From positions 1 to 64,000 of the forward strand of contig NZ_FTOQ01000002.1 of assembly GCF_900156805.1 (NCBI RefSeq): a stretch of 64,000 bases of DNA. Reading direction: 5' to 3'. Numbering within the stretch: position 1 is the first letter of the stretch; every line of letters begins with the position of its first letter. This DNA comes from Roseivivax lentus (GTDB lineage: Bacteria > Pseudomonadota > Alphaproteobacteria > Rhodobacterales > Rhodobacteraceae). The notes under the pieces are model-generated. The model was not told the origin of the DNA. It worked only from the letters and a program-made list of their open reading frames with translations, and made no database searches. This document shows, in pieces, positions 1 through 64,000 of the stretch. The position numbers were made by a program, and so were the translations under genes.

Positions 1-1
1 C

Positions 2-136
2 ATCCTCGGCCTCGGAAGGCTCCGCCTACGCGGACCATGCGGCGCAAATGACGAATTCCTGCTCGCCGCCACCGCCCAGAACCTCCGGAAGCTGGCGAAG
101 ATCTTTCCCGCACCGCAGAAACCACGAAACGCCTGA
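2..136 (+). CDS. Transposase C-terminus, cut by the window edge
   Basis: An open frame enters from the left edge and ends at TGA 134-136. Its 44 residues include the stretch NDEFLLAATAQNLRKLAKI. This closely resembles the extreme C-terminus of IS1182/IS5-like DDE transposases of alphaproteobacteria, where an (R/N)DEF..AATAQNL(R/K)(R/K)LAK pattern is usual. The catalytic DDE residues lie outside the window, so intactness cannot be judged. About 55 bases downstream a sequence resembling an IS terminus follows (191-211). The family call rests on recalled C-terminal similarity only. Confidence 0.6.
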   Translation: MLGLGRLRLRGPCGANDEFLLAATAQNLRKLAKIFPAPQKPRNA

Positions 137-835
137 AGGGAAAGGCGCTTGAGCCAATCACGAGCGCCAATATTCTGCGCTCGCGAACAGGAGTTTTTCA
201 ACGGAATCGGCTCAGACCGGTCGTTCGCTGTACTCAGCGTGAAGGTCTGCTATCGGGAAACGCCCAAAGCTTTGCAAACTCCGCTTCCTGCGCATTGCCG
301 ACGTTTCCACCCGGTGCAGCGAACGCCCGCTGGTCCCCTTCATGTCAAATACTACACAGGGCATCGACGTTTGAGCGAGGGTCGGAAAGGCTCTGTCCAG
401 AGCCGTCTCCAGCCTTCGCGGGTCGACCATGCTGATAAACTTAACCGCCACCGTCCGGCTGAAATGACCCTGCAGCGTGCAGAGGCGAGCAAGCGAGAGG
501 TCCCAAGGTGGGGACGTGGGCAGTTCTTAGGCGGTCATACCTCGACACTGTGCTTGGTGAAGGCTCCGCGTGAAAAAATCTCCGATCAGCCCTTGTCCAG
601 TTCGATTCCGACGCCACGTACCGTTTCCCGGTAGGAGATGGCGAAGGCCATGCTAGGATATTTTCAGTCTGCAGGCCTCAACGCGCCGCTCGACCGGTTT
701 TCACCAACGCACCATGAGCAAAGCGGAGCTTTTCTCCGCAAACCACGCGTCCGTGGTGCGTCTTTACATGACGAAAACGGAGACACTATTGACGATACAC
801 CAAACGCCAGAGGTGTGCGAACGCACCCAAATTGA
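137..835. other. Gene-poor tail of an insertion element
   Basis: No convincing gene is seen. Open frames here (for example 149-634 plus and 212-451 minus) have atypical composition, no recognisable domain and no ribosome-binding site. The stretch at 191-211, containing GAGTTTTTCAACGGAATC, looks like the outer end of an IS1182-type element. That would place the IS boundary near 211. The remainder appears to be degraded sequence between the IS and the broken primase gene. Confidence 0.4.
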
Positions 836-2149
836 AGACTATCTGCTCCAGCACTTCGTGGGGCAGGGGAAGGTATTTTCCAAGCTGACAATCCCCAGAC
901 ACGTTACTCAGGCACTGATGTTCTGAAGATTGCGGTAAACCACCTGCGCCTTCGTTGGCCGGGTACCAAAACAGCGGATGTCGAGAGCGCCCTCGCGTCT
1001 GTAACCGATCTTGACGCCGAAGACCTCAGCAGGGTGATCGGGGTCTGGAGCAACCGAATTGAGTGTCGCCCCGGAGACGAAAGAAGGATCGTCCCAGTTG
1101 GGGATGGCACTGTGCTTTTAAATTCCTGGAAGCGGCCAGCCTATCGCCAGTTAGTCGATGACGTCGAACCGGACCCGGGCGTCTTTCTAGAGTTCTTTTC
1201 TTACGTGTTCCAGGAAAGAGCCAGCCGAGTGATGGTTCTGGACTGGGTGAGTGCCGCGTTTCGAGATGAAACGACGAGGCTGCGGTAGGGGCTGATGCTC
1301 TACTCAGCGCAGAAGGGCACAGGCAAGGGAATGTTCATGAACATCCTCGCGGCGCTGTTTGGGCAGGATAACACCACGCAGCTGAACGGCGTCGAGAAAC
1401 TGACCCAGCGGTTTAATGCAACGGCGGTTCAGAGCAAGCTAGTGACCTGCGATGAGGTCGGGGGAGCGCTCTCCGGCACAAGACTCAACGCCCTGAAGAG
1501 CCTGTTCACGGAGGACACGACGACAACGGAGCGAAAGGGCATTGAAGCTGAAAAAATCGAGCTCAAGTTCAATGTCGTGATGGCTTCCAACGAGCTGCTG
1601 ACCTTTGCTCAGGAGATGGATCGGCGCCTCTACCTCGTGGATACGGGGCACGACGGGCATGCATCCGGGCCTGATGTTAGGGCATTCCTCGCTATCGTGG
1701 AGAAGGTGTCAGACGCGCTGAGGGATCCAAGCGCGCTCGCGTCTTTGTACCGGTACTTGTTGGGGCGGCCCAGTTCACCTCAGTTCAATCCCAACTCACT
1801 CAACACTGCCACCCTCGGCACCCCTTTGATGCAGCGGATCGCGGCGGTGGAGGAGCCGGTCCAGCAGCAGCTTCGGGAGCATCTTGAGGGGCTAGGTGTC
1901 AAAGCTGTAACTGCTGAGAACTTGTCGCGCTACGCCAACCGGGTGCTTCACGTCCGGGGCACTCAGCTTCGGGATAAGATGCTGGCACTCGGGTGGGACC
2001 AGACCAAAGCCAAGTGGGACCGCGCAAGTTACTCACGGGCGATCTGGGTCGCGCCGGGGTGCACAGTCGATCGAGGGCGGGTCCACTGCCCCGGAGAGGC
2101 CGAAAAGGACCTTTCAGCCGAGCTTGCCAAGGCCAGCTATATAAGTTGA
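836..2149 (+). pseudogene. Broken phage/plasmid primase-helicase (P4/D5-like, DUF5906-type)
   Basis: A single reading frame carries a phage/plasmid-type superfamily 3 helicase-primase. It is interrupted by an in-frame TAG at 1286-1288. Upstream of the stop is a segment ending VMVLDWVSAAFRDE. Downstream is the ATPase core with Walker A SAQKGTGKGMF (about 1307-1339), an NTTQLNGVEKL segment, a Walker B-like LVTCDEVG and a sensor-like VVMASNEL. The upstream part is open without a stop from 836, and the homologous-looking text begins near 905. No start codon with a ribosome-binding site is evident. In this family the two halves form one protein that unwinds or primes DNA during element replication. 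Residues normally joining the halves also seem to be missing at the stop, which fits decay rather than recoding. The family assignment is firm for the ATPase part and less so for the N-terminal boundary. Confidence 0.7.
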
Positions 2150-2181
2150 CACGCCAAAAGAGAGGGGGCTCCGGCTCCTTC

Positions 2182-2595
2182 TCACCCTCGATGATTACGC
2201 CACTCAGCCCAGCGAGCTCGGTAGCCCGGCGCGCGCTCCACCCTGCCCAAGTGCCACGCCTCGAGATCGTCACGCCGTTCAGGTTCGATCTCGTCTAACC
2301 CGATACCCTCTGTCGAGAATGGCAAAGCCCGTCCGACCACTGCTGATGACGCATCTACCATGGCCTGCCGGAGTTCACCGACGCGACTGATGTCGATAAT
2401 GAAGCTGTCATGTACCGAAAGAACAGCCACACCTTGTTGAGTGAAGTGGTTGTGCACACGCGCGGCTATGTCGGAATCGACGTTCATCAACCGAATGCCC
2501 TGGTCCGCGTAGAGTGACTCCTCAATATGAGGGAGGCGCTCAAACAGCGCCGCCGTGACACGATCGAGGTCGTCGTTGCGTATGCTCTGGGCCAT
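2182..2595 (-). pseudogene. C-terminal fragment of a phage/plasmid-type polymerase-like protein
   Basis: This is a 137-residue frame on the strand opposite the primase remnant. It contains VAVLSVHDSFIIDIS, which resembles motif C (HDS/HDE) of the palm domain in single-subunit phage-type polymerases. It is preceded by a helix-like segment (MNVDSDIAARVHNHF). The family members I recall with this C-terminus are several hundred residues long, so only the end survives. The frame is closed upstream by a stop near 2629-2631, and the ATG at 2595 has no clear Shine-Dalgarno sequence. The family name is uncertain. It could equally be a short uncharacterised protein of integrative elements. Confidence 0.4.
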
Positions 2596-2939
2596 ATGCC
2601 CCTTCTGCGACTTCGCTGCGCTGGTTACTCATTCTGTTCCTTCTCTCCTCAGGAGGGAGATAAGGAGAGGGGAGGATGAGGAGGAGCTGAACCTCACTAC
2701 CCTCTCTCTCCTCCCATTACTTATACCTATTTCCTATTAATATCAGATACCTATGGAGTGGTTATACTTCTGAAAGGCTTCTCCTCAACGTCTATCCAGA
2801 GAGGCTGCATACCAGCCCCGCGAGGCTGTGCCACCCACCAGAATTTCTAAGTCCAATCCGCCGGCTGCTACCTACCAGCCGTCGCGCTTGTTTTCGGCCC
2901 TTGTCCCGACCTTCAGATGCTCTGGGGTGATGCAGAAGC
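2596..2939. other. Low-GC spacer with alternating pyrimidine and purine tracts
   Basis: No gene is recognised. A pyrimidine tract at about 2637-2650 is followed by a nearly pure purine tract at 2651-2686 and another pyrimidine tract at 2700-2715. The complementary composition could fold into hairpins on one strand. After 2716 the sequence becomes AT-rich (2716-2775), far below the local average. This fits a foreign or decaying segment between mobile-element fragments and the chromosomal genes that follow. Confidence 0.4.
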
Positions 2940-3188
2940 TCACTGACTGTTCTCCGCGATCGTCTGCTTCACTGTTGTCGCGGTCTCTTCGATTTTCAGT
3001 GATTTGGCATTGAAGCTGTCGAAGGGCTCGTGATGCATCAAGGCGTTGTCGAGCGCGCCGAGTGCTGCCGCGCCTTCGATCTGCTGAGCAAGCCCCCACA
3101 TTGCCGACAGCGCGTCAACCGGGGTACGAAGACCTACCGCTCTGAGCGCTATTGATCCTGTGCTGGGCGGTTTGCTTACCCCGCCCAT
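2940..3188 (-). CDS. Hypothetical protein, probably a fragment
   Basis: An 82-residue frame whose second half is predicted to be helical and hydrophilic (for example SLKIEETATTVKQTIAEN). I do not recognise a family. Composition differs from the chromosomal genes to the right and matches the mobile-element region to the left. The start is uncertain: no strong ribosome-binding site precedes the first ATG. It may be the end of a longer element-borne gene, or spurious. Confidence 0.3.
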   Translation of the reverse strand: MGGVSKPPSTGSIALRAVGLRTPVDALSAMWGLAQQIEGAAALGALDNALMHHEPFDSFNAKSLKIEETATTVKQTIAENSQ

Positions 3189-3304
3189 CTGCGAGAGATC
3201 GGCCTGAACGGACCAGCGCCCGTTCGGGTCTTCTACCTTTCCACCAGACCACGGCGATGGCAGGCTGCGGGCGGCCTAAACATACCGCCGCGGATCACCC
3301 GCAT

Positions 3305-3985
3305 TCAGCCCGCCGCAGGCCGCAATATGTCCGATAACGGCCCTAGGCGCGTGTTCTCCTGGGTGAAGTCGATCTCGTCCTCGATGTGGCGCAGATGCGC
3401 CTCCACCATCTTCTGCGCCCGGGCTTCGTCGCGCGCGATGATGCTGTCGACGATCCGGGCGTGTTCGTCGTCGGCGCACAGGCTCGCATGGGTCGGTCCG
3501 TAAAGCCCGATGATGAGGGACGTGCGCATGGTCAGTTCGGACAGGTATTTCTCGAGCACCGAATTGCGCCCGATCCGTGCCAGCAGCATGTGGAAGGTAC
3601 GCGAGGCCCGGATGGCTTTCGGGCGGTCCTGCAATTGGCGGACGGCGTGCTCTGTCTTGAGATGCGCGCGCAGGGCCGCAATGTCGGCGTCGTCCGCCTG
3701 GCGGATCACGTTGCGGATGATGGTCGTCTCGAGGGCGCGCCGCGCCTGGAAGACGTCCCGCGCTTCCTTCTCGGACGGGGTCGCGACGAACGCACCGCGT
3801 TTGGGGATCAGGTCGACCACCTGGTAGGCCGACAGGGTCGCCAGCGCACGGCGCACGTTCGCGCGGTTGCAGGCGAAAAGATCGCTCAGCATTTGCTCGC
3901 CGAGCTTGGTGCCCGCACGCAGCCTCTGATCGGAGATCGCGTCCAGCACATGTTCGACGATCATTGCTTCCGGTGTGTCGGCCAC
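3305..3985 (-). CDS. GntR/FCD transcriptional regulator
   Basis: Ligand-responsive DNA-binding regulator of the FadR subgroup. An N-terminal winged helix-turn-helix (roughly residues 8-70, with LSDLFACNRANVRRALATL as the recognition region) precedes an all-helical FCD effector domain with the metal-binding pattern of this family (FHMLLARIGRN, then DDEHARIVDSI and HLRHIED). I chose the GTG at 3985 because AAAGGG lies just upstream. A TTG at 4021 would add 12 residues but lacks a ribosome-binding site and would overlap a palindrome. It is divergent from the racemase/NCS1 permease operon and most likely controls it. The ligand is inferred to be a hydantoin, allantoin-like compound or related ureide, from the neighbours only. 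Confidence 0.85.
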   Translation of the reverse strand: MADTPEAMIVEHVLDAISDQRLRAGTKLGEQMLSDLFACNRANVRRALATLSAYQVVDLIPKRGAFVATPSEKEARDVFQARRALETTIIRNVIRQADDADIAALRAHLKTEHAVRQLQDRPKAIRASRTFHMLLARIGRNSVLEKYLSELTMRTSLIIGLYGPTHASLCADDEHARIVDSIIARDEARAQKMVEAHLRHIEDEIDFTQENTRLGPLSDILRPAAG

Positions 3986-4008
3986 GGGTCGATCCCTTTG
4001 TTTCCAAA

Positions 4009-4073
4009 TGCCAAATGACAAATTTTGGCAACCAGAGGGAAGAAAAATTTTTGTCTCTTATTATTGTTAACAA
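4009..4073. promoter_or_regulatory. Two candidate operators in the divergent promoter
   Basis: The gap between the GntR gene and the racemase gene is AT-rich and holds two inverted repeats. The first is TGCCAAA (4009-4015) with TTTGGCA (4024-4030), a perfect 7-bp arm pair. The second is the perfect palindrome TTGTTAACAA (4064-4073). The first lies just upstream of the GntR start, suiting autoregulation. The second lies about 40 bases upstream of the racemase start. Binding by the adjacent GntR protein is inferred. Confidence 0.5.
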
Positions 4074-4110
4074 TTTATGTTATCCAGAATGGGTTTCAAG
4101 GGAGGACTCA

Positions 4111-4809
4111 ATGAGAATCGCTGTCATCAACCCCAACTCGACCCAGAGCATGACCGACAAGATCGCGGCCACGGCGCGCGCGGTCTGCGCGCCCGGTGTC
4201 GAGATCGAGGCGCATTCCGCCAAGGGCGCGCCGATCAGCATCGAGGGCCATTATGACGAGGCGATGGCGGTGCCGCGCCTTCTCGATCAGGTGCGCGCGG
4301 CGGAGGAACGGCGCGTCGACGCCATCGTTGTGGCGTGTTTCGACGATCCCGGGATCGGGGCCTGCCGCGAGATCGCGACCGGGCCGGTCGTGGGGCTCTG
4401 CGAGGCGGCGGTGAAGGCCGCGAGCATGATCGCAACCTCGTTCACCGTCGTCACCACGCTGCCGCGCTCGGCCCCGATCATCGAGGAGCTGGTGCGGCGC
4501 TACGGGCTCGACCACCAGTGCCGCCGGGTGCGCGCGGCGGCGATCCCGGTGCTCGCGCTCGAAGAGCCGGGCTCGAACGCCCGCCAGCTTGTGCGCGACG
4601 AGATCCTGCGCGCGATCGAGGAGGATCGCTGCGAGGCGGTGGTGCTGGGCTGTGCCGGCATGTCGGACCTCGTCGACTGGCTGTCGGAAGAGACCGGCAT
4701 CCCGGTCATCGACGGCGTCGCCGCGGCCACGAAATTCGCCGAGGCGCTGGTCGGCGCGCGGCTGAAGACCAGCAAGATCGGCGCCTATGCCACGCCGAAC
4801 GCGAAGTAA
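4111..4809 (+). CDS. Asp/Glu/hydantoin racemase family protein
   Basis: A 232-residue enzyme of the hydantoin racemase branch of the Asp/Glu racemase superfamily. Members interconvert D- and L-5-substituted hydantoins or related compounds with two opposing cysteines. The N-terminal MRIAVINPNST signature is intact. Both catalytic cysteines are present, Cys76 in VVACFDDPG and Cys181 in VVLGCAGMS. A strong GGAGGA at 4101-4106 supports the ATG at 4111. It forms an operon with the NCS1 permease 22 bases downstream. No hydantoinase or carbamoylase is present in the window, so the substrate is open; allantoin racemase activity is also possible. Confidence 0.85.
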   Translation: MRIAVINPNSTQSMTDKIAATARAVCAPGVEIEAHSAKGAPISIEGHYDEAMAVPRLLDQVRAAEERRVDAIVVACFDDPGIGACREIATGPVVGLCEAAVKAASMIATSFTVVTTLPRSAPIIEELVRRYGLDHQCRRVRAAAIPVLALEEPGSNARQLVRDEILRAIEEDRCEAVVLGCAGMSDLVDWLSEETGIPVIDGVAAATKFAEALVGARLKTSKIGAYATPNAK

Positions 4810-4830
4810 TCCAAGTCAGGGAGGAGAGAC

Positions 4831-6207
4831 ATGACTGTTTCGGATACAAACGAGGGCATCATGGCCCACGCAGATCACACCCCAGCGGTGGTTGACCACA
4901 AGGGGCTGGGCGAGGAATCGCTCGCCCCGCAGGAGACACGGATCATGGATCCGTGGTCCTATCTGTTCGCCTGGCTCGGCGGTTGCGTGTCGATCGGCAC
5001 CTTCACGATCGGTTCGGGCCTCGTCGGCACGCTGAACCTGTTGCAGGTGTTCCTTGCCATCGCCATCGGCTGCACCGTCATCGGCTTTGCGCTGATGATC
5101 AACGGGGCGGCAGGGCACAAATACGGCATCCCGATGATGGTGCAGGTCCGGTCGGCATTCGGCTTTTCGGGCGCGCGCATCCCCGCGCTCGTGCGCTCGG
5201 TGCCGGCCATCGTCTGGTTCGGCTTCCAAAGCTGGATCGGTGCCGGCGCGCTCAATCTCGTGAGCGAGACGCTGTTCGGCTATTCCAACATCGTGGTCTT
5301 CTTCGTGGGCTTCCAGGCGCTGCAGATCATGCTGTCGGTGCTGGGCTTCCATGGCATCAAGTGGCTCGAGAATATCGGCTCGGTCTTCATCATCGGCGCG
5401 CTGGTCTACATGTTCACCTCGGTGATCGGCAAATACGGCGAGGAGATCAGCACCAACCTGATCAATGTCGAAGGCACCTGGGGGGCACCGTTCTGGGGCG
5501 CGACCATGCTGTTCCTCGGCATCTACGCCACCATGATGCTGAACGTGTCGGATTATTCGCGCGAACTGCGCCATGAGGTCGGCCGTGTCCGGCAGGTGGT
5601 GATCTATGCCAACTCGATCCTGCCCGCGACGCTCTTCATGGGGCTCATCGGACTCATGGTGTCCGGTGCCACCGGCGAGGTGGACCCGATCATGGTCTTC
5701 TCGAACGCGGTGGACAACAAGCTGCTGCTGGTGGTCACGCTGCTCTTCATCGCCTTCGCGCAGGTCACGACCAACATCCTCAACAACGTGGTGCCGCCCG
5801 CCTATGCGCTGATGGACGTGTTCAAACTCAACTACAAGACGTCTGCCGTCGTGGTCGGCCTTCTGGCCTTCTGCACCTTCCCGTGGGAGCTGGTGAAGGA
5901 CGAATCCGCCGCGGGTCTGAGCCTGTTCATCCAGACCTACAGCGCATTCCTCGGACCAATCTTCGCGATCCTCGTGGTGGATTACTACGTGTTGCGCCGC
6001 CAGCAGCTCGATCTCGACAAGCTCTATGACGAGACCGGCGATTACGCGAGCTTCAACCCCGCCGCCCTGATCGCCATGGCCATCGGCGTGGTCGCCGCGC
6101 TGAGCTTCTCGGCCATGTCCTGGTATGCGAGCCTCATTCCCGCGGGCCTGAGCTACTACCTGCTGATGAAGCACCTGCCCGCGGCACGGCGTTTCCTCGA
6201 CTCGTAA
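4831..6207 (+). CDS. NCS1 family nucleobase/hydantoin:cation symporter
   Basis: A 458-residue inner-membrane permease with about 12 hydrophobic helices. It belongs to the nucleobase:cation symporter-1 family, which includes uracil, allantoin, cytosine and benzyl-hydantoin carriers. The segments MDPWSYLFAWLGGCVSIGTF (helix 1), GIPMMVQVRSAFG, IVWFGFQSWIGAGAL and MLNVSDYSREL fit the LeuT-fold core of the family. Start at ATG 4831 follows GGGAGGAGAG. It lies directly behind the racemase, so uptake of a hydantoin or ureide followed by racemisation is the likely pathway. A hairpin at 6228 ends the operon. Confidence 0.88.
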   Translation: MTVSDTNEGIMAHADHTPAVVDHKGLGEESLAPQETRIMDPWSYLFAWLGGCVSIGTFTIGSGLVGTLNLLQVFLAIAIGCTVIGFALMINGAAGHKYGIPMMVQVRSAFGFSGARIPALVRSVPAIVWFGFQSWIGAGALNLVSETLFGYSNIVVFFVGFQALQIMLSVLGFHGIKWLENIGSVFIIGALVYMFTSVIGKYGEEISTNLINVEGTWGAPFWGATMLFLGIYATMMLNVSDYSRELRHEVGRVRQVVIYANSILPATLFMGLIGLMVSGATGEVDPIMVFSNAVDNKLLLVVTLLFIAFAQVTTNILNNVVPPAYALMDVFKLNYKTSAVVVGLLAFCTFPWELVKDESAAGLSLFIQTYSAFLGPIFAILVVDYYVLRRQQLDLDKLYDETGDYASFNPAALIAMAIGVVAALSFSAMSWYASLIPAGLSYYLLMKHLPAARRFLDS

Positions 6208-6227
6208 GTCGGCGACAGAGCAATCCG

Positions 6228-6249
6228 AAGGGGGCCTCGCGGCCCCCTT
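6228..6249 (+). terminator. Hairpin terminator after the NCS1 gene
   Basis: A perfect 9-bp stem, AAGGGGGCC (6228-6236) with GGCCCCCTT (6241-6249), and a TCGC tetraloop, lies 20 bases after the permease stop. There is no long T-run, only TT at the stem base, so efficiency cannot be judged. Confidence 0.7.
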
Positions 6250-6964
6250 CAGCGTTTCCGGGACCCAACCTGGGCTTAGAGCCGGCTGACACATCCCTGT
6301 CAGCGTGAAGATACCGAGGGCAGAGTAGTCGAAGACACGCGCCTGTCTCAGCTGATGACCCCGTCATCGACATGTCGGTCCCGGCTTGCGCCGGGTCGCC
6401 TTCATCGAGACCTCGATGTAATCGTGCACGGGCTGCGCCTCGCGGGGCAGGGCTGAGCAGTCGAGATCGAGGAGCTCCCGCATGCGGTCGCTCCAAATCG
6501 CACCGATTCGAGACCGCCGCAAAACGCGGGGCCAAAGTTTTGTATGCGTAAAATAAATACAAAAATTGCATGCAATCTGCCTCATCTCTGTGCAGTTCCG
6601 GGTGCGGGGGCGAAAATTAGGCCCGTTCTCGCGCGCTCGGTTTGACACAAGTGACCGGCCCGGCGCCTCTGGCCGCGTGCACCTGGCTCAGCCCACGGAG
6701 AAAGAGAATGCCTGTCCGCCTGCTCAAAATCCCTGCGCTGCGCAGGACCCGCGCGTCCCGCGACCTGCCGTTCGCGGGCACCCTGATCTCCGGCACCGGA
6801 CAGGCGCGATCATCCGCGAATAACGGCCCGAAATACCGCTATTTCACTTTGCAGAAGGGCCCTGAGATAGGCCGGAAAAGGTCAGTATCGCCGCTTACCA
6901 GACGCATCATCCGGGTCGCATGGCACGCTCTCACCAAACCGAAAACAAGACAGGAAGGTATCGC
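6250..6964. other. Long non-coding stretch upstream of a TRAP operon
   Basis: No gene is supported in these 715 bases. Short frames such as 6364-6648 on the minus strand lack family features and ribosome-binding sites. The composition drops to AT-rich around 6530-6580, where two palindromes sit (annotated separately), suggesting a promoter/operator region. The 5' untranslated leader of the downstream TRAP gene would then be nearly 400 bases, unusually long for this operon type. Confidence 0.5.
6538..6576. promoter_or_regulatory. Candidate operator: two inverted repeats
   Basis: TTTTGTAT (6538-6545) and ATACAAAA (6557-6564) form perfect 8-bp arms separated by 11 bases. They are immediately followed by the perfect 12-bp palindrome ATTGCATGCAAT (6565-6576). 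They lie in the only AT-rich patch of the long gap before the TRAP genes. They resemble operators of GntR- or LacI-type regulators, but no regulator gene flanks this operon except the GntR gene at 3305. Confidence 0.45.
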
Positions 6965-7975
6965 ATGATTTCCATCACGCTCAAACAGCTCGGCATCGCC
7001 GCCTCGGTTAGCCTCGCCATGGCTGCAAGCACGGTGTCCGCCGAGGTCATCAAGTTCCACCACGATCTGCCCGAGGAATCCGCCCAGCAGCGTGGCGCGG
7101 AGAAGTTCAAGGAGCTGGTCGAGACCCGCAGCGACGGCGCCTACACCGTCGAGATCTACCCGAACAATGCGCTCGGCAACGACGTGGAAGTGGCCCAGCA
7201 GATGCAATTCGGCGCCGTTCAGGCCGCGCCGATCCCCACTGCCAAGCTGTCGAACTTCAATCCTTCGCTGCAGCTGATCGACCTGCCGTTCCTCTTCCCC
7301 TCGGTCGAGACCACCTACGAAGTGCTCGACTCGCCCACCGTCGGCGGACGGATCCTCGACGGGCTGTCCGAGGCGGGCTTCGTGGGCGCCGCGTTCTGGG
7401 AATCGGGCTTCAAGCAGCTGACCTGCAACCACCCGGTCACCGGGCCCTCGGATTACGAAGGCCGCAGCGTGCGGGTCATGGAAAGCCCGCTGCTGATCGC
7501 CCAGTTCGAGACGATGGGAGCGACCGCGATCCCGATCGCCTTCACCGAGGTCTACTCGGCACTGCAGCAAGGCGTGGTCGAGTGTCAGGAGAACCCCATC
7601 GTGTCGATCAACTCGATGAAGTTCTACGAGGTGCAGGATTACATGATGATCTCCAACCACGGCTATCTCGGCACCGCCTTCATCTTCTCGAAGGTCTGGT
7701 TCGACCAGCAGCCTGCGGAAAGCCAGGAGATGCTGCTCGAGGCGGCGCGCGAGGCGGGCGATTACCAGCGCGCGCAATCGGCGGCGGATGCGGAAATGCT
7801 GCTGTCGCAGATCGAAGCGGCCGGGACGACCGAGATCATTGCGCTCACGCCCGAGCAGCTCGAGGTCTTCGCCGAGGCGATGAAGCCGGTGCATGAGGAG
7901 TTCGCGGACCGGATCGGGCGCGATCTGCTCGACGCGGCCTATGCCGAGATCGCAGCCGCGACCCCGTCGCAGTAA
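6965..7975 (+). CDS. TRAP transporter substrate-binding protein (DctP family)
   Basis: A 336-residue periplasmic binding protein that delivers an organic anion to a TRAP permease. A Sec signal peptide covers about residues 1-26 (MISITLKQLGIAASVSLAMA, cleavage near VSA). The mature part has the DctP pattern, including LGNDVEVAQQMQFGAVQAA, PIAFTEVYSALQQGVVECQE and FYEVQDYMMISNH. The Arg of the GRSVRVMESP segment is the usual carboxylate-binding position. GGAAGG precedes the ATG at 6965. The small and large permease genes follow, so the system is complete. The substrate is not determinable here. Confidence 0.9.
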   Translation: MISITLKQLGIAASVSLAMAASTVSAEVIKFHHDLPEESAQQRGAEKFKELVETRSDGAYTVEIYPNNALGNDVEVAQQMQFGAVQAAPIPTAKLSNFNPSLQLIDLPFLFPSVETTYEVLDSPTVGGRILDGLSEAGFVGAAFWESGFKQLTCNHPVTGPSDYEGRSVRVMESPLLIAQFETMGATAIPIAFTEVYSALQQGVVECQENPIVSINSMKFYEVQDYMMISNHGYLGTAFIFSKVWFDQQPAESQEMLLEAAREAGDYQRAQSAADAEMLLSQIEAAGTTEIIALTPEQLEVFAEAMKPVHEEFADRIGRDLLDAAYAEIAAATPSQ

Positions 7976-8069
7976 CGCGCAAAGCTTCGGGCCGGGCGGT
8001 GCAGGCCGTCCGGCCCTGATGCCTGAACAGGGCGCGGACCCGCCCGAGTCCGAACCACGAGGAGCCATC

Positions 8070-8612
8070 ATGACCAAGACCGACAGCACGTCGCACACCC
8101 GCGCGCTCTACCGGCGCGTCGATGGTGCCGTGACGCGCATCGAACGCCTGCTGGCCGGGGGCTTGTTGCTGCTGGCGGTCGCGATCATCCTCGTCGATAT
8201 CCTGCTGCGGGCCACGATCGCTTACGCGCTGCCATGGGCCGGCGAGGCGACGCGCTACGCGATCATCTGGCTCGTCTTCATCGCAAGCGGGATCGGGGCG
8301 CGGCACGGGGCCCATATTTCCATCGACTTCCTGGCCGAGATGGCCTCCCGCAAGGTCGCGATCCAGATCGCGCGCACCGGGGCCGTGATATCGGCGGGCA
8401 CCTGCATCCTGCTCACTGTGTTCGGGGTGCAGCTGACGACGCAGATGCGGGCCTTCGGGCAGACCTCGCCGTCGCTCGAATGGCCGATGTGGATCATCTA
8501 CCTGTCGGTGCCGATCGGTGCGGCCCTGATGGCGCTGCGCTTCACCCAAAGCGCGTTCGAGTTGTCCGACACCGAAGAGGCGCGCAGCAAGGTCGCGCTC
8601 TCCGCCGCATAA
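8070..8612 (+). CDS. TRAP transporter small permease (DctQ family)
   Basis: A 180-residue inner-membrane protein with four predicted helices. It carries the family pattern around AGEATRYAIIWLVFIASGIGA and RHGAHISIDFL. It scaffolds the large permease subunit. Start ATG 8070 is preceded by GAGGAG; an upstream in-frame start would overlap the binding-protein gene and produce non-hydrophobic sequence. It lies 94 bases after the binding-protein gene and 12 bases before the large permease. Confidence 0.88.
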   Translation: MTKTDSTSHTRALYRRVDGAVTRIERLLAGGLLLLAVAIILVDILLRATIAYALPWAGEATRYAIIWLVFIASGIGARHGAHISIDFLAEMASRKVAIQIARTGAVISAGTCILLTVFGVQLTTQMRAFGQTSPSLEWPMWIIYLSVPIGAALMALRFTQSAFELSDTEEARSKVALSAA

Positions 8613-8624
8613 GGAGCGTCCCCC

Positions 8625-9911
8625 GTGCCTGCCATTCTCGCCATGTCCCTGGCCTTCCTGCTGCTCCTCGGCGTGCCGGTCTTCATCGTGCTGTTGCTGC
8701 CGGTAATCGGGATGCTGGAATTCACCACCTCGACGCCGCAGATGCTGGTGATCCAGCGGTTCTTCTCCGGCATCGACAAGTTCCCGCTCATGGCGATCCC
8801 GTTCTTCATCTTCGCGGGCAACCTGATGGCGCAGGGCGGCATGTCGCGCCGCCTGATCGACTTCGCGAGCGCGCTGATGCGGCCCGTGACGGGCGGGCTG
8901 GGCGTCACCTCGGTCATCAGTTCGATGTTCTTCTCCGCCATCTCCGGATCGAGCCCCGCCACGGTGATCGCGGTGGGCAAGACCATGCTGCCCGCAATGA
9001 CGAGCCGCGGCTACGGGCGCGCCTTTCCCATCGGCATCCTGATGAGTTCCGGGGCCCTCGGCATCATCATCCCGCCGTCGATCTTCATGATCGTCTACGG
9101 CGCGGTGACCGGCGCTTCCATCGGGGCGCTGTTCATCGCGGGGATCGGGGCGGGGCTCGTCTACGGGGTGCTCTTCATCATCGTCGCCATGATCTATGCC
9201 AAGGCCATCGGCATGCAGGATGCCGGGGCCTGGGATCTGCGCGAGATTGCCGTCTCAGGGCGTAGCTGCGCCTGGGGGCTGGCGGCGCCGGTCATCATCC
9301 TCGGCGGGATCTATGGCGGGATCTTCACCCCGACCGAAGCCGCCGCCGTGGCCGTGGGCTACGCGGTCTTCGTCTCGATGGCCGTCTATCGGGAAATGTC
9401 GCTCGAGGACGTCTGGCACTGCGCGGTGGACAGCGCGGTGACGACGGCGCAGGTAATGATCATCATCGCGGCCGCCTCCGTCTTCGCGTGGTACCTGACC
9501 ACGTCGGGCGTGTCGCGCAACGTGGGCGCGGCCCTGTCGATCTTCGCCGAGAACCCCGTCCACCTGCTGCTCTTGATCAACGTGATCGTGCTCATCGCGG
9601 GGATGGTGCTCGACCCTAATTCGATCATCATCATCCTCGTGCCGTTCATCGCGCCGGTGGCACTGGCCGCCGGGATCGACGCGACCCATCTGGGCATCAT
9701 CCTCGCGGTCAATGCGGCCATCGGGATGTTCTCGCCGCCCTTCGGGCTCAACCTGTTCGTATCTGTCAGCCTCGGCGTGAGCTACCGCGAGGCGATCATC
9801 GGCGCGCTTCCCTTCATCGCCGTGGGCATCGCCGCGCTGCTGATCATCACCTTCGTCCCGGAGGTGACGCTCTGGCTGCCCGCACAATTCTATTCCGGCA
9901 TCTCTTACTGA
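8625..9911 (+). CDS. TRAP transporter large permease (DctM family)
   Basis: A 428-residue transport subunit of the ion-transporter superfamily, with about 12 hydrophobic segments. The conserved SAISGSSPATVIAVGKTMLPAM-type loop and the GIIIPPSIFMIVYG motif of DctM are both visible. The start is GTG at 8625 with AAGGAG upstream. It uses a sodium gradient to import the ligand handed over by the DctP protein. It ends the operon; no catabolic gene follows, because the next gene (tex) is on the opposite strand. Confidence 0.9.
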   Translation: MPAILAMSLAFLLLLGVPVFIVLLLPVIGMLEFTTSTPQMLVIQRFFSGIDKFPLMAIPFFIFAGNLMAQGGMSRRLIDFASALMRPVTGGLGVTSVISSMFFSAISGSSPATVIAVGKTMLPAMTSRGYGRAFPIGILMSSGALGIIIPPSIFMIVYGAVTGASIGALFIAGIGAGLVYGVLFIIVAMIYAKAIGMQDAGAWDLREIAVSGRSCAWGLAAPVIILGGIYGGIFTPTEAAAVAVGYAVFVSMAVYREMSLEDVWHCAVDSAVTTAQVMIIIAAASVFAWYLTTSGVSRNVGAALSIFAENPVHLLLLINVIVLIAGMVLDPNSIIIILVPFIAPVALAAGIDATHLGIILAVNAAIGMFSPPFGLNLFVSVSLGVSYREAIIGALPFIAVGIAALLIITFVPEVTLWLPAQFYSGISY

Positions 9912-10202
9912 CGGGGCCGGAGATCGTCGGGCGATGCGATCCCTATGCCACGACCCGCCACGTTGCCTGCATCGGCCGGGTGGCCATCGCCGGGCGCAGG
10001 CGATGCGGCCCGTGTCGCGCGGCAAGAAGCCTTGAGCCGTCGCCCCCGCGTGTCAGAGAGGTCGAGGACACCGTGAGGAGCGTGTCCTATCCCATATACC
10101 GAAAGTCAGAGCCGGGCCCCCCGAGCCGTGCGGCGAAAGCGGCAGGCCGTCGCCCGTCGTGCGTGATCCGACCTTGCCGGAAACCACGCGCCACGGGTGA
10201 CC

Positions 10203-12512
10203 TCACTTCCGTTTCATCGCCGCCATTAGCGCCTCGCCGAGCGCCCCTTGTGAGGCAGATGGTCCGGGCCGGCCGCCCTTGGCGGGTTTGGGCTTTCCGC
10301 CCTTGGCCATCTCTTTGCCTGAAGGCTTCCGGTCCGCGGCAGGCTTGCCGCCGCGCTCCTTGCGCATGCTGAGACCGATGCGCTTGCGGGCGACGTCCAC
10401 CTCGGTGACGCGCACGCGCACCACGTCTCCGGCCTTCACCACCTCGTGGGGGTCCTTCACGAAGCGATCCGCAAGTTGGCTCACATGCACGAGCCCGTCC
10501 TGATGCACGCCGATATCCACGAAGGCCCCGAAGGCCGCGACATTGGTCACGGTGCCTTCCAGCATCATGCCCGGCTTGAGGTCCCTGATGTCCTCGACCC
10601 CGTCGGCGAAGGCCGCCGTGCGGAATTCGGGCCGCGGATCGCGCCCGGGCTTGCCGAGCTCGTCGAGGATGTCGCGCACCGTGGGCAGGCCGAAACGGTC
10701 GTCGACGAAATCCTGCGCTTTGAGGCTGCGCAGCGCCTCGGGCCGCCCCATGATGTCGCGGATGTCGCGTCCGCAGGCCCCGACGATGCGGCGCGCCACG
10801 TCATAGGCCTCGGGATGGACCGAGGAGGCGTCGAGCGGCTCCGCCCCGCCGCGGATGCGCAGGAAACCCGCGCATTGCTCGAAGGCGCGGGGCCCGAGCC
10901 CCGCGACCTTCAAAAGCGCCTTGCGCGACGGGAATGCGCCATGCGCGTCGCGATGGGCGACGATGGCAGCCGCGACCGAGGAGCTCAGCCCCGCGATATG
11001 CGACAGCAGCGGCGCCGAGGCCATGTTCAGATCGACGCCCACCGCGTTCACCGCATCCTCGACCACGCCTTCCAGCGCCTGTGTGAGGCGGCGCTGGTCG
11101 ACGTCGTGCTGATACTGGCCGACGCCGATGCTTTCGGGCGGGACCTTCACCAATTCGGCCAGCGGGTCCTGCAGGCGGCGGGCGATGCTGACCGCGCCGC
11201 GCAGGCTCACGTCGAGATCGGGGAATTCCCGTGCCGCCAGCTCCGAGGCCGAATAGACGCTCGCACCGGCTTCTGAGACCACGACCTTGGTGGGTTTGGG
11301 CCCTTCGATCCGGCTCAGCGTCTCGGCCACCATGCGCTCGGTCTCGCGGCTCGCCGTGCCGTTGCCGATGGCGACAAGCTGGATGCCGTGCCGTTTCACC
11401 GCAGCGGCGATCCAGGCCTGCGCGCCCTGCAGGTCCTTCTTGGGCTGGAACGGATAAAGCGTCGCCGTCTCGACAAGCTTGCCGGTGGCGTCGACCACCG
11501 CCGCCTTCACCCCGGTGCGGATGCCCGGATCGAGCCCCAGCGTCGGCTTGTTGCCCGCCGGGGCCGCCAGCAGGAGGTCGCGGAGATTGCGGGCGAAGAC
11601 CGCGATGGCCTCCTCATGCGCGCGGCGGCGCAGCTCGCTCATGAGATCGACATACATGGTGAGCGACAGCTTCACCCGCCAGGTCCAGGCCGCAGCCTCG
11701 CGCAGCCAGCGGTCGCCCGGGCCGTTCCCGGGGATGCCGATGGCGGCGCAGATGATCCCCTGGGCGCGCTCGGCCCCGGTCTCGGGCTCGGGCGCGATGT
11801 CGACGGTGACGATCTCCTCCTTCGCGGCGCGCAGGATGGCCAGCGCCCGGTGCGCCGGGATCGTGGCCCAGGCCTCGCTATGTGCGAAGTAATCCGAGAA
11901 TTTCACGCCCGCCTCTTCCTTGCCGGGCACCACCCTGGCCGTGATCCGCGCCTCGGCCTGCATGAAGGCCCGCAGCCGGCCCAGGAGCGCCGCGTTCTCC
12001 GACAATTCCTCCGCAAGGATGTCGCGCGCGCCCTCGAGCGCCGAGGCGGCGGTCTCGACCGCCTCGGAGACATGGCCTTCGGCGAGCGCCTTGGGGTCGG
12101 CCTTCCGGTCCGCCTCGATCGCGCGCAAGAGCGGCTCGAGCCCGTTCTCGCGGGCGATCATCGCCTTGGTGCGGCGCTTGGGCTTGAAGGGCAGGTAGAT
12201 ATCCTCAAGCGCCGCCTTGGTCTCGGCCTGGGCGATGGTGCGGGCAAGATCGTCGGTGAGCTTGCCCTGGCCGCGGATCGACTCGAGGATGGCGGCCCGC
12301 CGCTTTTCCATCTCGCGCAGATAGACCAGCCGGTCGTTCAGCGTCCTGAGCTGCGTGTCGTCGAGGCCGCCCGTGGCTTCCTTCCGGTAGCGCGCGATGA
12401 AGGGCACGGTGGCCCCGTCGTCGAGAAGCGCGACCGCGGCGGCGACCTGCCGGTCGCTGGCGGAAATCTCGGTTGCGATGGTGCGGGCGATGCGGGTGGC
12501 GGTCTGGTCCAA
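10203..12512 (-). CDS. tex: Tex family RNA-binding S1-domain protein
   Basis: A 769-residue cytoplasmic nucleic-acid-binding protein related to Pseudomonas Tex and eukaryotic Spt6. It has an N-terminal helical region (1-190), a YqgF/RNase H-like fold (about 320-430, LGLDPGIRTGVKAAVVDATG), helix-hairpin-helix segments (about 500-560, VAGLGPRAFEQCAGFL) and an S1 domain near 645-715 (LEGTVTNVAAFGAFVDIG). The last 50 residues are Lys/Gly/Pro-rich. The apparent start is TTG at 12512, supported by AGGAG eight bases upstream. It is a single gene, convergent with the TRAP operon on its 3' side. Confidence 0.93.
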   Translation of the reverse strand: MDQTATRIARTIATEISASDRQVAAAVALLDDGATVPFIARYRKEATGGLDDTQLRTLNDRLVYLREMEKRRAAILESIRGQGKLTDDLARTIAQAETKAALEDIYLPFKPKRRTKAMIARENGLEPLLRAIEADRKADPKALAEGHVSEAVETAASALEGARDILAEELSENAALLGRLRAFMQAEARITARVVPGKEEAGVKFSDYFAHSEAWATIPAHRALAILRAAKEEIVTVDIAPEPETGAERAQGIICAAIGIPGNGPGDRWLREAAAWTWRVKLSLTMYVDLMSELRRRAHEEAIAVFARNLRDLLLAAPAGNKPTLGLDPGIRTGVKAAVVDATGKLVETATLYPFQPKKDLQGAQAWIAAAVKRHGIQLVAIGNGTASRETERMVAETLSRIEGPKPTKVVVSEAGASVYSASELAAREFPDLDVSLRGAVSIARRLQDPLAELVKVPPESIGVGQYQHDVDQRRLTQALEGVVEDAVNAVGVDLNMASAPLLSHIAGLSSSVAAAIVAHRDAHGAFPSRKALLKVAGLGPRAFEQCAGFLRIRGGAEPLDASSVHPEAYDVARRIVGACGRDIRDIMGRPEALRSLKAQDFVDDRFGLPTVRDILDELGKPGRDPRPEFRTAAFADGVEDIRDLKPGMMLEGTVTNVAAFGAFVDIGVHQDGLVHVSQLADRFVKDPHEVVKAGDVVRVRVTEVDVARKRIGLSMRKERGGKPAADRKPSGKEMAKGGKPKPAKGGRPGPSASQGALGEALMAAMKRK

Positions 12513-13035
12513 GGGCGTTCTCCTGCTCGTCGGAAGGCCGGTCTATCCAAGCTCCCGCACACCGCCAAGACCAAAGGTCGGTCGTCTTCAAACGCAAGGT
12601 ATTTGCCCCCCGGGGAGACCGACCCCGGAGGAGCCGGATCGCGGCAAGGGCTGCAGCTACACTGAAGCAAGGCTGCTGATACCGGCCAGCCGGAACGTGG
12701 CCAACGCTTCTTAAGACGCGCGCGTTTGGCAACAGAAAAGCTGCGACCCTCGCCGCGATGCGCCGGATGACGCAAATATTCGAAAACCCGTATCTCCCGA
12801 TTGGCACGCGACCCGAAATCACGCGTTTCATGGCTCGTTGAAAAAACCAAAATACCATCATCCCGCCTGCTTCCGCACGTCGAGTCCATCGCGGCGTGCG
12901 GCCTTGCCGCTGCACTGGACCACGGGCCTCGCAGAGCCCCGCGTACGGCACCGCCGATTGTCTTCGGGCGCGAAAGGAAGACCTTGCGCGAACTCATCGC
13001 TGGCGTGTCGGTCACAAAGGGCGCATGCTTCCGGG
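12513..13035. other. Intergenic region without recognisable gene
   Basis: About 520 bases between tex and the small ParB-like gene. Overlapping open frames on both strands lack domain features. No tRNA-like fold or perfect long palindrome was seen. A short AT-rich stretch around 12838-12865 may hold the promoter for the downstream gene. Confidence 0.4.
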
Positions 13036-13284
13036 ATGTTGGTCAAACAAAGCATTGCGATCGAAGATGTCCGGGTGCCACTCAAGCGCAAGAAGACGCT
13101 GGACGAAGCCAAGGTTCAGCAAATCGCCGAGAGCATCATCGACGAAGGTCAGCTGACGCCGATCCAGGTCCGCGCGGACGGGCCCGGTTTCGTGCTGGTT
13201 GAGGGGCTGCACAGGCTGGAAGCGTTGCGCGTGCTGGGCGAGACCTCGGTGGAGGCATACCTGGTCCGGGCCCGCTTGCACTAG
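13036..13284 (+). CDS. Small ParB/Sulfiredoxin-like N-terminal domain protein
   Basis: An 82-residue protein consisting only of a ParB N-terminal fold. IEDVRVPLKRKKTLDEAKVQ and IAESIIDEGQLTPIQVRADG are followed by the nucleotide-binding-type segment VLVEGLHRLEALRVLGE. Chromosome-partition ParB proteins have a helix-turn-helix and dimerisation domain after this region, both absent here. Start ATG 13036 gives a protein beginning MLVKQSIAIEDV; longer starts run into low-quality sequence. The neighbours (tex, matB) give no functional hint. CTP binding or hydrolysis is a family-level possibility only. Confidence 0.7.
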   Translation: MLVKQSIAIEDVRVPLKRKKTLDEAKVQQIAESIIDEGQLTPIQVRADGPGFVLVEGLHRLEALRVLGETSVEAYLVRARLH

Positions 13285-13485
13285 GCCTCAGGCCTCGCCT
13301 GCCTGCGGCGTCACGCCGTGGATCAAGAGAGATGTCGGCCAGCCGATACGCGACCGGGCGTCGACCGCGCCGACAGGCCTCGCAAGACCGTTCGCCGCGC
13401 AAGCAAGAAACGCCACCTCTCGCTGACGGAAACGCTCATCCGCCTGTCATAGCCCCAAGGGCCGCACCCCAATCGCGATCCGACC

Positions 13486-15003
13486 CTAAGCCGGCACGAA
13501 CAGATGCTTGTACTGCTCGCGCAGCACGTTCTTCTGGACCTTCCCCATCGTGTTGCGCGGCAGCGCGTCGATCACGAACAGCTTTCGCGGATGCTTGAAC
13601 CGGGCGAGCTTGTCCCGCACGGTCTCCGCGATGGCGTCCACATCCGGGGCCGCGCCGGGTTCCGCCACCAGCACGCCGACGACGGTCTCGCCGAAATCCG
13701 CATGCGGCACGCCGATCACCGCGCTTTCCAGCACGCCCGGTTGTTCGTCGAGGACCAGCTCGATCTCCTTGGGGTAGATGTTGTAGCCGCCCGAGATGAT
13801 CAGGTCCTTGTCGCGGCCCACGATATGCACGTATCCGTCCCCGTCGATCCGGCCGAGGTCGCCGGTGATGAAGAAGCCGTTGTCGCGCAGTTCTTCGGCG
13901 GTCTTTTCCGGCATCTGCCAGTAGCCCTTGAAGACGTTGGGGCCGCGCACCTCGATCACGCCCACATCGCCCTGCGGCACTTCCTGCTCGGTCTCGGGAT
14001 CGCAGACCTTGAGCTCCACCCCCGGCAGCGGAAAGCCGACGGTGCCCGCGCGCCGCTCGCCCTCATAGGGGTTCGAGGTGTTCATGTTCGTCTCGGTCAT
14101 GCCGTAGCGTTCGAGGATGCGGTGCCCGGTGCGCTCTTCGAACCGCACATGGGTTTCCGACAGCAGCGGGGCGGAGCCCGAAATGAAGAGCCGCATGTCC
14201 TTCACCAGTTCGCCGGTGAAGCGGTCGTCGTCCAGCAGCCGCGTGTAGAACGTGGGCACGCCCATCATCGTCGTGGCCATCGGCATCTTGTCGATGATCG
14301 TGTCGATATCGAATTTCGGCAGGAAGATCATCGCCCCGCCCGCCACGAGCGTCACGTTGGTCGCCACGAAGAGCCCGTGCGTGTGGAAGATCGGCAGCGC
14401 GTTCATCAGCACGTCCTCGCCGGTGAAGCGCCAATGCTCGGCCAGCGTGCGGGCGTTGGACAGCAGGTTCTCCTGGGTCAGCATCGCGCCCTTCGAGCGC
14501 CCGGTCGTGCCCGAGGTGTAGAGAAACGCCGCGAGATCGTCGGCGTCGCGGGCGACCGTGGGAAAGGCCGTCGGCTGGTCGCGGGCGGCCTCGGGCAGGC
14601 TGCCGGTGCCATCGGCGTCGAGTGTCAGAAGCTGCGCGCCCAGCGTCTCGGTGACGGGCCGGAGCCGGTCTTCGCGGGTGCTGTCGCAGACAACCATGCG
14701 CGCGCCGCTGTTTTCGATGAAATAGGTCAGCTCATCGACCGTGTAGGCGGTGTTCAGCGGCAGAAAGACCAGTCCGGCCTGCACGCAGGCAGCATAAAGC
14801 GCCAGAGCCTCGGGGGATTTCTCCACCTGGGCGGCGACGCGGTCGCCGGGCGCGAGTCCCGATGCGGTCAAAGTATGCGCGAAGCGGGCCGCGCTCTGCA
14901 GGAACGCGTCATGCGTGAGGATCTGCCCGTCCGGCAGGTGGAGGAAGGGCGTCGATTTGCCCGAATGCACGCCGAAAAGCTCGTCATATAGCGGATTGGC
15001 CAT
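13486..15003 (-). CDS. matB: Malonyl-CoA synthetase
   Basis: A 505-residue AMP-forming acyl-CoA synthetase that activates malonate to malonyl-CoA. The ATP-binding motif YTSGTTGRSKGAML (about 160-175), the GDLGRIDGDGYVHIVGRDKD hinge and the catalytic lysine region LPRNTMGKVQKNVL near the C-terminus are intact. Start chosen at 15003 (MANPLYDELF) behind GGGACAGG. A longer start at 15021 overlaps the matA stop as TGATG and is possible. It ends the matP-Q-M-A-B operon. Confidence 0.92.
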   Translation of the reverse strand: MANPLYDELFGVHSGKSTPFLHLPDGQILTHDAFLQSAARFAHTLTASGLAPGDRVAAQVEKSPEALALYAACVQAGLVFLPLNTAYTVDELTYFIENSGARMVVCDSTREDRLRPVTETLGAQLLTLDADGTGSLPEAARDQPTAFPTVARDADDLAAFLYTSGTTGRSKGAMLTQENLLSNARTLAEHWRFTGEDVLMNALPIFHTHGLFVATNVTLVAGGAMIFLPKFDIDTIIDKMPMATTMMGVPTFYTRLLDDDRFTGELVKDMRLFISGSAPLLSETHVRFEERTGHRILERYGMTETNMNTSNPYEGERRAGTVGFPLPGVELKVCDPETEQEVPQGDVGVIEVRGPNVFKGYWQMPEKTAEELRDNGFFITGDLGRIDGDGYVHIVGRDKDLIISGGYNIYPKEIELVLDEQPGVLESAVIGVPHADFGETVVGVLVAEPGAAPDVDAIAETVRDKLARFKHPRKLFVIDALPRNTMGKVQKNVLREQYKHLFVPA

Positions 15004-15020
15004 TGCCTGTCCCTTTCCCA

Positions 15021-16265
15021 TCACGCGGCTTTCCGGGCCGCCGCCGCCAGGGCCCGCACCTCCTGCGAGGCTGCGATCGTCTGCGCGACCGCGAAGCCTT
15101 CGAGGTTTCGGGCCACCTTCTCGAAATCGTAAAGATAGTTGACCATGGCGCCTTTCGATTGCTCCAGCCCGTTCTCGGACAGATCCGCGGCCGCATGGAC
15201 CTGGTGCAGAACGGCGCCGTTGCCGAGGTGGAACCGCGCCACGGGATCGCGCGGCAGGCCGTCGGAGCGCTTCACGTCGAACAGGTAATGCGCCGCGAGA
15301 GCGCGCACCCGGTCGGTGTCGTCGGGCTGGACGGCGATGTCCTGATCGGCCAGCCAATGCGCGAAGCCGGGGATCGGCGACAGGGTCACGAAGGTCTCGA
15401 GCGTGGGCAGTTCCGCAGACAGGTCGGCCGCGACCTGCTTGATGAGCGAATGACCGAAGGAAATGCTGGCCAGTCCCTCCTGGCAATTCGAGATCGAGTA
15501 GAACACCGCCGTATCGGCATCCTCGGCCTCGATCATGTCTCGCGATTCCGCCAAAAGCCCCTGGATCGAGCCGGGCACGCCGCGCGTCAGCGCCACTTCG
15601 ACGAAGATCAGTGGCTCGTCCGGCATCACCGGATGGAAGAAGGCGAAACAGCGCCGGTCGGTCGGCTCGAGCCGGCGGCGCAGGTCGTCCCAGCTGTCGA
15701 TCCGGTGGACCGCCTCGTAATCGATGATCTTGTCGAGGATGAAGGCCGGGCTGCCCCAGTTGATCGGGCGCAGGACCAGAAAGCCGCGGTTGAACCAGCT
15801 TGCGAAGAGATGCCGGAAATCGAGGTCGAGCGCGTGCAGCGCATCCTCGTCGCCGCTCAGCCGCAACAGGTCGGCGCGCATGCCCACAAGGGCCGCGGTC
15901 GCCCCGGGCACCTGGTTGAGCCGTCGAATGAGTTCCTGACGCGGCGGCTCGGCAGCCTGCATAAAGCTGCGATAGGTCGCCTTGGTCTGTTCGCGGGCAT
16001 AGGCCTCCAGCGCGCGCTGCACCTCGGACTCGTCAATATTCATGTCGCGGGCGAGATGATGGAAGAAGCCGCGCTTGGCGGCATCGTCCATCTCCGCGTA
16101 GCGCTCCAGCAGGCTGCGCGCGACCGCGAGGCCCGAGGCCTCCACGGAGGCGCCGATCAGTTCGGCGGTCAGCGCCTCGATCGGACGGTCGTCGCGCGAC
16201 CCGGTGCGCGCCAGCCGGTGGCGCCGCTCAAACACCGTCGAGAGAAGATCGGCCAGCAGGGTCAT
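15021..16265 (-). CDS. matA: Malonyl-CoA decarboxylase
   Basis: A 414-residue enzyme that decarboxylates malonyl-CoA to acetyl-CoA. It shows the helical N-terminal region and the GNAT-like catalytic region of the family, including NRGFLVLRPINWGSPAFIL, PDEPLIFVEVALTRGVP and YSISNCQEGLASISFGHSLI. The last of these includes the conserved active-site Ser/His surroundings. The start at 16265 overlaps the matM stop as ATGA. With matB it converts imported malonate to acetyl-CoA. Confidence 0.92.
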   Translation of the reverse strand: MTLLADLLSTVFERRHRLARTGSRDDRPIEALTAELIGASVEASGLAVARSLLERYAEMDDAAKRGFFHHLARDMNIDESEVQRALEAYAREQTKATYRSFMQAAEPPRQELIRRLNQVPGATAALVGMRADLLRLSGDEDALHALDLDFRHLFASWFNRGFLVLRPINWGSPAFILDKIIDYEAVHRIDSWDDLRRRLEPTDRRCFAFFHPVMPDEPLIFVEVALTRGVPGSIQGLLAESRDMIEAEDADTAVFYSISNCQEGLASISFGHSLIKQVAADLSAELPTLETFVTLSPIPGFAHWLADQDIAVQPDDTDRVRALAAHYLFDVKRSDGLPRDPVARFHLGNGAVLHQVHAAADLSENGLEQSKGAMVNYLYDFEKVARNLEGFAVAQTIAASQEVRALAAAARKAA

Positions 16266-17578
16266 ATGGCGGTGCCCATCACGGCGTCCGGCAGCCAGGT
16301 CGCGATACCCGGGAAGAGGCACAGCAGGATGATCGCGATCACCATGCAGGCCACATAGGGCATCGACCCGGCGAGGATCGTCTTCAGCTTGATGTCCGGG
16401 GCGATGCCGTTGATGACGTAAAGGTTGAGCCCGACCGGGGGCGATATGAGCCCGATCTCCATGTTGATGGTCAGGACCACCGCGAACCAGATCGGATCGA
16501 AGCCCGCCGTGGTGATGATCGGCAACAGGATCGGCGCGGCCATGAGGATCACGGCCACCGGCGGCAGGAAGAAGCCCGCGATCAGCAGGAACACGTTGAC
16601 CGCCGCCATCAGCACCCAGGGGTTCACGTCCAGCGTTCCGATCCAGGCGGCGATGGATTGCGTGATGAACAGCGACGACAGCATGTAGCTGAACACGCCC
16701 GCCGCGGCGATGATGAACAGGATCATCACCGATTCCTTCGTGCTGTCGCGCAGCACGACCCAGAGGTCGGCGGGGTTCCAGAGCTTGTAGATCACCATCG
16801 CGATCACGAGGCAGAGAAGTGCGCCCACGGCGGCGGTCTCGGACGGCGTCGCGATCCCGCCATACATCGCGTAGAGCACGCCGAGGATGATCGCGAGAAA
16901 CGGCAGGACGCGGGGCAGGATCTCGACCTTCTCGCGCCAGGAATAGGTGGTGGATGCCAGCACCGCCATGTTGCCCGAGCGCCAGGTGGAATAAAGCGAC
17001 CAGGCCATGAAGAGGCCGACCAGCATCAGGCCGGGGAAGACGCCCGCCAGGAACAGCCGGCCGATCGAGGTCTCGGTGGCGATGCCGTAGACGATCATCG
17101 TGACCGAGGGCGGGATCAGGATGCCCAAGGTGCCGCCCGCCGCGATGGAGCCCGCGGCCACACCGTCGGGATAGCCCCGCTTGCGCATTTCCGGAATGCC
17201 CATCTTGCCGATGGCGGCACAGGTGGCGGGGCTCGATCCGGACATCGCCGAGAAGAGCGCGCAGGCCCCGAGATTAGAGATCACGAGCCCGCCGGGCACG
17301 CGGGTCAGCCAGCGCTCCAGCGCCTCGTAGAGATCCGCGCCCGCGCGGGTCGATGCGATCGACGAGCCCATGATGATGAACATCGGGATCGACAGCAGGG
17401 CGAAATTGTTGAGCTTGCCGAACAGGATCTCCGGCATCAGTTCCAGCGACCGCATGCCGTCGAAGACGATGAGGAAACCGGCCGAGACCACGAGCAGCCC
17501 GAGCGCCACGGAGATGCCCGAGAACAGCACGAGAATGGTGAAGACGGCGACCAATGCGCCAAGAAGCAGCGGATCCAT
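16262..17578 (-). CDS. matM: Malonate TRAP transporter large permease
   Basis: A 438-residue DctM-type membrane protein with the motifs LFSAMSGSSPATCAAIGKMG and LGILIPPSVTMIVYGIAT. The ATG at 17578 overlaps the matQ stop (TGATG), and its stop overlaps the matA start, so the operon is translationally coupled. The gene order matches the matPQMAB malonate operon described in Sinorhizobium meliloti, which is the basis for the substrate call. Confidence 0.88.
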   Translation of the reverse strand: MDPLLLGALVAVFTILVLFSGISVALGLLVVSAGFLIVFDGMRSLELMPEILFGKLNNFALLSIPMFIIMGSSIASTRAGADLYEALERWLTRVPGGLVISNLGACALFSAMSGSSPATCAAIGKMGIPEMRKRGYPDGVAAGSIAAGGTLGILIPPSVTMIVYGIATETSIGRLFLAGVFPGLMLVGLFMAWSLYSTWRSGNMAVLASTTYSWREKVEILPRVLPFLAIILGVLYAMYGGIATPSETAAVGALLCLVIAMVIYKLWNPADLWVVLRDSTKESVMILFIIAAAGVFSYMLSSLFITQSIAAWIGTLDVNPWVLMAAVNVFLLIAGFFLPPVAVILMAAPILLPIITTAGFDPIWFAVVLTINMEIGLISPPVGLNLYVINGIAPDIKLKTILAGSMPYVACMVIAIILLCLFPGIATWLPDAVMGTAI

Positions 17579-18159
17579 CAGACGCCTCCCGTGGTGCGGC
17601 TGTCGAGCCCGCTGAATTCATCGAGGCCGAACGGGTCTTCGATGCGCAGCAGCACGGCGATCAGGTCGGCGACCAGTTGCAGCATCAGAAGCGCGAAACC
17701 GACGGGCAGGGCGAGGTAGGGGATCCACAGCCGCACGCCCCAGACCGTGTCCGACCGCCAGCCCCGCTCCCAGGCGAAGTGCCAGTATTCGAAGCCATAG
17801 AACAGCATCGTGCCGACGATCAGGATCGAGAGCGACATGGTGAACACGAACAGGACGTAGCGCGCCTTCGGGGCCAGCCAGATCGGGATCAGATCGACAT
17901 TCACATGCCCGCGCAGGCGCTGGACGTAAGGCAGCCCCAGCAGGGTGGCCGCGATCACGAGGTAGATGACCGCTTCGGTCTGCCAGACGGTCGATCCGTT
18001 CATCACGAACCGGATGAAGATCATCTGGCAGGTGATCGCCACCGCGGCGACGATCATGCCCGCGGAAATCCATCCCGCCAGCGTGGAAATCGCCGCCACG
18101 AGACGTAGAAACTTGTTGCCGCCCGTCTTTGCGACAGTGATGCCTGGGGTACCCGCCAC
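17578..18159 (-). CDS. matQ: Malonate TRAP transporter small permease
   Basis: A 193-residue DctQ-type protein with four hydrophobic helices and the family segment GSTVWQTEAVIYLVIAATLL. The start is GTG at 18159, supported by AGGAGA six bases upstream. It lies between the binding protein and large permease genes and is coupled to matM. Function follows from position and family. Confidence 0.87.
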   Translation of the reverse strand: MAGTPGITVAKTGGNKFLRLVAAISTLAGWISAGMIVAAVAITCQMIFIRFVMNGSTVWQTEAVIYLVIAATLLGLPYVQRLRGHVNVDLIPIWLAPKARYVLFVFTMSLSILIVGTMLFYGFEYWHFAWERGWRSDTVWGVRLWIPYLALPVGFALLMLQLVADLIAVLLRIEDPFGLDEFSGLDSRTTGGV

Positions 18160-18218
18160 GATGGTCTCCTGATCCCGGAACGTGAAGGGGCGGCGTCATC
18201 GCCGCCCCGGTGCATCGG

Positions 18219-19208
18219 TCAGTCGACCGAAAGTGCGAGATCGAGCAGCTCCTGACCGCCGGGGGTCTCTTCGACGAAGGCCTTGTAGGAGGTCTCCTGC
18301 GCCAGCGCGCGCCACGCGTTGAAATCGGCCTCGGTCATCTCGGCGATCTCGACGCCGGCCTGCTCGAAGACCTCGCGGCTGGCCGCGTCTTCCTTCTTGG
18401 CCTCTTCGAGATAGAAGGCCTCGGCCTTGGCCGCGCCGTCCAGCAGCGCCTGCTGCTGCTCGGGCGACAGGTCGTCGAAGGTGGATTTGTTCATCAAGAG
18501 CGGCTGGTACATGAACCACAGCGCGTATTCGCCCGCCGGGGTGTAGCAGGCGACCTGCTCGTAGATGCGGTAGCTGACAAAGGACGAGGACGAGGTGTTG
18601 GCCGCGTCCAGAACGCCGGTCTGCATGGCGTTGTAGATTTCCGACGACGACATCGACGCGATGGAGGCACCGGCGCCCGCCAGCATCTGCTCGAACGCCT
18701 TGCCCGCCGCGCGGGTCTGCTTGCCGCTCATGTCCTCGGGTCCGGTGATGCACTCGTCCTTGCCGGCAAAGCCCCCGGCGAGATAGCCGTGCACGAGGAC
18801 CATCACGTCATCTTCGGCCATCTTCGCCTCGATCGCTTCCATGAACGGGCTTTCGTTCAGGCGCGCGGCATGGTCGTGGTTCTTCACGAGGCCGGGCATC
18901 AGCGTGAGGTTGTAGGCGGGCTGCTGGCCACCGGCATAGGACAGCGGCAGAACCGTCATGTCGAGCTGGCCGCGCGACAGCGGGGTGTATTGCTCGCGCG
19001 CCTTGAACAGCGATTGCGTCGGAAAAATCCGGATCTCGAGGCCCACATCCGCCGCGGCGACTTCATCCGCCACGATCTTGGCGACCTGGTGGCGCACGTC
19101 GCTGTCGGACCATTGATGGGACAGCCGCAGCTCCTGGGCGAAAAGCGCGGTCGTGGATGCGGCCATCATGGCCGCGGCGGCGATTGCCGCGGTGAAATTG
19201 ATCTTCAT
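18219..19208 (-). CDS. matP: Malonate TRAP substrate-binding protein
   Basis: A 329-residue DctP-like periplasmic protein. The signal peptide is about residues 1-24 (MKINFTAAIAAAAMMAASTT, cleavage near LFA-Q). Mature features include LSHQWSDSDVRHQVAK, IFPTQSLFKAREQY and MSSSEIYNAMQTGVLDAANT. It is shorter at the canonical Arg segment than classical DctP and belongs to a subgroup seen next to malonate genes. GGGAGGA precedes ATG 19208. It is first in the mat operon and divergent from matR. Confidence 0.87.
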   Translation of the reverse strand: MKINFTAAIAAAAMMAASTTALFAQELRLSHQWSDSDVRHQVAKIVADEVAAADVGLEIRIFPTQSLFKAREQYTPLSRGQLDMTVLPLSYAGGQQPAYNLTLMPGLVKNHDHAARLNESPFMEAIEAKMAEDDVMVLVHGYLAGGFAGKDECITGPEDMSGKQTRAAGKAFEQMLAGAGASIASMSSSEIYNAMQTGVLDAANTSSSSFVSYRIYEQVACYTPAGEYALWFMYQPLLMNKSTFDDLSPEQQQALLDGAAKAEAFYLEEAKKEDAASREVFEQAGVEIAEMTEADFNAWRALAQETSYKAFVEETPGGQELLDLALSVD

Positions 19209-19282
19209 GAGTTCCTCCCTCGGTGGCGCCGACTCGGCACCGGTGACGATTAATTGCCGTCGGGTGAACAATAGTCAAGTTT

Positions 19283-19310
19283 TTGTATACAAGGTCTACG
19301 CACGTGTATA
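19283..19310. promoter_or_regulatory. Candidate MatR operator in the matP-matR gap
   Basis: The perfect palindrome TTGTATACAA (19283-19292) is followed 13 bases later by a half-site-like TGTATA (19305-19310). MatR of Rhizobium leguminosarum bv. trifolii is known to bind a site with a TTGTATACA core, which this matches. The position between divergent matP and matR suits repression or autoregulation. Confidence 0.7.
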
Positions 19311-19373
19311 AAAAGTCCCGCGATACAGGTGCTTCGGGACGGGCGCTTTGGGAAGGGCGAAGTGGGAAACGGA

Positions 19374-20030
19374 ATGTCCAAGACGCATCCGAACGTCATC
19401 GCGGACCATCTCGAGGAAATGATCCTCGAGGGGACATTCGCCGATAACGACCGGCTGGACGAAGTGCAGCTTGCCAAACGGTTTTCGGTCTCCCGGACAC
19501 CGATCCGCGAGGCCCTCCAGCGGCTCACGCAGGCCGGTTTGGCCGAGCGGATCCCCCGGCGCGGCGTCTTCGTGCGCCAGCCCGGCGCCATCGAGCTGCT
19601 GGAGATGTTCGAGGTGATGGCGGAACTCGAAGCCGCCGCCGCCAGGTTCGCCGCCCAGCGGATCTCGGACGCCGCGCTGAAGGAGCTCGTGGACACCAAC
19701 GAGGAATGCGAGCGGGCCCTGCAGGACAAGGATGCCGACCGGTATTACCGCGCCAACGAGCGCTTCCACCAGATCATCTATGCCCAATCCGGCAACAGTT
19801 TCCTCGAGGCCGAGGCGACCCGGCTGCATCGCCGTCTGAAACCCTTCCGGCGCCTGCAATTGAGGCTGCGCGGACGGTTGCGGCAATCCATGTCCGAGCA
19901 TGAGAGCATCCTCAAGGCGCTGAGCGATGGCGATCCCGAAACCGCCGCAAACGTCACGCGCCAGCATATCGCCGTGCAGGGCGACAAGTTCCACCACCTG
20001 ATCGCGACGCTGAAGACGGCGGCGGAATAG
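19374..20030 (+). CDS. matR: GntR/FCD regulator of malonate genes
   Basis: A 218-residue regulator. The winged helix-turn-helix is at about residues 10-70 (LAKRFSVSRTPIREALQRL, then AERIPRRGVFVR) and the FCD domain follows, with YYRANERFHQIIYAQSGN and a later MSEHESILKAL metal-site pattern. An upstream GTG at 19329 would add 15 residues; I prefer ATG 19374. Divergent position beside matP and the TTGTATACAA site indicate control of the mat operon, with malonate or malonyl-CoA as the likely effector. Confidence 0.85.
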   Translation: MSKTHPNVIADHLEEMILEGTFADNDRLDEVQLAKRFSVSRTPIREALQRLTQAGLAERIPRRGVFVRQPGAIELLEMFEVMAELEAAAARFAAQRISDAALKELVDTNEECERALQDKDADRYYRANERFHQIIYAQSGNSFLEAEATRLHRRLKPFRRLQLRLRGRLRQSMSEHESILKALSDGDPETAANVTRQHIAVQGDKFHHLIATLKTAAE

Positions 20031-20256
20031 TGGGCATGCCCCGCGTTCAGCGACGGTGCTACGGCGGGGGAGGGGCCGCGCGACGTTTCGAGGCCGCGAA
20101 CCGGCACCCGCGCCCCGCCGCAGGAACAATCCCCGCGACGGAACAAGGGTTTGGGTGACTGATTTTTAGTCATGTGCCGCGCCGCAGCCCCACACGGCCC
20201 CCTCGCGCCCCACATATGATTTGCATTTCCGGGCAGGCTTGGCGGAGGTCGCAGAC

Positions 20257-20841
20257 ATGACCGCGTCCCTGACCATCGTCGTTGTGGAGCCCGATCCCGC
20301 CCGCGCGCGGCTGATCGTCGATGCGCTGCGCGAGGCGGGGGATTTCGACATCCACGTGGTCGCCGAACGCGCCGCCCTCGCGCGCCAGATCGCGCTGCAC
20401 AATCCCGACGTGGTGCTGGTCGATGTGGCCGATCCCTCCCGCGATATCCTCGAGGAACTGGCGCTGGCCTCCGCGCCGCTCGACCGGCCCGTGGCGCTTT
20501 TCGTGGATCGCAGCGACGAGGGGCTCTCCACCGCGGCGATCGAGGCGGGGCTCTCGGCCTACGTGGTCGACGGTCTGACGCAGGCGCGGGTGAAGCCGGT
20601 GCTCGATGCCGCGATCGCGCGGTTCCACATGGTCCAGCGGATGCGCACCGAGCTTGCGGAGACCAAGCGCGCGCTCGAGGAACGCAAGGTGATCGACCGC
20701 GCCAAGGGCCTGCTGATCCGGGCGCGCGGGATCACCGAGGAAGAGGCTTACGCGCTGCTGCGGCGCACTGCGATGGACAAGAACCGCCGCATCGCCGACG
20801 TGGCCGAGGCGCTGGTCACCGCATCGGACCTGCTGAAATGA
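20257..20841 (+). CDS. nasT: ANTAR-domain nitrate antiterminator NasT
   Basis: A 194-residue response-regulator-like protein. It has a receiver-like domain (residues 1-115, TIVVVEPDPARARLIVDAL, with Asp in VVLVDVADPS) and a C-terminal ANTAR RNA-binding domain (about 135-190, ERKVIDRAKGLLIRARGITE then EEAYALLRRTAMDKNRRI). NasT prevents termination in nitrate-assimilation leaders and is sequestered by NasS when nitrate is absent. GGAGG precedes ATG 20257; the TTG at 20221 is less likely. It overlaps nasS by ATGA. A matching two-hairpin leader with terminator lies at 22148-22254. Confidence 0.92.
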   Translation: MTASLTIVVVEPDPARARLIVDALREAGDFDIHVVAERAALARQIALHNPDVVLVDVADPSRDILEELALASAPLDRPVALFVDRSDEGLSTAAIEAGLSAYVVDGLTQARVKPVLDAAIARFHMVQRMRTELAETKRALEERKVIDRAKGLLIRARGITEEEAYALLRRTAMDKNRRIADVAEALVTASDLLK

Positions 20842-22013
20842 GGACGGTTCCGATCCCGGTCGGATACGTGCCGCTGGTCGATGCCGCGCCGCTGATCGCG
20901 GCACAGGAGATGGGCTTCGCCGCCGCCGAGGGCATCGCGCTCGATCTGCACCGCTCGCCCTCCTGGTCGGCGCTGCGCGATGCGCTGTCGGTGGGGCAGG
21001 TGGCCGCGGCCCACATGCTGGCCCCGATCCCGGTGGCCAACGCGCTGGGTCTGGGGGGCGGCAGCGTCGGGTTCGAGGCCGTGTCGGTGCTGTCGGTCAA
21101 CGGCACGATGATCGGCATCAGCGATGCGCTGGCCGAACGGCTCGACGCGGCGGGGCACGACTACGATTTCGCCGATGCCGGTGCGGCGGGTCGCGCCCTG
21201 ATCGCGGCCGCGCCGAAGCCCCTGCGGATCGGCGTGCCCTTTCCCTTCGCGATGCACGCGGAGCTCGTCTTCTACTGGCTCTCGGCGCTGGGCCTGCCCA
21301 GCCCGCAAAGCCTGACGGTGCGGACCCTGCCGCCGCCGCTGATGGCCGACGCCATGCGCGCGGGCGAGATCGACGCCTTCTGCGTGGGCGAGCCATGGGC
21401 CTCGCAGGCGGTGTTCGAAAAGGTGGCGACGCTGCTTCTGCCCGGCGCCGCGATCTGGTCCTTCGCGCCGGAAAAGGTGCTGGCCATGCGCACCGGCTGG
21501 GCCGAGAGCGAACCCGACCTCTCCGCCCGGCTGATCCGGGCCGTCTGGCGCGCGGGCCAGTGGCTGGAGGATGACGACGCGCGGTCGCTGGCGGCCGAAC
21601 TGCTGTCGCGGCCGCAATATCTGGGCGTCGGCGCGGACCTGATCGAGCGCGCGATGAAGGGCCACTTCACCATCCGCGCCTCGGGCGAGGAACGTTCGGT
21701 GGCGCGCTTCGTGGTCTTCCACGAGGGGGTCGCGCATTTTCCCTGGCGCAGTCAGGCGGCCTGGATCGGCAGCCAGCTTGCCGGGCGGATGGGCCTCGAC
21801 CGGGCCGGTGCGGCGCAGAAGGCCGCGCGCATCTTCCGCAGCGACCTGCACCGCGCGGCCCTCGCGCCCCTGGGCGTCAACCTGCCCGCGGCCTCCGCCC
21901 GGGTCGAGGGCGCGCTGGCCGGGGATTCGCCCTCCGCGGGCGCGCGCGGACCGCTGCGGCTGGGCCGCAACCGCTTCTTCGATGGCGGGCTCTTCGATCC
22001 GGAGATTCACTGA
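20838..22013 (+). CDS. nasS: Nitrate sensor NasS (NrtA-like, cytoplasmic)
   Basis: A 391-residue protein homologous to the nitrate-binding NrtA/CmpA family but without a signal peptide (it begins MRTVPIPVGYVPLVDAAPLI). The family motifs LRIGVPFPFAMHAELVFYWL, DAFCVGEPWASQAVFEK and LSRPQYLGVGADLIERAM are present. By analogy with Paracoccus and Azotobacter NasS it binds nitrate or nitrite in the cytoplasm and releases NasT. The start overlaps the nasT stop (ATGA), ensuring a fixed ratio. The order nasT-nasS followed by assimilation genes is as in Paracoccus denitrificans. Confidence 0.9.
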   Translation: MRTVPIPVGYVPLVDAAPLIAAQEMGFAAAEGIALDLHRSPSWSALRDALSVGQVAAAHMLAPIPVANALGLGGGSVGFEAVSVLSVNGTMIGISDALAERLDAAGHDYDFADAGAAGRALIAAAPKPLRIGVPFPFAMHAELVFYWLSALGLPSPQSLTVRTLPPPLMADAMRAGEIDAFCVGEPWASQAVFEKVATLLLPGAAIWSFAPEKVLAMRTGWAESEPDLSARLIRAVWRAGQWLEDDDARSLAAELLSRPQYLGVGADLIERAMKGHFTIRASGEERSVARFVVFHEGVAHFPWRSQAAWIGSQLAGRMGLDRAGAAQKAARIFRSDLHRAALAPLGVNLPAASARVEGALAGDSPSAGARGPLRLGRNRFFDGGLFDPEIH

Positions 22014-22147
22014 CGCCCGTTTTTTGACCGAAGGGCGCGGCCTCGGCGCAAATTCAGCCGAAAGTTTGTGCTGCATTGCGGCGAGGGCGAAAAAATGCGG
22101 GCCCGGGTCTTGCAGGACCGCGTGCCCTGATGAACGCTGACGGGGCT

Positions 22148-22213
22148 GGCAGGCAACGGTGCTCGCCACGACACGCATTCTCGAACGACCGGGATTCTGA
22201 GCAAAGCCGCTCG
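22148..22213 (+). promoter_or_regulatory. ANTAR-target leader RNA: two hexaloop hairpins
   Basis: In the leader of nrtA two small stem-loops have the ANTAR substrate signature of a six-base loop with A at position 1 and G at position 4. The first is GGCAGGC (22148-22154), loop AACGGT (22155-22160), GCTCGCC (22161-22167); the core GCAACGGTGCTC is very like published motif cores. The second is GAGC (22199-22202), loop AAAGCC (22203-22208), GCTC (22209-22212). The second hairpin uses bases that also form the 5' arm of the terminator at 22203, so the two structures exclude each other. This is the expected NasT antitermination switch. Confidence 0.82.
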
Positions 22214-22254
22214 ACCCTCTGCCCCTTCCGGGCGGAGCGCGTCAGCGGCTTTTT
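22203..22254 (+). terminator. Regulated intrinsic terminator in the nrtA leader
   Basis: AAAGCCGCT (22203-22211) pairs with AGCGGCTTT (22244-22252) and is followed by a T-run to 22254. An inner stem CTCTGCCC/GGGCGGAG (22217-22237) extends it. It lies about 45 bases before the nrtA start. The 5' arm overlaps the second ANTAR-type hairpin, so binding by NasT would favour read-through into the nrt-nas operon. Confidence 0.85.
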
Positions 22255-22298
22255 ACGTGTTGGCCGGCCTTGTTCCGGCCAGATCAATGGGAACAGAC

Positions 22299-23666
22299 AT
22301 GAAGCAATTTCTCTTTGGCCTCGTGGCCACAACCGCACTGGCCAGCCCCGCCTTCGCGCAGATGCTGGAGCTGGAAAAGGACGAGCTGACCTTCGGCTTT
22401 ATCAAGCTGACCGACATGGCGCCGCTCGCCGTGGCCTATGAAAACGGGTATTTCCTCGACGAGGGCCTCTTCGTCACGCTCGAGGCCCAGGCCAACTGGA
22501 AGGTGCTGCTCGACGGGGTGGTCGACGGCACGCTCGACGGCGCGCACATGCTCGCGGGCCAGCCGCTTGCGGCCACGATCGGCTACGGCACCGAGGCGCA
22601 TATCGTCACGCCCTTCTCGATGGATCTCAACGGCAACGGCATCACCGTGTCGAACGAGGTCTGGGACATGATGAAGCCCAACATTCCCACCATGGAGGAT
22701 GGCCGCCCGCAGCATCCGATCTCGGCCGAGGCGCTGGTCCCGGTGGTCGAAAGCTTCCGCGCCAGGGGCGAATCCTTCAACATGGGCATGGTCTTCCCGG
22801 TCTCGACCCACAATTACGAGCTGCGCTACTGGCTGGCAGCGGGCGGGCTCAACCCGGGCTATTACGGGCAGGGCGACGCCACCGGGCAGATCAATGCCGA
22901 TGTGTTCCTGTCCGTCACGCCGCCGCCGCAGATGCCCGCCACGCTCGAGGCCGGCACGATCCACGGCTATTGCGTGGGCGAGCCCTGGAACCAGCAGGCG
23001 GTCTTCAAGGGGATCGGCGTGCCGGTCATCACCGATTACCAGATCTGGAAGAACAATCCCGAAAAGGTCTTCGGCCTGACCGCCGCCTTCACGCAGGAAA
23101 ACCCCAACACCACGCTCGCGGTGACCAAGGCGCTCATACGCGCCGCGATCTGGCTCGACGAGAACGACAACGCCAACCGCGAAGCGGCGGTCGAGATCCT
23201 GTCACGGCCCGAATATGTCGGCGCCGATTACGAGGTGATCGCCAATTCGATGACCGGCACCTTCGAATACGAGAAGGGCGATGTGCGCGAGGTGCCCGAC
23301 TTCAACGTCTTCTTCCGCTACAACGCGACCTATCCGTTCTACTCGGACGCGGTCTGGTACCTCACCCAGATGCGCCGCTGGGGCCAGATCGGCGAGGCCA
23401 AGCCCGACAGCTGGTACGACGAGGTCGCGAAATCGGTGTACAAACCCGAGATCTACCTCGAGGCCGCGCGCCTTCTGGTCGACGAGGGTCTCGCCGATGC
23501 GGCCGATTTCCCCTGGGACAGCGATGGCTACAAGGCCGCCACGCCCGCCGAGGATGTCATCGACGGCATCGGCTATGACGGCCGCCAGCCCAACGCCTAT
23601 CTCGACAGCCTCGAGATCGGCCTGAAGGGCGCGCAGAAGGTCGTGGGCAACGACATCCAGGGCTGA
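22299..23666 (+). CDS. nrtA: Nitrate ABC transporter substrate-binding protein
   Basis: A 455-residue periplasmic nitrate/nitrite-binding protein. The Sec signal peptide is [20 protein letters not shown]. Family features include [57 protein letters not shown] and [16 protein letters not shown]. Start at 22299 is preferred over 22287 because it begins the signal peptide and has GGGAA just upstream. It is a paralogue of nasS, which shares these motifs but lacks the export signal. It is first in the long operon nrtA-nrtB-nrtCD-nasB-nasG-nasC. Confidence 0.93.
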
Positions 23667-23781
23667 TCCCGACCCCGACGCAGAGCCGCTCCTCCGCCCT
23701 TGCGGGCGTCCTCGCGCGGCGAGGAGAGCCCGGACGGGCTCGAGGAGCTCCCCACTTTCCCTCCCGACTTCGGAGATCCGC

Positions 23782-24864
23782 ATGACCGCCGTCGACCCCT
23801 CCACGCTCGATCAAGAGGCCCGCGACGCCCGCCGGGCCGCGCGCTTCACCCGCATCAACAAGGCCGATGCCTGGCTCACCGTGCTGGGCCTCGGCTGGCT
23901 CACGCCGCTGTTGCGCGCCGCCGCGGGGGACAATCCCCGCGCCCAGGGCCGGGAGATCTGGCGCCTCCTCGGCGTGCCGCTCCTGGCGATCCTTGGCTTC
24001 CTTCTGGCCTGGGGCGTGTTGGCGCCGCAGGTCCAGACCTCGCTCGGCGCGGTGCCGGGGCCCGCGCAGGTCTGGCAGGAGGCGGTGGGCCTGCACGAAG
24101 ACGCCGTGCGCACCGGCGAGAGCCGCGAGAAGTTCGAGACCATGCTCGAGGCGCGCAACCAGCGCCTGATCGAGGCGGGCCGCGGCGACGAGGTCAAGAC
24201 CGTCGCCTATACCGGGGCGCCGTCCTACTACCAGCAGATCCGCACCTCGATCGGCACGGTCTTCTTCGGCTTTCTCGTCGCCACATTGGTCGCGGTGCCG
24301 CTGGGGATCATGGCGGGGCTCTCGCCCACGGCCAATGCGGCGCTGAACCCGATCATCCAGATCTTCAAGCCGGTCAGCCCGCTGGCCTGGCTGCCCATCG
24401 TCACGATGATCGTCTCGGCGGTCTACGTGACCAATGATGGCCTCTTCGAGAAGTCGTTCCTGGTCTCGGCGATCACCGTCACGCTCTGTTCGCTCTGGCC
24501 GACGCTGATCAACACCGCCCTGGGCGTGGCCTCGATCGACAAGGACCTGGTCAACGTCTCCAAGGTGCTCAAGATGACGACGCGGACCAAGATCCTGAAG
24601 CTCGTTCTGCCCTCGGCCCTGCCGCTGATCTTCACCGGGCTGCGCCTGTCGCTCGGCGTGGGCTGGATGGTGCTGATCGCCGCGGAGATGCTGGCGCAGA
24701 ACCCGGGCCTCGGCAAGTTCGTCTGGGACGAGTTCCAGAACGGCTCCTCGACCTCGCTCGCGCGGATCATGGTCGCAGTCTTCACCATCGGCATCATCGG
24801 CTTCCTGCTCGATCGGCTGATGTACGCGGTCCAGGCCGCCTTCACCTTCTCGAACCAGCGGTGA
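23782..24864 (+). CDS. nrtB: Nitrate ABC transporter permease
   Basis: A 360-residue inner-membrane permease of the NrtB/SsuC type. A hydrophobic segment at about 60-80 is followed by a periplasmic loop (90-145) and the MetI-like domain. The EAA-type loop is around [20 protein letters not shown], and the sequence [19 protein letters not shown] is typical of nitrate permeases. GGAGA precedes ATG 23782. The stop overlaps the GTG start of the ATPase gene (GTGA). Confidence 0.92.
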
Positions 24865-26543
24865 GCGGCATGAGCATCCTGTCCTTCGACAACGTCTCAA
24901 AGGGATACGGCGAGACGCCGGTCCTGAACGGCATCGACCTCGCGGTGGCCGAGCGCGAATTCCTGGTGATCCTCGGCTTCTCGGGCACCGGCAAGACCAC
25001 GCTGATCAACCTCATGGCTGGGCTCGAGACGCCGAGCGCGGGCCGCGTCCTCTTCAAGGGCAAGCCCGTCGCCGGGCCGGGGCCCGAACGCGGCGTGATC
25101 TTCCAGAACTATTCGCTGATGCCGTGGCTGACCGTGGCGGGCAATGTGCGCCTCGCGGTCGACACCGTCTTTCCGGAGCTTTCGGGCCGGGAAAGGACCG
25201 AGAAGGTCGCGCATTACGTCGAGATGGTGGGGCTCAGCCACGCCGCGTCCCGGCGACCGGCGGAATTGTCGGGCGGCATGCGCCAGCGCGTCAACGTCGC
25301 CCGCGCGCTGGCCATGGATCCGGAGATGCTGCTCCTCGACGAGCCGCTCTCGGCGCTCGATGCGCTGACCCGCGCCAACCTCGCCGACGAGATCGAGCGC
25401 ATCTGGGAGGCCGACCGCAAGACCTGCGTGCTCATCACCAACGATGTGGACGAGGCGCTGATCCTCGCCGACCGGATCGTGGCGCTGAACCCCGACGGCA
25501 CGCTGGGCGCGGAATTTCCCGTCGCGATCCCGCGGCCGCGCGACCGCACCGCGATGAACCACGACGCCGCCTTCAAGGCGCTGCGCGCCGAGGTCACGAC
25601 CTACCTGATGGATGTGGGCATCGCCGCCAAGATCGAGGAGACGCGCCGCCTGCCCAAGGTCACCCCGATCCACGGCCTGCCCGCCGCGCAGGCGAAATCC
25701 GCCAAGGGCATGATCGACACGCGGTTCCTCGATTTCTCGGAACTCCACAAGGTCTACCCGACGCCCAAGGGGCCGCTGACGGTTGTCGAGGATTTCGACC
25801 TCAAGATCGACAAGGGGGAATTCGTCTCTCTCATCGGCCATTCGGGCTGCGGCAAATCCACCGTGCTGACCATGGCGGCGGGGCTCAACGACATCTCGCA
25901 GGGCGCGATCAAGCTCGACGGCCGCCACGTGGAGGGCGCCGATCCCGAACGCGCGGTCGTGTTCCAGTCGCCCTCGCTCTTTCCCTGGCTCACCGCGCGG
26001 GAAAACGTCGCCGTCGGCGTGGACCGGGTCTACCCGCAGGCCAGCCGCGCCGAGCGGCAGGAGGTGGTGGAGTATTACCTCGAACGGGTGGGCCTCGCCC
26101 ATGCGATGAACAAGCCCGCGCAGGATCTGTCGAACGGCATGAAGCAGCGCGTGGGCATCGCCCGGGCCTTCGCGCTCAGCCCCAAGCTACTGCTTCTCGA
26201 CGAACCCTTCGGCATGCTCGACAGCCTGACGCGCTGGGAATTGCAGGAAGTCCTGATGGAGGTCTGGGCCGCGACCCGCGTCACCGCGATCTGCGTCACC
26301 CATGACGTGGACGAGGCGATCCTTCTGGCCGACCGCGTGGTGATGATGACCAACGGTCCGCGCGCCACCATCGGCCGGATCATCGACGTGGACCTGCCGC
26401 GCCCGCGCAGCCGCAAGGCGCTGCTCGAACATCCCGATTACTACAATTACCGCCAGGACGTGCTCGATTTCCTGCAGGAATACGAGCATGGCGCGACGCC
26501 CGCGCCCCGCCCGGCGGTGCAAAAGCCCATCGCTGCGGAGTGA
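24861..26543 (+). CDS. nrtCD: Nitrate ABC transporter ATPase, two fused nucleotide-binding domains
   Basis: A 560-residue protein with two complete ABC ATPase domains, equivalent to NrtC and NrtD in one chain. Domain 1 (about 5-235) has Walker [10 protein letters not shown] (39-47), signature LSGGMRQRV and Walker B MLLLDEP; its switch position reads ITNDVDEA, with Asn194 instead of the usual His. Domain 2 (about 290-520) has Walker [10 protein letters not shown], signature LSNGMKQRV and a normal VTHDVDEA (His481). The NBDs are therefore asymmetric. The start is GTG at 24861, with an ATG at 24870 as alternative. The symbol nrtCD marks the fusion and is not a standard name. Confidence 0.9.
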
Positions 26544-26548
26544 GACGA

Positions 26549-28984
26549 ATGCCCAAATCCCTTATCGTGATCGGGGCCGGCATGGCCTCTGGCCGTCTGC
26601 TCGAACACCTGTTCGAGGCGGGCGGGGACTGGCAGGTCACGCTGTTCAACGCCGAACCGCGCGGCTGCTACAACCGCATCATGCTGTCGCCGGTCCTGTC
26701 GGGCGAAAAGACCTATGACGAGATCGTCACCCATGACGACGCCTGGTACGCCGCCCATGGTGTGACCTGCCGCTTCGGCGAAAAGGTCGCCGCCATCGAC
26801 CGCGCCGCCCGGACCGTGACCTCCGAGACGGGTGAGGTCCTGGCCTATGACAAGCTGGTGATCGCCACCGGATCGCAGCCCTTCATCATCCCGATGCCGG
26901 GCCACGACCTCGACGGGGTGATCGCCTATCGCGACCTCGACGACACCGAGCGGATGATGGCGCTCGCCCCCGGCGCGCGCGCCGTGGTGATCGGCGGCGG
27001 GCTTCTGGGCCTCGAGGCCGCGGCGGGCCTGCATGCCCGCGGCGTCGACACGACCGTGGTGCACCTGATGGGCCACCTGATGGAGCGGCAGCTCGACGCG
27101 GCGGCGGGATACCTTCTGCGCAAGGAACTGGTGGATCGCGGCATCAAGGTGCGCTGTTCGACCAATTCGAGGCAGATCCTCGGCCAGGACGGACAGGTCC
27201 GCGCGCTGCAGCTCGAGGACGGCGAGGAACTGCCCTGCGATCTTCTGGTCATGGCCGTGGGCATCCGGCCCAACGTCGCGCTGGCCGCGGCGGCGGGGCT
27301 CGCCGTGGGGCGCGGCATCCATGTGGACGACCGGCTCTGCACCTCCGACGCCGATATCTTCGCCCTCGGCGAATGCGTCGAACATGAAGGCGCGCTTTTC
27401 GGGCTGGTGGCGCCGCTTTACGACCAGGCCAAGGTCCTCGCGGCGGTGCTGGCGGGCGAGGACGACGCGGCCTTCCGGCAGAAGGAGCTCTCCACCAAGC
27501 TCAAGGTCACCGGCTGCGATCTGTTCTCGGCGGGCGATTTCGCCGAGGGCCCGGGCCGCGAGGACATCGTCTTCCGCGACCCCGCCCGCGGCGTCTACAA
27601 GCGCCTCGTCCTCGAGAAGGACCGCCTGATCGGCGCGGTGATGTACGGCGACACGGCCGATGCCAACTGGTTCTTCGGGCTGATCCGGGAGGGTCGCGAC
27701 GTCTCGGACATGCGCGAGATGCTGATCTTCGGGCCCGCCTATCAGGGAGGGACCGGCGCGGACCCTTTGGCCGCCGTTGCAGCCTTGCCGGCTGACGCAG
27801 AAATCTGCGGCTGCAACGGCGTCTGCAAGGGCCGCATCGAGGCGGCGATCGCCGAGGGCGCGGTCGATCTGGGCGGCGTGCGCGCCGTGACCAAGGCCTC
27901 GGCCTCCTGCGGGACCTGCACCGGGCTGGTGGAACAGGTGCTCGCCGCCACGCTGGGCGATGCCTTCGCCCTGCCGGTGGCGCAGCCCGTCTGCGGTTGC
28001 ACCGACCTCACCCACGAGGATGTCCGCCGCCTCATCAAGAGCCATCCGCTGAAAAGCCAGGAGGCCGTCTGGCAGGAGCTGGGCTGGAAGACCCGCAACG
28101 GCTGCCATGTCTGCCGCCCGGCGATCAATTACTACCTGCTGGCGGATTGGCCGCTGGATTATCGCGACGATCCGCAATCGCGCTTCGTCAACGAACGCAA
28201 CCACGCCAATATCCAGAAGGACGGCACCTATTCGGTCATGCCGCGCATGTGGGGCGGGATGACCAATGCCGCCGAGCTGCGCGCCATCGCCGATGCCGCC
28301 GACAAGTACGGCGCCGCAATCAAGGTCACCGGCGGTCAGCGCATCGACCTTCTGGGCGTGCGGAAGCAGGACCTGCCCGCGATCTGGGCGGATATCAACG
28401 CCGCCGGCATGGTCTCGGGCCATGCCTATACCAAGGGTTTGCGCACGGTGAAGACCTGTGTCGGCACCGATTGGTGCCGCTTCGGCACGCAGGACAGCAC
28501 CGGGCTCGGCATCACGCTGGAAAAGCGGCTCTGGGGGTCCTGGACGCCGCACAAGGTCAAGCTCGGCGTGTCGGGCTGCCCGCGCAACTGCGCCGAGGCG
28601 ACTTGCAAGGATGTGGGCGTGATCTGCGTCGACAGCGGCTTCCAGATCGGGGTCTCGGGTGCCGCGGGCATGGACGTGAAGGAGGTCGAACGCCTGCACG
28701 ATGCCGCCACCGAGGACGAGACCGTCGAATGGATCGTGGCCTTCCTGCAGCTTTACCGCGAGCACGCGAAATATCTCGACCGGGCCTACAAGTGGACCGC
28801 GAAGGTGGGGCTCGACTGGGTGCGCGCGCAGCTTGCCGACGATGCGACGCGGCAGGCGCTCGTCGCGCGCTTCGACCTGAGCCAGAGCATCTACCAGAAA
28901 GACCCCTGGGCGGAGCGCGCGACGCCCGAGGCCGCGCGCCGGTTCGCGCCCATGGCCGACCTGACCCTGGAGGCCGCGGAATGA
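26549..28984 (+). CDS. nasB: NAD(P)H nitrite reductase large subunit
   Basis: An 811-residue assimilatory nitrite reductase (NirB type) that reduces nitrite to ammonium. The FAD/NAD(P)H domain starts with VIGAGMASGRLLEHLF, and a second Rossmann motif is VVIGGGLLGLEAAAGL (about 148). Two BFD-like [2Fe-2S] regions follow (CGCNGVCKG with CGTC near 418-455, then CGC..CHVC near 485-530). The siroheme/[4Fe-4S] half has CVGTDWC (about 636) and GCPRNC (about 676), the four cluster cysteines. Start ATG 26549 follows GGAG. It overlaps nasG by ATGA. It is named nasB after the Paracoccus operon; nirB is a synonym. Confidence 0.94.
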   Translation: MPKSLIVIGAGMASGRLLEHLFEAGGDWQVTLFNAEPRGCYNRIMLSPVLSGEKTYDEIVTHDDAWYAAHGVTCRFGEKVAAIDRAARTVTSETGEVLAYDKLVIATGSQPFIIPMPGHDLDGVIAYRDLDDTERMMALAPGARAVVIGGGLLGLEAAAGLHARGVDTTVVHLMGHLMERQLDAAAGYLLRKELVDRGIKVRCSTNSRQILGQDGQVRALQLEDGEELPCDLLVMAVGIRPNVALAAAAGLAVGRGIHVDDRLCTSDADIFALGECVEHEGALFGLVAPLYDQAKVLAAVLAGEDDAAFRQKELSTKLKVTGCDLFSAGDFAEGPGREDIVFRDPARGVYKRLVLEKDRLIGAVMYGDTADANWFFGLIREGRDVSDMREMLIFGPAYQGGTGADPLAAVAALPADAEICGCNGVCKGRIEAAIAEGAVDLGGVRAVTKASASCGTCTGLVEQVLAATLGDAFALPVAQPVCGCTDLTHEDVRRLIKSHPLKSQEAVWQELGWKTRNGCHVCRPAINYYLLADWPLDYRDDPQSRFVNERNHANIQKDGTYSVMPRMWGGMTNAAELRAIADAADKYGAAIKVTGGQRIDLLGVRKQDLPAIWADINAAGMVSGHAYTKGLRTVKTCVGTDWCRFGTQDSTGLGITLEKRLWGSWTPHKVKLGVSGCPRNCAEATCKDVGVICVDSGFQIGVSGAAGMDVKEVERLHDAATEDETVEWIVAFLQLYREHAKYLDRAYKWTAKVGLDWVRAQLADDATRQALVARFDLSQSIYQKDPWAERATPEAARRFAPMADLTLEAAE

Positions 28985-29313
28985 GCTGGATCGACATCGG
29001 CGCCCTCGACGACATACCCCTGCGCGGTGCGCGGATCGTCAAGACGCGGATGGGCTGCGTGGCCCTTTTCCGCACCGATCCCGAGGAGGTCTTCGCCACC
29101 TCGGACCGCTGTCCGCACCGGGGCGGTCCGCTGTCCGAAGGGATCGTGCATGACCGCAAGGTGACCTGCCCGCTGCACAACTGGGTCTTCTCGCTCGAGA
29201 CCGGCGCGGCGCAGGGGGCCGACGAGGGCGTGATCGCGACCTTCCCGGTCCGCGTCGAGGCCGGGCGCATCCTCATCGACGCCGCGGCACTCGGACGGCG
29301 GAGCGCGGCGTGA
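28981..29313 (+). CDS. nasG: Nitrite reductase small subunit, Rieske ferredoxin
   Basis: A 110-residue Rieske [2Fe-2S] protein (NirD type). The ligand motifs CPHRGGP and CPLHNW are both intact. In Paracoccus denitrificans NasG is required for electron transfer between the NADH-dependent nitrite reductase and nitrate reductase. Start and stop overlap its neighbours (ATGA at both ends with nasB and GTGA with nasC), giving coupled translation. It is longer at neither end than typical NirD. Confidence 0.92.
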   Translation: MSWIDIGALDDIPLRGARIVKTRMGCVALFRTDPEEVFATSDRCPHRGGPLSEGIVHDRKVTCPLHNWVFSLETGAAQGADEGVIATFPVRVEAGRILIDAAALGRRSAA

Positions 29314-31928
29314 CGGCCCCGGTCCGCTCCACCTGTCCCTATTGCGGGGTGGGCTGCGGGGTCCTGCTGTCGCCCGAGGCCGGAGGCGGCATCACGGTCG
29401 CGGGCGATCCGGATCATCCGGCCAACCGGGGCAGGCTCTGCTCGAAGGGCGCGGCTTTGGGCGAGACCGTGGGGCTCGCGGGCAGGCTTCTGCAGCCGCA
29501 GATCGGCGGGCAGGCCACCGATTGGGACACCGCGATGGAGCTGGTGGCGGGCAAGTTCCGCGCCGCCATCGCCGAACACGGCCCGGACAGCGTGGCCTTC
29601 TACGTCTCGGGCCAGATGCTGACCGAGGATTACTACGTCGCCAACAAGCTGATGAAGGGCTTCATCGGCTCGGCCAATATCGACACCAATTCGCGGCTTT
29701 GCATGGCCTCGACCGTGGCCGGGCACCGCCGCGCCTTCGGCACCGACACGGTGCCGGGCACCTACGCGGATCTGGACGCGGCGGACCTGATCGTGCTCGT
29801 CGGCTCGAACCTCGCCTGGTGCCACCCGGTCCTGCACCAGCGCGTGCTTGCCGCGAAGGCCCGTCGCAGCACGAAGATCGTCGTCGTTGATCCGCGCCGC
29901 ACCGCGACCTGCGACGGGGCCGATCTGCACCTGCCGCTGGCCATCGGCTCTGACGTGGCGCTCTTCAGCCACCTGCTGGTGGCGCTCTACGAGGGCGGCG
30001 CGCTCGACGCGGCATATCTGCGCCATGTCGACGGCTTCGCGCAAACGCTGGAAGCGGCGATGGGCGGCACGCTCGATCCCACGGGGCTCGATCCCGCGCA
30101 GGTCGCGCAGTTCTGCCGGATGTGGCTCGCGCATGAAAAGGTCGTGACGATCTTCAGCCAGGGCGTGAACCAGTCCGCCTCGGGCTCCGACAAGGTCAAC
30201 GCGATCCTCAATTGCCACCTTGCCAGCGGGCGGATCGGCAGGCCCGGCATGGGGCCGTTTTCCGTCACCGGCCAGCCCAACGCCATGGGCGGGCGCGAGG
30301 TCGGGGGGCTTGCCAACATGCTGGCCTGCCACATGAGCCTCGAGGACCCGGCCCACCGCGCCGCGGTCCAGACCTTCTGGGACGCGCCCGCCATGCCCGA
30401 AGCGCCGGGCCTGAAGGCCGTCGAGATGTTCGAGGCGGTGGCCGACGGGCGCATCAAGGCGCTCTGGGTGATGCATTCCAACCCCGCCGTGACCCTGCCC
30501 GAAGCCGATGCGGTGCGCGCGGCGATCCGCGCCAGCAGCTTCGCCGTGGTCTCCGACATCACCGCCGAGACGGATACGGCGCGGCTCGCCGACGTGCTTC
30601 TGCCCGCCAGCGCCTGGTCCGAGAAAAGCGGCACGGTGACCAATTCCGACCGCACCATTTCGCGCCAGCGCGCGGTGCGTCGCGCCCCCGGTGCCGCGCG
30701 CCCCGATTGGTGGCAGATGGCCGAGCTGGGCCGCCGCCTCGGCTGGCGCATGGCGTTCGACTACGCCCATCCCGTCGAGATCTTCCGCGAACACGCCGCC
30801 CTGTCGGGGATCGCCGGGGGCTTCGGGCTCGATTTCGACATCTCGGGCCTCGCCGGCATTTCCACGCAGGATTATGACGATTTCGCCCCGCAACGCTGGC
30901 CCATCGCCGCGCGCCAGGGCGGCCGGTTCTTCGCCGACGGGCGGTCGTTTCACGCCGATGGCAAGATGCGGATGATCCCGGTGCGCCACCGCCCGCCCGC
31001 CGCGCGCCTTGCGCCGCGCTTTCCGTTCCGCCTGAACACCGGGCGCATCCGCGACCAATGGCACACGATGACGCGCACCGCGCTCTCGCCGCGCCTGTCC
31101 GCGCATCTGGCCGAACCCTTCGTCGAGCTGCATCCCGCGGATGCCGCCGCGCTGGGCATCGCCCCAGACACGCTTGTCGAAGTCACGAGCCCCACCGGCC
31201 GCGCGATCCTGCGTGCGCTGCTCACCGACCGGGTGCAGTCGGGCGAGGTCTTCGCGCCGATGCACTGGACCGGCGAGACCGCGCCCTCGGCCCGGATCGA
31301 CGCGCTGGTGGCGGCGGTCACGGACCCGATCTCGGGCCAGCCCGAAAGCAAGGCCTCGGTCTGCGCGCTGCGCCCGTTCGGGGCCGCGTTCTACGGCTTC
31401 GCGGTGGCGTCCGGGCCGATTGCGCCCGATACGGAGTACTGGGCCCGGGCGCGCAGCCAGACCGGCTGGCGGGTGGAGCTTGCGGGTGCTGCGCCGCTGG
31501 CCGACTGGGAAGGCTGGGCGCGCGGGCTTTTCGGTTTGCCTGAGGCCGCGGCCCAAAGCCTGATCGACGCGGATCGCGGCATCGCCAGGATCGCATTTCA
31601 GGACGACGCGCACCGCCTGCTCGCGGCGCTCTTCGTGGGGCCCGAACCGCTGGCGCTGCAACGCGAGCACCTCGCGACCCGGCCCGGCACGGAGCCCGGG
31701 CAGGTGCTGACCGGGCGCGCGCCTGCGCATGTGCCCGATCCGGGCCCGACGCTTTGTTCGTGCTTCAACGTCGGCGTCAACACGATCCTGACCGCGATCG
31801 AGGCGCGCGGCCTGATGGATGTCGCGGCGGTGGGTGCTGCCCTGTCTGCGGGCACCAATTGCGGCTCCTGCCGGCCCGAGATCGCGGCCCTTCTGGGCGC
31901 GGCGATGCGCCGGGAGGCCGCCGAATGA
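29310..31928 (+). CDS. nasC: Assimilatory nitrate reductase catalytic subunit
   Basis: An 872-residue molybdopterin oxidoreductase that reduces nitrate to nitrite in the cytoplasm. The N-terminal [4Fe-4S] site is Cys9, Cys12 and Cys16 (CPYCGVGC) with Cys44 (LCSKG). MGD-binding segments include GSANIDTNSRLCMAS, DPRRTATCDGADLHLP and GQPNAMGGREVGGLANML. A C-terminal BFD-type [2Fe-2S] domain (about 816-855) has CSCFNVG and CGSCRPE, as in NasC/NasA enzymes that take electrons from a ferredoxin or NADH partner. The start is GTG at 29310 overlapping the nasG stop. Confidence 0.94.
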   Translation: MTAPVRSTCPYCGVGCGVLLSPEAGGGITVAGDPDHPANRGRLCSKGAALGETVGLAGRLLQPQIGGQATDWDTAMELVAGKFRAAIAEHGPDSVAFYVSGQMLTEDYYVANKLMKGFIGSANIDTNSRLCMASTVAGHRRAFGTDTVPGTYADLDAADLIVLVGSNLAWCHPVLHQRVLAAKARRSTKIVVVDPRRTATCDGADLHLPLAIGSDVALFSHLLVALYEGGALDAAYLRHVDGFAQTLEAAMGGTLDPTGLDPAQVAQFCRMWLAHEKVVTIFSQGVNQSASGSDKVNAILNCHLASGRIGRPGMGPFSVTGQPNAMGGREVGGLANMLACHMSLEDPAHRAAVQTFWDAPAMPEAPGLKAVEMFEAVADGRIKALWVMHSNPAVTLPEADAVRAAIRASSFAVVSDITAETDTARLADVLLPASAWSEKSGTVTNSDRTISRQRAVRRAPGAARPDWWQMAELGRRLGWRMAFDYAHPVEIFREHAALSGIAGGFGLDFDISGLAGISTQDYDDFAPQRWPIAARQGGRFFADGRSFHADGKMRMIPVRHRPPAARLAPRFPFRLNTGRIRDQWHTMTRTALSPRLSAHLAEPFVELHPADAAALGIAPDTLVEVTSPTGRAILRALLTDRVQSGEVFAPMHWTGETAPSARIDALVAAVTDPISGQPESKASVCALRPFGAAFYGFAVASGPIAPDTEYWARARSQTGWRVELAGAAPLADWEGWARGLFGLPEAAAQSLIDADRGIARIAFQDDAHRLLAALFVGPEPLALQREHLATRPGTEPGQVLTGRAPAHVPDPGPTLCSCFNVGVNTILTAIEARGLMDVAAVGAALSAGTNCGSCRPEIAALLGAAMRREAAE

Positions 31929-32911
31929 GCCTCGCGCCCTATGTCCGCATCCTCGCCCGCGGGCAAGGCCGGGCGCGCGGCTTCACCCGGGCCGAGGCCC
32001 GCGCGGCGATGACCCTCATGCTCGAGGCCGAGGCCGACAGCGCCGCCATCGGGGCGATCCTGATGCTCTTGCGCATGAAGGGCGAAACCGCCGGGGAAAT
32101 CGCCGGTTTCGCCGAAGCCGCCCGGCAGGCGCTGCCCGCCTGGAGCGGCCCGCGCCCGGCGCTCGACTGGCCCAGCTATGCCGCGGGGCGGACGCGCGGG
32201 CTGCCGTGGTTCCTGCTGTCCGCGCGGCTGGTGGCAGAGGCGGGATACCCGGTGCTCCTGCATGGCTGGAACAGCCACCAGCGCGACGCGGCGAGCCTGC
32301 GCGCGGCGCTGGGGCCGCTCTCCATCCCGGTGGCCGACACGCCCTCCGCCGCCTCCCGCGCGCTCGGCGAGAAGCGCATCGCCTATCTGCCGCTCGAAAA
32401 GCTGTCGCCGCCGCTCATGGCGCTCCTGGGCCTGCGCGACCTGCTCGGTCTGCGCTCCTGCATCAACACCGTGTTGCGGATGCTGAACCCCGCGGGCGCC
32501 CGCGCCGCTGTGCAGGGGGTGTTCCATCCGCCCTACCGGACGCTGCAGGCCGATGCGGCAGGCCTTCTGGGGCTCGCGGACCTCACTGTGCTGAAAGGCG
32601 GCGGCGGCGAGTTCGAACATCATCCCGCGAAGGATATCGAGGTTTTCGGCCTGCGCGCCGGCGCGCCGTGGCAGGGCCGGACGGGCCAGCGTCTCGACGC
32701 GCATCGGCGGCTTGCGGACGCGTCCGACGCGCCCAATGCGCTGGTCGATCTGTGGTCGGGGCGCCGGCGCGATCCCTTCGCCGAGGCCATCGTGCTGTCC
32801 ACCGCCGATCTCGCGCTCGAGACCCTTGGCGCGCCCGTCGAGGCGCGAAGCCTCTGGCAGCAGCGCCGCCCGCTTCCAGCCCAGCCATCCGAAGAAGGAG
32901 CGATGTCATGA
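31925..32911 (+). CDS. TrpD2/YbiB-like anthranilate phosphoribosyltransferase-family protein
   Basis: A 328-residue protein with the helical N-terminal domain of the family (MLEAEADSAAIGAILMLLRM, then KGETAGEIAGFAEAARQAL) and a glycosyltransferase family 3-like fold. The phosphoribosyl-pyrophosphate loop of true TrpD (GTGGD) is absent; the corresponding region reads LLHGWNSHQRDAASL. It matches the TrpD2/YbiB group, whose E. coli member binds nucleic acids rather than making tryptophan. It is embedded between nasC and cysG with ATGA overlaps on both sides, so it is co-expressed with nitrate assimilation. Its role there is not known to me. Confidence 0.75.
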   Translation: MSLAPYVRILARGQGRARGFTRAEARAAMTLMLEAEADSAAIGAILMLLRMKGETAGEIAGFAEAARQALPAWSGPRPALDWPSYAAGRTRGLPWFLLSARLVAEAGYPVLLHGWNSHQRDAASLRAALGPLSIPVADTPSAASRALGEKRIAYLPLEKLSPPLMALLGLRDLLGLRSCINTVLRMLNPAGARAAVQGVFHPPYRTLQADAAGLLGLADLTVLKGGGGEFEHHPAKDIEVFGLRAGAPWQGRTGQRLDAHRRLADASDAPNALVDLWSGRRRDPFAEAIVLSTADLALETLGAPVEARSLWQQRRPLPAQPSEEGAMS

Positions 32912-34365
32912 AGAGTTTCCCGATGTTCATCCGCACCAGCGGGCGGCGCGTCGTCATCCTGGGCGGTAGCGAACAGGCCGCGCAGAAGATGCGGCTGATG
33001 CTGAAGACGGACGCGCGGCTGATCCTCGCGGCGCCCGACCTCGAGCCCGAATTGCAGGGCGTCGTGACCTCGGGCCGAGCGGCGCATCACGCGGGCGCCA
33101 TCACGCCCGCGCTTTTCGAGGATGCGGCGATGGCCTTCGTCGCCACGGGCTGTCCCGGTCTCGACGCCGCGCTTCACGCGCTGGTGCGGGCGGCGCGCTG
33201 TCCGGTCAACGTGGTGGACCAGCCCGCGCTCTGCGATCTCACCACGCCGTCGCTGGTGGATCGCGACCCGGTGGTGGTGGCGATCGGCACCGAGGGCACC
33301 GCGCCGGTCCTGGCCCGCCAGATCAAGACCCGGATCGAAGAAATCCTGCCCGCCAATCTGGGCGGGCTTGCCGCCTTTTCGGGCCGGATGCGGGACGCGG
33401 TCGCGCATTGCGTGGCCCGGCCCCGGCGGCGCGCCTTCTGGGCCTGGGTCTTTTCCGGACCGCCTCGCGACGCCTGGTGCCGGGGGGCGGAGCGCGAAGC
33501 GGCGGCGGCTATCAAGGCGGCCATCGCGGCGGGCGGTCCGCCCGCCGCGGCCCCGGGCGGCTCTATCGCGCTGGTGGGCGCGGGTCCCGGCGCGCGCGAT
33601 CTTCTGACCCTGCGCGCGGTGGCGCGCCTGCAGGAGGCGGACGTGATCTTCTATGACCGGCTGGTCGATCCGGAGGTGCTGGAACTCGCCCGCCGCGACG
33701 CGGAGCGCGTCTTCGTCGGCAAATGTCCCGGGGCCAATGCCTGGCCGCAGGACAAGATCAACCAGGTCATCGTGGCCGAGGCGCGCAAGGGCCGCCGCGT
33801 CGTACGGCTCAAATCCGGCGATCCCGGCATCTTCGGGCGGCTTTCGGACGAATTGGCCGCGGCGCGGGGCGCGGATATCCCGGTCGAGATCGTGCCCGGC
33901 GTCACCGCGGCGAGCGGCGCGGCGGCGGCGATCGGCCTGCCGCTCACCACGCGCGGCGAGACCGATACGCTGGTCCTGACCACCGGCCAGCTGCACGAGG
34001 ACGGCGCCATGGCCGATGTCACGCCGCATATCCGCCCCGGCACCGCCTTCGCCTTCTACATGGCCGTCGCCAATGCAGGACGGATCGCGGAGGCGCTGCG
34101 CGCGCGCGACATCCCCGCCGAAACGCCCGTCGAGGTGGTCGTGGAGGCCACGAAATCCGCCCAGAGGCATCTTCGCACCAATGTGGGCGCCATGGCGCGC
34201 GATCTGCGCGCGGCCCGGATCACCGGCTGCGCGATGATCCTGATTGCGCTGAAGAAGCCCGCCGCCGCAGCAGCCGGACCCGCTATCGCGGAACGCAACA
34301 TGCAGGACAGGGTCCGGCCCCTGCTGCCCCACGCCCGTGCAGAGGCGGTGTCGATCCCGGCATGA
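32908..34365 (+). CDS. cysG: Siroheme synthase
   Basis: A 485-residue trifunctional enzyme making siroheme from uroporphyrinogen III, the cofactor of the upstream nitrite reductase. The N-terminal precorrin-2 dehydrogenase/ferrochelatase part (1-210) has FIRTSGRRVVILGGSEQAAQ. The C-terminal SUMT methyltransferase (about 220-460) has LVGAGPGARDLLTLRAV, VVRLKSGDPGIFGR and VPGVTAASGAAAAIGLPLT. The start overlaps the preceding stop (ATGA). It closes the nas operon. Confidence 0.93.
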   Translation: MKSFPMFIRTSGRRVVILGGSEQAAQKMRLMLKTDARLILAAPDLEPELQGVVTSGRAAHHAGAITPALFEDAAMAFVATGCPGLDAALHALVRAARCPVNVVDQPALCDLTTPSLVDRDPVVVAIGTEGTAPVLARQIKTRIEEILPANLGGLAAFSGRMRDAVAHCVARPRRRAFWAWVFSGPPRDAWCRGAEREAAAAIKAAIAAGGPPAAAPGGSIALVGAGPGARDLLTLRAVARLQEADVIFYDRLVDPEVLELARRDAERVFVGKCPGANAWPQDKINQVIVAEARKGRRVVRLKSGDPGIFGRLSDELAAARGADIPVEIVPGVTAASGAAAAIGLPLTTRGETDTLVLTTGQLHEDGAMADVTPHIRPGTAFAFYMAVANAGRIAEALRARDIPAETPVEVVVEATKSAQRHLRTNVGAMARDLRAARITGCAMILIALKKPAAAAAGPAIAERNMQDRVRPLLPHARAEAVSIPA

Positions 34366-34476
34366 GACCGCCGGGCAGGGCGGAGGCGCGCAACGATCCT
34401 CGCGCAGCGGGACACCGGAAGCCCCCGTGCTCACAAATCGGTTTACGATCTCCGCCGATGTCCGCATCCTGCTTTC

Positions 34477-35325
34477 ATGGCGCCTCCTGACCCGATCAAG
34501 CCCTTCCTCGCGCGCGTCAACGACGCGCTGCCGGACCTCCACCCGAGCGAGCGAAAGCTGGCCGAGCTCGTGCTCGATTTCCCCGGCGAGATGGCGGGAT
34601 ATACCGCGACCGAGCTTGCGGAGCTTGCGAATGTCTCCAATGCGACGGTGTCGCGCTTCGTGCGCCGGATCGGCTACGCCTCCTTCGACGAGGCGCGGCG
34701 CGCGGTCCGGGACGAGCAGCGCGACGGCACGGCCTTGCTGCGGTTTTCCGCCAGCACGCCTGCGGGCAACGGCGAGGTGGCGCGGCATTTCGAGGCCTCG
34801 CAGCAGAACCTCGAACTGACCTATGGCGCGCTCGACGATGCCACGATCGACGCGCTTGCCCATGCGATGATCGCCGCGCCGCGGGTCTGGTTCATCGGTT
34901 TCCGCGCCGGGCAATCCTTCGCGCAATATCTCGGATGGCAGACCTCGCAGGTTCTGGCCAATGTCACCGTGCTGCCCCGCGCCGGCGAGACGCTGGCGGA
35001 GAGCCTCGCCTCGCTGACCGAACGCGACGTGGTCATGCTGATCGCGCTGCGCCGCAAGCCGAAGCTCGTGGCGGCCGTGGCGGCGGCGGCGCGGCAGGCG
35101 CGGGCGGCGCTCGCCGTGCTCGAGGACCGCCTGAGCCCCGATCTGGCCGACGCGGACTGGCACCTGACCTGCGCCACCTCGACCACCGCACCGCTGATGA
35201 ACCACGTGGCCAGCATGGCGGTCTGCAACCTCGTCGGCGCCCGCGTGATCGAGCTGTCGGGTGCGGCCGGCCGCAGCCGCATGGCGGCCATCGAGGAAGG
35301 CCACCGGCGCTTCGACGAGCTTTGA
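34477..35325 (+). CDS. MurR/RpiR family transcriptional regulator
   Basis: A 282-residue regulator. The N-terminal helix-turn-helix (about residues 15-80, TATELAELANVSNATVSRFV) is followed by a SIS sugar-isomerase-like effector domain (about 130-255, RVWFIGFRAGQSFAQYLGWQ and DVVMLIALRRKPKLV). Members sense phosphorylated sugars or other small metabolites. It lies upstream of a TRAP operon with candidate operators in the gap (35444-35494). It starts at ATG 34477; no strong ribosome-binding site is visible. Confidence 0.87.
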   Translation: MAPPDPIKPFLARVNDALPDLHPSERKLAELVLDFPGEMAGYTATELAELANVSNATVSRFVRRIGYASFDEARRAVRDEQRDGTALLRFSASTPAGNGEVARHFEASQQNLELTYGALDDATIDALAHAMIAAPRVWFIGFRAGQSFAQYLGWQTSQVLANVTVLPRAGETLAESLASLTERDVVMLIALRRKPKLVAAVAAAARQARAALAVLEDRLSPDLADADWHLTCATSTTAPLMNHVASMAVCNLVGARVIELSGAAGRSRMAAIEEGHRRFDEL

Positions 35326-35443
35326 GCCGCCTCTCCGGACGCCAGCCGCGCCGCCCGACCGCTTTGCGAAATGCCCAAATCTCCGCAGCCGATCCCCGGA
35401 TTCTGCCGCAATTTGCGGCGTTCGCGGCTTTGCGGGATAGAAA

Positions 35444-35494
35444 CTTGAGTAAATATTTTTTCTCAAGATAATATCTGTGAAAACTTGATTTCAC
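35444..35494 (+). promoter_or_regulatory. Sigma-70-type promoter with two overlapping inverted repeats
   Basis: TTGAGT (35445-35450) and GATAAT (35467-35472) are spaced 16 bases apart and resemble -35 and -10 boxes. The arms CTTGAG (35444-35449) and CTCAAG (35462-35467) lie within the promoter. A second repeat, GTGAAA (35477-35482) with TTTCAC (35489-35494), covers the likely start of transcription. Just upstream is a 15-bp palindrome at 35405-35419. Repression of the TRAP operon by the adjacent RpiR protein is the simplest reading. Confidence 0.65.
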
Positions 35495-35544
35495 GCCCCG
35501 CGTTCGATTCGCCCTTCGCCAAACCTCATTGAAAGGACCGTGAA

Positions 35545-36525
35545 ATGACCATCTCCCGTGCAAGCCTGATTGCCGTAGCCGGCGCCGTCATGCTGCCCGC
35601 CGTCGCCTCGGCGCAAACCGTCATGCAGATCAACTCGTCGCTGCCCGAAGGCTCCTTCGCGCATGTCTTCCTGCAGGAATACGAAAGCCGCCTCGAAGCC
35701 GCGGCGCCCGATGAAATCGACGTGCAGATCTTCATGTCCAACACGCTGGGCAAGGAAGAGGACGTGCTGCAGGGCCTCGGCTTCGGCACGCACCAGGCCT
35801 CGCTGTCGGCCTCGGCGGTGTCGCAGATCAACACCCGCACCTCGATCTTCGACCTGCCCTATCTCTTCGAGGACCGCGCCGCGGTGCAGACCTTCATCGA
35901 CAGCCCCGCGGGCGAGATGCTCGCCGACGGCTTCGACGGCACCGGCATGGTGCTCGCGGCGGTGTGGGACAACGGCTTCCGCCAGATCACCAACAACGTG
36001 CGCCCGGTGGTCACGCCCGCGGATCTCGACGGGCTGAAGATCCGCACGCCCACCAACCGCCAGCGGGTCGAGATGTTCAACACGCTCGGCGCCAATGCCA
36101 CGCCCCTGTCCTTCGGCGAGGTCTATTCCGCGCTCGATCAGGGCACCATCGACGGGCAGGAAAACCCCGCCAACGTGGTCGATACCGCCAAGCTCTTTGA
36201 GGTGCAGGACTACATGTCGCTGTCCAACCACGTCTATCTGCCGACCTTCCTCGTCATCGGGGAGCCGTTCCTCGCCTCGCTTGACGACGACCTGCGCGAG
36301 ACCGTGCTTTCGGTCGCCAGGGAGGTCGCGCCCTGGACCTTCGAATGGGGCGAGACCACGGATGCCAAGACCATCGAGGCGCTGGCCGACAAGCTCGAGA
36401 TCAACGAGATCGACTTCGCCGCCTTCCAGGCCGCCGCGGCACCGCTCTACGAAAGCCCGACCTTCGTGGACGTCATCGGCGCCGACATGATCGCCGAGAC
36501 CAAGGCCGCCCTCGGCATCGAATGA
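35545..36525 (+). CDS. TRAP transporter substrate-binding protein (DctP family)
   Basis: A 326-residue periplasmic binding protein. Signal peptide MTISRASLIAVAGAVMLPAV is cleaved near ASA-Q. Features of the family include FMSNTLGKEEDVLQGLGFG, LKIRTPTNRQRVEMFNTLGA (with the carboxylate-binding Arg) and FGEVYSALDQGTIDGQENPA. Start ATG 35545 follows GAAAGGA. It is first in an operon of binding protein, small permease, large permease and a racemase-family protein. Confidence 0.9.
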   Translation: MTISRASLIAVAGAVMLPAVASAQTVMQINSSLPEGSFAHVFLQEYESRLEAAAPDEIDVQIFMSNTLGKEEDVLQGLGFGTHQASLSASAVSQINTRTSIFDLPYLFEDRAAVQTFIDSPAGEMLADGFDGTGMVLAAVWDNGFRQITNNVRPVVTPADLDGLKIRTPTNRQRVEMFNTLGANATPLSFGEVYSALDQGTIDGQENPANVVDTAKLFEVQDYMSLSNHVYLPTFLVIGEPFLASLDDDLRETVLSVAREVAPWTFEWGETTDAKTIEALADKLEINEIDFAAFQAAAAPLYESPTFVDVIGADMIAETKAALGIE

Positions 36526-36545
36526 GCACCGGACAGGGGATCGTC

Positions 36546-37067
36546 ATGCACCGCTTGGAAAAAGCCATCCTGACGGCGGACCGCTGGCTTGGCGCGCTGC
36601 TCGACGCGGCGGTGGTGGCGCTTGCCGGTCTTCTGTTGCTGCTTCTGAACTGGGCGGTCCTCGCCCGGTTCATCCTCAATGACAGCGTGTCCTGGGGCGA
36701 GGAGCTGCCCGCGCAGCTTCTGGCCATGCTCACCTTCATCGGCGCGGCCTACCTCACCCGGACGAACGAGCATCTGGGCTTCGACGCGGTGCTGCGCGTG
36801 ATGCCGAGGGGCCTGCAGCGCCTAGTCACGGCGCTCAACCTCATCCTGATGGGGGCGTTCGGGGCGCTTCTGGCCTGGTATGGCGGGATCGCCGCGGCCA
36901 GTTTCGGCGCCCGGTCGCTGATCTCGGTCGACGCGCCGATGGTGCTGTTTCGCGGCGCGATGCCGCTTGGCGGCGCGCTGATCGCGCTGTTCTGCGCGGT
37001 CCGCCTCGTCGCCATCGCGACGGGCCGGATCGACCCCATGGACCTCTTGCCCGAAAGCGACGCGTGA
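36546..37067 (+). CDS. TRAP transporter small permease (DctQ family)
   Basis: A 173-residue membrane protein with four helices and the family pattern NDSVSWGEELPAQLLAMLTF followed by YLTRTNEHLGFDAVL. I chose ATG 36546 for the AGGGGA at correct spacing. ATG 36522 overlaps the preceding stop (ATGA) and would add eight residues. It ends in a TGATG overlap with the large permease. Confidence 0.85.
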   Translation: MHRLEKAILTADRWLGALLDAAVVALAGLLLLLLNWAVLARFILNDSVSWGEELPAQLLAMLTFIGAAYLTRTNEHLGFDAVLRVMPRGLQRLVTALNLILMGAFGALLAWYGGIAAASFGARSLISVDAPMVLFRGAMPLGGALIALFCAVRLVAIATGRIDPMDLLPESDA

Positions 37068-38353
37068 TGTTTCTCGAGCCCGGATGGATCATCCTGATCC
37101 TGCTTGTCGTCCTGTTGATCGCAGGCATGCCGATCGCCTTCGTCCTCGGGGTGACGGCGTCGGTGATGATCCTGCTGGATCCGGCGGTCGTGCCGCAGAT
37201 CATCGGCCTCATCCCCTTCGGCGGGGCCAACAATTACCTGCTTGTCGCCGCACTCCTCTTCATGATCGCGGGCGAGATCATGAACCAGGGCCGCATCGCG
37301 GAGAAGCTGATCGCCTTCGCCTCCTCGCTCGTGGGGCATATCCGGGGCGGGCTCGCGCATGTCAACATTCTGACATCGCTCTTCTTTTCCGAGATTTCGG
37401 GCACTGCCACCTCGGATGCCGCGGCCATCGGGTCGGTGATGATCCCGCAGATGCGCAAGCGCGGCTACCCGGCCGCTTTCGCCGCCGCCGTCACCTCGAC
37501 CTCGGCCACGATGGCGATCATCGTGCCGCCCTCGCTGAACCTCATCCTCTATGCCTATGTCGCCAATGCCTCGATCGCGGAGCTTTTCGCGGCGGGCATC
37601 GTGCCGGGTTTCCTGGTCTGCGGCCTGCTCATGGGCACGGCCTACCTGATCTCGGTCCGCCGCGGCTACCCGACCGAAGGCGCGTTCTCGCTGGCCCGCG
37701 TCGCCGAGACCGGCAAGGACGCGGCGATCCCGCTGACCCTGCCGATCCTCGTGCTGGCGGGCATCCTCGGCGGCATCTTCACCGCGACCGAGGCGGGCGC
37801 CATCGCCGCCTTCTGGTCCATCGTTCTGGCGACGGTGGTCTACCGCACCGTGCGGCTCGGCACGCTGATCGACACGCTGCGCGTCGCGGGCAAGCGCTCG
37901 GCCATGCTAATGTTCATCGTCGCGACCTCGACCCTGCTCGGCTGGTACCTGACAAACCAGCGCATCCCGCAGGACATCGCGCAGGGCATCCTCGGGATTT
38001 CAGAGAACTACTGGGTGGTGCTGCTGGCCATCAACGTCTTCTTCCTGCTCGCGGGCACGATCATCCACGGAACGCCCGCGATCCTGATGCTGGTGCCGAT
38101 CTTTCTGCCGCTGGCGGATCAGCTCGGCATCGACCGGGTGCATTTCGGCCTGATCCTGACGATCAATCTCGGCATCGGACAGCAGACGCCGCCGGTCGCG
38201 TCGGTGGTGCTGATCACCTGCGCCATCGCGCGGATCTCCATCGCCAAGATCATCCCGTCGATGATGATGTTCATCGCCGCGATGCTGGTGGCGCTGGTGC
38301 TCATCAATCTCTTCCCGGCCCTGTCGCTCTGGCTGCCGTCGGTGATCCTCTGA
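37067..38353 (+). CDS. TRAP transporter large permease (DctM family)
   Basis: A 428-residue permease with the DctM motifs FFSEISGTATSDAAAIGSVM and TMAIIVPPSLNLILYAYVAN. The ATG at 37067 overlaps the small-permease stop. A GTG three bases earlier is also in frame. The stop overlaps the next start as TGATG, coupling the transporter to the racemase-family protein. Confidence 0.9.
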   Translation: MFLEPGWIILILLVVLLIAGMPIAFVLGVTASVMILLDPAVVPQIIGLIPFGGANNYLLVAALLFMIAGEIMNQGRIAEKLIAFASSLVGHIRGGLAHVNILTSLFFSEISGTATSDAAAIGSVMIPQMRKRGYPAAFAAAVTSTSATMAIIVPPSLNLILYAYVANASIAELFAAGIVPGFLVCGLLMGTAYLISVRRGYPTEGAFSLARVAETGKDAAIPLTLPILVLAGILGGIFTATEAGAIAAFWSIVLATVVYRTVRLGTLIDTLRVAGKRSAMLMFIVATSTLLGWYLTNQRIPQDIAQGILGISENYWVVLLAINVFFLLAGTIIHGTPAILMLVPIFLPLADQLGIDRVHFGLILTINLGIGQQTPPVASVVLITCAIARISIAKIIPSMMMFIAAMLVALVLINLFPALSLWLPSVIL

Positions 38354-39048
38354 TGCGGCTGCTGATCCTCAACCCCAATACCTCGCGCGGGGTGACCGAC
38401 CGCATCCGCGAGGCCGCCGAGGCCGCCGCGATGCCGGGCGACGCGTTCACCACGACCCGCCCCGCCTTCGGGCCCAAACTCATCGTCACCGACGCGGATG
38501 CGGAAGAGGCCAAGCGCGCCGTCATCGACACGGTCCGCAACTATACCGCCCCCTGCGACGGCATCGTGCTGGCCTCCTTCGGCAATACCGGCGCCGAGGA
38601 GGTGCGGGCGCTGCGCGCGGACATCCCCGTGATCGGCATCGCCAGCGCGGCTTTCGCCACCGCCCGCGCGCTCGGCGGCCCGTTCGGGATCGTGACCTTC
38701 GGTGCGGGGCTGGTCGAGGGGCTGCGCGCGAAGGCCGAAGAGGCCGGGCTCGGCGCGGCGCTCATCGGTATCTCCCACGTGCCGGTCGCCGATTTCGGCG
38801 ACCCCGGAACTGTTCAGCACCGGTTCCGCGCGGAGCTGGCCGCGCTCTGCGCGCAGATGCACGCAAAGGGCGCCGCCAGCATCGTGATGGGGGGCGGACC
38901 CCTGGCGGGGCTCGCGCCGGTTCTCGCACGGGACTGCCCGGTGCCGGTAATCGACGGCACCCGCGCGGCCATCAACCTGATCCGGAGCGTGGCGGTCGAC
39001 CACGCCGAGGGCGCTGCCCGGCGCTCGGGCGCCTCGGGCCGCGGCTGA
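38353..39048 (+). CDS. Asp/Glu/hydantoin racemase family protein lacking both catalytic cysteines
   Basis: A 231-residue protein with the family N-terminus MRLLILNPNTS and overall colinearity with the racemase at 4111. At the two catalytic positions it has Ser75 (VLASFGNTG, where the other gene has Cys76 in VVACFDDPG) and Gly181 (VMGGGPLAG in place of VLGCAGMS). Two-base racemisation by cysteines is therefore not possible. It may be a decarboxylase-, isomerase- or hydro-lyase-like relative or a binding protein. It is translationally coupled to the TRAP genes, so it probably acts on the imported ligand. Confidence 0.8.
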   Translation: MRLLILNPNTSRGVTDRIREAAEAAAMPGDAFTTTRPAFGPKLIVTDADAEEAKRAVIDTVRNYTAPCDGIVLASFGNTGAEEVRALRADIPVIGIASAAFATARALGGPFGIVTFGAGLVEGLRAKAEEAGLGAALIGISHVPVADFGDPGTVQHRFRAELAALCAQMHAKGAASIVMGGGPLAGLAPVLARDCPVPVIDGTRAAINLIRSVAVDHAEGAARRSGASGRG

Positions 39049-39068
39049 GGCGCGCATCGCGGCGCGGG

Positions 39069-39800
39069 TCACACCAGCTTGCAGCCGACGCGGCCCAGCC
39101 CCGCGATCTCCGCGGTCACATCGGTCCCGGCGGGGAAATAGGCCAGCCCCGAGATCGACCCGGTGATCACGATCTGCCCCGGCTGCAGCCCGCCGCAATG
39201 ATCCCCCAGATGCGCGCAGAGCAAGCCGAGGTTGCGCAGCGCGGAGCCGCCCGGAACGGTCGCCCGACCCGAAAGGCACATGCGCCCGCCGCACGTCAGC
39301 GTCGCCTCCACCGTTCCGAAATCGCGCCCGTCCCAACCCTCCAGCATGGCACCGCGGACCAGCCCGTGGTTCATCTGCATGTCCGCGAGCTTCAGCAGCG
39401 CGTCCTCCTGCCTGGCCCTCAGCCGCGATGCGACCAGTTCCAGCGCGATGCAGGGCCGGAACACACGCGCAGGCTCCGACATCGGGTCCGCACCCGGCGG
39501 CGCGACCACCTCGAACCCGATCTCGAGCTCGATCCCGAGGCGGTCGCGGACCGGAACGGCGACAGGCCTCTGCGGATCGCCTGACTGGATCGCATCCGCG
39601 GGAATGGGGGCGATGACCGGCTTGCCCTCGGGCCGCCGCGCGACCTTGAAGCCGCCCACCGGCCCGAGGCGATCCTGCACGATCCGCTGGATGCCGAGCG
39701 CCTGTTCATAATCGACCGGGGGCAGGGCCTCGGCCTCCGCGGGCGTCCCGCTCAGCCGCGCCGCCAAGAGCGCCTCTGCCACAATCTTCTCGATGCCCAT
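39069..39800 (-). CDS. 2-keto-4-pentenoate hydratase/fumarylacetoacetase-family protein
   Basis: A 243-residue protein of the MhpD/DmpH group, hydratases or decarboxylases for 2-oxo acids from catabolic pathways. Visible features are VGGFKVARRPEGKPVIAPIP, GIELEIGFEVVAPPG with the Glu-x-Glu metal-binding pair, and a C-terminal GQIVITGSISGLAYFPAG. I start at ATG 39800, which has AAGGCGG upstream; the longer frame to 39845 has no signal. It converges on the TRAP operon, 20 bases from its end, which suggests a linked pathway but separate control. Confidence 0.78.
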   Translation of the reverse strand: MGIEKIVAEALLAARLSGTPAEAEALPPVDYEQALGIQRIVQDRLGPVGGFKVARRPEGKPVIAPIPADAIQSGDPQRPVAVPVRDRLGIELEIGFEVVAPPGADPMSEPARVFRPCIALELVASRLRARQEDALLKLADMQMNHGLVRGAMLEGWDGRDFGTVEATLTCGGRMCLSGRATVPGGSALRNLGLLCAHLGDHCGGLQPGQIVITGSISGLAYFPAGTDVTAEIAGLGRVGCKLV

Positions 39801-40180
39801 CCGAACCGCCTTCCGCCGATCATCCGCCGCGAACCCTGCCGCCATCGGCAGGTCAAGGCGCCCGCGATCCGCATGCCCCCGTTAACCTTGTGCCGAAAAT
39901 ACGCCGAGACGCGGCAGAGATACGAGGCCATTCCGCCTCCGTGCCGAAACGCAGACCCGCAGCCCGACGGCCCGCCGAAATCGCGCATCCGCCTTTGCTC
40001 CCATGGCCCACAGGGCCAAGGGCGCGCCGCTGCCATCCCCGTCGGAGAGCGCAGGAAAGATGTCCAAGTTACGTCATGACCAGATCATCATTTATTCGCT
40101 TTTCGAAGCCATTCTCTGCCCGACGAAACAAGATCTTCAGACATGCGCCCTAGTAACGCTGCTCTGGGCCGAGGACGTGA
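39801..40180. other. Divergent intergenic region
   Basis: About 380 bases between the hydratase gene and the LamG-like gene hold no supported coding region. The AT-richer segment 40080-40150 probably carries the promoter of the surface-protein genes. No perfect long palindrome was seen. Confidence 0.4.
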
Positions 40181-40627
40181 ATGGCGACACTGGTATTTCA
40201 GGGAACGAGCGTTGCCGCCGTCGGCAGCGCCAACGACGACGGCTCGGGCGGCGTCGACCTGATCCTCGATCAGACGCAGGATCTCGACGGCAACGGCGCG
40301 CAGGAAGGGTTGCGCCTCTACGTCCAGAACGGCGTGCTCTACGCCTCGATCATCGACAGATACAGCGCCCAGACCAGCAATACCGGGGTGTCCGTGGTCC
40401 GCACCTGCGAGAGGCAGCAGGTGGCCGTTACCTTCGGCAACGGCAACCTGACGCTCTTCCAAAACGGCCTCCAGATGGCGCAGGTCTCTTCCACGCTCAG
40501 CCGGACCGGCAACAGCGCAGAGCTCTGGATCGGCGCCCGTCACGACGGCAATTGGAACGAGACCCACTTGGACGGCCGGATCGACGAAGTCGCCATCGAT
40601 GACCGTCGCGGAGGTATCCCGTCGTGA
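40181..40627 (+). CDS. LamG/concanavalin-like domain protein
   Basis: A 148-residue protein with a jelly-roll pattern: QEGLRLYVQNGVLYASIID, QQVAVTFGNGNLTLFQNG and ELWIGARHDGNWNETHLDG then IDEVAI, as in LamG-like domains that bind sugars or proteins. It has no N-terminal signal peptide. The stop overlaps the GTG start of the large RTX gene (GTGA at 40624), so the two are co-translated. It may be exported with, or act as accessory to, the RTX protein. Confidence 0.65.
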   Translation: MATLVFQGTSVAAVGSANDDGSGGVDLILDQTQDLDGNGAQEGLRLYVQNGVLYASIIDRYSAQTSNTGVSVVRTCERQQVAVTFGNGNLTLFQNGLQMAQVSSTLSRTGNSAELWIGARHDGNWNETHLDGRIDEVAIDDRRGGIPS

Positions 40628-43600
40628 GCTATACGGTGACCCTCTTCGACTGGTCGCTCTACACCCTGCCGGCTGGGCTCTCCCAAACCGACATCGAGAC
40701 GGATTCCCGCGCCAACGATCCGGCCAGCGCATTCTATGACAGTGGTGCGCCGACTTGGATCGGTGAGACCTTCACATATAACGGCGGCACCTCGACCGAG
40801 ATCGTTGTCAACGACGACGACACCGTGTTCGAGGATGCCTATGTCGAAACCGGCGGCAGCCAGACTCTTGCCCAGGACGTCACGATCAACGGCGTCACCT
40901 ACACCGCCGGTTCGGTCATCCAGAACGAATTCGCGATGGTCGACGCAATGGGCAACGAGGTCTGGGTCCTCCGCATCGACAACACGAATGTTGGCTTCGT
41001 CTACAAGGTCGGCGAGGAGCCAACCGGCGGTCAGACCTTTACCGCCGCCAACGGCCGCGACGGCGACGCCGCCGATAGCGGCGACGGCCTGAGCTCCACC
41101 GTCGACTACAGCGAAATCGACCCGCGCGATGGCACGATCACCGGCTCCTCGGGCAGCGACCTGATTGATGCCTCCTATACCGGCGACCTCGAAGGCGACA
41201 TGATCGATGATGGTTGGGCCGGCGGTCTCGGTACCGACAACAATTATGTCGAGGCAGGGGACGGCAACGATACCGTGCTGTCGGGGCTGGGCGACGACAC
41301 CGTCTTTGGCGGAACAGGCAACGACAGCATCCGCGGCGGCGACGGCGCCGATTCCCTTGTGGGCGGCGCGGGCAGCGACACGCTGCGTGGGGGCGCCGGC
41401 AACGATTTCCTGGTTGGCGGCGACGGCACCCGCGACTTCCTCCAGGGAGACGCCGGCAACGACTCGATGATCGGCGGGGCCGGGCAGGACGCCTTCGTCA
41501 TCTATCAGGATGACGGTATCGACAGGATCGACGGCGGCGGCACCTCCGACGATGCGGTCGGGGATTATCTCGAACTGTGGTCGAACAATCTGGACGGCGT
41601 CTCCGTCACGTTCGCTGCCATTGATGGAAGTGGAACCTATTCATATCTCGGGGCCGGCACCGGATCGGGCACTTTCGTAAATCTCGAACAGGTCTACGCA
41701 ACCAACAACGACGATTATATCGACGCGACGGCGACCACGGCCGGTGAGATGTATGTGAACACCCGCGCGGGCAACGATACGATGCTGGGTGGCGACGGGG
41801 TAGAGATCTTCTCAGGCGGAGACGGCAACGACAGTATCGATGGCGGCGGCGGCGGCGACCGGCTTTACGGCGGCGCGGGCGCCGACACGATCTCGGGCGG
41901 CGACGGCGACGATTATATCGAGGGCGGTGACGGCGACGACCTGCTGATCACCGGTCTCGGCCAGGACACGCTGATCGGCGGGGCGGGCAACGACACGCTG
42001 ATGAACGCCGCGGGCGACGACAGCCTCGTCGGGGGCGATGGCGACGACAGTATCGTGGCCACCGACGGCAACGACACGCTGGAGGGCGGGGCGGGCAACG
42101 ACACGCTTTTCGGCGGCGCGGACAACGACAGCCTGTCGGGCGGTGGTGGAAACGACTCGCTCATGGGGGAGGCCGGAAACGACACGCTGGATGGCGGCGG
42201 TGGTGCCGACCTGCTCGATGGCGGGGCGGGCGATGATCTGATCGTCGATACCGGAACCGGCTCAGGCAGTAAGGACACGGTCTACGGTGGCGACGGCAAC
42301 GACACGATCGACGCGGGCAACCGCAGCGATACGGTCTACGGCGGCGCGGGCAACGACCTGATCACCGATAGCGGCGGGGACTTCAGCGACGACACCATCT
42401 ACGGCGAGGCCGGGAACGACACCATTTCCGGCGGCACCCGGGAAGACCTTCTCGATGGCGGCGACGACGCCGATACCTTCCTGATCGAGGACGGCTTCGG
42501 CAACGACACCATCGTCGGCGGCGAAGGCGGCGCCGACAGCGACACCATCGATCTGAGCGCCCTGACCGGCCCCGTCACGGTCAGCTATAGCGGCGACGAA
42601 ATCGGCACCATCACCGATGGCACCGATACGATCAATTTCAGCCAGATCGAGCGGCTGATCCTGACCGACCACGCCGATTTCGTCGATGCCACGCTCGACA
42701 ATGCCGGCGTCGACATCGTGGCGGGCGCCGGCAACGACACGATCTTCGGCACCAACCAGGCAGACCTGATCGATAGTGGCGATGGCGACGACGCCGTCCA
42801 TACCGGCGGTGGCAACGACACCATCGAGACCGGCGAAGGTTCGGACACGATCTTTCTCGACGACAGCGACGGCGGTGCCAGCAATGTCCTGACCGACAGC
42901 GGGACCGCGGGCACAGATCAGATCGTCCTTTCGACCGGTGCCGGCACCTACCGGATCCAGGGTGATTTCTCGGACGCGCAGGGTTTCGAAATCATTGACG
43001 GGAGCGGCACGAGCGGTGACACGCTCGGGACTCAAGATGCCGTCGCGAATTTCGATTTCACCAATGTGACGCTGATCGGCGTGGATGAAATCGACGGCAC
43101 GTCGAACGCGGATACGATCGTGGGATCGGCCGGAGACGACTCGATCCTCGGTCTCGGCGGCGACGATCAGCTTTCCGGCGGCTCGGGCAGCGACACGATC
43201 GACGGCGGCACGGGCGATGACAGCCTCACCGGCGGCGGCGGAGACGACGTGTTCACCGTCTCGGACGGCAACGACACGATCACCGATTTCAACGCCGGGA
43301 ACACCGGCGCGCTGGGCGACGGCGACGCCACCAACAACGATTTCATCGATCTCGGCGGCTATTACGACAGCCTCGACGAGCTGCGCGCCGACCAGGCCGA
43401 TGACGGGATCCTGAACCAGTCGAACACGCTCGACGACGAAGGCAACGCGGTCGATTATTCCGACAACACCCAGTTCGGCGCCAATTCGCTGACGATGCAG
43501 GGCGCCACTGCCTCGAGCTTCAGCTACGACAATACGGGCATCGTCTGCTTCACCTCCGGCACCGCCATCCGCACGCCCCGCGGTGATGTCCTGATCGACG

Positions 43601-44130
43601 ATCTGCGGATCGGCGATCTGGTCAACACCATGGATAACGGGCCGCAGCCCATCCGCTGGATCGGACGCCGCGAGGTGGGGCCCGAAGCGCTCGCATCGAC
43701 GCCATCCTTGCGCCCGATCCTGATCCGCCGCGGTGTGCTCGGGGCCGAGCGCGATCTGCTGGTGTCCCGTCAGCATGCGCTGCTCGTGAACCGCGAAACG
43801 CTGGCGCGCGCCGCACATCTCGTCGATCTGCCGGGCCTCCCGGTGCGCGTGGCCAATGGCAAGCGGCGCGTGACCTATATCCACCTGATGTTCGATGCCC
43901 ATCAGATCATCTTCGCCGAGAACGTGCCCGCCGAAAGCTTCTATCCCGGCCCGATGGCCGTCTCGATGCTGGAGCCCGGTGCCCGAAGAGACATGATGCG
44001 CTGCTTTCCGGAATTCACGGGCGCAAAGCACCCCAAGGCCATCGCGCCGATCTACGGCGAGACCGTGCGCGAGATCGCGAGGCGCAGGGCGCTTGCGGCG
44101 GCAGCCGCGCTGCCAGTGCTCGGCGCGTAA
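40624..44130 (+). CDS. Large RTX protein with C-terminal Hint domain (first copy)
   Basis: A 1168-residue acidic protein. After an N-terminal beta-rich region (1-170) come many calcium-binding nonapeptide repeats of the GGxGxDxLx kind (about 180-900, for example GGAGSDTLRGGAGNDFLVGG). A Hint_2-type hedgehog/intein domain begins at Cys976 (GIVCFTSGTAIRTPRGDVLI) and includes LLVSRQHALLV and [20 protein letters not shown]. There is no signal peptide, as usual for type I secretion; no T1SS genes are in the window. The GTG start at 40624 overlaps the LamG gene. The Hint domain may autoprocess after secretion. RTX repeats are of the roseobacter surface-protein kind. Confidence 0.85.
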   Translation: MSYTVTLFDWSLYTLPAGLSQTDIETDSRANDPASAFYDSGAPTWIGETFTYNGGTSTEIVVNDDDTVFEDAYVETGGSQTLAQDVTINGVTYTAGSVIQNEFAMVDAMGNEVWVLRIDNTNVGFVYKVGEEPTGGQTFTAANGRDGDAADSGDGLSSTVDYSEIDPRDGTITGSSGSDLIDASYTGDLEGDMIDDGWAGGLGTDNNYVEAGDGNDTVLSGLGDDTVFGGTGNDSIRGGDGADSLVGGAGSDTLRGGAGNDFLVGGDGTRDFLQGDAGNDSMIGGAGQDAFVIYQDDGIDRIDGGGTSDDAVGDYLELWSNNLDGVSVTFAAIDGSGTYSYLGAGTGSGTFVNLEQVYATNNDDYIDATATTAGEMYVNTRAGNDTMLGGDGVEIFSGGDGNDSIDGGGGGDRLYGGAGADTISGGDGDDYIEGGDGDDLLITGLGQDTLIGGAGNDTLMNAAGDDSLVGGDGDDSIVATDGNDTLEGGAGNDTLFGGADNDSLSGGGGNDSLMGEAGNDTLDGGGGADLLDGGAGDDLIVDTGTGSGSKDTVYGGDGNDTIDAGNRSDTVYGGAGNDLITDSGGDFSDDTIYGEAGNDTISGGTREDLLDGGDDADTFLIEDGFGNDTIVGGEGGADSDTIDLSALTGPVTVSYSGDEIGTITDGTDTINFSQIERLILTDHADFVDATLDNAGVDIVAGAGNDTIFGTNQADLIDSGDGDDAVHTGGGNDTIETGEGSDTIFLDDSDGGASNVLTDSGTAGTDQIVLSTGAGTYRIQGDFSDAQGFEIIDGSGTSGDTLGTQDAVANFDFTNVTLIGVDEIDGTSNADTIVGSAGDDSILGLGGDDQLSGGSGSDTIDGGTGDDSLTGGGGDDVFTVSDGNDTITDFNAGNTGALGDGDATNNDFIDLGGYYDSLDELRADQADDGILNQSNTLDDEGNAVDYSDNTQFGANSLTMQGATASSFSYDNTGIVCFTSGTAIRTPRGDVLIDDLRIGDLVNTMDNGPQPIRWIGRREVGPEALASTPSLRPILIRRGVLGAERDLLVSRQHALLVNRETLARAAHLVDLPGLPVRVANGKRRVTYIHLMFDAHQIIFAENVPAESFYPGPMAVSMLEPGARRDMMRCFPEFTGAKHPKAIAPIYGETVREIARRRALAAAAALPVLGA
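43321..43503 (+). repeat. Long direct repeat, copy 1 (RTX-Hint junction)
   Basis: This segment and 46396-46578 are nearly identical at DNA level, with long perfect runs, differing mainly near the middle and at the distal end. Both encode the sequence linking the last RTX repeats to the Hint domain ([17 protein letters not shown], then [20 protein letters not shown]). It marks duplication with possible recent conversion between the two genes. Confidence 0.8.
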
Positions 44131-44433
44131 CCCCGATCGCCGCGCGGCATCGCGGCCCCCCTGACGAAATACGCCGGAGTGGGCAGGCCCGCGCTTTGCC
44201 CCCGAAACCGGCCCCCCGGGGCACCGGATCACTTGCGGCGTTCGAGGCCGCGGGAGCGCGGCCGCGCGGCCAACCACCAAAAAATCGCGACAAATTTTCG
44301 CCCGATTTCCTGCAAATTTGAGACAAAGGCGCACTGTATCCCCGCTGGAAACAATGAAAGCAGACCGGAGATTTCGGTCTCCTGCAGGACCCCTCGGAAG
44401 AAAGGGGCCGTGCGACGGGCAAGGATCGGGCAG
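44131..44433. other. Spacer between the two RTX/Hint genes
   Basis: About 300 bases. The first half is very GC-rich. The segment 44280-44330 is AT-richer and could hold a promoter, but no convincing -35/-10 pair was found. No coding potential is supported. The second gene may be transcribed from here independently. Confidence 0.4.
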
Positions 44434-47292
44434 ATGCCGACATATTCGGTCGAGATCTATCTCACGGACCCTCTCAATGTCTGGGGGACGACGGTCGGCG
44501 CCACGCGCACCTGGACCGGGGCCGCGGATACCGGCGGCACGGCGACGATCACCGACAACCAGGCCGGAAGCGGATCGCTGACGCTCGAAGATATCGGCGC
44601 GGGCGAAACCGCGACGGCCACGGTCACCACCCCGTCGGGCACATCGACCAACGTTTCCGTCTATGCCGAAGAGGTCTGGACCGTCACCGACACCGTGACC
44701 GGCGAGACGTTCCAGGTCGCCACGCTGCGCGTCACGTCCGGCGATGTGACCGGCTATTACACGCTGTCGGAACAGACCCTCGTCCAGGGCCGCGCCTACA
44801 CGATCGACCAGGTCGACACGACGCCCAATGCGGGCGCGGGCGATCCGCTGTTTACCTATGCCGATTACACGGTCGGCACCGCGGGCGACGATTCCATCGA
44901 TTTCAGCTATGCCGATCCGCAACTCGACGGCATCGACCAGGGCCTCACAACGCTGGGCGACCAGATCGCCGCCGGTGCGGGCAACGACACCGTCTATGGC
45001 GGCGCCGGGGCGGACACGATCGACGGCGGCTCGGGCGACGATCTGATCTATGGCGACAACGGCGCGCTGAGCAATCCCGCGCTGAACGAGACCTTCCAGT
45101 GGAGCAATGTCGCCCCGGACGGCACCGATGTCTCGGCGGGCTTCACCGAGAATGCGGGCGCGATGGATGTCACCGTGTCCTTCGCGGATATCGGCAACAA
45201 CAATCCGACCTTCGAGATCGATACCGCCCAGGCCCAATATGTCGGCGCCGAAGGCTTCTCTCCGAACTCCTCGCTGTTTCTGTTCGGCAACGGCGATGGC
45301 GCCACATCGGCCACGACCATCGGGTTCAGCGGCGCCACTGCGGAATACGCCGACGAGGTCGAGAACCTCACCTTCATCATCAACGACGTGGACTGGGGCA
45401 GCGGCAACCACACCGACGTCATCACCGTCACCGCGATCAATGCCAATGGCGACCCGGTCAGCGTCACCCTGACGCCCTATGGCGGCGACACGGTCAGCGG
45501 CAACACGATCACCGCCAACACGGTGGCCAATACCCCCGCGCAGGCCGACGGCGCGGTGCTGGTCGAGATCGCGGGCCCGGTCTCGTCGGTCGAGATCAGC
45601 TATTCCAACCTGCAGGGCGGGACCCAGGGCATCTGGATCACGGATATGTCCTACGACGTGATCCCGACCGCCAGCACGGACGACCTCATCACCGGCGGCA
45701 CCGGTGCCGACACGATCTTCGGCGAGACGGGCGACGACACGATCCTGGGCGATGACGGCAACGACTCGCTTGTGGGCGGCGACGGCAATGACAGCCTCGA
45801 AGGCGGCATCGGCGCCGACGTGCTGTCGGGCGGGTCGGGCGACGACACGCTTCTCGGCGGCGACGGCAACGACACGCTGATCGCGGGCGGCAATTCCGGG
45901 CTGGGCGACAGTCTCGTCGGCGGGGCGGGCGACGACGTGCTGACCGACAGCTTCTTCAACGCCACGCTGGAAGGCGGCGACGGCGCCGATCTGTTCAACG
46001 CGGGCTACGGCACGGTCACCATCGACGGCGGCGAGGGCGGCACCGATCTCGACACGCTGTCCTTCGCGGTGGCCGACGACACGGTCGCCATCCTGCTGAC
46101 CGTCGACGAAGCCGGCGGCTTCGTCGACGATGACGGCGACAGCGGCGTCTTCACCAATATCGAGGCGTTCGAGCTGTCCTCGGGCGCCGACAGCTTCGAT
46201 GGCAGCGCCGCCGCCACGCCGGTCCTGGTGAGTGCGGGCGCCGGGAACGACACGCTCATCGGCGGCTCCGGCAACGACACCCTCGATGGCGGCGCGGGCG
46301 ATGACAGCCTGACCGGCGGTCTGGGCAATGACCGCTTCATCGTGTCGGGCGGCAGCGATGTCATCACCGATTTCAACACCGCCGGGGCCGGGGACGGCGA
46401 CGCCACCAACAACGATTTCATCGACCTCGGCAGCTATTACGACAGCCTCGACGAGCTGCGCGCCGACCTTCTGGATGACGGCATCCTGAACCAGTCGAAC
46501 ACGCTCGACGATGAAGGCAACGCGGTCGATTACTCCGACAACACCCAGTTCGGCGCCAACAGCATCATCGTTCAGGGCGCGAGCGGCAGCACCTTTTCCT
46601 CCGACAATACCGGCATCGTCTGCTTCGTCGCGGGCACCCGCATCCTGACGCCGCGGGGCGAGGTCGCGATCGAGACGCTGCGCGTGGGCGATCTGGTCTG
46701 CACCGGGGATAACGGCGCCCAGCCCGTCGCCTGGATCGGCCGCCGCGATGTCGGGCCCGAGGCGCTCAAGGCCGATATCGGGCTGCGTCCGATCCTGATC
46801 CCGCAAGGCATGTTCGGCAGCGACCGCGATCTCTTGGTCTCGCGCCAGCACGGGATCCTGGTCGGCGACGATCATTTCGTGCGCGCGGGCCATCTGGCCG
46901 AGTGTGCGCAGGGGCCCCGCATCGCCCATGGCAAGCGCGAGGTGACCTATATCCACCTGATGTTCGACGCCCATCAGATCATCTTCGCCGAAGGCGTGCC
47001 GAGCGAGAGCTTCTTTCCCGGGCCGATGGCGCTGAAGATGATGTCGGCAGCGGACCGGCAGGGTCTCGAGGCGCGGTTCCCGGCTCTGAGCGGCATCGCG
47101 TCGGTCGAAGACGCCGAAGCGCGCTATGGCGCCCCGGCGCGCCCCTCCGCCAGGAAAAAGCAGGTCCGGGCGCTCTTGACCGCATCCCGTCCCGCGCCCG
47201 GCAGGCGACCGAAGGCTGTGCCGGGCCAAGTGGGCCTTCTCGTCGCGCAGGCATGGAAGAACGGGCAGGTGCAGGCCGTCGCCGCCCGCTGA
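44434..47292 (+). CDS. Large RTX protein with C-terminal Hint domain (second copy)
   Basis: A 952-residue acidic paralogue of the preceding protein. It has a different N-terminal beta-rich region (1-150), two RTX blocks (about 175-210 and 415-640) separated by an Ig- or PKD-like insert (210-410), and a Hint domain starting at Cys730 ([20 protein letters not shown]). The Hint region shares [20 protein letters not shown] with copy 1. A longer basic C-terminal tail follows the Hint domain (from about residue 895). Start ATG 44434 gives [12 protein letters not shown]; an upstream GTG-type extension would be implausibly basic. Confidence 0.85.
46396..46578 (+). repeat. Long direct repeat, copy 2 (RTX-Hint junction)
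   Basis: Second copy of the repeat at 43321-43503, about 3.1 kb downstream in the same orientation and same reading frame. Recombination between the copies would fuse the N-terminal part of the first RTX protein to the Hint domain of the second and delete the intervening sequence. Confidence 0.8.
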
Positions 47293-47381
47293 TCGCATCC
47301 CGCCACGTTCGCGCGCGTGTCCCTTTGGCGCACGAGAAATGGCGGCAACTTTTCCAGCCGCCGCCCTCCGCGTGCATCCTG

Positions 47382-48395
47382 TCAGTCGTAGCTCAGCGCC
47401 GTCGCCTTGCCGCGGAACACCGTGTAGGAAATCGCCGAATAGATCGCGATCACCGGCAGCACGAAGACCGTGCCCACGAGGATGATGGCGAGGCTCTCGG
47501 GCGCTGCGGCGGCCTCGTAGATGGTCAGCTGGTCCGGCACCACGTAGGGGTAGAACGAATACGCGAGCCCCACGAACGCCAGGCAGAAGAGCGCGATCGT
47601 TGCGGTGAAGGGGAACCACGCCCAGCTGTCATCCTTGGTCGGCAGATGGCGCAGCGCCAGAACCAGAAGCGTGGCGATCAGCGCGAACCCCAGGGGCATC
47701 GGCGCCAGCAGCACCACTTCGGGAAAGCTGAACCACTTTTCGAAGACCCGGGGCGAGGCGAGCGGCGACGCGATGGACACCGCGGCAAGCCCGCCCAGCA
47801 GACCCCAGATGCCGCCCTTGGCCCACTTCACCGCCTTTTTCTGCAGCGCGTCCTCGGTCTTGTAGATCAGCCACGTCGCCCCGATGAAGGAATAGGCGAC
47901 GGTCAGGAAGATCGCGGTCAGCGTGGCAAAGGCCCAGGTCAGCGGGCCGGGTGCGAGGCCGAGGATATAGGCGCCCAGCATGTAGCCCTGCGACAGCGAC
48001 GCCATCGCCGATCCCGCGACGAACGCCCAGTCCCAGTTGCGCTTCTGCGTGATCGGCGCTTTCACGCGGAACTCGAAGGCGACGCCGCGCAGGATGAGAC
48101 CGATCAGCATCACCGCGACGGGCAGGTACAGCGTCGACAGGATCTGCCCGTGCGCGGTCGGAAAGGCCACGAGTAGCAGGCCGATGGCAAGGACGAGCCA
48201 GGTCTCGTTGGCATCCCAGAACGGGCCGATGGAGGCGACCATGCGGTCGCGCTCCTCTTCGGTGGCGAGCGGCGACAACAGCCCCACGCCCAGATCGAAC
48301 CCGTCAAGCACCACGTAGATCAGGATCGACAGGCCCATCAGCGCCGCGAAGGTCGCGGGCAGCCAGACGGTCGGGTCTCCGAACAGCGTCATCAT
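47382..48395 (-). CDS. cydB: Cytochrome bd-type ubiquinol oxidase subunit II
   Basis: A 337-residue inner-membrane protein with eight or nine hydrophobic helices, including YVVLDGFDLGVGLLSPLATE, GPFWDANETWLVLAIGLLLV and the family's AFEFR segment. It is the structural partner of the heme-bearing subunit I. AAGGAG precedes the ATG at 48395. It lies 11 bases behind cydA. No cydX-like small gene is seen in the 90 bases that follow. Confidence 0.93.
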   Translation of the reverse strand: MMTLFGDPTVWLPATFAALMGLSILIYVVLDGFDLGVGLLSPLATEEERDRMVASIGPFWDANETWLVLAIGLLLVAFPTAHGQILSTLYLPVAVMLIGLILRGVAFEFRVKAPITQKRNWDWAFVAGSAMASLSQGYMLGAYILGLAPGPLTWAFATLTAIFLTVAYSFIGATWLIYKTEDALQKKAVKWAKGGIWGLLGGLAAVSIASPLASPRVFEKWFSFPEVVLLAPMPLGFALIATLLVLALRHLPTKDDSWAWFPFTATIALFCLAFVGLAYSFYPYVVPDQLTIYEAAAAPESLAIILVGTVFVLPVIAIYSAISYTVFRGKATALSYD

Positions 48396-48406
48396 GGCGG
48401 GGCTCC

Positions 48407-49816
48407 TTATTCAGCCGGTTGCAGGTTGGGCGCGGCGCGGTCCGCGGGCAGGCCGCCCTTGCCCGCAGCTTTCCGTGCGAGGTGCACGAGCGCGCCGATA
48501 TAGGCCAGGGTCAGCGCCGCATAGACCGCGAGGTAGGCGATGAGCGTGCTCAGCACCATGCCCGAGGGCACGTCCGCGACGGCGGCTTCGGTCGGCAGCA
48601 CGCCCGAGACGAGCCAGGGCTGACGGCCGATCTCGGTCACGTACCAGCCCGCGAGCGTCGCCACCCAGCCCGAGAAGGTCATGACCATCGCGACCCAGAA
48701 GACCGGGCGCGGCAGCGCGTCGAGGCCGCGGCGCGTCTCGCGCCAGGTGCCGGTGGCACCGGGCTTGCGCATCGCCATCAGGGCCAGCGCGCCCCAGCTC
48801 AGCGCCAGCATCGCGAAACCGGTGCCGACCATCACCCGAAAGCCGTAGAACACGGGCGCCACGCGCGGGTGCAGCACTTCGCCGTCTTCGGTGACGAAGT
48901 CGTTGAGGCCCGGCACCACGCCATCGGGGCTGTGCTTAAGGATCAGGCTCGCGCCGTTCGGGATGCCGATCTCGAAATCGTTCGAGCGGGTCTCCTCGTT
49001 CGGCACGGCGAACAGCACCAGCGGCACGTTTGGGCCGGTTTCCCAGTTGCCCTCCATCGCCGCGACCTTGGCGGGCTGATGCTCCAGCGTGTTCAGACCG
49101 TGCATGTCCCCGGCGAGGATCTGCAGCGGGATGAGCGCGGCCGCCGTCATCAGGCCGGTGCGCAGCGTCGTGCGCACCTCCGCACCCCGGTCGCCGATGA
49201 TCCAGCGGAAGGCCGAGATACCGGCGATCAGGAAGGCCACCGTCAGGCCCGAGGCCAAGAGCATGTGCACGAGGCGGTAAGGCATCGACGGGTTGAAGAT
49301 GATCGCCGCCCAGTCGGTGGCATAAGCCACGCCGTCGCGCATCTCGAAGCCCTGCGGCGTGTGCATCCAGCTGTTCAGCACGATGATCCAGAAGGCCGAC
49401 ATGGTCGTGCCGAAGGCCACGAGGAAGGTCGCTCCGGTATGCGCCCAGCCCGGCACGCGCCGGAAGCCGAACAGCATGATGCCGAGGAACACGGCCTCGA
49501 GGAAGAAGGCGGTCAGCACCTCGTAGGCCAGAAGCGGCCCGGCGATGTTGCCGACGCTTTCCATGAAACCCGGCCAGTTGGTGCCGAACTGGAACGACAT
49601 GGTGATGCCCGACACGACGCCCATGGCGAAGGACAGCGCGAACACCTTTACCCAGAAGCGGTAGGCGTCCATCCAGCGCTCTTCGCCGGTGCGGTTGAAG
49701 CGCAGTTTGAAGAACAGCAGCATCCAGCCCAAAGCGATGGTGATCGTCGGGAACAGGATATGGAACGAAATGTTCGCCGCGAATTGGATCCGCGACAGCA
49801 GAAGGGTGTCCATCAT
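48407..49816 (-). CDS. cydA: Cytochrome bd-type ubiquinol oxidase subunit I
   Basis: A 469-residue quinol oxidase subunit that reduces oxygen to water. The b558/b595/d ligands lie in ISFHILFPTITIALGW, GVVSGITMSFQFGTNW, the GDMHGLNTLEHQPAKVAAME quinol-loop start and GFRVMVGTGFAMLALSWGAL. It is shorter than E. coli CydA (about 520 residues), fitting the short-Q-loop, cyanide-insensitive (CioA) group. The start is at 49816 (MMDTLLLSR) just after the regulator stop. Transcription with the GbsR/MarR gene is likely. Confidence 0.93.
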   Translation of the reverse strand: MMDTLLLSRIQFAANISFHILFPTITIALGWMLLFFKLRFNRTGEERWMDAYRFWVKVFALSFAMGVVSGITMSFQFGTNWPGFMESVGNIAGPLLAYEVLTAFFLEAVFLGIMLFGFRRVPGWAHTGATFLVAFGTTMSAFWIIVLNSWMHTPQGFEMRDGVAYATDWAAIIFNPSMPYRLVHMLLASGLTVAFLIAGISAFRWIIGDRGAEVRTTLRTGLMTAAALIPLQILAGDMHGLNTLEHQPAKVAAMEGNWETGPNVPLVLFAVPNEETRSNDFEIGIPNGASLILKHSPDGVVPGLNDFVTEDGEVLHPRVAPVFYGFRVMVGTGFAMLALSWGALALMAMRKPGATGTWRETRRGLDALPRPVFWVAMVMTFSGWVATLAGWYVTEIGRQPWLVSGVLPTEAAVADVPSGMVLSTLIAYLAVYAALTLAYIGALVHLARKAAGKGGLPADRAAPNLQPAE

Positions 49817-49817
49817 G

Positions 49818-50393
49818 TCATTTGTCCTCGTTGGCAGCCGCTTTCGGGGTGGAGCGCATGGGAATGACGCGTCCCGTGGCCGTGACCAGTTTGGAAAGCG
49901 TGGACCCGGCCTTGAGAAGGGTGGCCAGGCGTTCGGTTTCGATCCGGGCGAGGTCGTCATAGAGCGCGGTCATGCTCTCGATCAGCTCGCGCAGCTCGGT
50001 GATGCGGGCGGTGGCATAGGTGTCGGTCTGCCCCGCATCGGCGCTTTCAAGCTCGAGCTCCCGCAGCTTAGTCAGCGTCGGGTCGATCTCGCGCTTCTTG
50101 CGCTCCTCGACCAGCGTGCGGACTATCGCCATCAGATCGGTCGGCGTGGTGAAGAACTCGCGGCGGTCGCCATCGATATGCTTGCGGATCACGAGCCGCC
50201 AGTTCTGCAATTCCTTGAGACCCATGGATACGTTCGAGCGCGAAAAGCCCAGGCGTTCGCAGATGCCGTCGGCACAGAGCGGCGCATCGCTGATGAACAG
50301 CAGCGCGTAGATCTGCCCGACGGTCCGGTTGATCCCCCAGCGGGATCCCATCTCGCCGAAATGGAGTATGAATTCGCGTTCGATCCGGGTCAT
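49818..50393 (-). CDS. GbsR/MarR family transcriptional regulator
   Basis: A 191-residue winged-helix regulator. The N-terminal region (residues 1-95) reads MTRIEREFILHFGEMGSRWG, then FISDAPLCADGICERLGF and SRSNVSMGLKELQNWRLV, typical of the GbsR subgroup. A helical C-terminal part follows. It is cotranscribed with cydAB: the cydA start lies two bases after its stop. A near-perfect palindrome 11 bases upstream of its ATG suggests autoregulation and control of the oxidase operon. The signal is unknown. Confidence 0.85.
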   Translation of the reverse strand: MTRIEREFILHFGEMGSRWGINRTVGQIYALLFISDAPLCADGICERLGFSRSNVSMGLKELQNWRLVIRKHIDGDRREFFTTPTDLMAIVRTLVEERKKREIDPTLTKLRELELESADAGQTDTYATARITELRELIESMTALYDDLARIETERLATLLKAGSTLSKLVTATGRVIPMRSTPKAAANEDK

Positions 50394-50403
50394 GTCTTCT
50401 TCG

Positions 50404-50421
50404 GTTTCAGAAATTCCTGAA
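50404..50421 (-). promoter_or_regulatory. Palindromic candidate operator upstream of the GbsR gene
   Basis: TTTCAGAAATTCCTGAAA has perfect 6-bp arms (TTTCAG and CTGAAA) around six bases. It ends 11 bases from the regulator start codon, so a bound repressor would block the leader or the start of transcription. The surrounding DNA is the AT-richest in this neighbourhood. Confidence 0.6.
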
Positions 50422-50582
50422 ATTCAAATAAGGGCTGAAAGGGTGTGCCGCAACGCCAATCGGCGCATCGGGACGGCATGTCGCAGCCACTGTCCGGCGC
50501 CTGCCCAAAATGGCGGCAGGCCGGATTAAAATACTGAGAGTGCGTTATAAATTTTCACCGCCGCTTGGCGCCCGGGACCCGC

Positions 50583-52232
50583 TCAGGCGAGGTCGCGCGC
50601 CATCTGCTTCGGCGGCAGGAGGTTCGTCCGCCGCAGCGTCAGAACCGGGTAGCTTTCGTCCTCGAGCACGCGCAGGATGTCGAAATCCGGCTCGACCTTG
50701 CGCAGCTTCCCGGCCATGGCGATGGCGCGGTCGCGCTGGCCTCCGGCGGCGTAAAGGCACATCAGGTGCCGCATCGGCGCCCGGAAGACCGGCGCACGGG
50801 CATGGGCGCGCTCGAGATGGCCGATGGCCTGCGCGATGTCGCCCACGGTGATGGCCGAGATCCCCGCCAGCGTGTCGAACCAATGCGCCGAGGACGACCG
50901 GCTCGCGAGGTTCGCGGCAAAGCGGCTGGCGTTGAGGGCGGTGTCGGCTTCGCCTGCCCGCAGCGCCACGGTGGCCTTCGCGGAATGGCTGAACGCGTTG
51001 TAGGGGCTGGCCCGCACCGCATCCTCGGCCAGCGCCGCGCTGACGCCGGTATCGTTCTCCAGCATCGCCAGCAATTGCGCCACGAGCGAGCTGACCAGCG
51101 CGTTGCCGTCATTGCCGACAAGCGCCATCTGGGCGAAGAGGTTCGCCTCCTCGTACAGCGTGGCATTCTCTGGGTCGATCCGCTCCACGATCATGATCTG
51201 CCGCAGAAGGCTGCGCCAGGCGGCGATGCGCGGCAGGGGCAGCAATGCGGCCGCCTCGGCCAGCAGGGTTTCGGCATGGCGCAGCTTGGCGCTGTCATAG
51301 GTGAACATCGCGGCGATGGCGGCGTTGACGCGCGCATCGACCTGCAGCGCCACGCCGGCATCCGCCTCGCGCGAGAGATCCTGCGTCAGGACCCGTTCGG
51401 CGGAATGAAAGACCATGCGCGGGATGTCGCCCTGCTGCAGCAGGTCCGGCTGCTGCGTGTCGATCCGCGCCTTGTCGGACCAGATCACCTCGCCGCTGTC
51501 GCGCCGGGTCAGCCCCGCGAGGACCTGCACGTTGTGCCCGACCGCGAGCGTGCTGACCCCCAGCACCAGGTCCGACGGCTCGGTGGCACCTCCGGGCTCG
51601 GTATAGATGCTGAAACAGCCGAAATCGGCGATGAGATTGGCCATCGTGTCGCCCAGAAGCGCGCCGACGAAGGCGCCCTGGCCCTCGTTTTCCTCGCCAT
51701 AGGACTTGATCCGCAGTTCCAGGCCCCGTTTCGGCTGCTGCTCGGGATCGACGGCGCCGGGCAGGATCGACCGGTCGAGCGTGCCCAGCTCCTCGAGGAT
51801 CCGCGACAGCGCCTCCTCGCGCCATTGGGTGAAGGCCGGGTCGCCGATCTGGACGTTTTCCAGAAGGTCGCGCCCGGTCCGCAGCGCCTCCAGCGCCGTC
51901 TCCGGCCCGGTCTCCACGTCGCAGGTGACGCCGTCGAGGCGCACCGCGTCGCGGTCGGTGTGGAACTGCGCCGCCGCGGGTCCCAGCGCCTTGCGGATCT
52001 CGGTCAGCACGGTGCGCAGGCTCGCCGAGGCCTGCTGCGGGCTGCGATCGGACCAGAGCGTCCGTTCGATCCAGCGCCGCGCGCGGGTATGCCCGTCGGT
52101 GCGCGCGAGGATCGCCAGCAGCGCACGCGCCCGCGCCGAGGAGGGCGTGCAATCGCGCCCCTCCGCGTCGGTCATGCGAAACCCGCCGATCAGCTGGACG
52201 TGCAAACGCTGGCCCCCTCCTGCGAAAGACAT
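50583..52232 (-). CDS. SARP-like transcriptional regulator with TolB-like and TPR regions
   Basis: A 549-residue protein. The N-terminal 95 residues form an OmpR-type winged helix as in SARP/BTAD regulators (LIGGFRMTDAEGRDCTPSSA, ARALLAILART, LWSDRSPQQASASLRTVLTE). Next comes a region like the TolB N-terminal fold of CadC/adenylate-cyclase-type regulators (about 180-270, GALLGDTMANLIADFGCFSI and LAGLTRRDSGEVIWSDKARI). TPR-like helices fill 300-530. No receiver or kinase is attached. It is divergent from the haloperoxidase-like gene, 152 bases away, and probably controls it and perhaps the S8 peptidase. The target is inference. Confidence 0.75.
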   Translation of the reverse strand: MSFAGGGQRLHVQLIGGFRMTDAEGRDCTPSSARARALLAILARTDGHTRARRWIERTLWSDRSPQQASASLRTVLTEIRKALGPAAAQFHTDRDAVRLDGVTCDVETGPETALEALRTGRDLLENVQIGDPAFTQWREEALSRILEELGTLDRSILPGAVDPEQQPKRGLELRIKSYGEENEGQGAFVGALLGDTMANLIADFGCFSIYTEPGGATEPSDLVLGVSTLAVGHNVQVLAGLTRRDSGEVIWSDKARIDTQQPDLLQQGDIPRMVFHSAERVLTQDLSREADAGVALQVDARVNAAIAAMFTYDSAKLRHAETLLAEAAALLPLPRIAAWRSLLRQIMIVERIDPENATLYEEANLFAQMALVGNDGNALVSSLVAQLLAMLENDTGVSAALAEDAVRASPYNAFSHSAKATVALRAGEADTALNASRFAANLASRSSSAHWFDTLAGISAITVGDIAQAIGHLERAHARAPVFRAPMRHLMCLYAAGGQRDRAIAMAGKLRKVEPDFDILRVLEDESYPVLTLRRTNLLPPKQMARDLA

Positions 52233-52384
52233 GTCACGCTAGCAGGTTTGCCCCGTTCCGCAAACATAGCCGAGCGAGCGTGAAATCTTCGTCAAAACCC
52301 GGGTTCGGCGCGCGATGCGGCTTCGTTGCGGGCCGCGATCGGGGCAGATTGAATGCGGGACACTAGCAAAGGTGAGTATTTGGT

Positions 52385-53503
52385 ATGGCGACACTCGGCA
52401 TTCACGGGATCCATGGCATTCACGGGATCCACGGTATTCATGGGATCCACGGCATTCACGGCATTCATTCGGGCGGCGGGGCGGGGCCCCTTGCCAGCAA
52501 CGCGCTCGGCGTCACCGCCGAGGGGCTTCTGGGCTATTGGGACGGCACCGGCGAGACGCCCGCGGCGCCTTCGGGCGCGGTGATCGACCGGCTGCAGGCG
52601 CTGCAACCCGATGCCCGCGCCGCCGCCGTCGCGCAGGAGATGAGCGGCTTTTTCACCGTAACCGGCACCAGCGCCGCGCCGCGCGTCTCGGGCCGGGGCA
52701 TCACGCTGACGCTGCCGACCCCCGGCGCGGACGATCTCGGCACCCACCAGCTGCCCTATCTGCGCAGCGCGATGGATCTGCGCGCCGACCGTCTGGGCGA
52801 GATCGTGCTGCAGACCGGCGACATGCTGGGCTTCTTCGGCTCGCAGATCCATCTCGACAATTATTCCCGCCGCTGGACGCTGGAGCTTCTGGCGCGCGTC
52901 TACGACGTGGTGATCCAGCCCGAACAGGCGGTGAAGCTGGCGGCCTCGGTGCCGCGCCCCAGCGCCTATTCCCCGAAGGTGCAGCCGATGATCCAGACGC
53001 CGGGCCACGGCTCCTGCCCGAGCGGGCACGCGACCGAGGCCTTCGCCTTCGCCACGCTTCTGTCGCTCATGTGGCTCAAGGGCCGGGCGCCGGGCGAGAA
53101 TGCGGTGCGCGGGCTGATCGACATCCTGATCGCCGAGACGCCGGGCAGCGCGGCGGAAGAGAATGTGCTGATGCCCTTCGCGCTTGCCGCCCGGATCGCC
53201 GACAACCGCACCGTGGCGGGCGTGCATTTCCCGATCGACAGCGCCTATGGGGGGCTTCTGGGCTTCATGCTCGGGATCAGCCTTGCGCGGCCCGCGCTGG
53301 GCGACGGCTTCACCCATGATTTCGCGCCCGCCGCCCCCTTCACCGAGGATGCCGCGGCCTGGAACGGCGGCTTCACCCTCGAGGCCTGGCGCGAGTGGCT
53401 GCGTGCGCTCCTGCCCGCCGATCTCGACGCGGCGACCGCTTCGGGCCGCCGCGCGCGCCTTCTGGGCGCGATCGGGACTCAGGCCCTCCGGGAATGGGGA
53501 TGA
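52385..53503 (+). CDS. Vanadium-dependent haloperoxidase/PAP2 family protein with N-terminal GIH repeats
   Basis: A 372-residue protein. After MATL come eight tandem Gly-Ile-His triplets (residues 5-28) and a Gly/Ser-rich linker, then an alpha-helical catalytic domain. The vanadate/phosphate-binding residues are there: CPSGHAT (about 211) and RTVAGVHFPID (about 275, Arg-x5-His-x3-Asp). An upstream Lys/Arg motif is plausible around SPKVQPMIQ. It has no signal peptide. Either haloperoxidase or acid-phosphatase activity is possible; lack of structure prevents a choice. The His-rich tail is not part of the family. Its 3' end overlaps the S8 gene by 25 bases. Confidence 0.8.
   Translation: MATLGIHGIHGIHGIHGIHGIHGIHGIHSGGGAGPLASNALGVTAEGLLGYWDGTGETPAAPSGAVIDRLQALQPDARAAAVAQEMSGFFTVTGTSAAPRVSGRGITLTLPTPGADDLGTHQLPYLRSAMDLRADRLGEIVLQTGDMLGFFGSQIHLDNYSRRWTLELLARVYDVVIQPEQAVKLAASVPRPSAYSPKVQPMIQTPGHGSCPSGHATEAFAFATLLSLMWLKGRAPGENAVRGLIDILIAETPGSAAEENVLMPFALAARIADNRTVAGVHFPIDSAYGGLLGFMLGISLARPALGDGFTHDFAPAAPFTEDAAAWNGGFTLEAWREWLRALLPADLDAATASGRRARLLGAIGTQALREWG
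52397..52468 (+). repeat. Nine-base tandem repeat coding (Gly-Ile-His)8
   Basis: Eight 9-base units read GGC-ATT-CAC or GGG-ATC-CAC and variants. They alternate in an 18-base higher-order pattern, then end with two GGC-ATT-CAY units. Nearly all differences are synonymous, so the peptide GIH is kept while the DNA drifts. Slippage would add or remove whole triplets. Confidence 0.95.
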
Positions 53504-55605
53504 ACCAGCATCACGCCGCGTCCGGTCCGGGTATCCGGGCCGGGCAGGGGCGGCGTCGCTTGAAGGATTGCCGCCAGGTCGGCTTCGGGATCGCCGGGCG
53601 TCCCTGAGGCGAGCCACAGATGCGCCAGCGCCCGCGCCACCCGGGGGGCCGCGACGCTGGTGCCCGCGAAGCGCACGACCGAGCCCGAAAGGACCCCCGC
53701 CGCCCGCGCGCCCGACGTCATCGCGCCATCCGCGCCGCGCGCGGCCAGCGTCGGACCTTCGGATTCGCCCGCCCGCGCCAGCATGTCGATGATGCCTTCC
53801 GCCGAAAACCGCTCGGGCTGGCCCCGATCGGGCTGGCCGGTGACGGGCCGGGCGGCGGCCACGAACCACAGATGCGCGTTCGTCGCCCCCGAGAATGCCA
53901 CCGCCGTGCCCTGCCGGGTGACCGGGTTGCAGGGCGCCGGCGCGCCGAGCGCGCCGAGTTCGGGATCGAAGAGCCAGCCCGGCGCATCGAGATAGGATTG
54001 CCGCCCCCGCGGGCGGAAGCCCGGCGGCGTGTCGTCGCGCTGCACCTCCGCGGTGACCAGCGCCGGGGTCTCCGACGCGGTGCTGATTTCCACCTTCCAC
54101 GCCCCTGCGGGCAACGTCGGGCGGCCGTCCATCCGGTGCGTGGGCGCCAGCGCGATCAGCATGCTGGGATAGGGCGGGGCGGCCTCTCCGCCGTTGTTCA
54201 GATCGGCGACCTCGGTGCCGTAGACCGCGCCCAGAACCGCTTCGTTCCGGGTCAGAAGCCATCCCTCGCCGGGCTCCAGCCAGTCGAGCGTCAGCGCGGG
54301 CCAGCGCGCATCGGGCGGGGTCAGCCGCAGCCGCATGCCTTGGGCCTCGGGCTTGGTGCGCAGTTCCAGGAAACTCGCCGTGCGGTCGTCGGGCTGGACC
54401 CGCCAATCGAGCCGCATCGGCGCGGCGCGGCTGACCTCGGCGCGCGCCACGAGCTGGTCGAGCCGGGCATTGCCATAGGCCGCGACGACCTGCAGCCGCC
54501 CGCCCGAAAGCCGCGCGTAGCGGTCGATCTCGAAACCGATCCACTGCGCGAGAAAGGCGGTGTGATCGCCCGGACCCGCCAGCGCGCCGAGGCTCAGCGT
54601 GACGATCACCGGCCGACCGTCGCAGCGCGACAGCCGCAGCGCCTCGGTCGCGATCCAGCGCAGCGCGATGGCCACGTATCCTTCGGTCTTGCGCCCCGAG
54701 GTTTCCGCGATGGCGGCGGGGGGCAGTTGCACCGCGAGGATCGGCAGCGCGGTCAGCGCATCGTCCACATCCTCGAAATCGGCTCCCGCCGCGAGGTCCA
54801 GTACATGCGTGCCGTGGCTCGCGCGATGATTGGTCGTGCGGCGCAGATCGGCGGGCAGAAGCGCGTCGTTGCGCGCCCGGTAGAGCGCCGCCTCCGACAC
54901 GCCCGAGGCCAGTTCGGCGTCGATATCCGCCTTGGTCAGCACCTGGCCGATGCGCATTTCGGGCAGCGGCTCGATCAGGTCATGGGCGGCGGCGCGCGGT
55001 TCGGTCTGCAGCCACAGCTTCTCGATCCGGGTCTCGGTCGGCGCAGCGCGGAAACGGCTGTTCAGATAGCCGATCCCGTCATCGATGCAGCCCATGATCG
55101 GCGCGCCGGGCGTTGCGGTCGCTTCCGTGCCTTCGGCCTGCGGGATCGGCGCATGGGCGCGGGGATCGGTCTCGCTCAGGCTTTCGACGCGCGGGCCCAC
55201 ATGCAGCAGGTGGCAATAGGCGGGCACGTCCGCGATCTCGCCCAGCCAGAAGAAGGCGACGGTCACGCGCCACGGAAAGGCCGCCGACGGTGGGGAGAGA
55301 TCACCGCCGGCGCCGTTCGACGCGCCGCCGGACAGAGGGTCGGAACGGCGCTTCAGCCGGTCCAGTTCCGTCGCCAGCGCGTCGCGTTCCGCAACCTGGA
55401 GTTTCGCGCGCGGCTCGTCGCAGATCGCCTCGATCGCCGCGTGAAGGGTGGTGACCGAGCCGCCCGGACGCAGTTCCGCAAAAAGCAGGACGGCGCGGGG
55501 GTCGCGAATTGCCGTTGCGCGTTCCCAGTGAGAATAGCCATCGAAGGGCGCGTAATCGCCCACGATCTCGGTCCAGGCCGCTTTATGGTCGGACGCAATG
55601 CTCAT
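53479..55605 (-). CDS. S8 family (subtilisin-like) serine peptidase
   Basis: A 708-residue peptidase with the catalytic triad in order: Asp in IMGCIDDGIGY (about 170), His in SHGTHVLDLAAG (about 263) and Ser in FAGTSVAAPRVARAL (about 645). The unusually long gap between His and Ser holds a beta-rich insert (about 380-560). The first 150 residues are a non-catalytic region, and there is no Sec signal peptide, so it may be cytoplasmic. It converges on the haloperoxidase-like gene. TTAACGG direct repeats lie 88 bases upstream of its ATG (55605). Confidence 0.85.
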   Translation of the reverse strand: MSIASDHKAAWTEIVGDYAPFDGYSHWERATAIRDPRAVLLFAELRPGGSVTTLHAAIEAICDEPRAKLQVAERDALATELDRLKRRSDPLSGGASNGAGGDLSPPSAAFPWRVTVAFFWLGEIADVPAYCHLLHVGPRVESLSETDPRAHAPIPQAEGTEATATPGAPIMGCIDDGIGYLNSRFRAAPTETRIEKLWLQTEPRAAAHDLIEPLPEMRIGQVLTKADIDAELASGVSEAALYRARNDALLPADLRRTTNHRASHGTHVLDLAAGADFEDVDDALTALPILAVQLPPAAIAETSGRKTEGYVAIALRWIATEALRLSRCDGRPVIVTLSLGALAGPGDHTAFLAQWIGFEIDRYARLSGGRLQVVAAYGNARLDQLVARAEVSRAAPMRLDWRVQPDDRTASFLELRTKPEAQGMRLRLTPPDARWPALTLDWLEPGEGWLLTRNEAVLGAVYGTEVADLNNGGEAAPPYPSMLIALAPTHRMDGRPTLPAGAWKVEISTASETPALVTAEVQRDDTPPGFRPRGRQSYLDAPGWLFDPELGALGAPAPCNPVTRQGTAVAFSGATNAHLWFVAAARPVTGQPDRGQPERFSAEGIIDMLARAGESEGPTLAARGADGAMTSGARAAGVLSGSVVRFAGTSVAAPRVARALAHLWLASGTPGDPEADLAAILQATPPLPGPDTRTGRGVMLVHPHSRRA

Positions 55606-55692
55606 GTCTCACCCGTTCGTTACACTTTACCCAGGGTCACCTTGCCACGATTCCCTGTAAATCCACGCCGTGAATTGCCGTGAAGGCGCGTA

Positions 55693-55710
55693 TTAACGGT
55701 ATTTTAACGG
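55693..55710. promoter_or_regulatory. Heptamer direct repeat with 11-bp period
   Basis: TTAACGG at 55693-55699 is repeated exactly at 55704-55710, one helical turn apart. SARP/OmpR-type regulators usually bind heptameric direct repeats with 11-bp spacing. The site lies between the divergent S8 peptidase and thiolase genes. It is the only such perfect repeat I noticed near this cluster. Assignment to the nearby SARP-like protein is inference. Confidence 0.45.
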
Positions 55711-55849
55711 ATGGGAGACGCCGCCTTCACGTACGGCTCTGCCGCGTGCCCGGACGAATTGCACAAAGCCCGCGAATTGGTCACTCTGGATCCCATCCAC
55801 GCCGCCACGCGGCCCGCCGCACCCGTTTCCGCATCGAAGGACAGCCGCC

Positions 55850-57064
55850 ATGCCCAAGGACATTGCCTCGGACCCGATCATGATCTGCGCCGCCGCCCGC
55901 ACGCCGCTCGGCGCGTTCCAGGGCGCGTTCACCGGCGTGCCCGCGACCGAGCTCGGCGCGGCGGCGATCCGGGCGGCGCTGGCGCAGGCGGGACTGAAGC
56001 CCGACGCCGTGCACGAGGTGCTGATGGGCAACGTCCTGCCCGCAGGGCTCGGGCAGGCGCCTGCCCGTCAGGCGGCGCTGGCCGCGGGGCTGCCCGTCTC
56101 GGTGCCCTGCACGACCGTGTCGAAGGTCTGCGGCTCGGGCATGAAGGCGGTGATGCAGGCCCATGACGCCATCGCGGCGGGCTCCGTGGGGGTTGCGGTC
56201 GCGGGCGGCATGGAAAGCATGACCAACGCGCCGTATCTCCTGCCGCAGGGCCGCGCCGGCGCGCGGATCGGCCATGCGCGCGTGCTCGATCACATGATGC
56301 TCGACGGGCTGGAGGACGCCTATGACATCGCCCCCGACGGCACCCGCCGCTCGATGGGCACCTTCGGCGAGGAATGCGCCGAGGCCTTCCAGTTCACCCG
56401 CGACGACCAGGATGCCTATGCCATCGAAAGCGTGACCCGCGCCAAGCGCGCCGCCGAGAGCGGCGCCTTCGACTGGGAGGTGACACCGGTCGAGGTGAAG
56501 ACCCGCAAGGGCATTGTCGAGGTGAGCCGGGACGAAGGCCCGCAGAACATCGACCCCGACAAGATCCCGAACCTCCGGCCCGCTTTCCGCAAGGACGGCA
56601 CGATCACCGCCGCCTCGTCGTCGTCGATCAATGACGGCGCGGCCGCGCTCGTCCTCGCACGCGCCTCCGAGGCCGAGCGGCTGGGCCTCGCGCCCATCGC
56701 GCGGATCGTCGGCCACGCGGCCTTCGCGGGCGCGCCGGGCTGGTTCACCACCGCGCCGATCTACGCCAAGCAGCGGCTCTTCGCGGATCTCGGCTGGTCG
56801 GTGGAGGATGTCGACCTCTTCGAGATCAACGAGGCCTTCGCGGTCGTCGCCATGGCCTCCGCCAAGGAACTGCGCATCCCGCGCGAGAAGCTGAACGTGC
56901 ATGGCGGCGCGGTGGCGCTGGGCCATCCCATCGGCGCCTCGGGCGCGCGCATCCTGGTGACGCTTCTGGGCGCGATGCGGGCCGAGGGCGCGCGGCGCGG
57001 CGTCGCGTCGATCTGCATCGGCGGCGGCGAGGCCACGGCGATCGGCGTCGAGATGGAAAGGTGA
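55850..57064 (+). CDS. Acetyl-CoA C-acetyltransferase (thiolase)
   Basis: A 404-residue biosynthetic-type thiolase joining two acetyl-CoA or cleaving 3-ketoacyl-CoA. The nucleophilic cysteine is in TVSKVCGSGMKAVMQA. The His of NVHGGAVALGHPIGASG and the C-terminal Cys of SICIGGGEATA complete the active site. The start is ATG 55850. It is a single gene between the S8 peptidase and gph. It could serve polyhydroxybutyrate or ketone-body metabolism; atoB and phaA types cannot be separated by sequence reading alone. Confidence 0.9.
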   Translation: MPKDIASDPIMICAAARTPLGAFQGAFTGVPATELGAAAIRAALAQAGLKPDAVHEVLMGNVLPAGLGQAPARQAALAAGLPVSVPCTTVSKVCGSGMKAVMQAHDAIAAGSVGVAVAGGMESMTNAPYLLPQGRAGARIGHARVLDHMMLDGLEDAYDIAPDGTRRSMGTFGEECAEAFQFTRDDQDAYAIESVTRAKRAAESGAFDWEVTPVEVKTRKGIVEVSRDEGPQNIDPDKIPNLRPAFRKDGTITAASSSSINDGAAALVLARASEAERLGLAPIARIVGHAAFAGAPGWFTTAPIYAKQRLFADLGWSVEDVDLFEINEAFAVVAMASAKELRIPREKLNVHGGAVALGHPIGASGARILVTLLGAMRAEGARRGVASICIGGGEATAIGVEMER

Positions 57065-57133
57065 CGCCGGGCAGGCGCTGGTCGCGGCGGCCTGCGGCCT
57101 TGATCGCGCGACGGGGTGCCCGGATCGGACCGG

Positions 57134-57790
57134 TCAATTCCCCGCGTGAATCCGCGCCACCAAACCCGGTAATTCCGCGAACTCCGAAAACCGCGCCGCG
57201 GCGGTGATCTGGTCATGCGGCAGGTGGCAGTAGCCTTCGGTGAAGAACACGAAGGGCACGCCCGCCCGCGCCGCCGTCTCCGCATCGACCTCGCTGTCGC
57301 CCACATAAAGCGCCGGTCCTTCCCCGAGCCCGGACAGCACCGCGTGAAGCGGCTCCGGATCGGGCTTGCGCACGGGCAGGCTGTCGCCGCCCAGCACGCT
57401 TTCGAAGAGATCGCTCATCTCGAAATGGCGCAGCAAGGCATGGGTGGGCGCTATGGGCTTGTTGGTGCACAGCCCGAGCCGGTGCCCCGTCGCGGCAAGC
57501 CCATCGAGCGCGGCGCGCATGCCGGGAAAGAGCGTGCTCAGCGACACGCCGCTTTCATACTGCGCGATGAAGCTCTCCAGAAGCCGCGCCTGTTCGGCAT
57601 CGCCGATGCCCCGCAAGGCCCGCATCCGCTCCACGAAGATCGCAGCGCCGCTGCCAATGCAGCCGATGGTCTCCTCGAGGCTCAGCGCCGCGGCGCCTTC
57701 CCCGGCCAGCACCGCATTGGCCACGGCCTGGATGTCGGGCGCCGAATGGACCAGCGTGCCGTCGAGATCGAAGACGATCCGCGCGGGCAT
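57134..57790 (-). CDS. gph: Phosphoglycolate phosphatase
   Basis: A 218-residue HAD-family phosphatase. Motif I FDLDGTLVHS is at residues 6-15, motif II is in LGLCTNKPIAPTHALLRHF, motif III Lys in PVRKPDPEPL and motif IV in ALYVGDSEVDAETAARAGVP. It removes 2-phosphoglycolate formed by DNA repair or oxygenase activity. The start overlaps the rpe stop (TGATG), the common rpe-gph pairing. Confidence 0.88.
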   Translation of the reverse strand: MPARIVFDLDGTLVHSAPDIQAVANAVLAGEGAAALSLEETIGCIGSGAAIFVERMRALRGIGDAEQARLLESFIAQYESGVSLSTLFPGMRAALDGLAATGHRLGLCTNKPIAPTHALLRHFEMSDLFESVLGGDSLPVRKPDPEPLHAVLSGLGEGPALYVGDSEVDAETAARAGVPFVFFTEGYCHLPHDQITAAARFSEFAELPGLVARIHAGN

Positions 57791-58479
57791 CAGGCCCAGA
57801 CGCCGCTTGCGGCTTCGCGGATGGCGCGGATGTTCCGGCCATAGACCTCCGGGTCGTCGACCGAGCCGCCCTTGAACACCGCGGAGCCCGCCACCAGCAC
57901 GTCCGCGCCCGCCGCCACGACCTTGGGCGCGGTCTTGGGATCGACCCCGCCATCGATCTCGATATGCACGGGCCGGTCGCCAATAATGGCGTGCAACTCG
58001 GCGATCTTGCCGGTCATGTCGATGAAGCTCTGCCCGCCGAAGCCGGGATTCACCGTCATCACGCAGACCAGATCCGCGAGGTCCAGCACATGCGCCACCG
58101 CCGAGGCCGGCGTGCCGGGATTGAGCGCGACGCCCGCCTTCATGCCCGCGCCCCGGATCGCCTGCAGGGTGCGGTGGATATGCGGGCCCGCCTCCACATG
58201 CGCGGTCAGGATATCCGCGCCCGCCTCGGCATAGGCCTCGATATAGGGATCGACGGGCGCGATCATCAGATGCACGTCCATGACCGTCTTCACGTGGCGG
58301 CGGAAGGCCTTCACGGCGGGCGGGCCGAAGGTCAGGTTGGGCACGAAATGCCCGTCCATCACGTCCACATGGACCCAATCGGCGCCCTGATCCTCGATGG
58401 CGCGAATCTCGCGTCCGAAATCGGCGAAATCCGCCGACAGGATGGAGGGGGCGATCTTGACGGACCGGCGCTGGGACAT
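57790..58479 (-). CDS. rpe: Ribulose-phosphate 3-epimerase
   Basis: A 229-residue TIM-barrel enzyme interconverting ribulose-5-phosphate and xylulose-5-phosphate. Hallmarks are KIAPSILSADFADFG at the N-terminus, the VDVMDGHFVPNLTFGP metal-binding motif, VMTVNPGFGGQSFI and EIDGGVDPKTAPKVV. AAGGAA precedes the ATG at 58479. It is first of a two-gene operon with gph. Confidence 0.94.
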   Translation of the reverse strand: MSQRRSVKIAPSILSADFADFGREIRAIEDQGADWVHVDVMDGHFVPNLTFGPPAVKAFRRHVKTVMDVHLMIAPVDPYIEAYAEAGADILTAHVEAGPHIHRTLQAIRGAGMKAGVALNPGTPASAVAHVLDLADLVCVMTVNPGFGGQSFIDMTGKIAELHAIIGDRPVHIEIDGGVDPKTAPKVVAAGADVLVAGSAVFKGGSVDDPEVYGRNIRAIREAASGVWA

Positions 58480-58864
58480 CGGGGCATTCCTTTGCGAACG
58501 AAATCTGGCGCGCTTCTGCCATGCCGCCGCCTGCCCGTCGAGAGGCGATGGGACCGGCGCCGCGCCCGGACCGTCATGCCCCTGTCATCGAGAGCCGCTA
58601 GCAGGCGGACGACGCTGACGCATCCGATGCCGGAGGCTTTGAAAGATGATGCAACTCGATCCGCTGCGCTACGTGCTCAGCTGCTGTTTCGGGGCCTCGC
58701 GCTCCGGCCCGATTTCGCGCCTGACGCGCCGCGCCTGGCGTCCCGCGCTGGAGTGAGCCGCGGGCTTTTGCGCCACATCCCAGGGGGGCTGCGCGCGCGG
58801 GCCTTGCCCGCAGGCCGCCACGCGCCGCACAAAGGCGCGAGCATTGCGCGTCGGAGCCGCCCTC
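58480..58864. other. Intergenic region before aroQ
   Basis: About 385 bases, holding only a small possible frame at 58646-58756 (annotated separately). No terminator or palindrome with a T-run was seen. Promoters of divergent rpe and aroQ must lie here. Confidence 0.4.
58646..58756 (+). CDS. Possible 36-residue small protein
   Basis: A short frame MMQLDPLRYVLSCCFGAS... ends at TGA 58754-58756, with an AGG-rich stretch 10 bases upstream of the first ATG. It carries a vicinal Cys-Cys pair and a strongly basic C-terminal half. No homologue is recognised. It could be a real small protein or chance. Confidence 0.25.
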   Translation: MMQLDPLRYVLSCCFGASRSGPISRLTRRAWRPALE

Positions 58865-59305
58865 ATGACCCAGACGATCACCCTTTTGAACGGGCCGAAC
58901 CTGAACCTGCTCGGGCAGCGCCAGCCCGAGATCTACGGCCACGAGACGCTGGCGGACGTGGCGCGCGACTGCACCGCCCTCGCCGAGGCGGGCGGCTTTG
59001 CCCTGACCGCGCTGCAATCGAACCACGAGGGCCAGATCGTCGACTGGATCCACGAAGCGCGCCACGCGGCGGCGGGCATCGTCATCAATCCCGGCGCCTA
59101 TTCGCATACCTCGGTGGCGATCCTCGATGCGCTCAACGCCTATGACGGGCCAGTGATGGAGGTGCATATCTCCAACATTCACAAGCGCGAAAGCTTCCGG
59201 CATCACTCCTACGTCTCGGCGCGGGCCGATGCGGTCTTCGCGGGGGCGGGCACCGATGGCTACCGCTTCGCGGTGATGCGGCTGCTGACGCTTCTGAAGG
59301 GTTGA
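58865..59305 (+). CDS. aroQ: Type II 3-dehydroquinate dehydratase
   Basis: A 146-residue shikimate-pathway enzyme that dehydrates 3-dehydroquinate. It has the family N-terminus [21 protein letters not shown] with the catalytic Tyr, the [19 protein letters not shown] segment, the [13 protein letters not shown] loop and [20 protein letters not shown] with the catalytic His. Start ATG 58865 gives [11 protein letters not shown]; the longer frame adds seven unlike residues. Confidence 0.94.
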
Positions 59306-59459
59306 CACCGCCCGGACGGGTTACGGCCACCGGCAAAGTTTCGCGGCTAGGCAGGGGTTTGGGCAAATCCCCCGCAGACGGGGATTGACCGGTTTCTCGT
59401 TTCCTGTATCCATCTAGTGAAATTCAATTCTGCATAGTAAAACTCAGGGAGGAGATACG

Positions 59460-60539
59460 ATGCATTTCATGAAGGCCGCGCTGACCAGTGCAATGATCCT
59501 TGGCGGAGGCACCACCGGTGCGCTCACGCTCGGGGCGACCGGTGCCGAGGCACAGCAGCTTTTCGTCGGCGAGGCGGGTCCGAACCGCGGCGCCCGGGGC
59601 GAATCGCTCAATTATTTCGCCCAGCAGGTCGAAGAGATGTCGGGCGGCGACGTGTCGCTCAACATCCAGTGGGGCGGGGCGCTCTTCAAGGCCGGTGCGG
59701 CGCTGTCGGGCATTTCCGACGGGGTGGCCGACATGGGCACGATCATCGCCGTCTACTTCCCCAAGGAGATGGCCGCCTACCGCGTCGCCGACATGCCGCT
59801 CGAGAACGCCGATGCCTGGGTCGGCATGAAGGCCACCGACGAGATCATGCGCTCGAACGAGGCGATCCAGGCCAATCTCGCCGCGCAGAACCTCGTCTAT
59901 CTCGGCACCTTCACCACCTCGGCGGTGCATATCGGCTGCAAGGGCACCGCGATCCGGTCGGTCGAGGATATCGACGGGCTGAAGATCCGCGGCGTCGGCG
60001 CTTACGGCGACACGTTCGGCGATTTCGGCGCGAACATGGTGCCGATGTCGATCTACGACGCCTATCAGGGCCTCGATACCGGGCTCATCGACTGCTCGCA
60101 GACCTACAGCTACGCGACCGCCGCGCTGAAGCAGCAGGAAGTCATCGACAGCTACACGCTGCTGAACTGGGGCCAGACCGGCGCGCTCGGCGTCTTCGCC
60201 AACAAGCAGATCTTCGACGGGCTGCCCGCCGAAACGCAGCAGGTGCTGCTCGAGGCCGGCCGCAAGATGTCCGACGAGCTGGGCCGCCTGATCACCGCCG
60301 ATAACGAGGCCGCCATCGAGACGATGAAGGAAGCGGGCGTCGAGATCATCGAACTGCCCGAGGCCGAGCGCGCGAAGCTCGTCTCCGAAGGCGCCAAGTA
60401 TGTCGACGAATGGGTCGCGCAGATGGGCGAGCTGGGCCTCGACGGCGCCGCCATCCTCGAGGAGTACAAGGGCCTGCTGGCCAAGTACGCCCAAGAGCGC
60501 GACGAAATGGGCTACCCCTGGGAGCGCGAGCAGGGCTGA
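59460..60539 (+). CDS. TRAP transporter substrate-binding protein (DctP family)
   Basis: A 359-residue periplasmic binding protein of the C4-dicarboxylate TRAP group. The signal peptide is about residues 1-32 (MHFMKAALTSAMILGGG..., cleaved near AEA-Q). Diagnostic stretches are LSGISDGVADMGTIIAVYFP, LKIRGVGAYGDTFGDFGAN and MSIYDAYQGLDTGLIDCSQT. Strong GGGAGGAG precedes ATG 59460. It begins an operon with both permease subunits and an IclR regulator. An FadB-like gene follows, so an acyl or aromatic acid may be the ligand. Confidence 0.9.
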   Translation: MHFMKAALTSAMILGGGTTGALTLGATGAEAQQLFVGEAGPNRGARGESLNYFAQQVEEMSGGDVSLNIQWGGALFKAGAALSGISDGVADMGTIIAVYFPKEMAAYRVADMPLENADAWVGMKATDEIMRSNEAIQANLAAQNLVYLGTFTTSAVHIGCKGTAIRSVEDIDGLKIRGVGAYGDTFGDFGANMVPMSIYDAYQGLDTGLIDCSQTYSYATAALKQQEVIDSYTLLNWGQTGALGVFANKQIFDGLPAETQQVLLEAGRKMSDELGRLITADNEAAIETMKEAGVEIIELPEAERAKLVSEGAKYVDEWVAQMGELGLDGAAILEEYKGLLAKYAQERDEMGYPWEREQG

Positions 60540-60624
60540 GCCCCGCCGCGCGCCGCGCCCGGTAGCCTCGCCGGGCGTGGCCCCGCCGCCTTTCCATCCC
60601 CCGAACTTCCCTGAAGGTGTCACC

Positions 60625-61146
60625 ATGCTGCGCCGTATCGAGCAATTGCTCGTCGATCTGGCTATTGTCTCCGTCCTGGGCCTCGGCTTCCTGATCACCC
60701 TGACGGTGGTCCTGCGGGCGGGCTTCAATTCGAACGTGCCGGACGCCATCGTCATGGTCCGCGAACTGATGGTCGCCGCGGTGATCCTGCCGCTGGCCGC
60801 GACCACCGCAAACCGCGCCCATATCGTCGTGGAATTCGTGTCGAACCGGATGCCGCCGCGGATGCGCGACAGCCTCATCGTCTTCGGGTCGGTCTTCGGC
60901 CTTCTGGCACTGGCGCCGCTCCTTTGGGCGGGCTGGCGCGAGGTCACCCATACCATCGCCTCGGGCGGGTATTTCTTCGGCGATCTGCAGCTGCCGAAAT
61001 GGCCGGGCCGGGTGATCTTCCTCGTGGGCATTTCCTTCTGCTGGCTGCGCCTCGCCATCATGGTCTGGCGCGACGTGGGCGCGATGCGCGCTGGTCGTCC
61101 CCTGCCCGAGACGGGCTACGGCCCCACCGCGAACGGGGAGGGCTGA
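60625..61146 (+). CDS. TRAP transporter small permease (DctQ family)
   Basis: A 173-residue membrane protein with four helices (LAIVSVLGLGFLITLTVVLR, MVAAVILPLAATTANRAHIV and two later ones). GAAGGTG precedes ATG 60625. It is 85 bases after the binding-protein gene and three bases before the large permease. Family call is by topology and position, with moderate sequence similarity. Confidence 0.85.
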   Translation: MLRRIEQLLVDLAIVSVLGLGFLITLTVVLRAGFNSNVPDAIVMVRELMVAAVILPLAATTANRAHIVVEFVSNRMPPRMRDSLIVFGSVFGLLALAPLLWAGWREVTHTIASGGYFFGDLQLPKWPGRVIFLVGISFCWLRLAIMVWRDVGAMRAGRPLPETGYGPTANGEG

Positions 61147-61149
61147 GCC

Positions 61150-62487
61150 ATGGACGGAACCATCGTCGGACTCGTCGCCTTCGCCGCCGTGATCGTGCTT
61201 CTGGGCCTTCGCGTGCCCATCGCCTTCGCGCTTGCGGGCGTTGCCACCGTCGGCACCTTCGTGATCTTTGCCTTCCGCACCGGCAGCTTCATGCCCGAGC
61301 GGGCCTTCACGCCGACCTCGAGCCTCGTCTTCTCGAATTCCTTCGACCTCGTGCACAGCTACGATCTGTCGATGATCCCGCTTTTCGTGGCTTTGGGCCA
61401 CATCGCCTATCGCGCCGAGATCACCACCAAGATCTACCATGCCGCCCGCGTCTGGCTCGCCTCGATCCCGGGCGGGGTCGCGATGGCCTCGGTCGTGGGC
61501 TGCGGCGGCTTCTCGGCGATCACCGGATCCTCCATCGCCTGCGCCTCGACAATGGGCCGCATCTGCAGCCCCGAGATGCTGCGCATGGGGTATGACAAGC
61601 GCCTCGCCACGGCCTCGGTCGCCGCGGGCGGCACGCTGGGCTCGCTCATTCCGCCCTCGGTGCTGTTCATCATCTACGGCATCTTCACCGAGACCTCGAT
61701 TTCCGCGCTGTTCCTCGCGGGCATCATCCCGGGCATCCTGTCGCTGCTGGGCTTCCTGCTGGTGATATGGATCTGGGTGCTGCGCGATCCCGCCGCGGCC
61801 CCGGCCTTCACCGGCACGATCTCGGGCCGCGAACGCGCGGAGGCCGCGCTCGAAGCCTGGCCCGCGGTTGCCCTCTTCGTCATCATCGTGGGCGGCATCT
61901 ACGGCGGTATCTTCACCGCCACCGAAGCCGCGGCGGTCTGCGTCTCGGCGGCGATCCTCATCGGCTTCGCGCAGCGCAAGCTGACCTTCGCCGCCCTCTG
62001 GGAAAGTCTGCGCGAGACCGTGGTGCAGACCACCTCCATCTTCATCATCGCCGCGGGTGCCAAGATCTTCGTGGCCTTCATCGCGCTCACGGGCGTCGCG
62101 GGCGAGATCGTGGGCTTCGTGACCGATGCGAACCTCTCGGTCCTCGTGCTCTTGATTGCCATCGCGATCATCTACCTCGTGCTCGGCATGTTCCTCGACC
62201 CGATCGGGATCATGGTGCTGACGCTGCCGCTGATGGTGCCGCTGGTGGAAAGCTATGGCTGGGACCTGATCTGGTTCGGCGTCGTCGTCATCAAGCTGCT
62301 GGAGATTGGCCTCATCACGCCGCCGGTGGGTCTCAATGTCTTCGTGATCTCGGGCGTGGTCGGCAAGGAAGTCCCCATCGACCGCATCTTCTCGGGCATC
62401 CTGCGCTTCCTGACGGTCGACGTGATCGTGCTGGGCCTCATCATGGCCTTCCCGATATTGTCCCTGCTGATCCCGATGTCGATGTGA
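61150..62487 (+). CDS. TRAP transporter large permease (DctM family)
   Basis: A 445-residue permease. It shows the DctM motifs GFSAITGSSIACASTMGRIC and LGSLIPPSVLFIIYGIFTET, with an expanded N-terminal loop around FMPERAFTPTSSLVFSNSFD. It lies three bases after the small permease and 11 bases before the regulator gene, so all are one transcript. It imports the ligand delivered by the upstream DctP protein. Confidence 0.9.
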   Translation: MDGTIVGLVAFAAVIVLLGLRVPIAFALAGVATVGTFVIFAFRTGSFMPERAFTPTSSLVFSNSFDLVHSYDLSMIPLFVALGHIAYRAEITTKIYHAARVWLASIPGGVAMASVVGCGGFSAITGSSIACASTMGRICSPEMLRMGYDKRLATASVAAGGTLGSLIPPSVLFIIYGIFTETSISALFLAGIIPGILSLLGFLLVIWIWVLRDPAAAPAFTGTISGRERAEAALEAWPAVALFVIIVGGIYGGIFTATEAAAVCVSAAILIGFAQRKLTFAALWESLRETVVQTTSIFIIAAGAKIFVAFIALTGVAGEIVGFVTDANLSVLVLLIAIAIIYLVLGMFLDPIGIMVLTLPLMVPLVESYGWDLIWFGVVVIKLLEIGLITPPVGLNVFVISGVVGKEVPIDRIFSGILRFLTVDVIVLGLIMAFPILSLLIPMSM

Positions 62488-62498
62488 GGAGGGAGCCC

Positions 62499-63329
62499 AT
62501 GCGCGACGACAGCGATATCCGCATCCTGCCCAAGGACGAGAACGACCGCCGCTTCGCCACGACGCTGGCACGCGGGCTGGCGGTGCTGCGCGCCTTCCGG
62601 CCCTCGGACGACGGGCTTGGCAATGCGGAGATCTCCGAACGCACGGGCATCCCGAAATCCACCGTGTCGCGGCTCACCTTCACGCTGCAATCGCTGGGCT
62701 ATCTGAACCACGCTCGCCGGCACGACCGCTACCGTCCCGGCCCGGCGCTTCTGGCGCTCGGCAATGTCGCGGCCTCGTCCATCTCCTTCGTGGAACTTGC
62801 AGGCCCGATCATGCAGCGGCTCGCGGACGAGACCGGCACGCTGTCGCTTCTTTTGGTGCGCGACGACACCAAGCTTCTGATCCTGAAGACCTGGCGGCCC
62901 ACGGGCGTCTCCTCGCTCTGGCTCGAGACCGGGCACCGGCTGCCCTTCAACGGCACGTCGTCGGGCCATGCGCTGTTGGCGGCGATGACCGAAGAGGTCT
63001 TCGAGAAGACCGTCGCCAACGTCGCGGGCGCGCAGGGCCTCACGCCCGAACGCGCGGCCGAGGTGCGCCGCGAGGCCTGGGGCCAGCTGATCGGGCAGGG
63101 CTTTTCCATCACCGATCCCGACGAATACTACACCCCCAGCATCCACGCCGTCGCGCGCCCCTTCCACTCGCGCGACCTGTCCGAACCCGTGGTCTTCACC
63201 TGCGGCGCGCTGCCCTCGGATCTCAGCGTCGAACGGATGCGCACCGAGGTCGGCCCCAGGCTCAACGCCGCCGTGCAGGAGCTGGAGCGGATCATGGGGC
63301 AGGGCTCCGCCATGACGATGCGGGGCTGA
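62499..63329 (+). CDS. IclR family transcriptional regulator
   Basis: A 276-residue regulator. The winged helix-turn-helix (about 20-85, FATTLARGLAVLRAFRPSDD, ISERTGIPKSTVSRLTFTLQ) precedes an IclR effector domain (about 100-265, LLVRDDTKLLILKTWRP, GHRLPFNGTSSGHALLA). GGAGGGAG precedes ATG 62499. Being inside the operon, it probably autoregulates the TRAP genes in response to the imported acid or its CoA derivative. Confidence 0.88.
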   Translation: MRDDSDIRILPKDENDRRFATTLARGLAVLRAFRPSDDGLGNAEISERTGIPKSTVSRLTFTLQSLGYLNHARRHDRYRPGPALLALGNVAASSISFVELAGPIMQRLADETGTLSLLLVRDDTKLLILKTWRPTGVSSLWLETGHRLPFNGTSSGHALLAAMTEEVFEKTVANVAGAQGLTPERAAEVRREAWGQLIGQGFSITDPDEYYTPSIHAVARPFHSRDLSEPVVFTCGALPSDLSVERMRTEVGPRLNAAVQELERIMGQGSAMTMRG

Positions 63330-63365
63330 CGAGATGAATTCACCAATCACGCAGAGAGGTGCGGC

Positions 63366-64000
63366 ATGACCGACATGGTCACTTATGAGCTCGAGGACGG
63401 CATCGCCGTCATCACCGTGGCGAACCCGCCGGTCAACGCGCTGGGCCATGCGGTCCGCAAGGGCCTGTGGGACGCGATCGACCGGTTCAACGCCGAGCCC
63501 GAGGCAAAGGCCGCGCTGATCCTCGGCGCGGGCAAGATCTTCCTTGGCGGCGCGGATATCTCCGAATTCGGCAAGCCGCCGAAAGACCCGTGGCTGCCCG
63601 AGGTCTGCAACCATATCGAGGCGGCAACGAAGCCCGTGGTCTGCGCCATCCAGGGCGCGGCGCTGGGCGGCGGGCTCGAAGTGGCGCTGGGCTGTCATTA
63701 CCGCGTCGCGCTCAAGGGCGCGAAGCTGGGCCTGCCGGAGGTCAATCTCGGCATCATCCCCGGCGCGGGCGGCACGCAGCGCACGCCGCGCGTGATCGGT
63801 GTGAAAGCCGCGCTGGAGATCATCCCGGCAGGCGGCACCGTCTCCGCCGAGCGCGCGGTCGAGATGGGCCTCGCCGACCGGCTGGCGACAGGCGATCCGC
63901 GCGCCGCGGGTCTCGCTTTCGCGCAGGAGCTTGTCGCCGAAGGTGCTGCTCCGCGCCCCGTGGGGCAGATGCCGTGCCCCGACCATGACGCCGAGGCGCT
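63366..64000 (+). CDS. Enoyl-CoA hydratase / FadB-like enzyme, 3' truncated by window
   Basis: The first 211 residues of a crotonase-fold enzyme. The oxyanion-hole motifs IFLGGADISEFG and GAALGGGLEVALG are present, and PEVNLGIIPGAGGTQRTPRV carries the catalytic-region Glu. The sequence past residue 190 (VAEGAAPRPVGQMPCP) is more like the linker to the 3-hydroxyacyl-CoA dehydrogenase part of FadB-like proteins than the end of a plain hydratase. The start is ATG 63366. It is likely the last or next gene of the IclR/TRAP operon. Confidence 0.85.
   Translation, partial: MTDMVTYELEDGIAVITVANPPVNALGHAVRKGLWDAIDRFNAEPEAKAALILGAGKIFLGGADISEFGKPPKDPWLPEVCNHIEAATKPVVCAIQGAALGGGLEVALGCHYRVALKGAKLGLPEVNLGIIPGAGGTQRTPRVIGVKAALEIIPAGGTVSAERAVEMGLADRLATGDPRAAGLAFAQELVAEGAAPRPVGQMPCPDHDAEA

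Follow-up and report, generated by a model that had tools for sequence, protein, structure and literature searches.

In Paracoccus denitrificans, NasT has been reported to bind the leader of nasA, and growth on nitrate requires one hairpin of this leader, HI (PMC3795266, PMC5424462). The NasS-NasT complex of Paracoccus comes apart on nitrate or nitrite (PMC3795266). The spacing of the hairpins recognized by ANTAR proteins has been documented for EutV, the natural linkers of which measure 5-12 nt; antitermination was drastically reduced with a linker of 14 nt and absent when 20 nt were added (PMC3369931, PMC8934654). A dimer of EutV touches only a single hexaloop at any moment (PMC8934654), and linkers of 2-25 nt have been accepted for the ANTAR RNAs of actinobacteria (PMC8164766). 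Our statements on published systems refer throughout to the available portions of the cited papers.

To compare these systems with a further locus, we analyzed a stretch of 64,000 nucleotides of Roseivivax lentus DNA (the window), in which all features described below lie on the forward strand. A preceding sequence-only reading had placed nasT, encoding an ANTAR protein, and nasS directly upstream of a leader, and the Pfam matches of both products bore this out. The product of nasT (20257-20841) consists of an atypical receiver and an ANTAR RNA-binding domain (Pfam ANTAR, 1.1e-21). The ANTAR domain scored 76.8 bits, above the cut-off, and was the only ANTAR match in the genome; the receiver domain scored 23 bits, below its cut-off of 30.2. 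NasT could be aligned to EutV and NasR and has the MDKNxR stretch of NasR, and in the alignment the lysine of the EutV motif YLVKP is replaced by D (YVVDG in NasT). At the seven RNA-contact positions of EutV (K143, K147, R168, M172, N173, R175 and R177, with an offset of two residues between chain and paper numbering) NasT has K, R, R, M, D, N and R, which is the EutV residue at four of them (K143, R168, M172 and R177). Its closest named relatives among the matches listed come from Palleronia species and an uncultured member of the Rhodobacteraceae, with 79-81% identity. The first 4 nt of nasS (20838-22013) are shared with nasT. This gene encodes an NrtA-like nitrate/nitrite sensor (Pfam NMT1_2, 3.8e-59), the kin of which include solved NrtA structures and nitrate-transport ATP-binding chains, and no export signal peptide was visible when its N-terminus was judged by eye. 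The two proteins have the features of a NasS-NasT pair, namely a receiver-like NasT with an ANTAR domain and an NrtA-like NasS with no visible signal.

Downstream of the leader, nrtA (22299-23666) encodes a nitrate-binding protein (Pfam NMT1_2, 1e-91) with a signal-like stretch at its N-terminus, as judged by eye. It is followed by nrtB for an ABC permease (23782-24864; TIGR01183, 157 bits, under its cut-off of 209), a gene for a fused NrtC/D ATP-binding protein (24861-26543; TIGR01184, 4.2e-179, in two stretches), nirB/nasB for the large subunit of nitrite reductase (26540-28984; TIGR02374, 1e-256), nirD for its small subunit (28978-29313; TIGR02378, 2.4e-29), a gene for a nitrate-reductase-type molybdoprotein with a C-terminal BFD-like [2Fe-2S] domain (29310-31928; family matches under the equivalog cut-offs), a TrpD/YbiB-like (PRK09071) gene (31922-32911; NF006564, 6.9e-98), and cysG for siroheme synthase (32899-34365; NF007922, 2.3e-144). 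The TrpD/YbiB-like gene, located here between the nitrate reductase gene and cysG, also occurs in the nitrate operons of five other loci (L032, L034, L041, L042, L049). On the other flank of nasT (13486-20030), translated open reading frames correspond to an acyl-CoA ligase, a malonyl-CoA-decarboxylase-like protein, a TRAP-type transporter and a GntR-type regulator; together they resemble a cluster for the use of malonate or a dicarboxylate.

The leader extends over 285 nt from the nasS stop at 22013 to the nrtA start at 22299 and contains three hairpins and a terminator. The ANTAR-type hairpin P1 (22147-22168) has the stem TGGCAGGC/GCTCGCCA with one A.C mismatch and carries the loop AACGGT at 22155-22160, while the antiterminator hairpin P2 (22198-22213, stem TGAGC/GCTCG) carries the loop AAAGCC at 22203-22208. 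Both are hexaloops with A at position 1 and G at position 4 (A1/G4), found where the sequence-only reading had seen them, and both are closed by a C-G pair. Between them lies a middle hairpin, Pm (22179-22194), with the stem TCTCG/CGGGA and the A1/G4 loop AACGAC, which is closed by a G-C pair. The intrinsic terminator (22203-22254) ends in five U (22250-22254) and excludes P2. Its 5' arm, AAAGCCGCT at 22203-22211, is made up of the P2 loop and part of the P2 3' arm and has its partner at 22244-22252, so that the overlap between the terminator and the second hairpin that had been claimed is indeed present. With its A1/G4 hexaloops, the C-G closing pairs of P1 and P2, and a P2 that overlaps a terminator, the leader shares these features with ANTAR targets. 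Measured from loop to loop, the spacing is 19 nt between Pm and P2 and 48 nt between P1 and P2. The gap of 29 nt between P1 and P2 is outside both reported ranges (5-12 and 2-25 nt), the gap of 10 nt between P1 and Pm is within both, and the gap of 3 nt between Pm and P2 is within 2-25 nt but below 5 nt.

Folding of the nasS-nrtA leader, which had been suggested as a check, gave a z-score of -2.62, with 2 out of 200 shuffles as good. The segment from P1 to the U-run had a z-score of -2.00 (7/200 shuffles as good), and the segment from P1 to P2, which lacks the 3' half of the terminator, had a z-score of +0.28 (118/200). Pm is part of both predicted folds, the one that includes the terminator and the one that does not, and the minimum-energy fold of the P1-P2 segment does not contain P1. 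Since this segment folds no better than its shuffles, energy alone is no proof of P1, which is supported by the comparison across relatives and not by fold energy. Just upstream of P1, a -35-like element (TTGCAG, 22110-22115) was recognized by eye, and many relatives have, also by eye, CTTG followed after about 17 nt by a GCATAA-like sequence; the promoter upstream of P1 would thus be sigma-70-like, with a weak -10 element in the window. A sigma-54 promoter at this place was considered and dropped, because the upstream stretches of the relatives, judged by eye, better fit a sigma-70-like -35 element. A simple promoter and terminator scan of the leader with strict rules (loop of 3-8, 9/12 promoter bases) found nothing, which we did not count against the switch. 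Rfam at gathering thresholds returned 0 matches, the weight of which hinges on Rfam having an ANTAR family.

The comparison with relatives was based on 98 loci, drawn from 17 genomes close to the window, from the 80 best among at least 580 NasT matches in a set of genome contigs, and from the window itself. The search for P1 and P2 demanded A1, G4 and three contiguous loop-adjacent pairs, and the P1 candidate with the most pairs was kept; because they were demanded, A1, G4 and the loop-adjacent pairs are no evidence, and the share of paired positions is biased upward. Features outside these demands are the closing C-G pair of P1 (72/73 leaders), the second loop A (72/73 in P1 and 67/73 in P2), and compensatory changes in the stems. 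Both P1 and P2 were found in 78 leaders, three of which (L043, L045, L070) have a doubtful P1 and were left out of the statistics, leaving 75; from the alignment A2, which has 73 rows, L034 and L052 were left out as well. In five further leaders (L040, L046, L057, L083, L086) the same search found P2 and no P1. The covariation that the sequence-only reading had proposed to look for was evident in both stems and was strong in P1. Six of the eight P1 pairs show changes in both partners, in 149 cells (a number reached by 0/500 shuffles), and 82.0% of the cells are paired compared to 32.9-44.2% when the stem is slid, which beats every slid control. In P2, three of the five pairs change on both sides and 95.3% are paired. 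A wider alignment of 89 matches, which was fitted to the model and is therefore biased towards it, gave 7/8 pairs for P1 and 3/5 for P2.

We also scanned the leaders for a loop or 3' arm with a perfect complement of at least 5 nt further downstream, located at a T-run. An A1/G4 hexaloop hairpin with such an overlapping terminator arm was present in 73 of 93 leaders, compared to 1-3 of 93 in five dinucleotide-shuffled sets of these 93 leaders. Arms of at least 7 nt were found in 55 leaders and in none of the shuffles. The arm itself varies (AAAGCCGCT, AATGCTGC, AAGGCCGC, GCCACC, AACGCT), and its partner varies to match. The scan had no hit in the other 20 leaders, some of which look by eye like mismatched versions of the same arrangement. 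A covariance model, R1, was trained on 73 leaders including that of the window, and in the whole genome it found the site with an E-value of 5.5e-12, the next match having 0.22. Because 73 of the 82 leaders matching R1 had also trained it, we built a held-out model, R3, from 38 leaders that include neither the window nor its relatives L032, L049, L050 and L051. With 50.7 bits (E-value of 1.6e-11 in the window and 1.2e-9 in the whole genome), the site was the one significant match of R3 in the genome, the next match having an E-value of 2.66. Eleven of the 93 leaders had no R1 match at E ≤ 0.01. Six of them (L083, L086, L093, L096, L101, L117) show hairpin arrays by eye, three (L043, L045, L046) have a P2-like hairpin and a terminator, and in two (L048, L119) nothing was recognizable by eye as the element.

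The occurrence of the element was compared to that of NasT in 248 genomes of the family (R1 at E ≤ 0.01, NasT at E ≤ 1e-30). The element was present in 88 genomes and NasT in 102, with both in 85 (Fisher p-value of about 8e-45, which overstates independence because the genomes are related). Three genomes had the element only, with weak scores (E-values of 0.002-0.007), and 17 of the 102 NasT genomes had NasT only at the strict filter. Some of these 17 are filter misses, because in at least one of them (G031) a separate search detected the element in L038 with an E-value of 1.3e-4. Relatives with nasT and no conserved hairpins had been named beforehand as evidence against the switch: the 17 genomes are candidates for this, in part due to the filter, and 85 genomes have both. 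The second matches in G013 and G070, the third match in G103, and the sole matches in G156, G227 and G265 are weak and were discarded as probable chance matches. The present analyses establish the genes, the hairpins, their conservation and their co-occurrence with NasT.

Where a leader had nasS and its downstream DNA was long enough, we recorded the next gene among a queried set that excludes MFS carriers. It was nrtA in 85 of 93 leaders (in 7 of these only 31-34% identical to NrtA of the window), nitrite reductase in 7 and none in 1, counts that describe the Rhodobacterales neighbourhood and not all bacteria. The ABC transporter that had been pointed out as a special feature of this nasTS locus is present, but it represents the usual layout here and is no notable exception. 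Outside the Rhodobacterales, NasT-linked elements also precede nrtA in L247, L253, L260 and L266. Other genes intervene in a few leaders (L046, L099); in L099, about 5 kb separate nasS from nrtA and the element (14498-14562) adjoins nrtA. Extra copies of the element were found before cysG or cobA in seven loci (L173, L174, L176, L177, L178, L097 at 7683-7740, and L181 at 8442-8500), each with a hairpin at the place of Pm as judged by eye. Based on these second copies before siroheme genes, we propose that NasT probably also controls the siroheme supply for nitrite reductase in the genomes concerned. In L182, an element (5041-5109, E-value of 1.1e-5) lies before the gene for a NirB-like FAD protein and nasT is on another contig; the protein after the NirB-like one had no NCBIfam match at 1e-20. 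In four loci of the Paracoccus and Falsirhodobacter types (L087, L093, L096, L117), hairpin arrays were seen by eye, and a T-run terminator that overlaps the last hairpin did not turn up in the terminator scan.

The linker between P1 and P2 measures 21-41 nt with a median of 30 nt (78 leaders, including the three with a doubtful P1). The mean best-hairpin score of 75 linkers was 12.95, compared to 9.31 +/- 0.32 for dinucleotide-shuffled linkers (the highest of 200 sets reached 10.07) and 9.33 for a control stretch just upstream of P1; single linkers were mostly not significant (34/75 at p ≤ 0.1). Folding of whole linkers gave a mean z-score of -1.2, and at least 4 bp formed in 77 of 78 linkers and also in 90% of the shuffles, which makes this energy test a weak one because shuffles fold nearly as often. 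The centre of Pm lies 20 nt from the centre of the P2 loop in 39/75 leaders and 18-24 nt from it in 70/75. Covariation in Pm is modest because its stem is nearly invariant (CCC/GGG). On alignment A2, 89.8% of the Pm cells are paired compared to 89.3% one column off, and the score was reached by 83/500 shuffles. On alignment A5, the register of which was chosen after the count one column off had proved not significant, 20 cells change on both sides compared to 9.6 +/- 2.9 (0/500 shuffles), the covariation score was reached by 1/500 shuffles, and all slides were worse. The most conserved column of the Pm loop is the one corresponding to ANTAR position 4, which is G in 65/73 leaders; position 1 is A in 38/73, and the hexaloop-closing pair forms in 28/73. 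The best-scoring loops range from 4 to 8 nt, and C-G-closed A1/G4 hexaloops occur in L105, L113, L088, L083 and L232. A paired A1/G4 hexaloop is present at Pm in 14/73 leaders, the window included, so that Pm does not qualify as a canonical third site for NasT in all relatives. In L056 and L061, such a hexaloop occurs at another place of the linker. The claim of a complete ANTAR switch before nrtA holds for the type of element, as indicated by the covariation and the co-occurrence with NasT, but the two-hairpin drawing on which it was based omits the conserved Pm.

Strict scans, performed with no shuffle control, covered 30 loci of other alphaproteobacteria (of which L241 has no NasT) and 38 loci from further families and classes, where 15 elements were found in 13 of the 38 loci. 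Ordinary two-hairpin leaders elsewhere have their loops 18-27 nt apart; these are L227, L228, L250, L260, L269, L273 and L281, the second sites of L223, L046 and L232, and the first sites of L256 and L258. The first hairpin of L269, with the loop AACGAC, lies 19 nt before a P2 with the loop AAAGCC; both the loops and the distance are those of Pm and P2 in the window. This points to Pm rather than P1 as the equivalent of the classical first hairpin. Three hexaloops are present in L045, L253 and L266 and at the first site of L232. By eye, a middle hairpin accompanies a long-spaced P1 in L226, L230 and L247, and also before nirB (second site of L256, L261). A long-spaced first hairpin is also present in L225, L236, L239, L257, the second site of L258, and L284, where the finding extends to this hairpin alone.

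Based on the present data, the leader is very probably a NasT-controlled transcription-attenuation switch acting on the three-hairpin target P1-Pm-P2; we infer the nitrate response, the binding of NasT, the read-through and the role of each hairpin from homology and from the work on Paracoccus. By default, the polymerase would make the leader, P1 and Pm would fold, and the terminator would capture the P2 sequence, leaving the nrt-nas operon off. Binding of nitrate or nitrite by NasS would free NasT, the ANTAR domain of which would then hold the hexaloop hairpins and stabilise P2. With P2 stabilised, the terminator would not form, and transcription would read through into nrtABC(D)-nirBD-nitrate reductase-cysG. 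As an extra and well-conserved upstream hairpin, P1 would most likely serve as the first docking site, and Pm would shorten the gap between P1 and P2.

A plain two-hairpin ANTAR element, in which NasT would bind P1 and P2 and the intervening 29 nt would be a passive linker, would agree with the conservation of the P1 and P2 loops beyond the demanded positions (the second A) and with the finding that HI is essential in P. denitrificans (PMC5424462), if HI corresponds to P1 as its position suggests. We nevertheless consider this unlikely, since linkers of 21-41 nt are at odds with the natural 5-12 nt of EutV, its poor activity at 14 nt and inactivity with 20 nt added, as well as with the 2-25 nt of actinobacterial RNAs, and since the linkers contain, more than expected by chance, a hairpin whose distance from P2 hardly varies. 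Considerably more plausible, if somewhat short of an even chance, is the view that NasT does not hold Pm itself, which would act solely as a spacer in the structure or as a hairpin at which transcription pauses long enough for NasT to bind. The variable size of the Pm loop and the low frequency of its hexaloop-closing pair are in line with such a role, as is the end of Pm 3 nt before P2 in the window, which would be a suitable place for a pause. Retention of G at ANTAR position 4 in 65/73 leaders and the C-G-closed A1/G4 Pm hexaloops of five leaders argue against it. Short hairpins are common in GC-rich DNA, and the P1-P2 segment has no advantage over its shuffles in folding, so a plain terminator downstream of nasS, in which the hexaloops arose by chance and NasT plays no part, also has to be weighed; the covariation of P1, the presence of both element and NasT in 85 genomes, the copies before cysG, and the one significant site in the genome make this extremely improbable.

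The NasT-controlled three-hairpin switch can be compared to several described systems. Like the two-hairpin ANTAR RNAs of EutV (eutP), NasR (nasF) and AmiR (amiE), it has A1/G4 hexaloops with C-G closing pairs and a last hairpin that overlaps the terminator (PMC3369931, PMC8934654, PMC7496416), but the window adds a hairpin in between and its outer loops are 48 nt apart. In Bradyrhizobium diazoefficiens, the NasT regulon is likewise subject to antitermination via leader hairpins, but the genes affected there include nos and nap (PMC6759348), whereas a single site was found in the present genome. RNAs that are bound by ANTAR proteins and form more than two hairpins have already been published in other settings, since an additional hexaloop is mentioned in EutX (PMC8934654), and three hairpins, similar to the array in the window, were predicted for the PPE1-5' RNA of M. 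tuberculosis, which is bound by PdtaR (PMC8131098). As described in the available portion of that report, the PPE1-5' RNA is trans-acting, sequesters its regulator, and has its hairpins near a start codon, with neither a terminator switch nor NasT.

The closest system is the NasS-NasT-controlled nasA leader of P. denitrificans, which has the same regulators, the same gene order, the same placement of the leader, and hairpins that matter for nitrate induction (PMC3795266, PMC5424462). It differs from the window in preceding the carrier gene nasA instead of the ABC gene nrtA and in having, according to our terminator scan, no T-run terminator overlapping the last hairpin. The available portions of the publications (PMC3795266, PMC5424462) name two hairpins, but the sequence contains a middle one as well, with the loop AATGAT. 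In the fold of L087, position -138 is the end of the extended P1 and position -92 that of the extended third hairpin, compared to published positions of 137 for HI and 91 for HII; HI would thus be P1 and HII the third hairpin, within one base by position. The middle hairpin of Paracoccus (from -136) appears to have been left out of the published mutagenesis, as far as the available portions indicate. The three-hairpin layout is important because EutV was seen to engage hexaloops singly and a longer linker between its hairpins abolished antitermination (PMC8934654). We tentatively propose a distinct class of three-hairpin NasT leaders in many proteobacteria, in which NasT might be relayed from P1 to Pm, by passing or bridging, and on to P2, with Pm as the counterpart of the classical first hairpin, omitted in two-hairpin readings, that of Paracoccus among them. 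A natural and widespread array with outer hairpins about 50 nt apart and a conserved middle one makes this relay model directly testable, and searches for two hairpins that allow only short linkers could overlook or misinterpret leaders of this type. No description of a three-hairpin NasT antitermination leader was recognized in the open-access literature covered by the search. The regulator, the signal and the antitermination logic of this locus are already known, and its three-hairpin NasT leader is, as far as the open-access literature searched shows, an undescribed variant.
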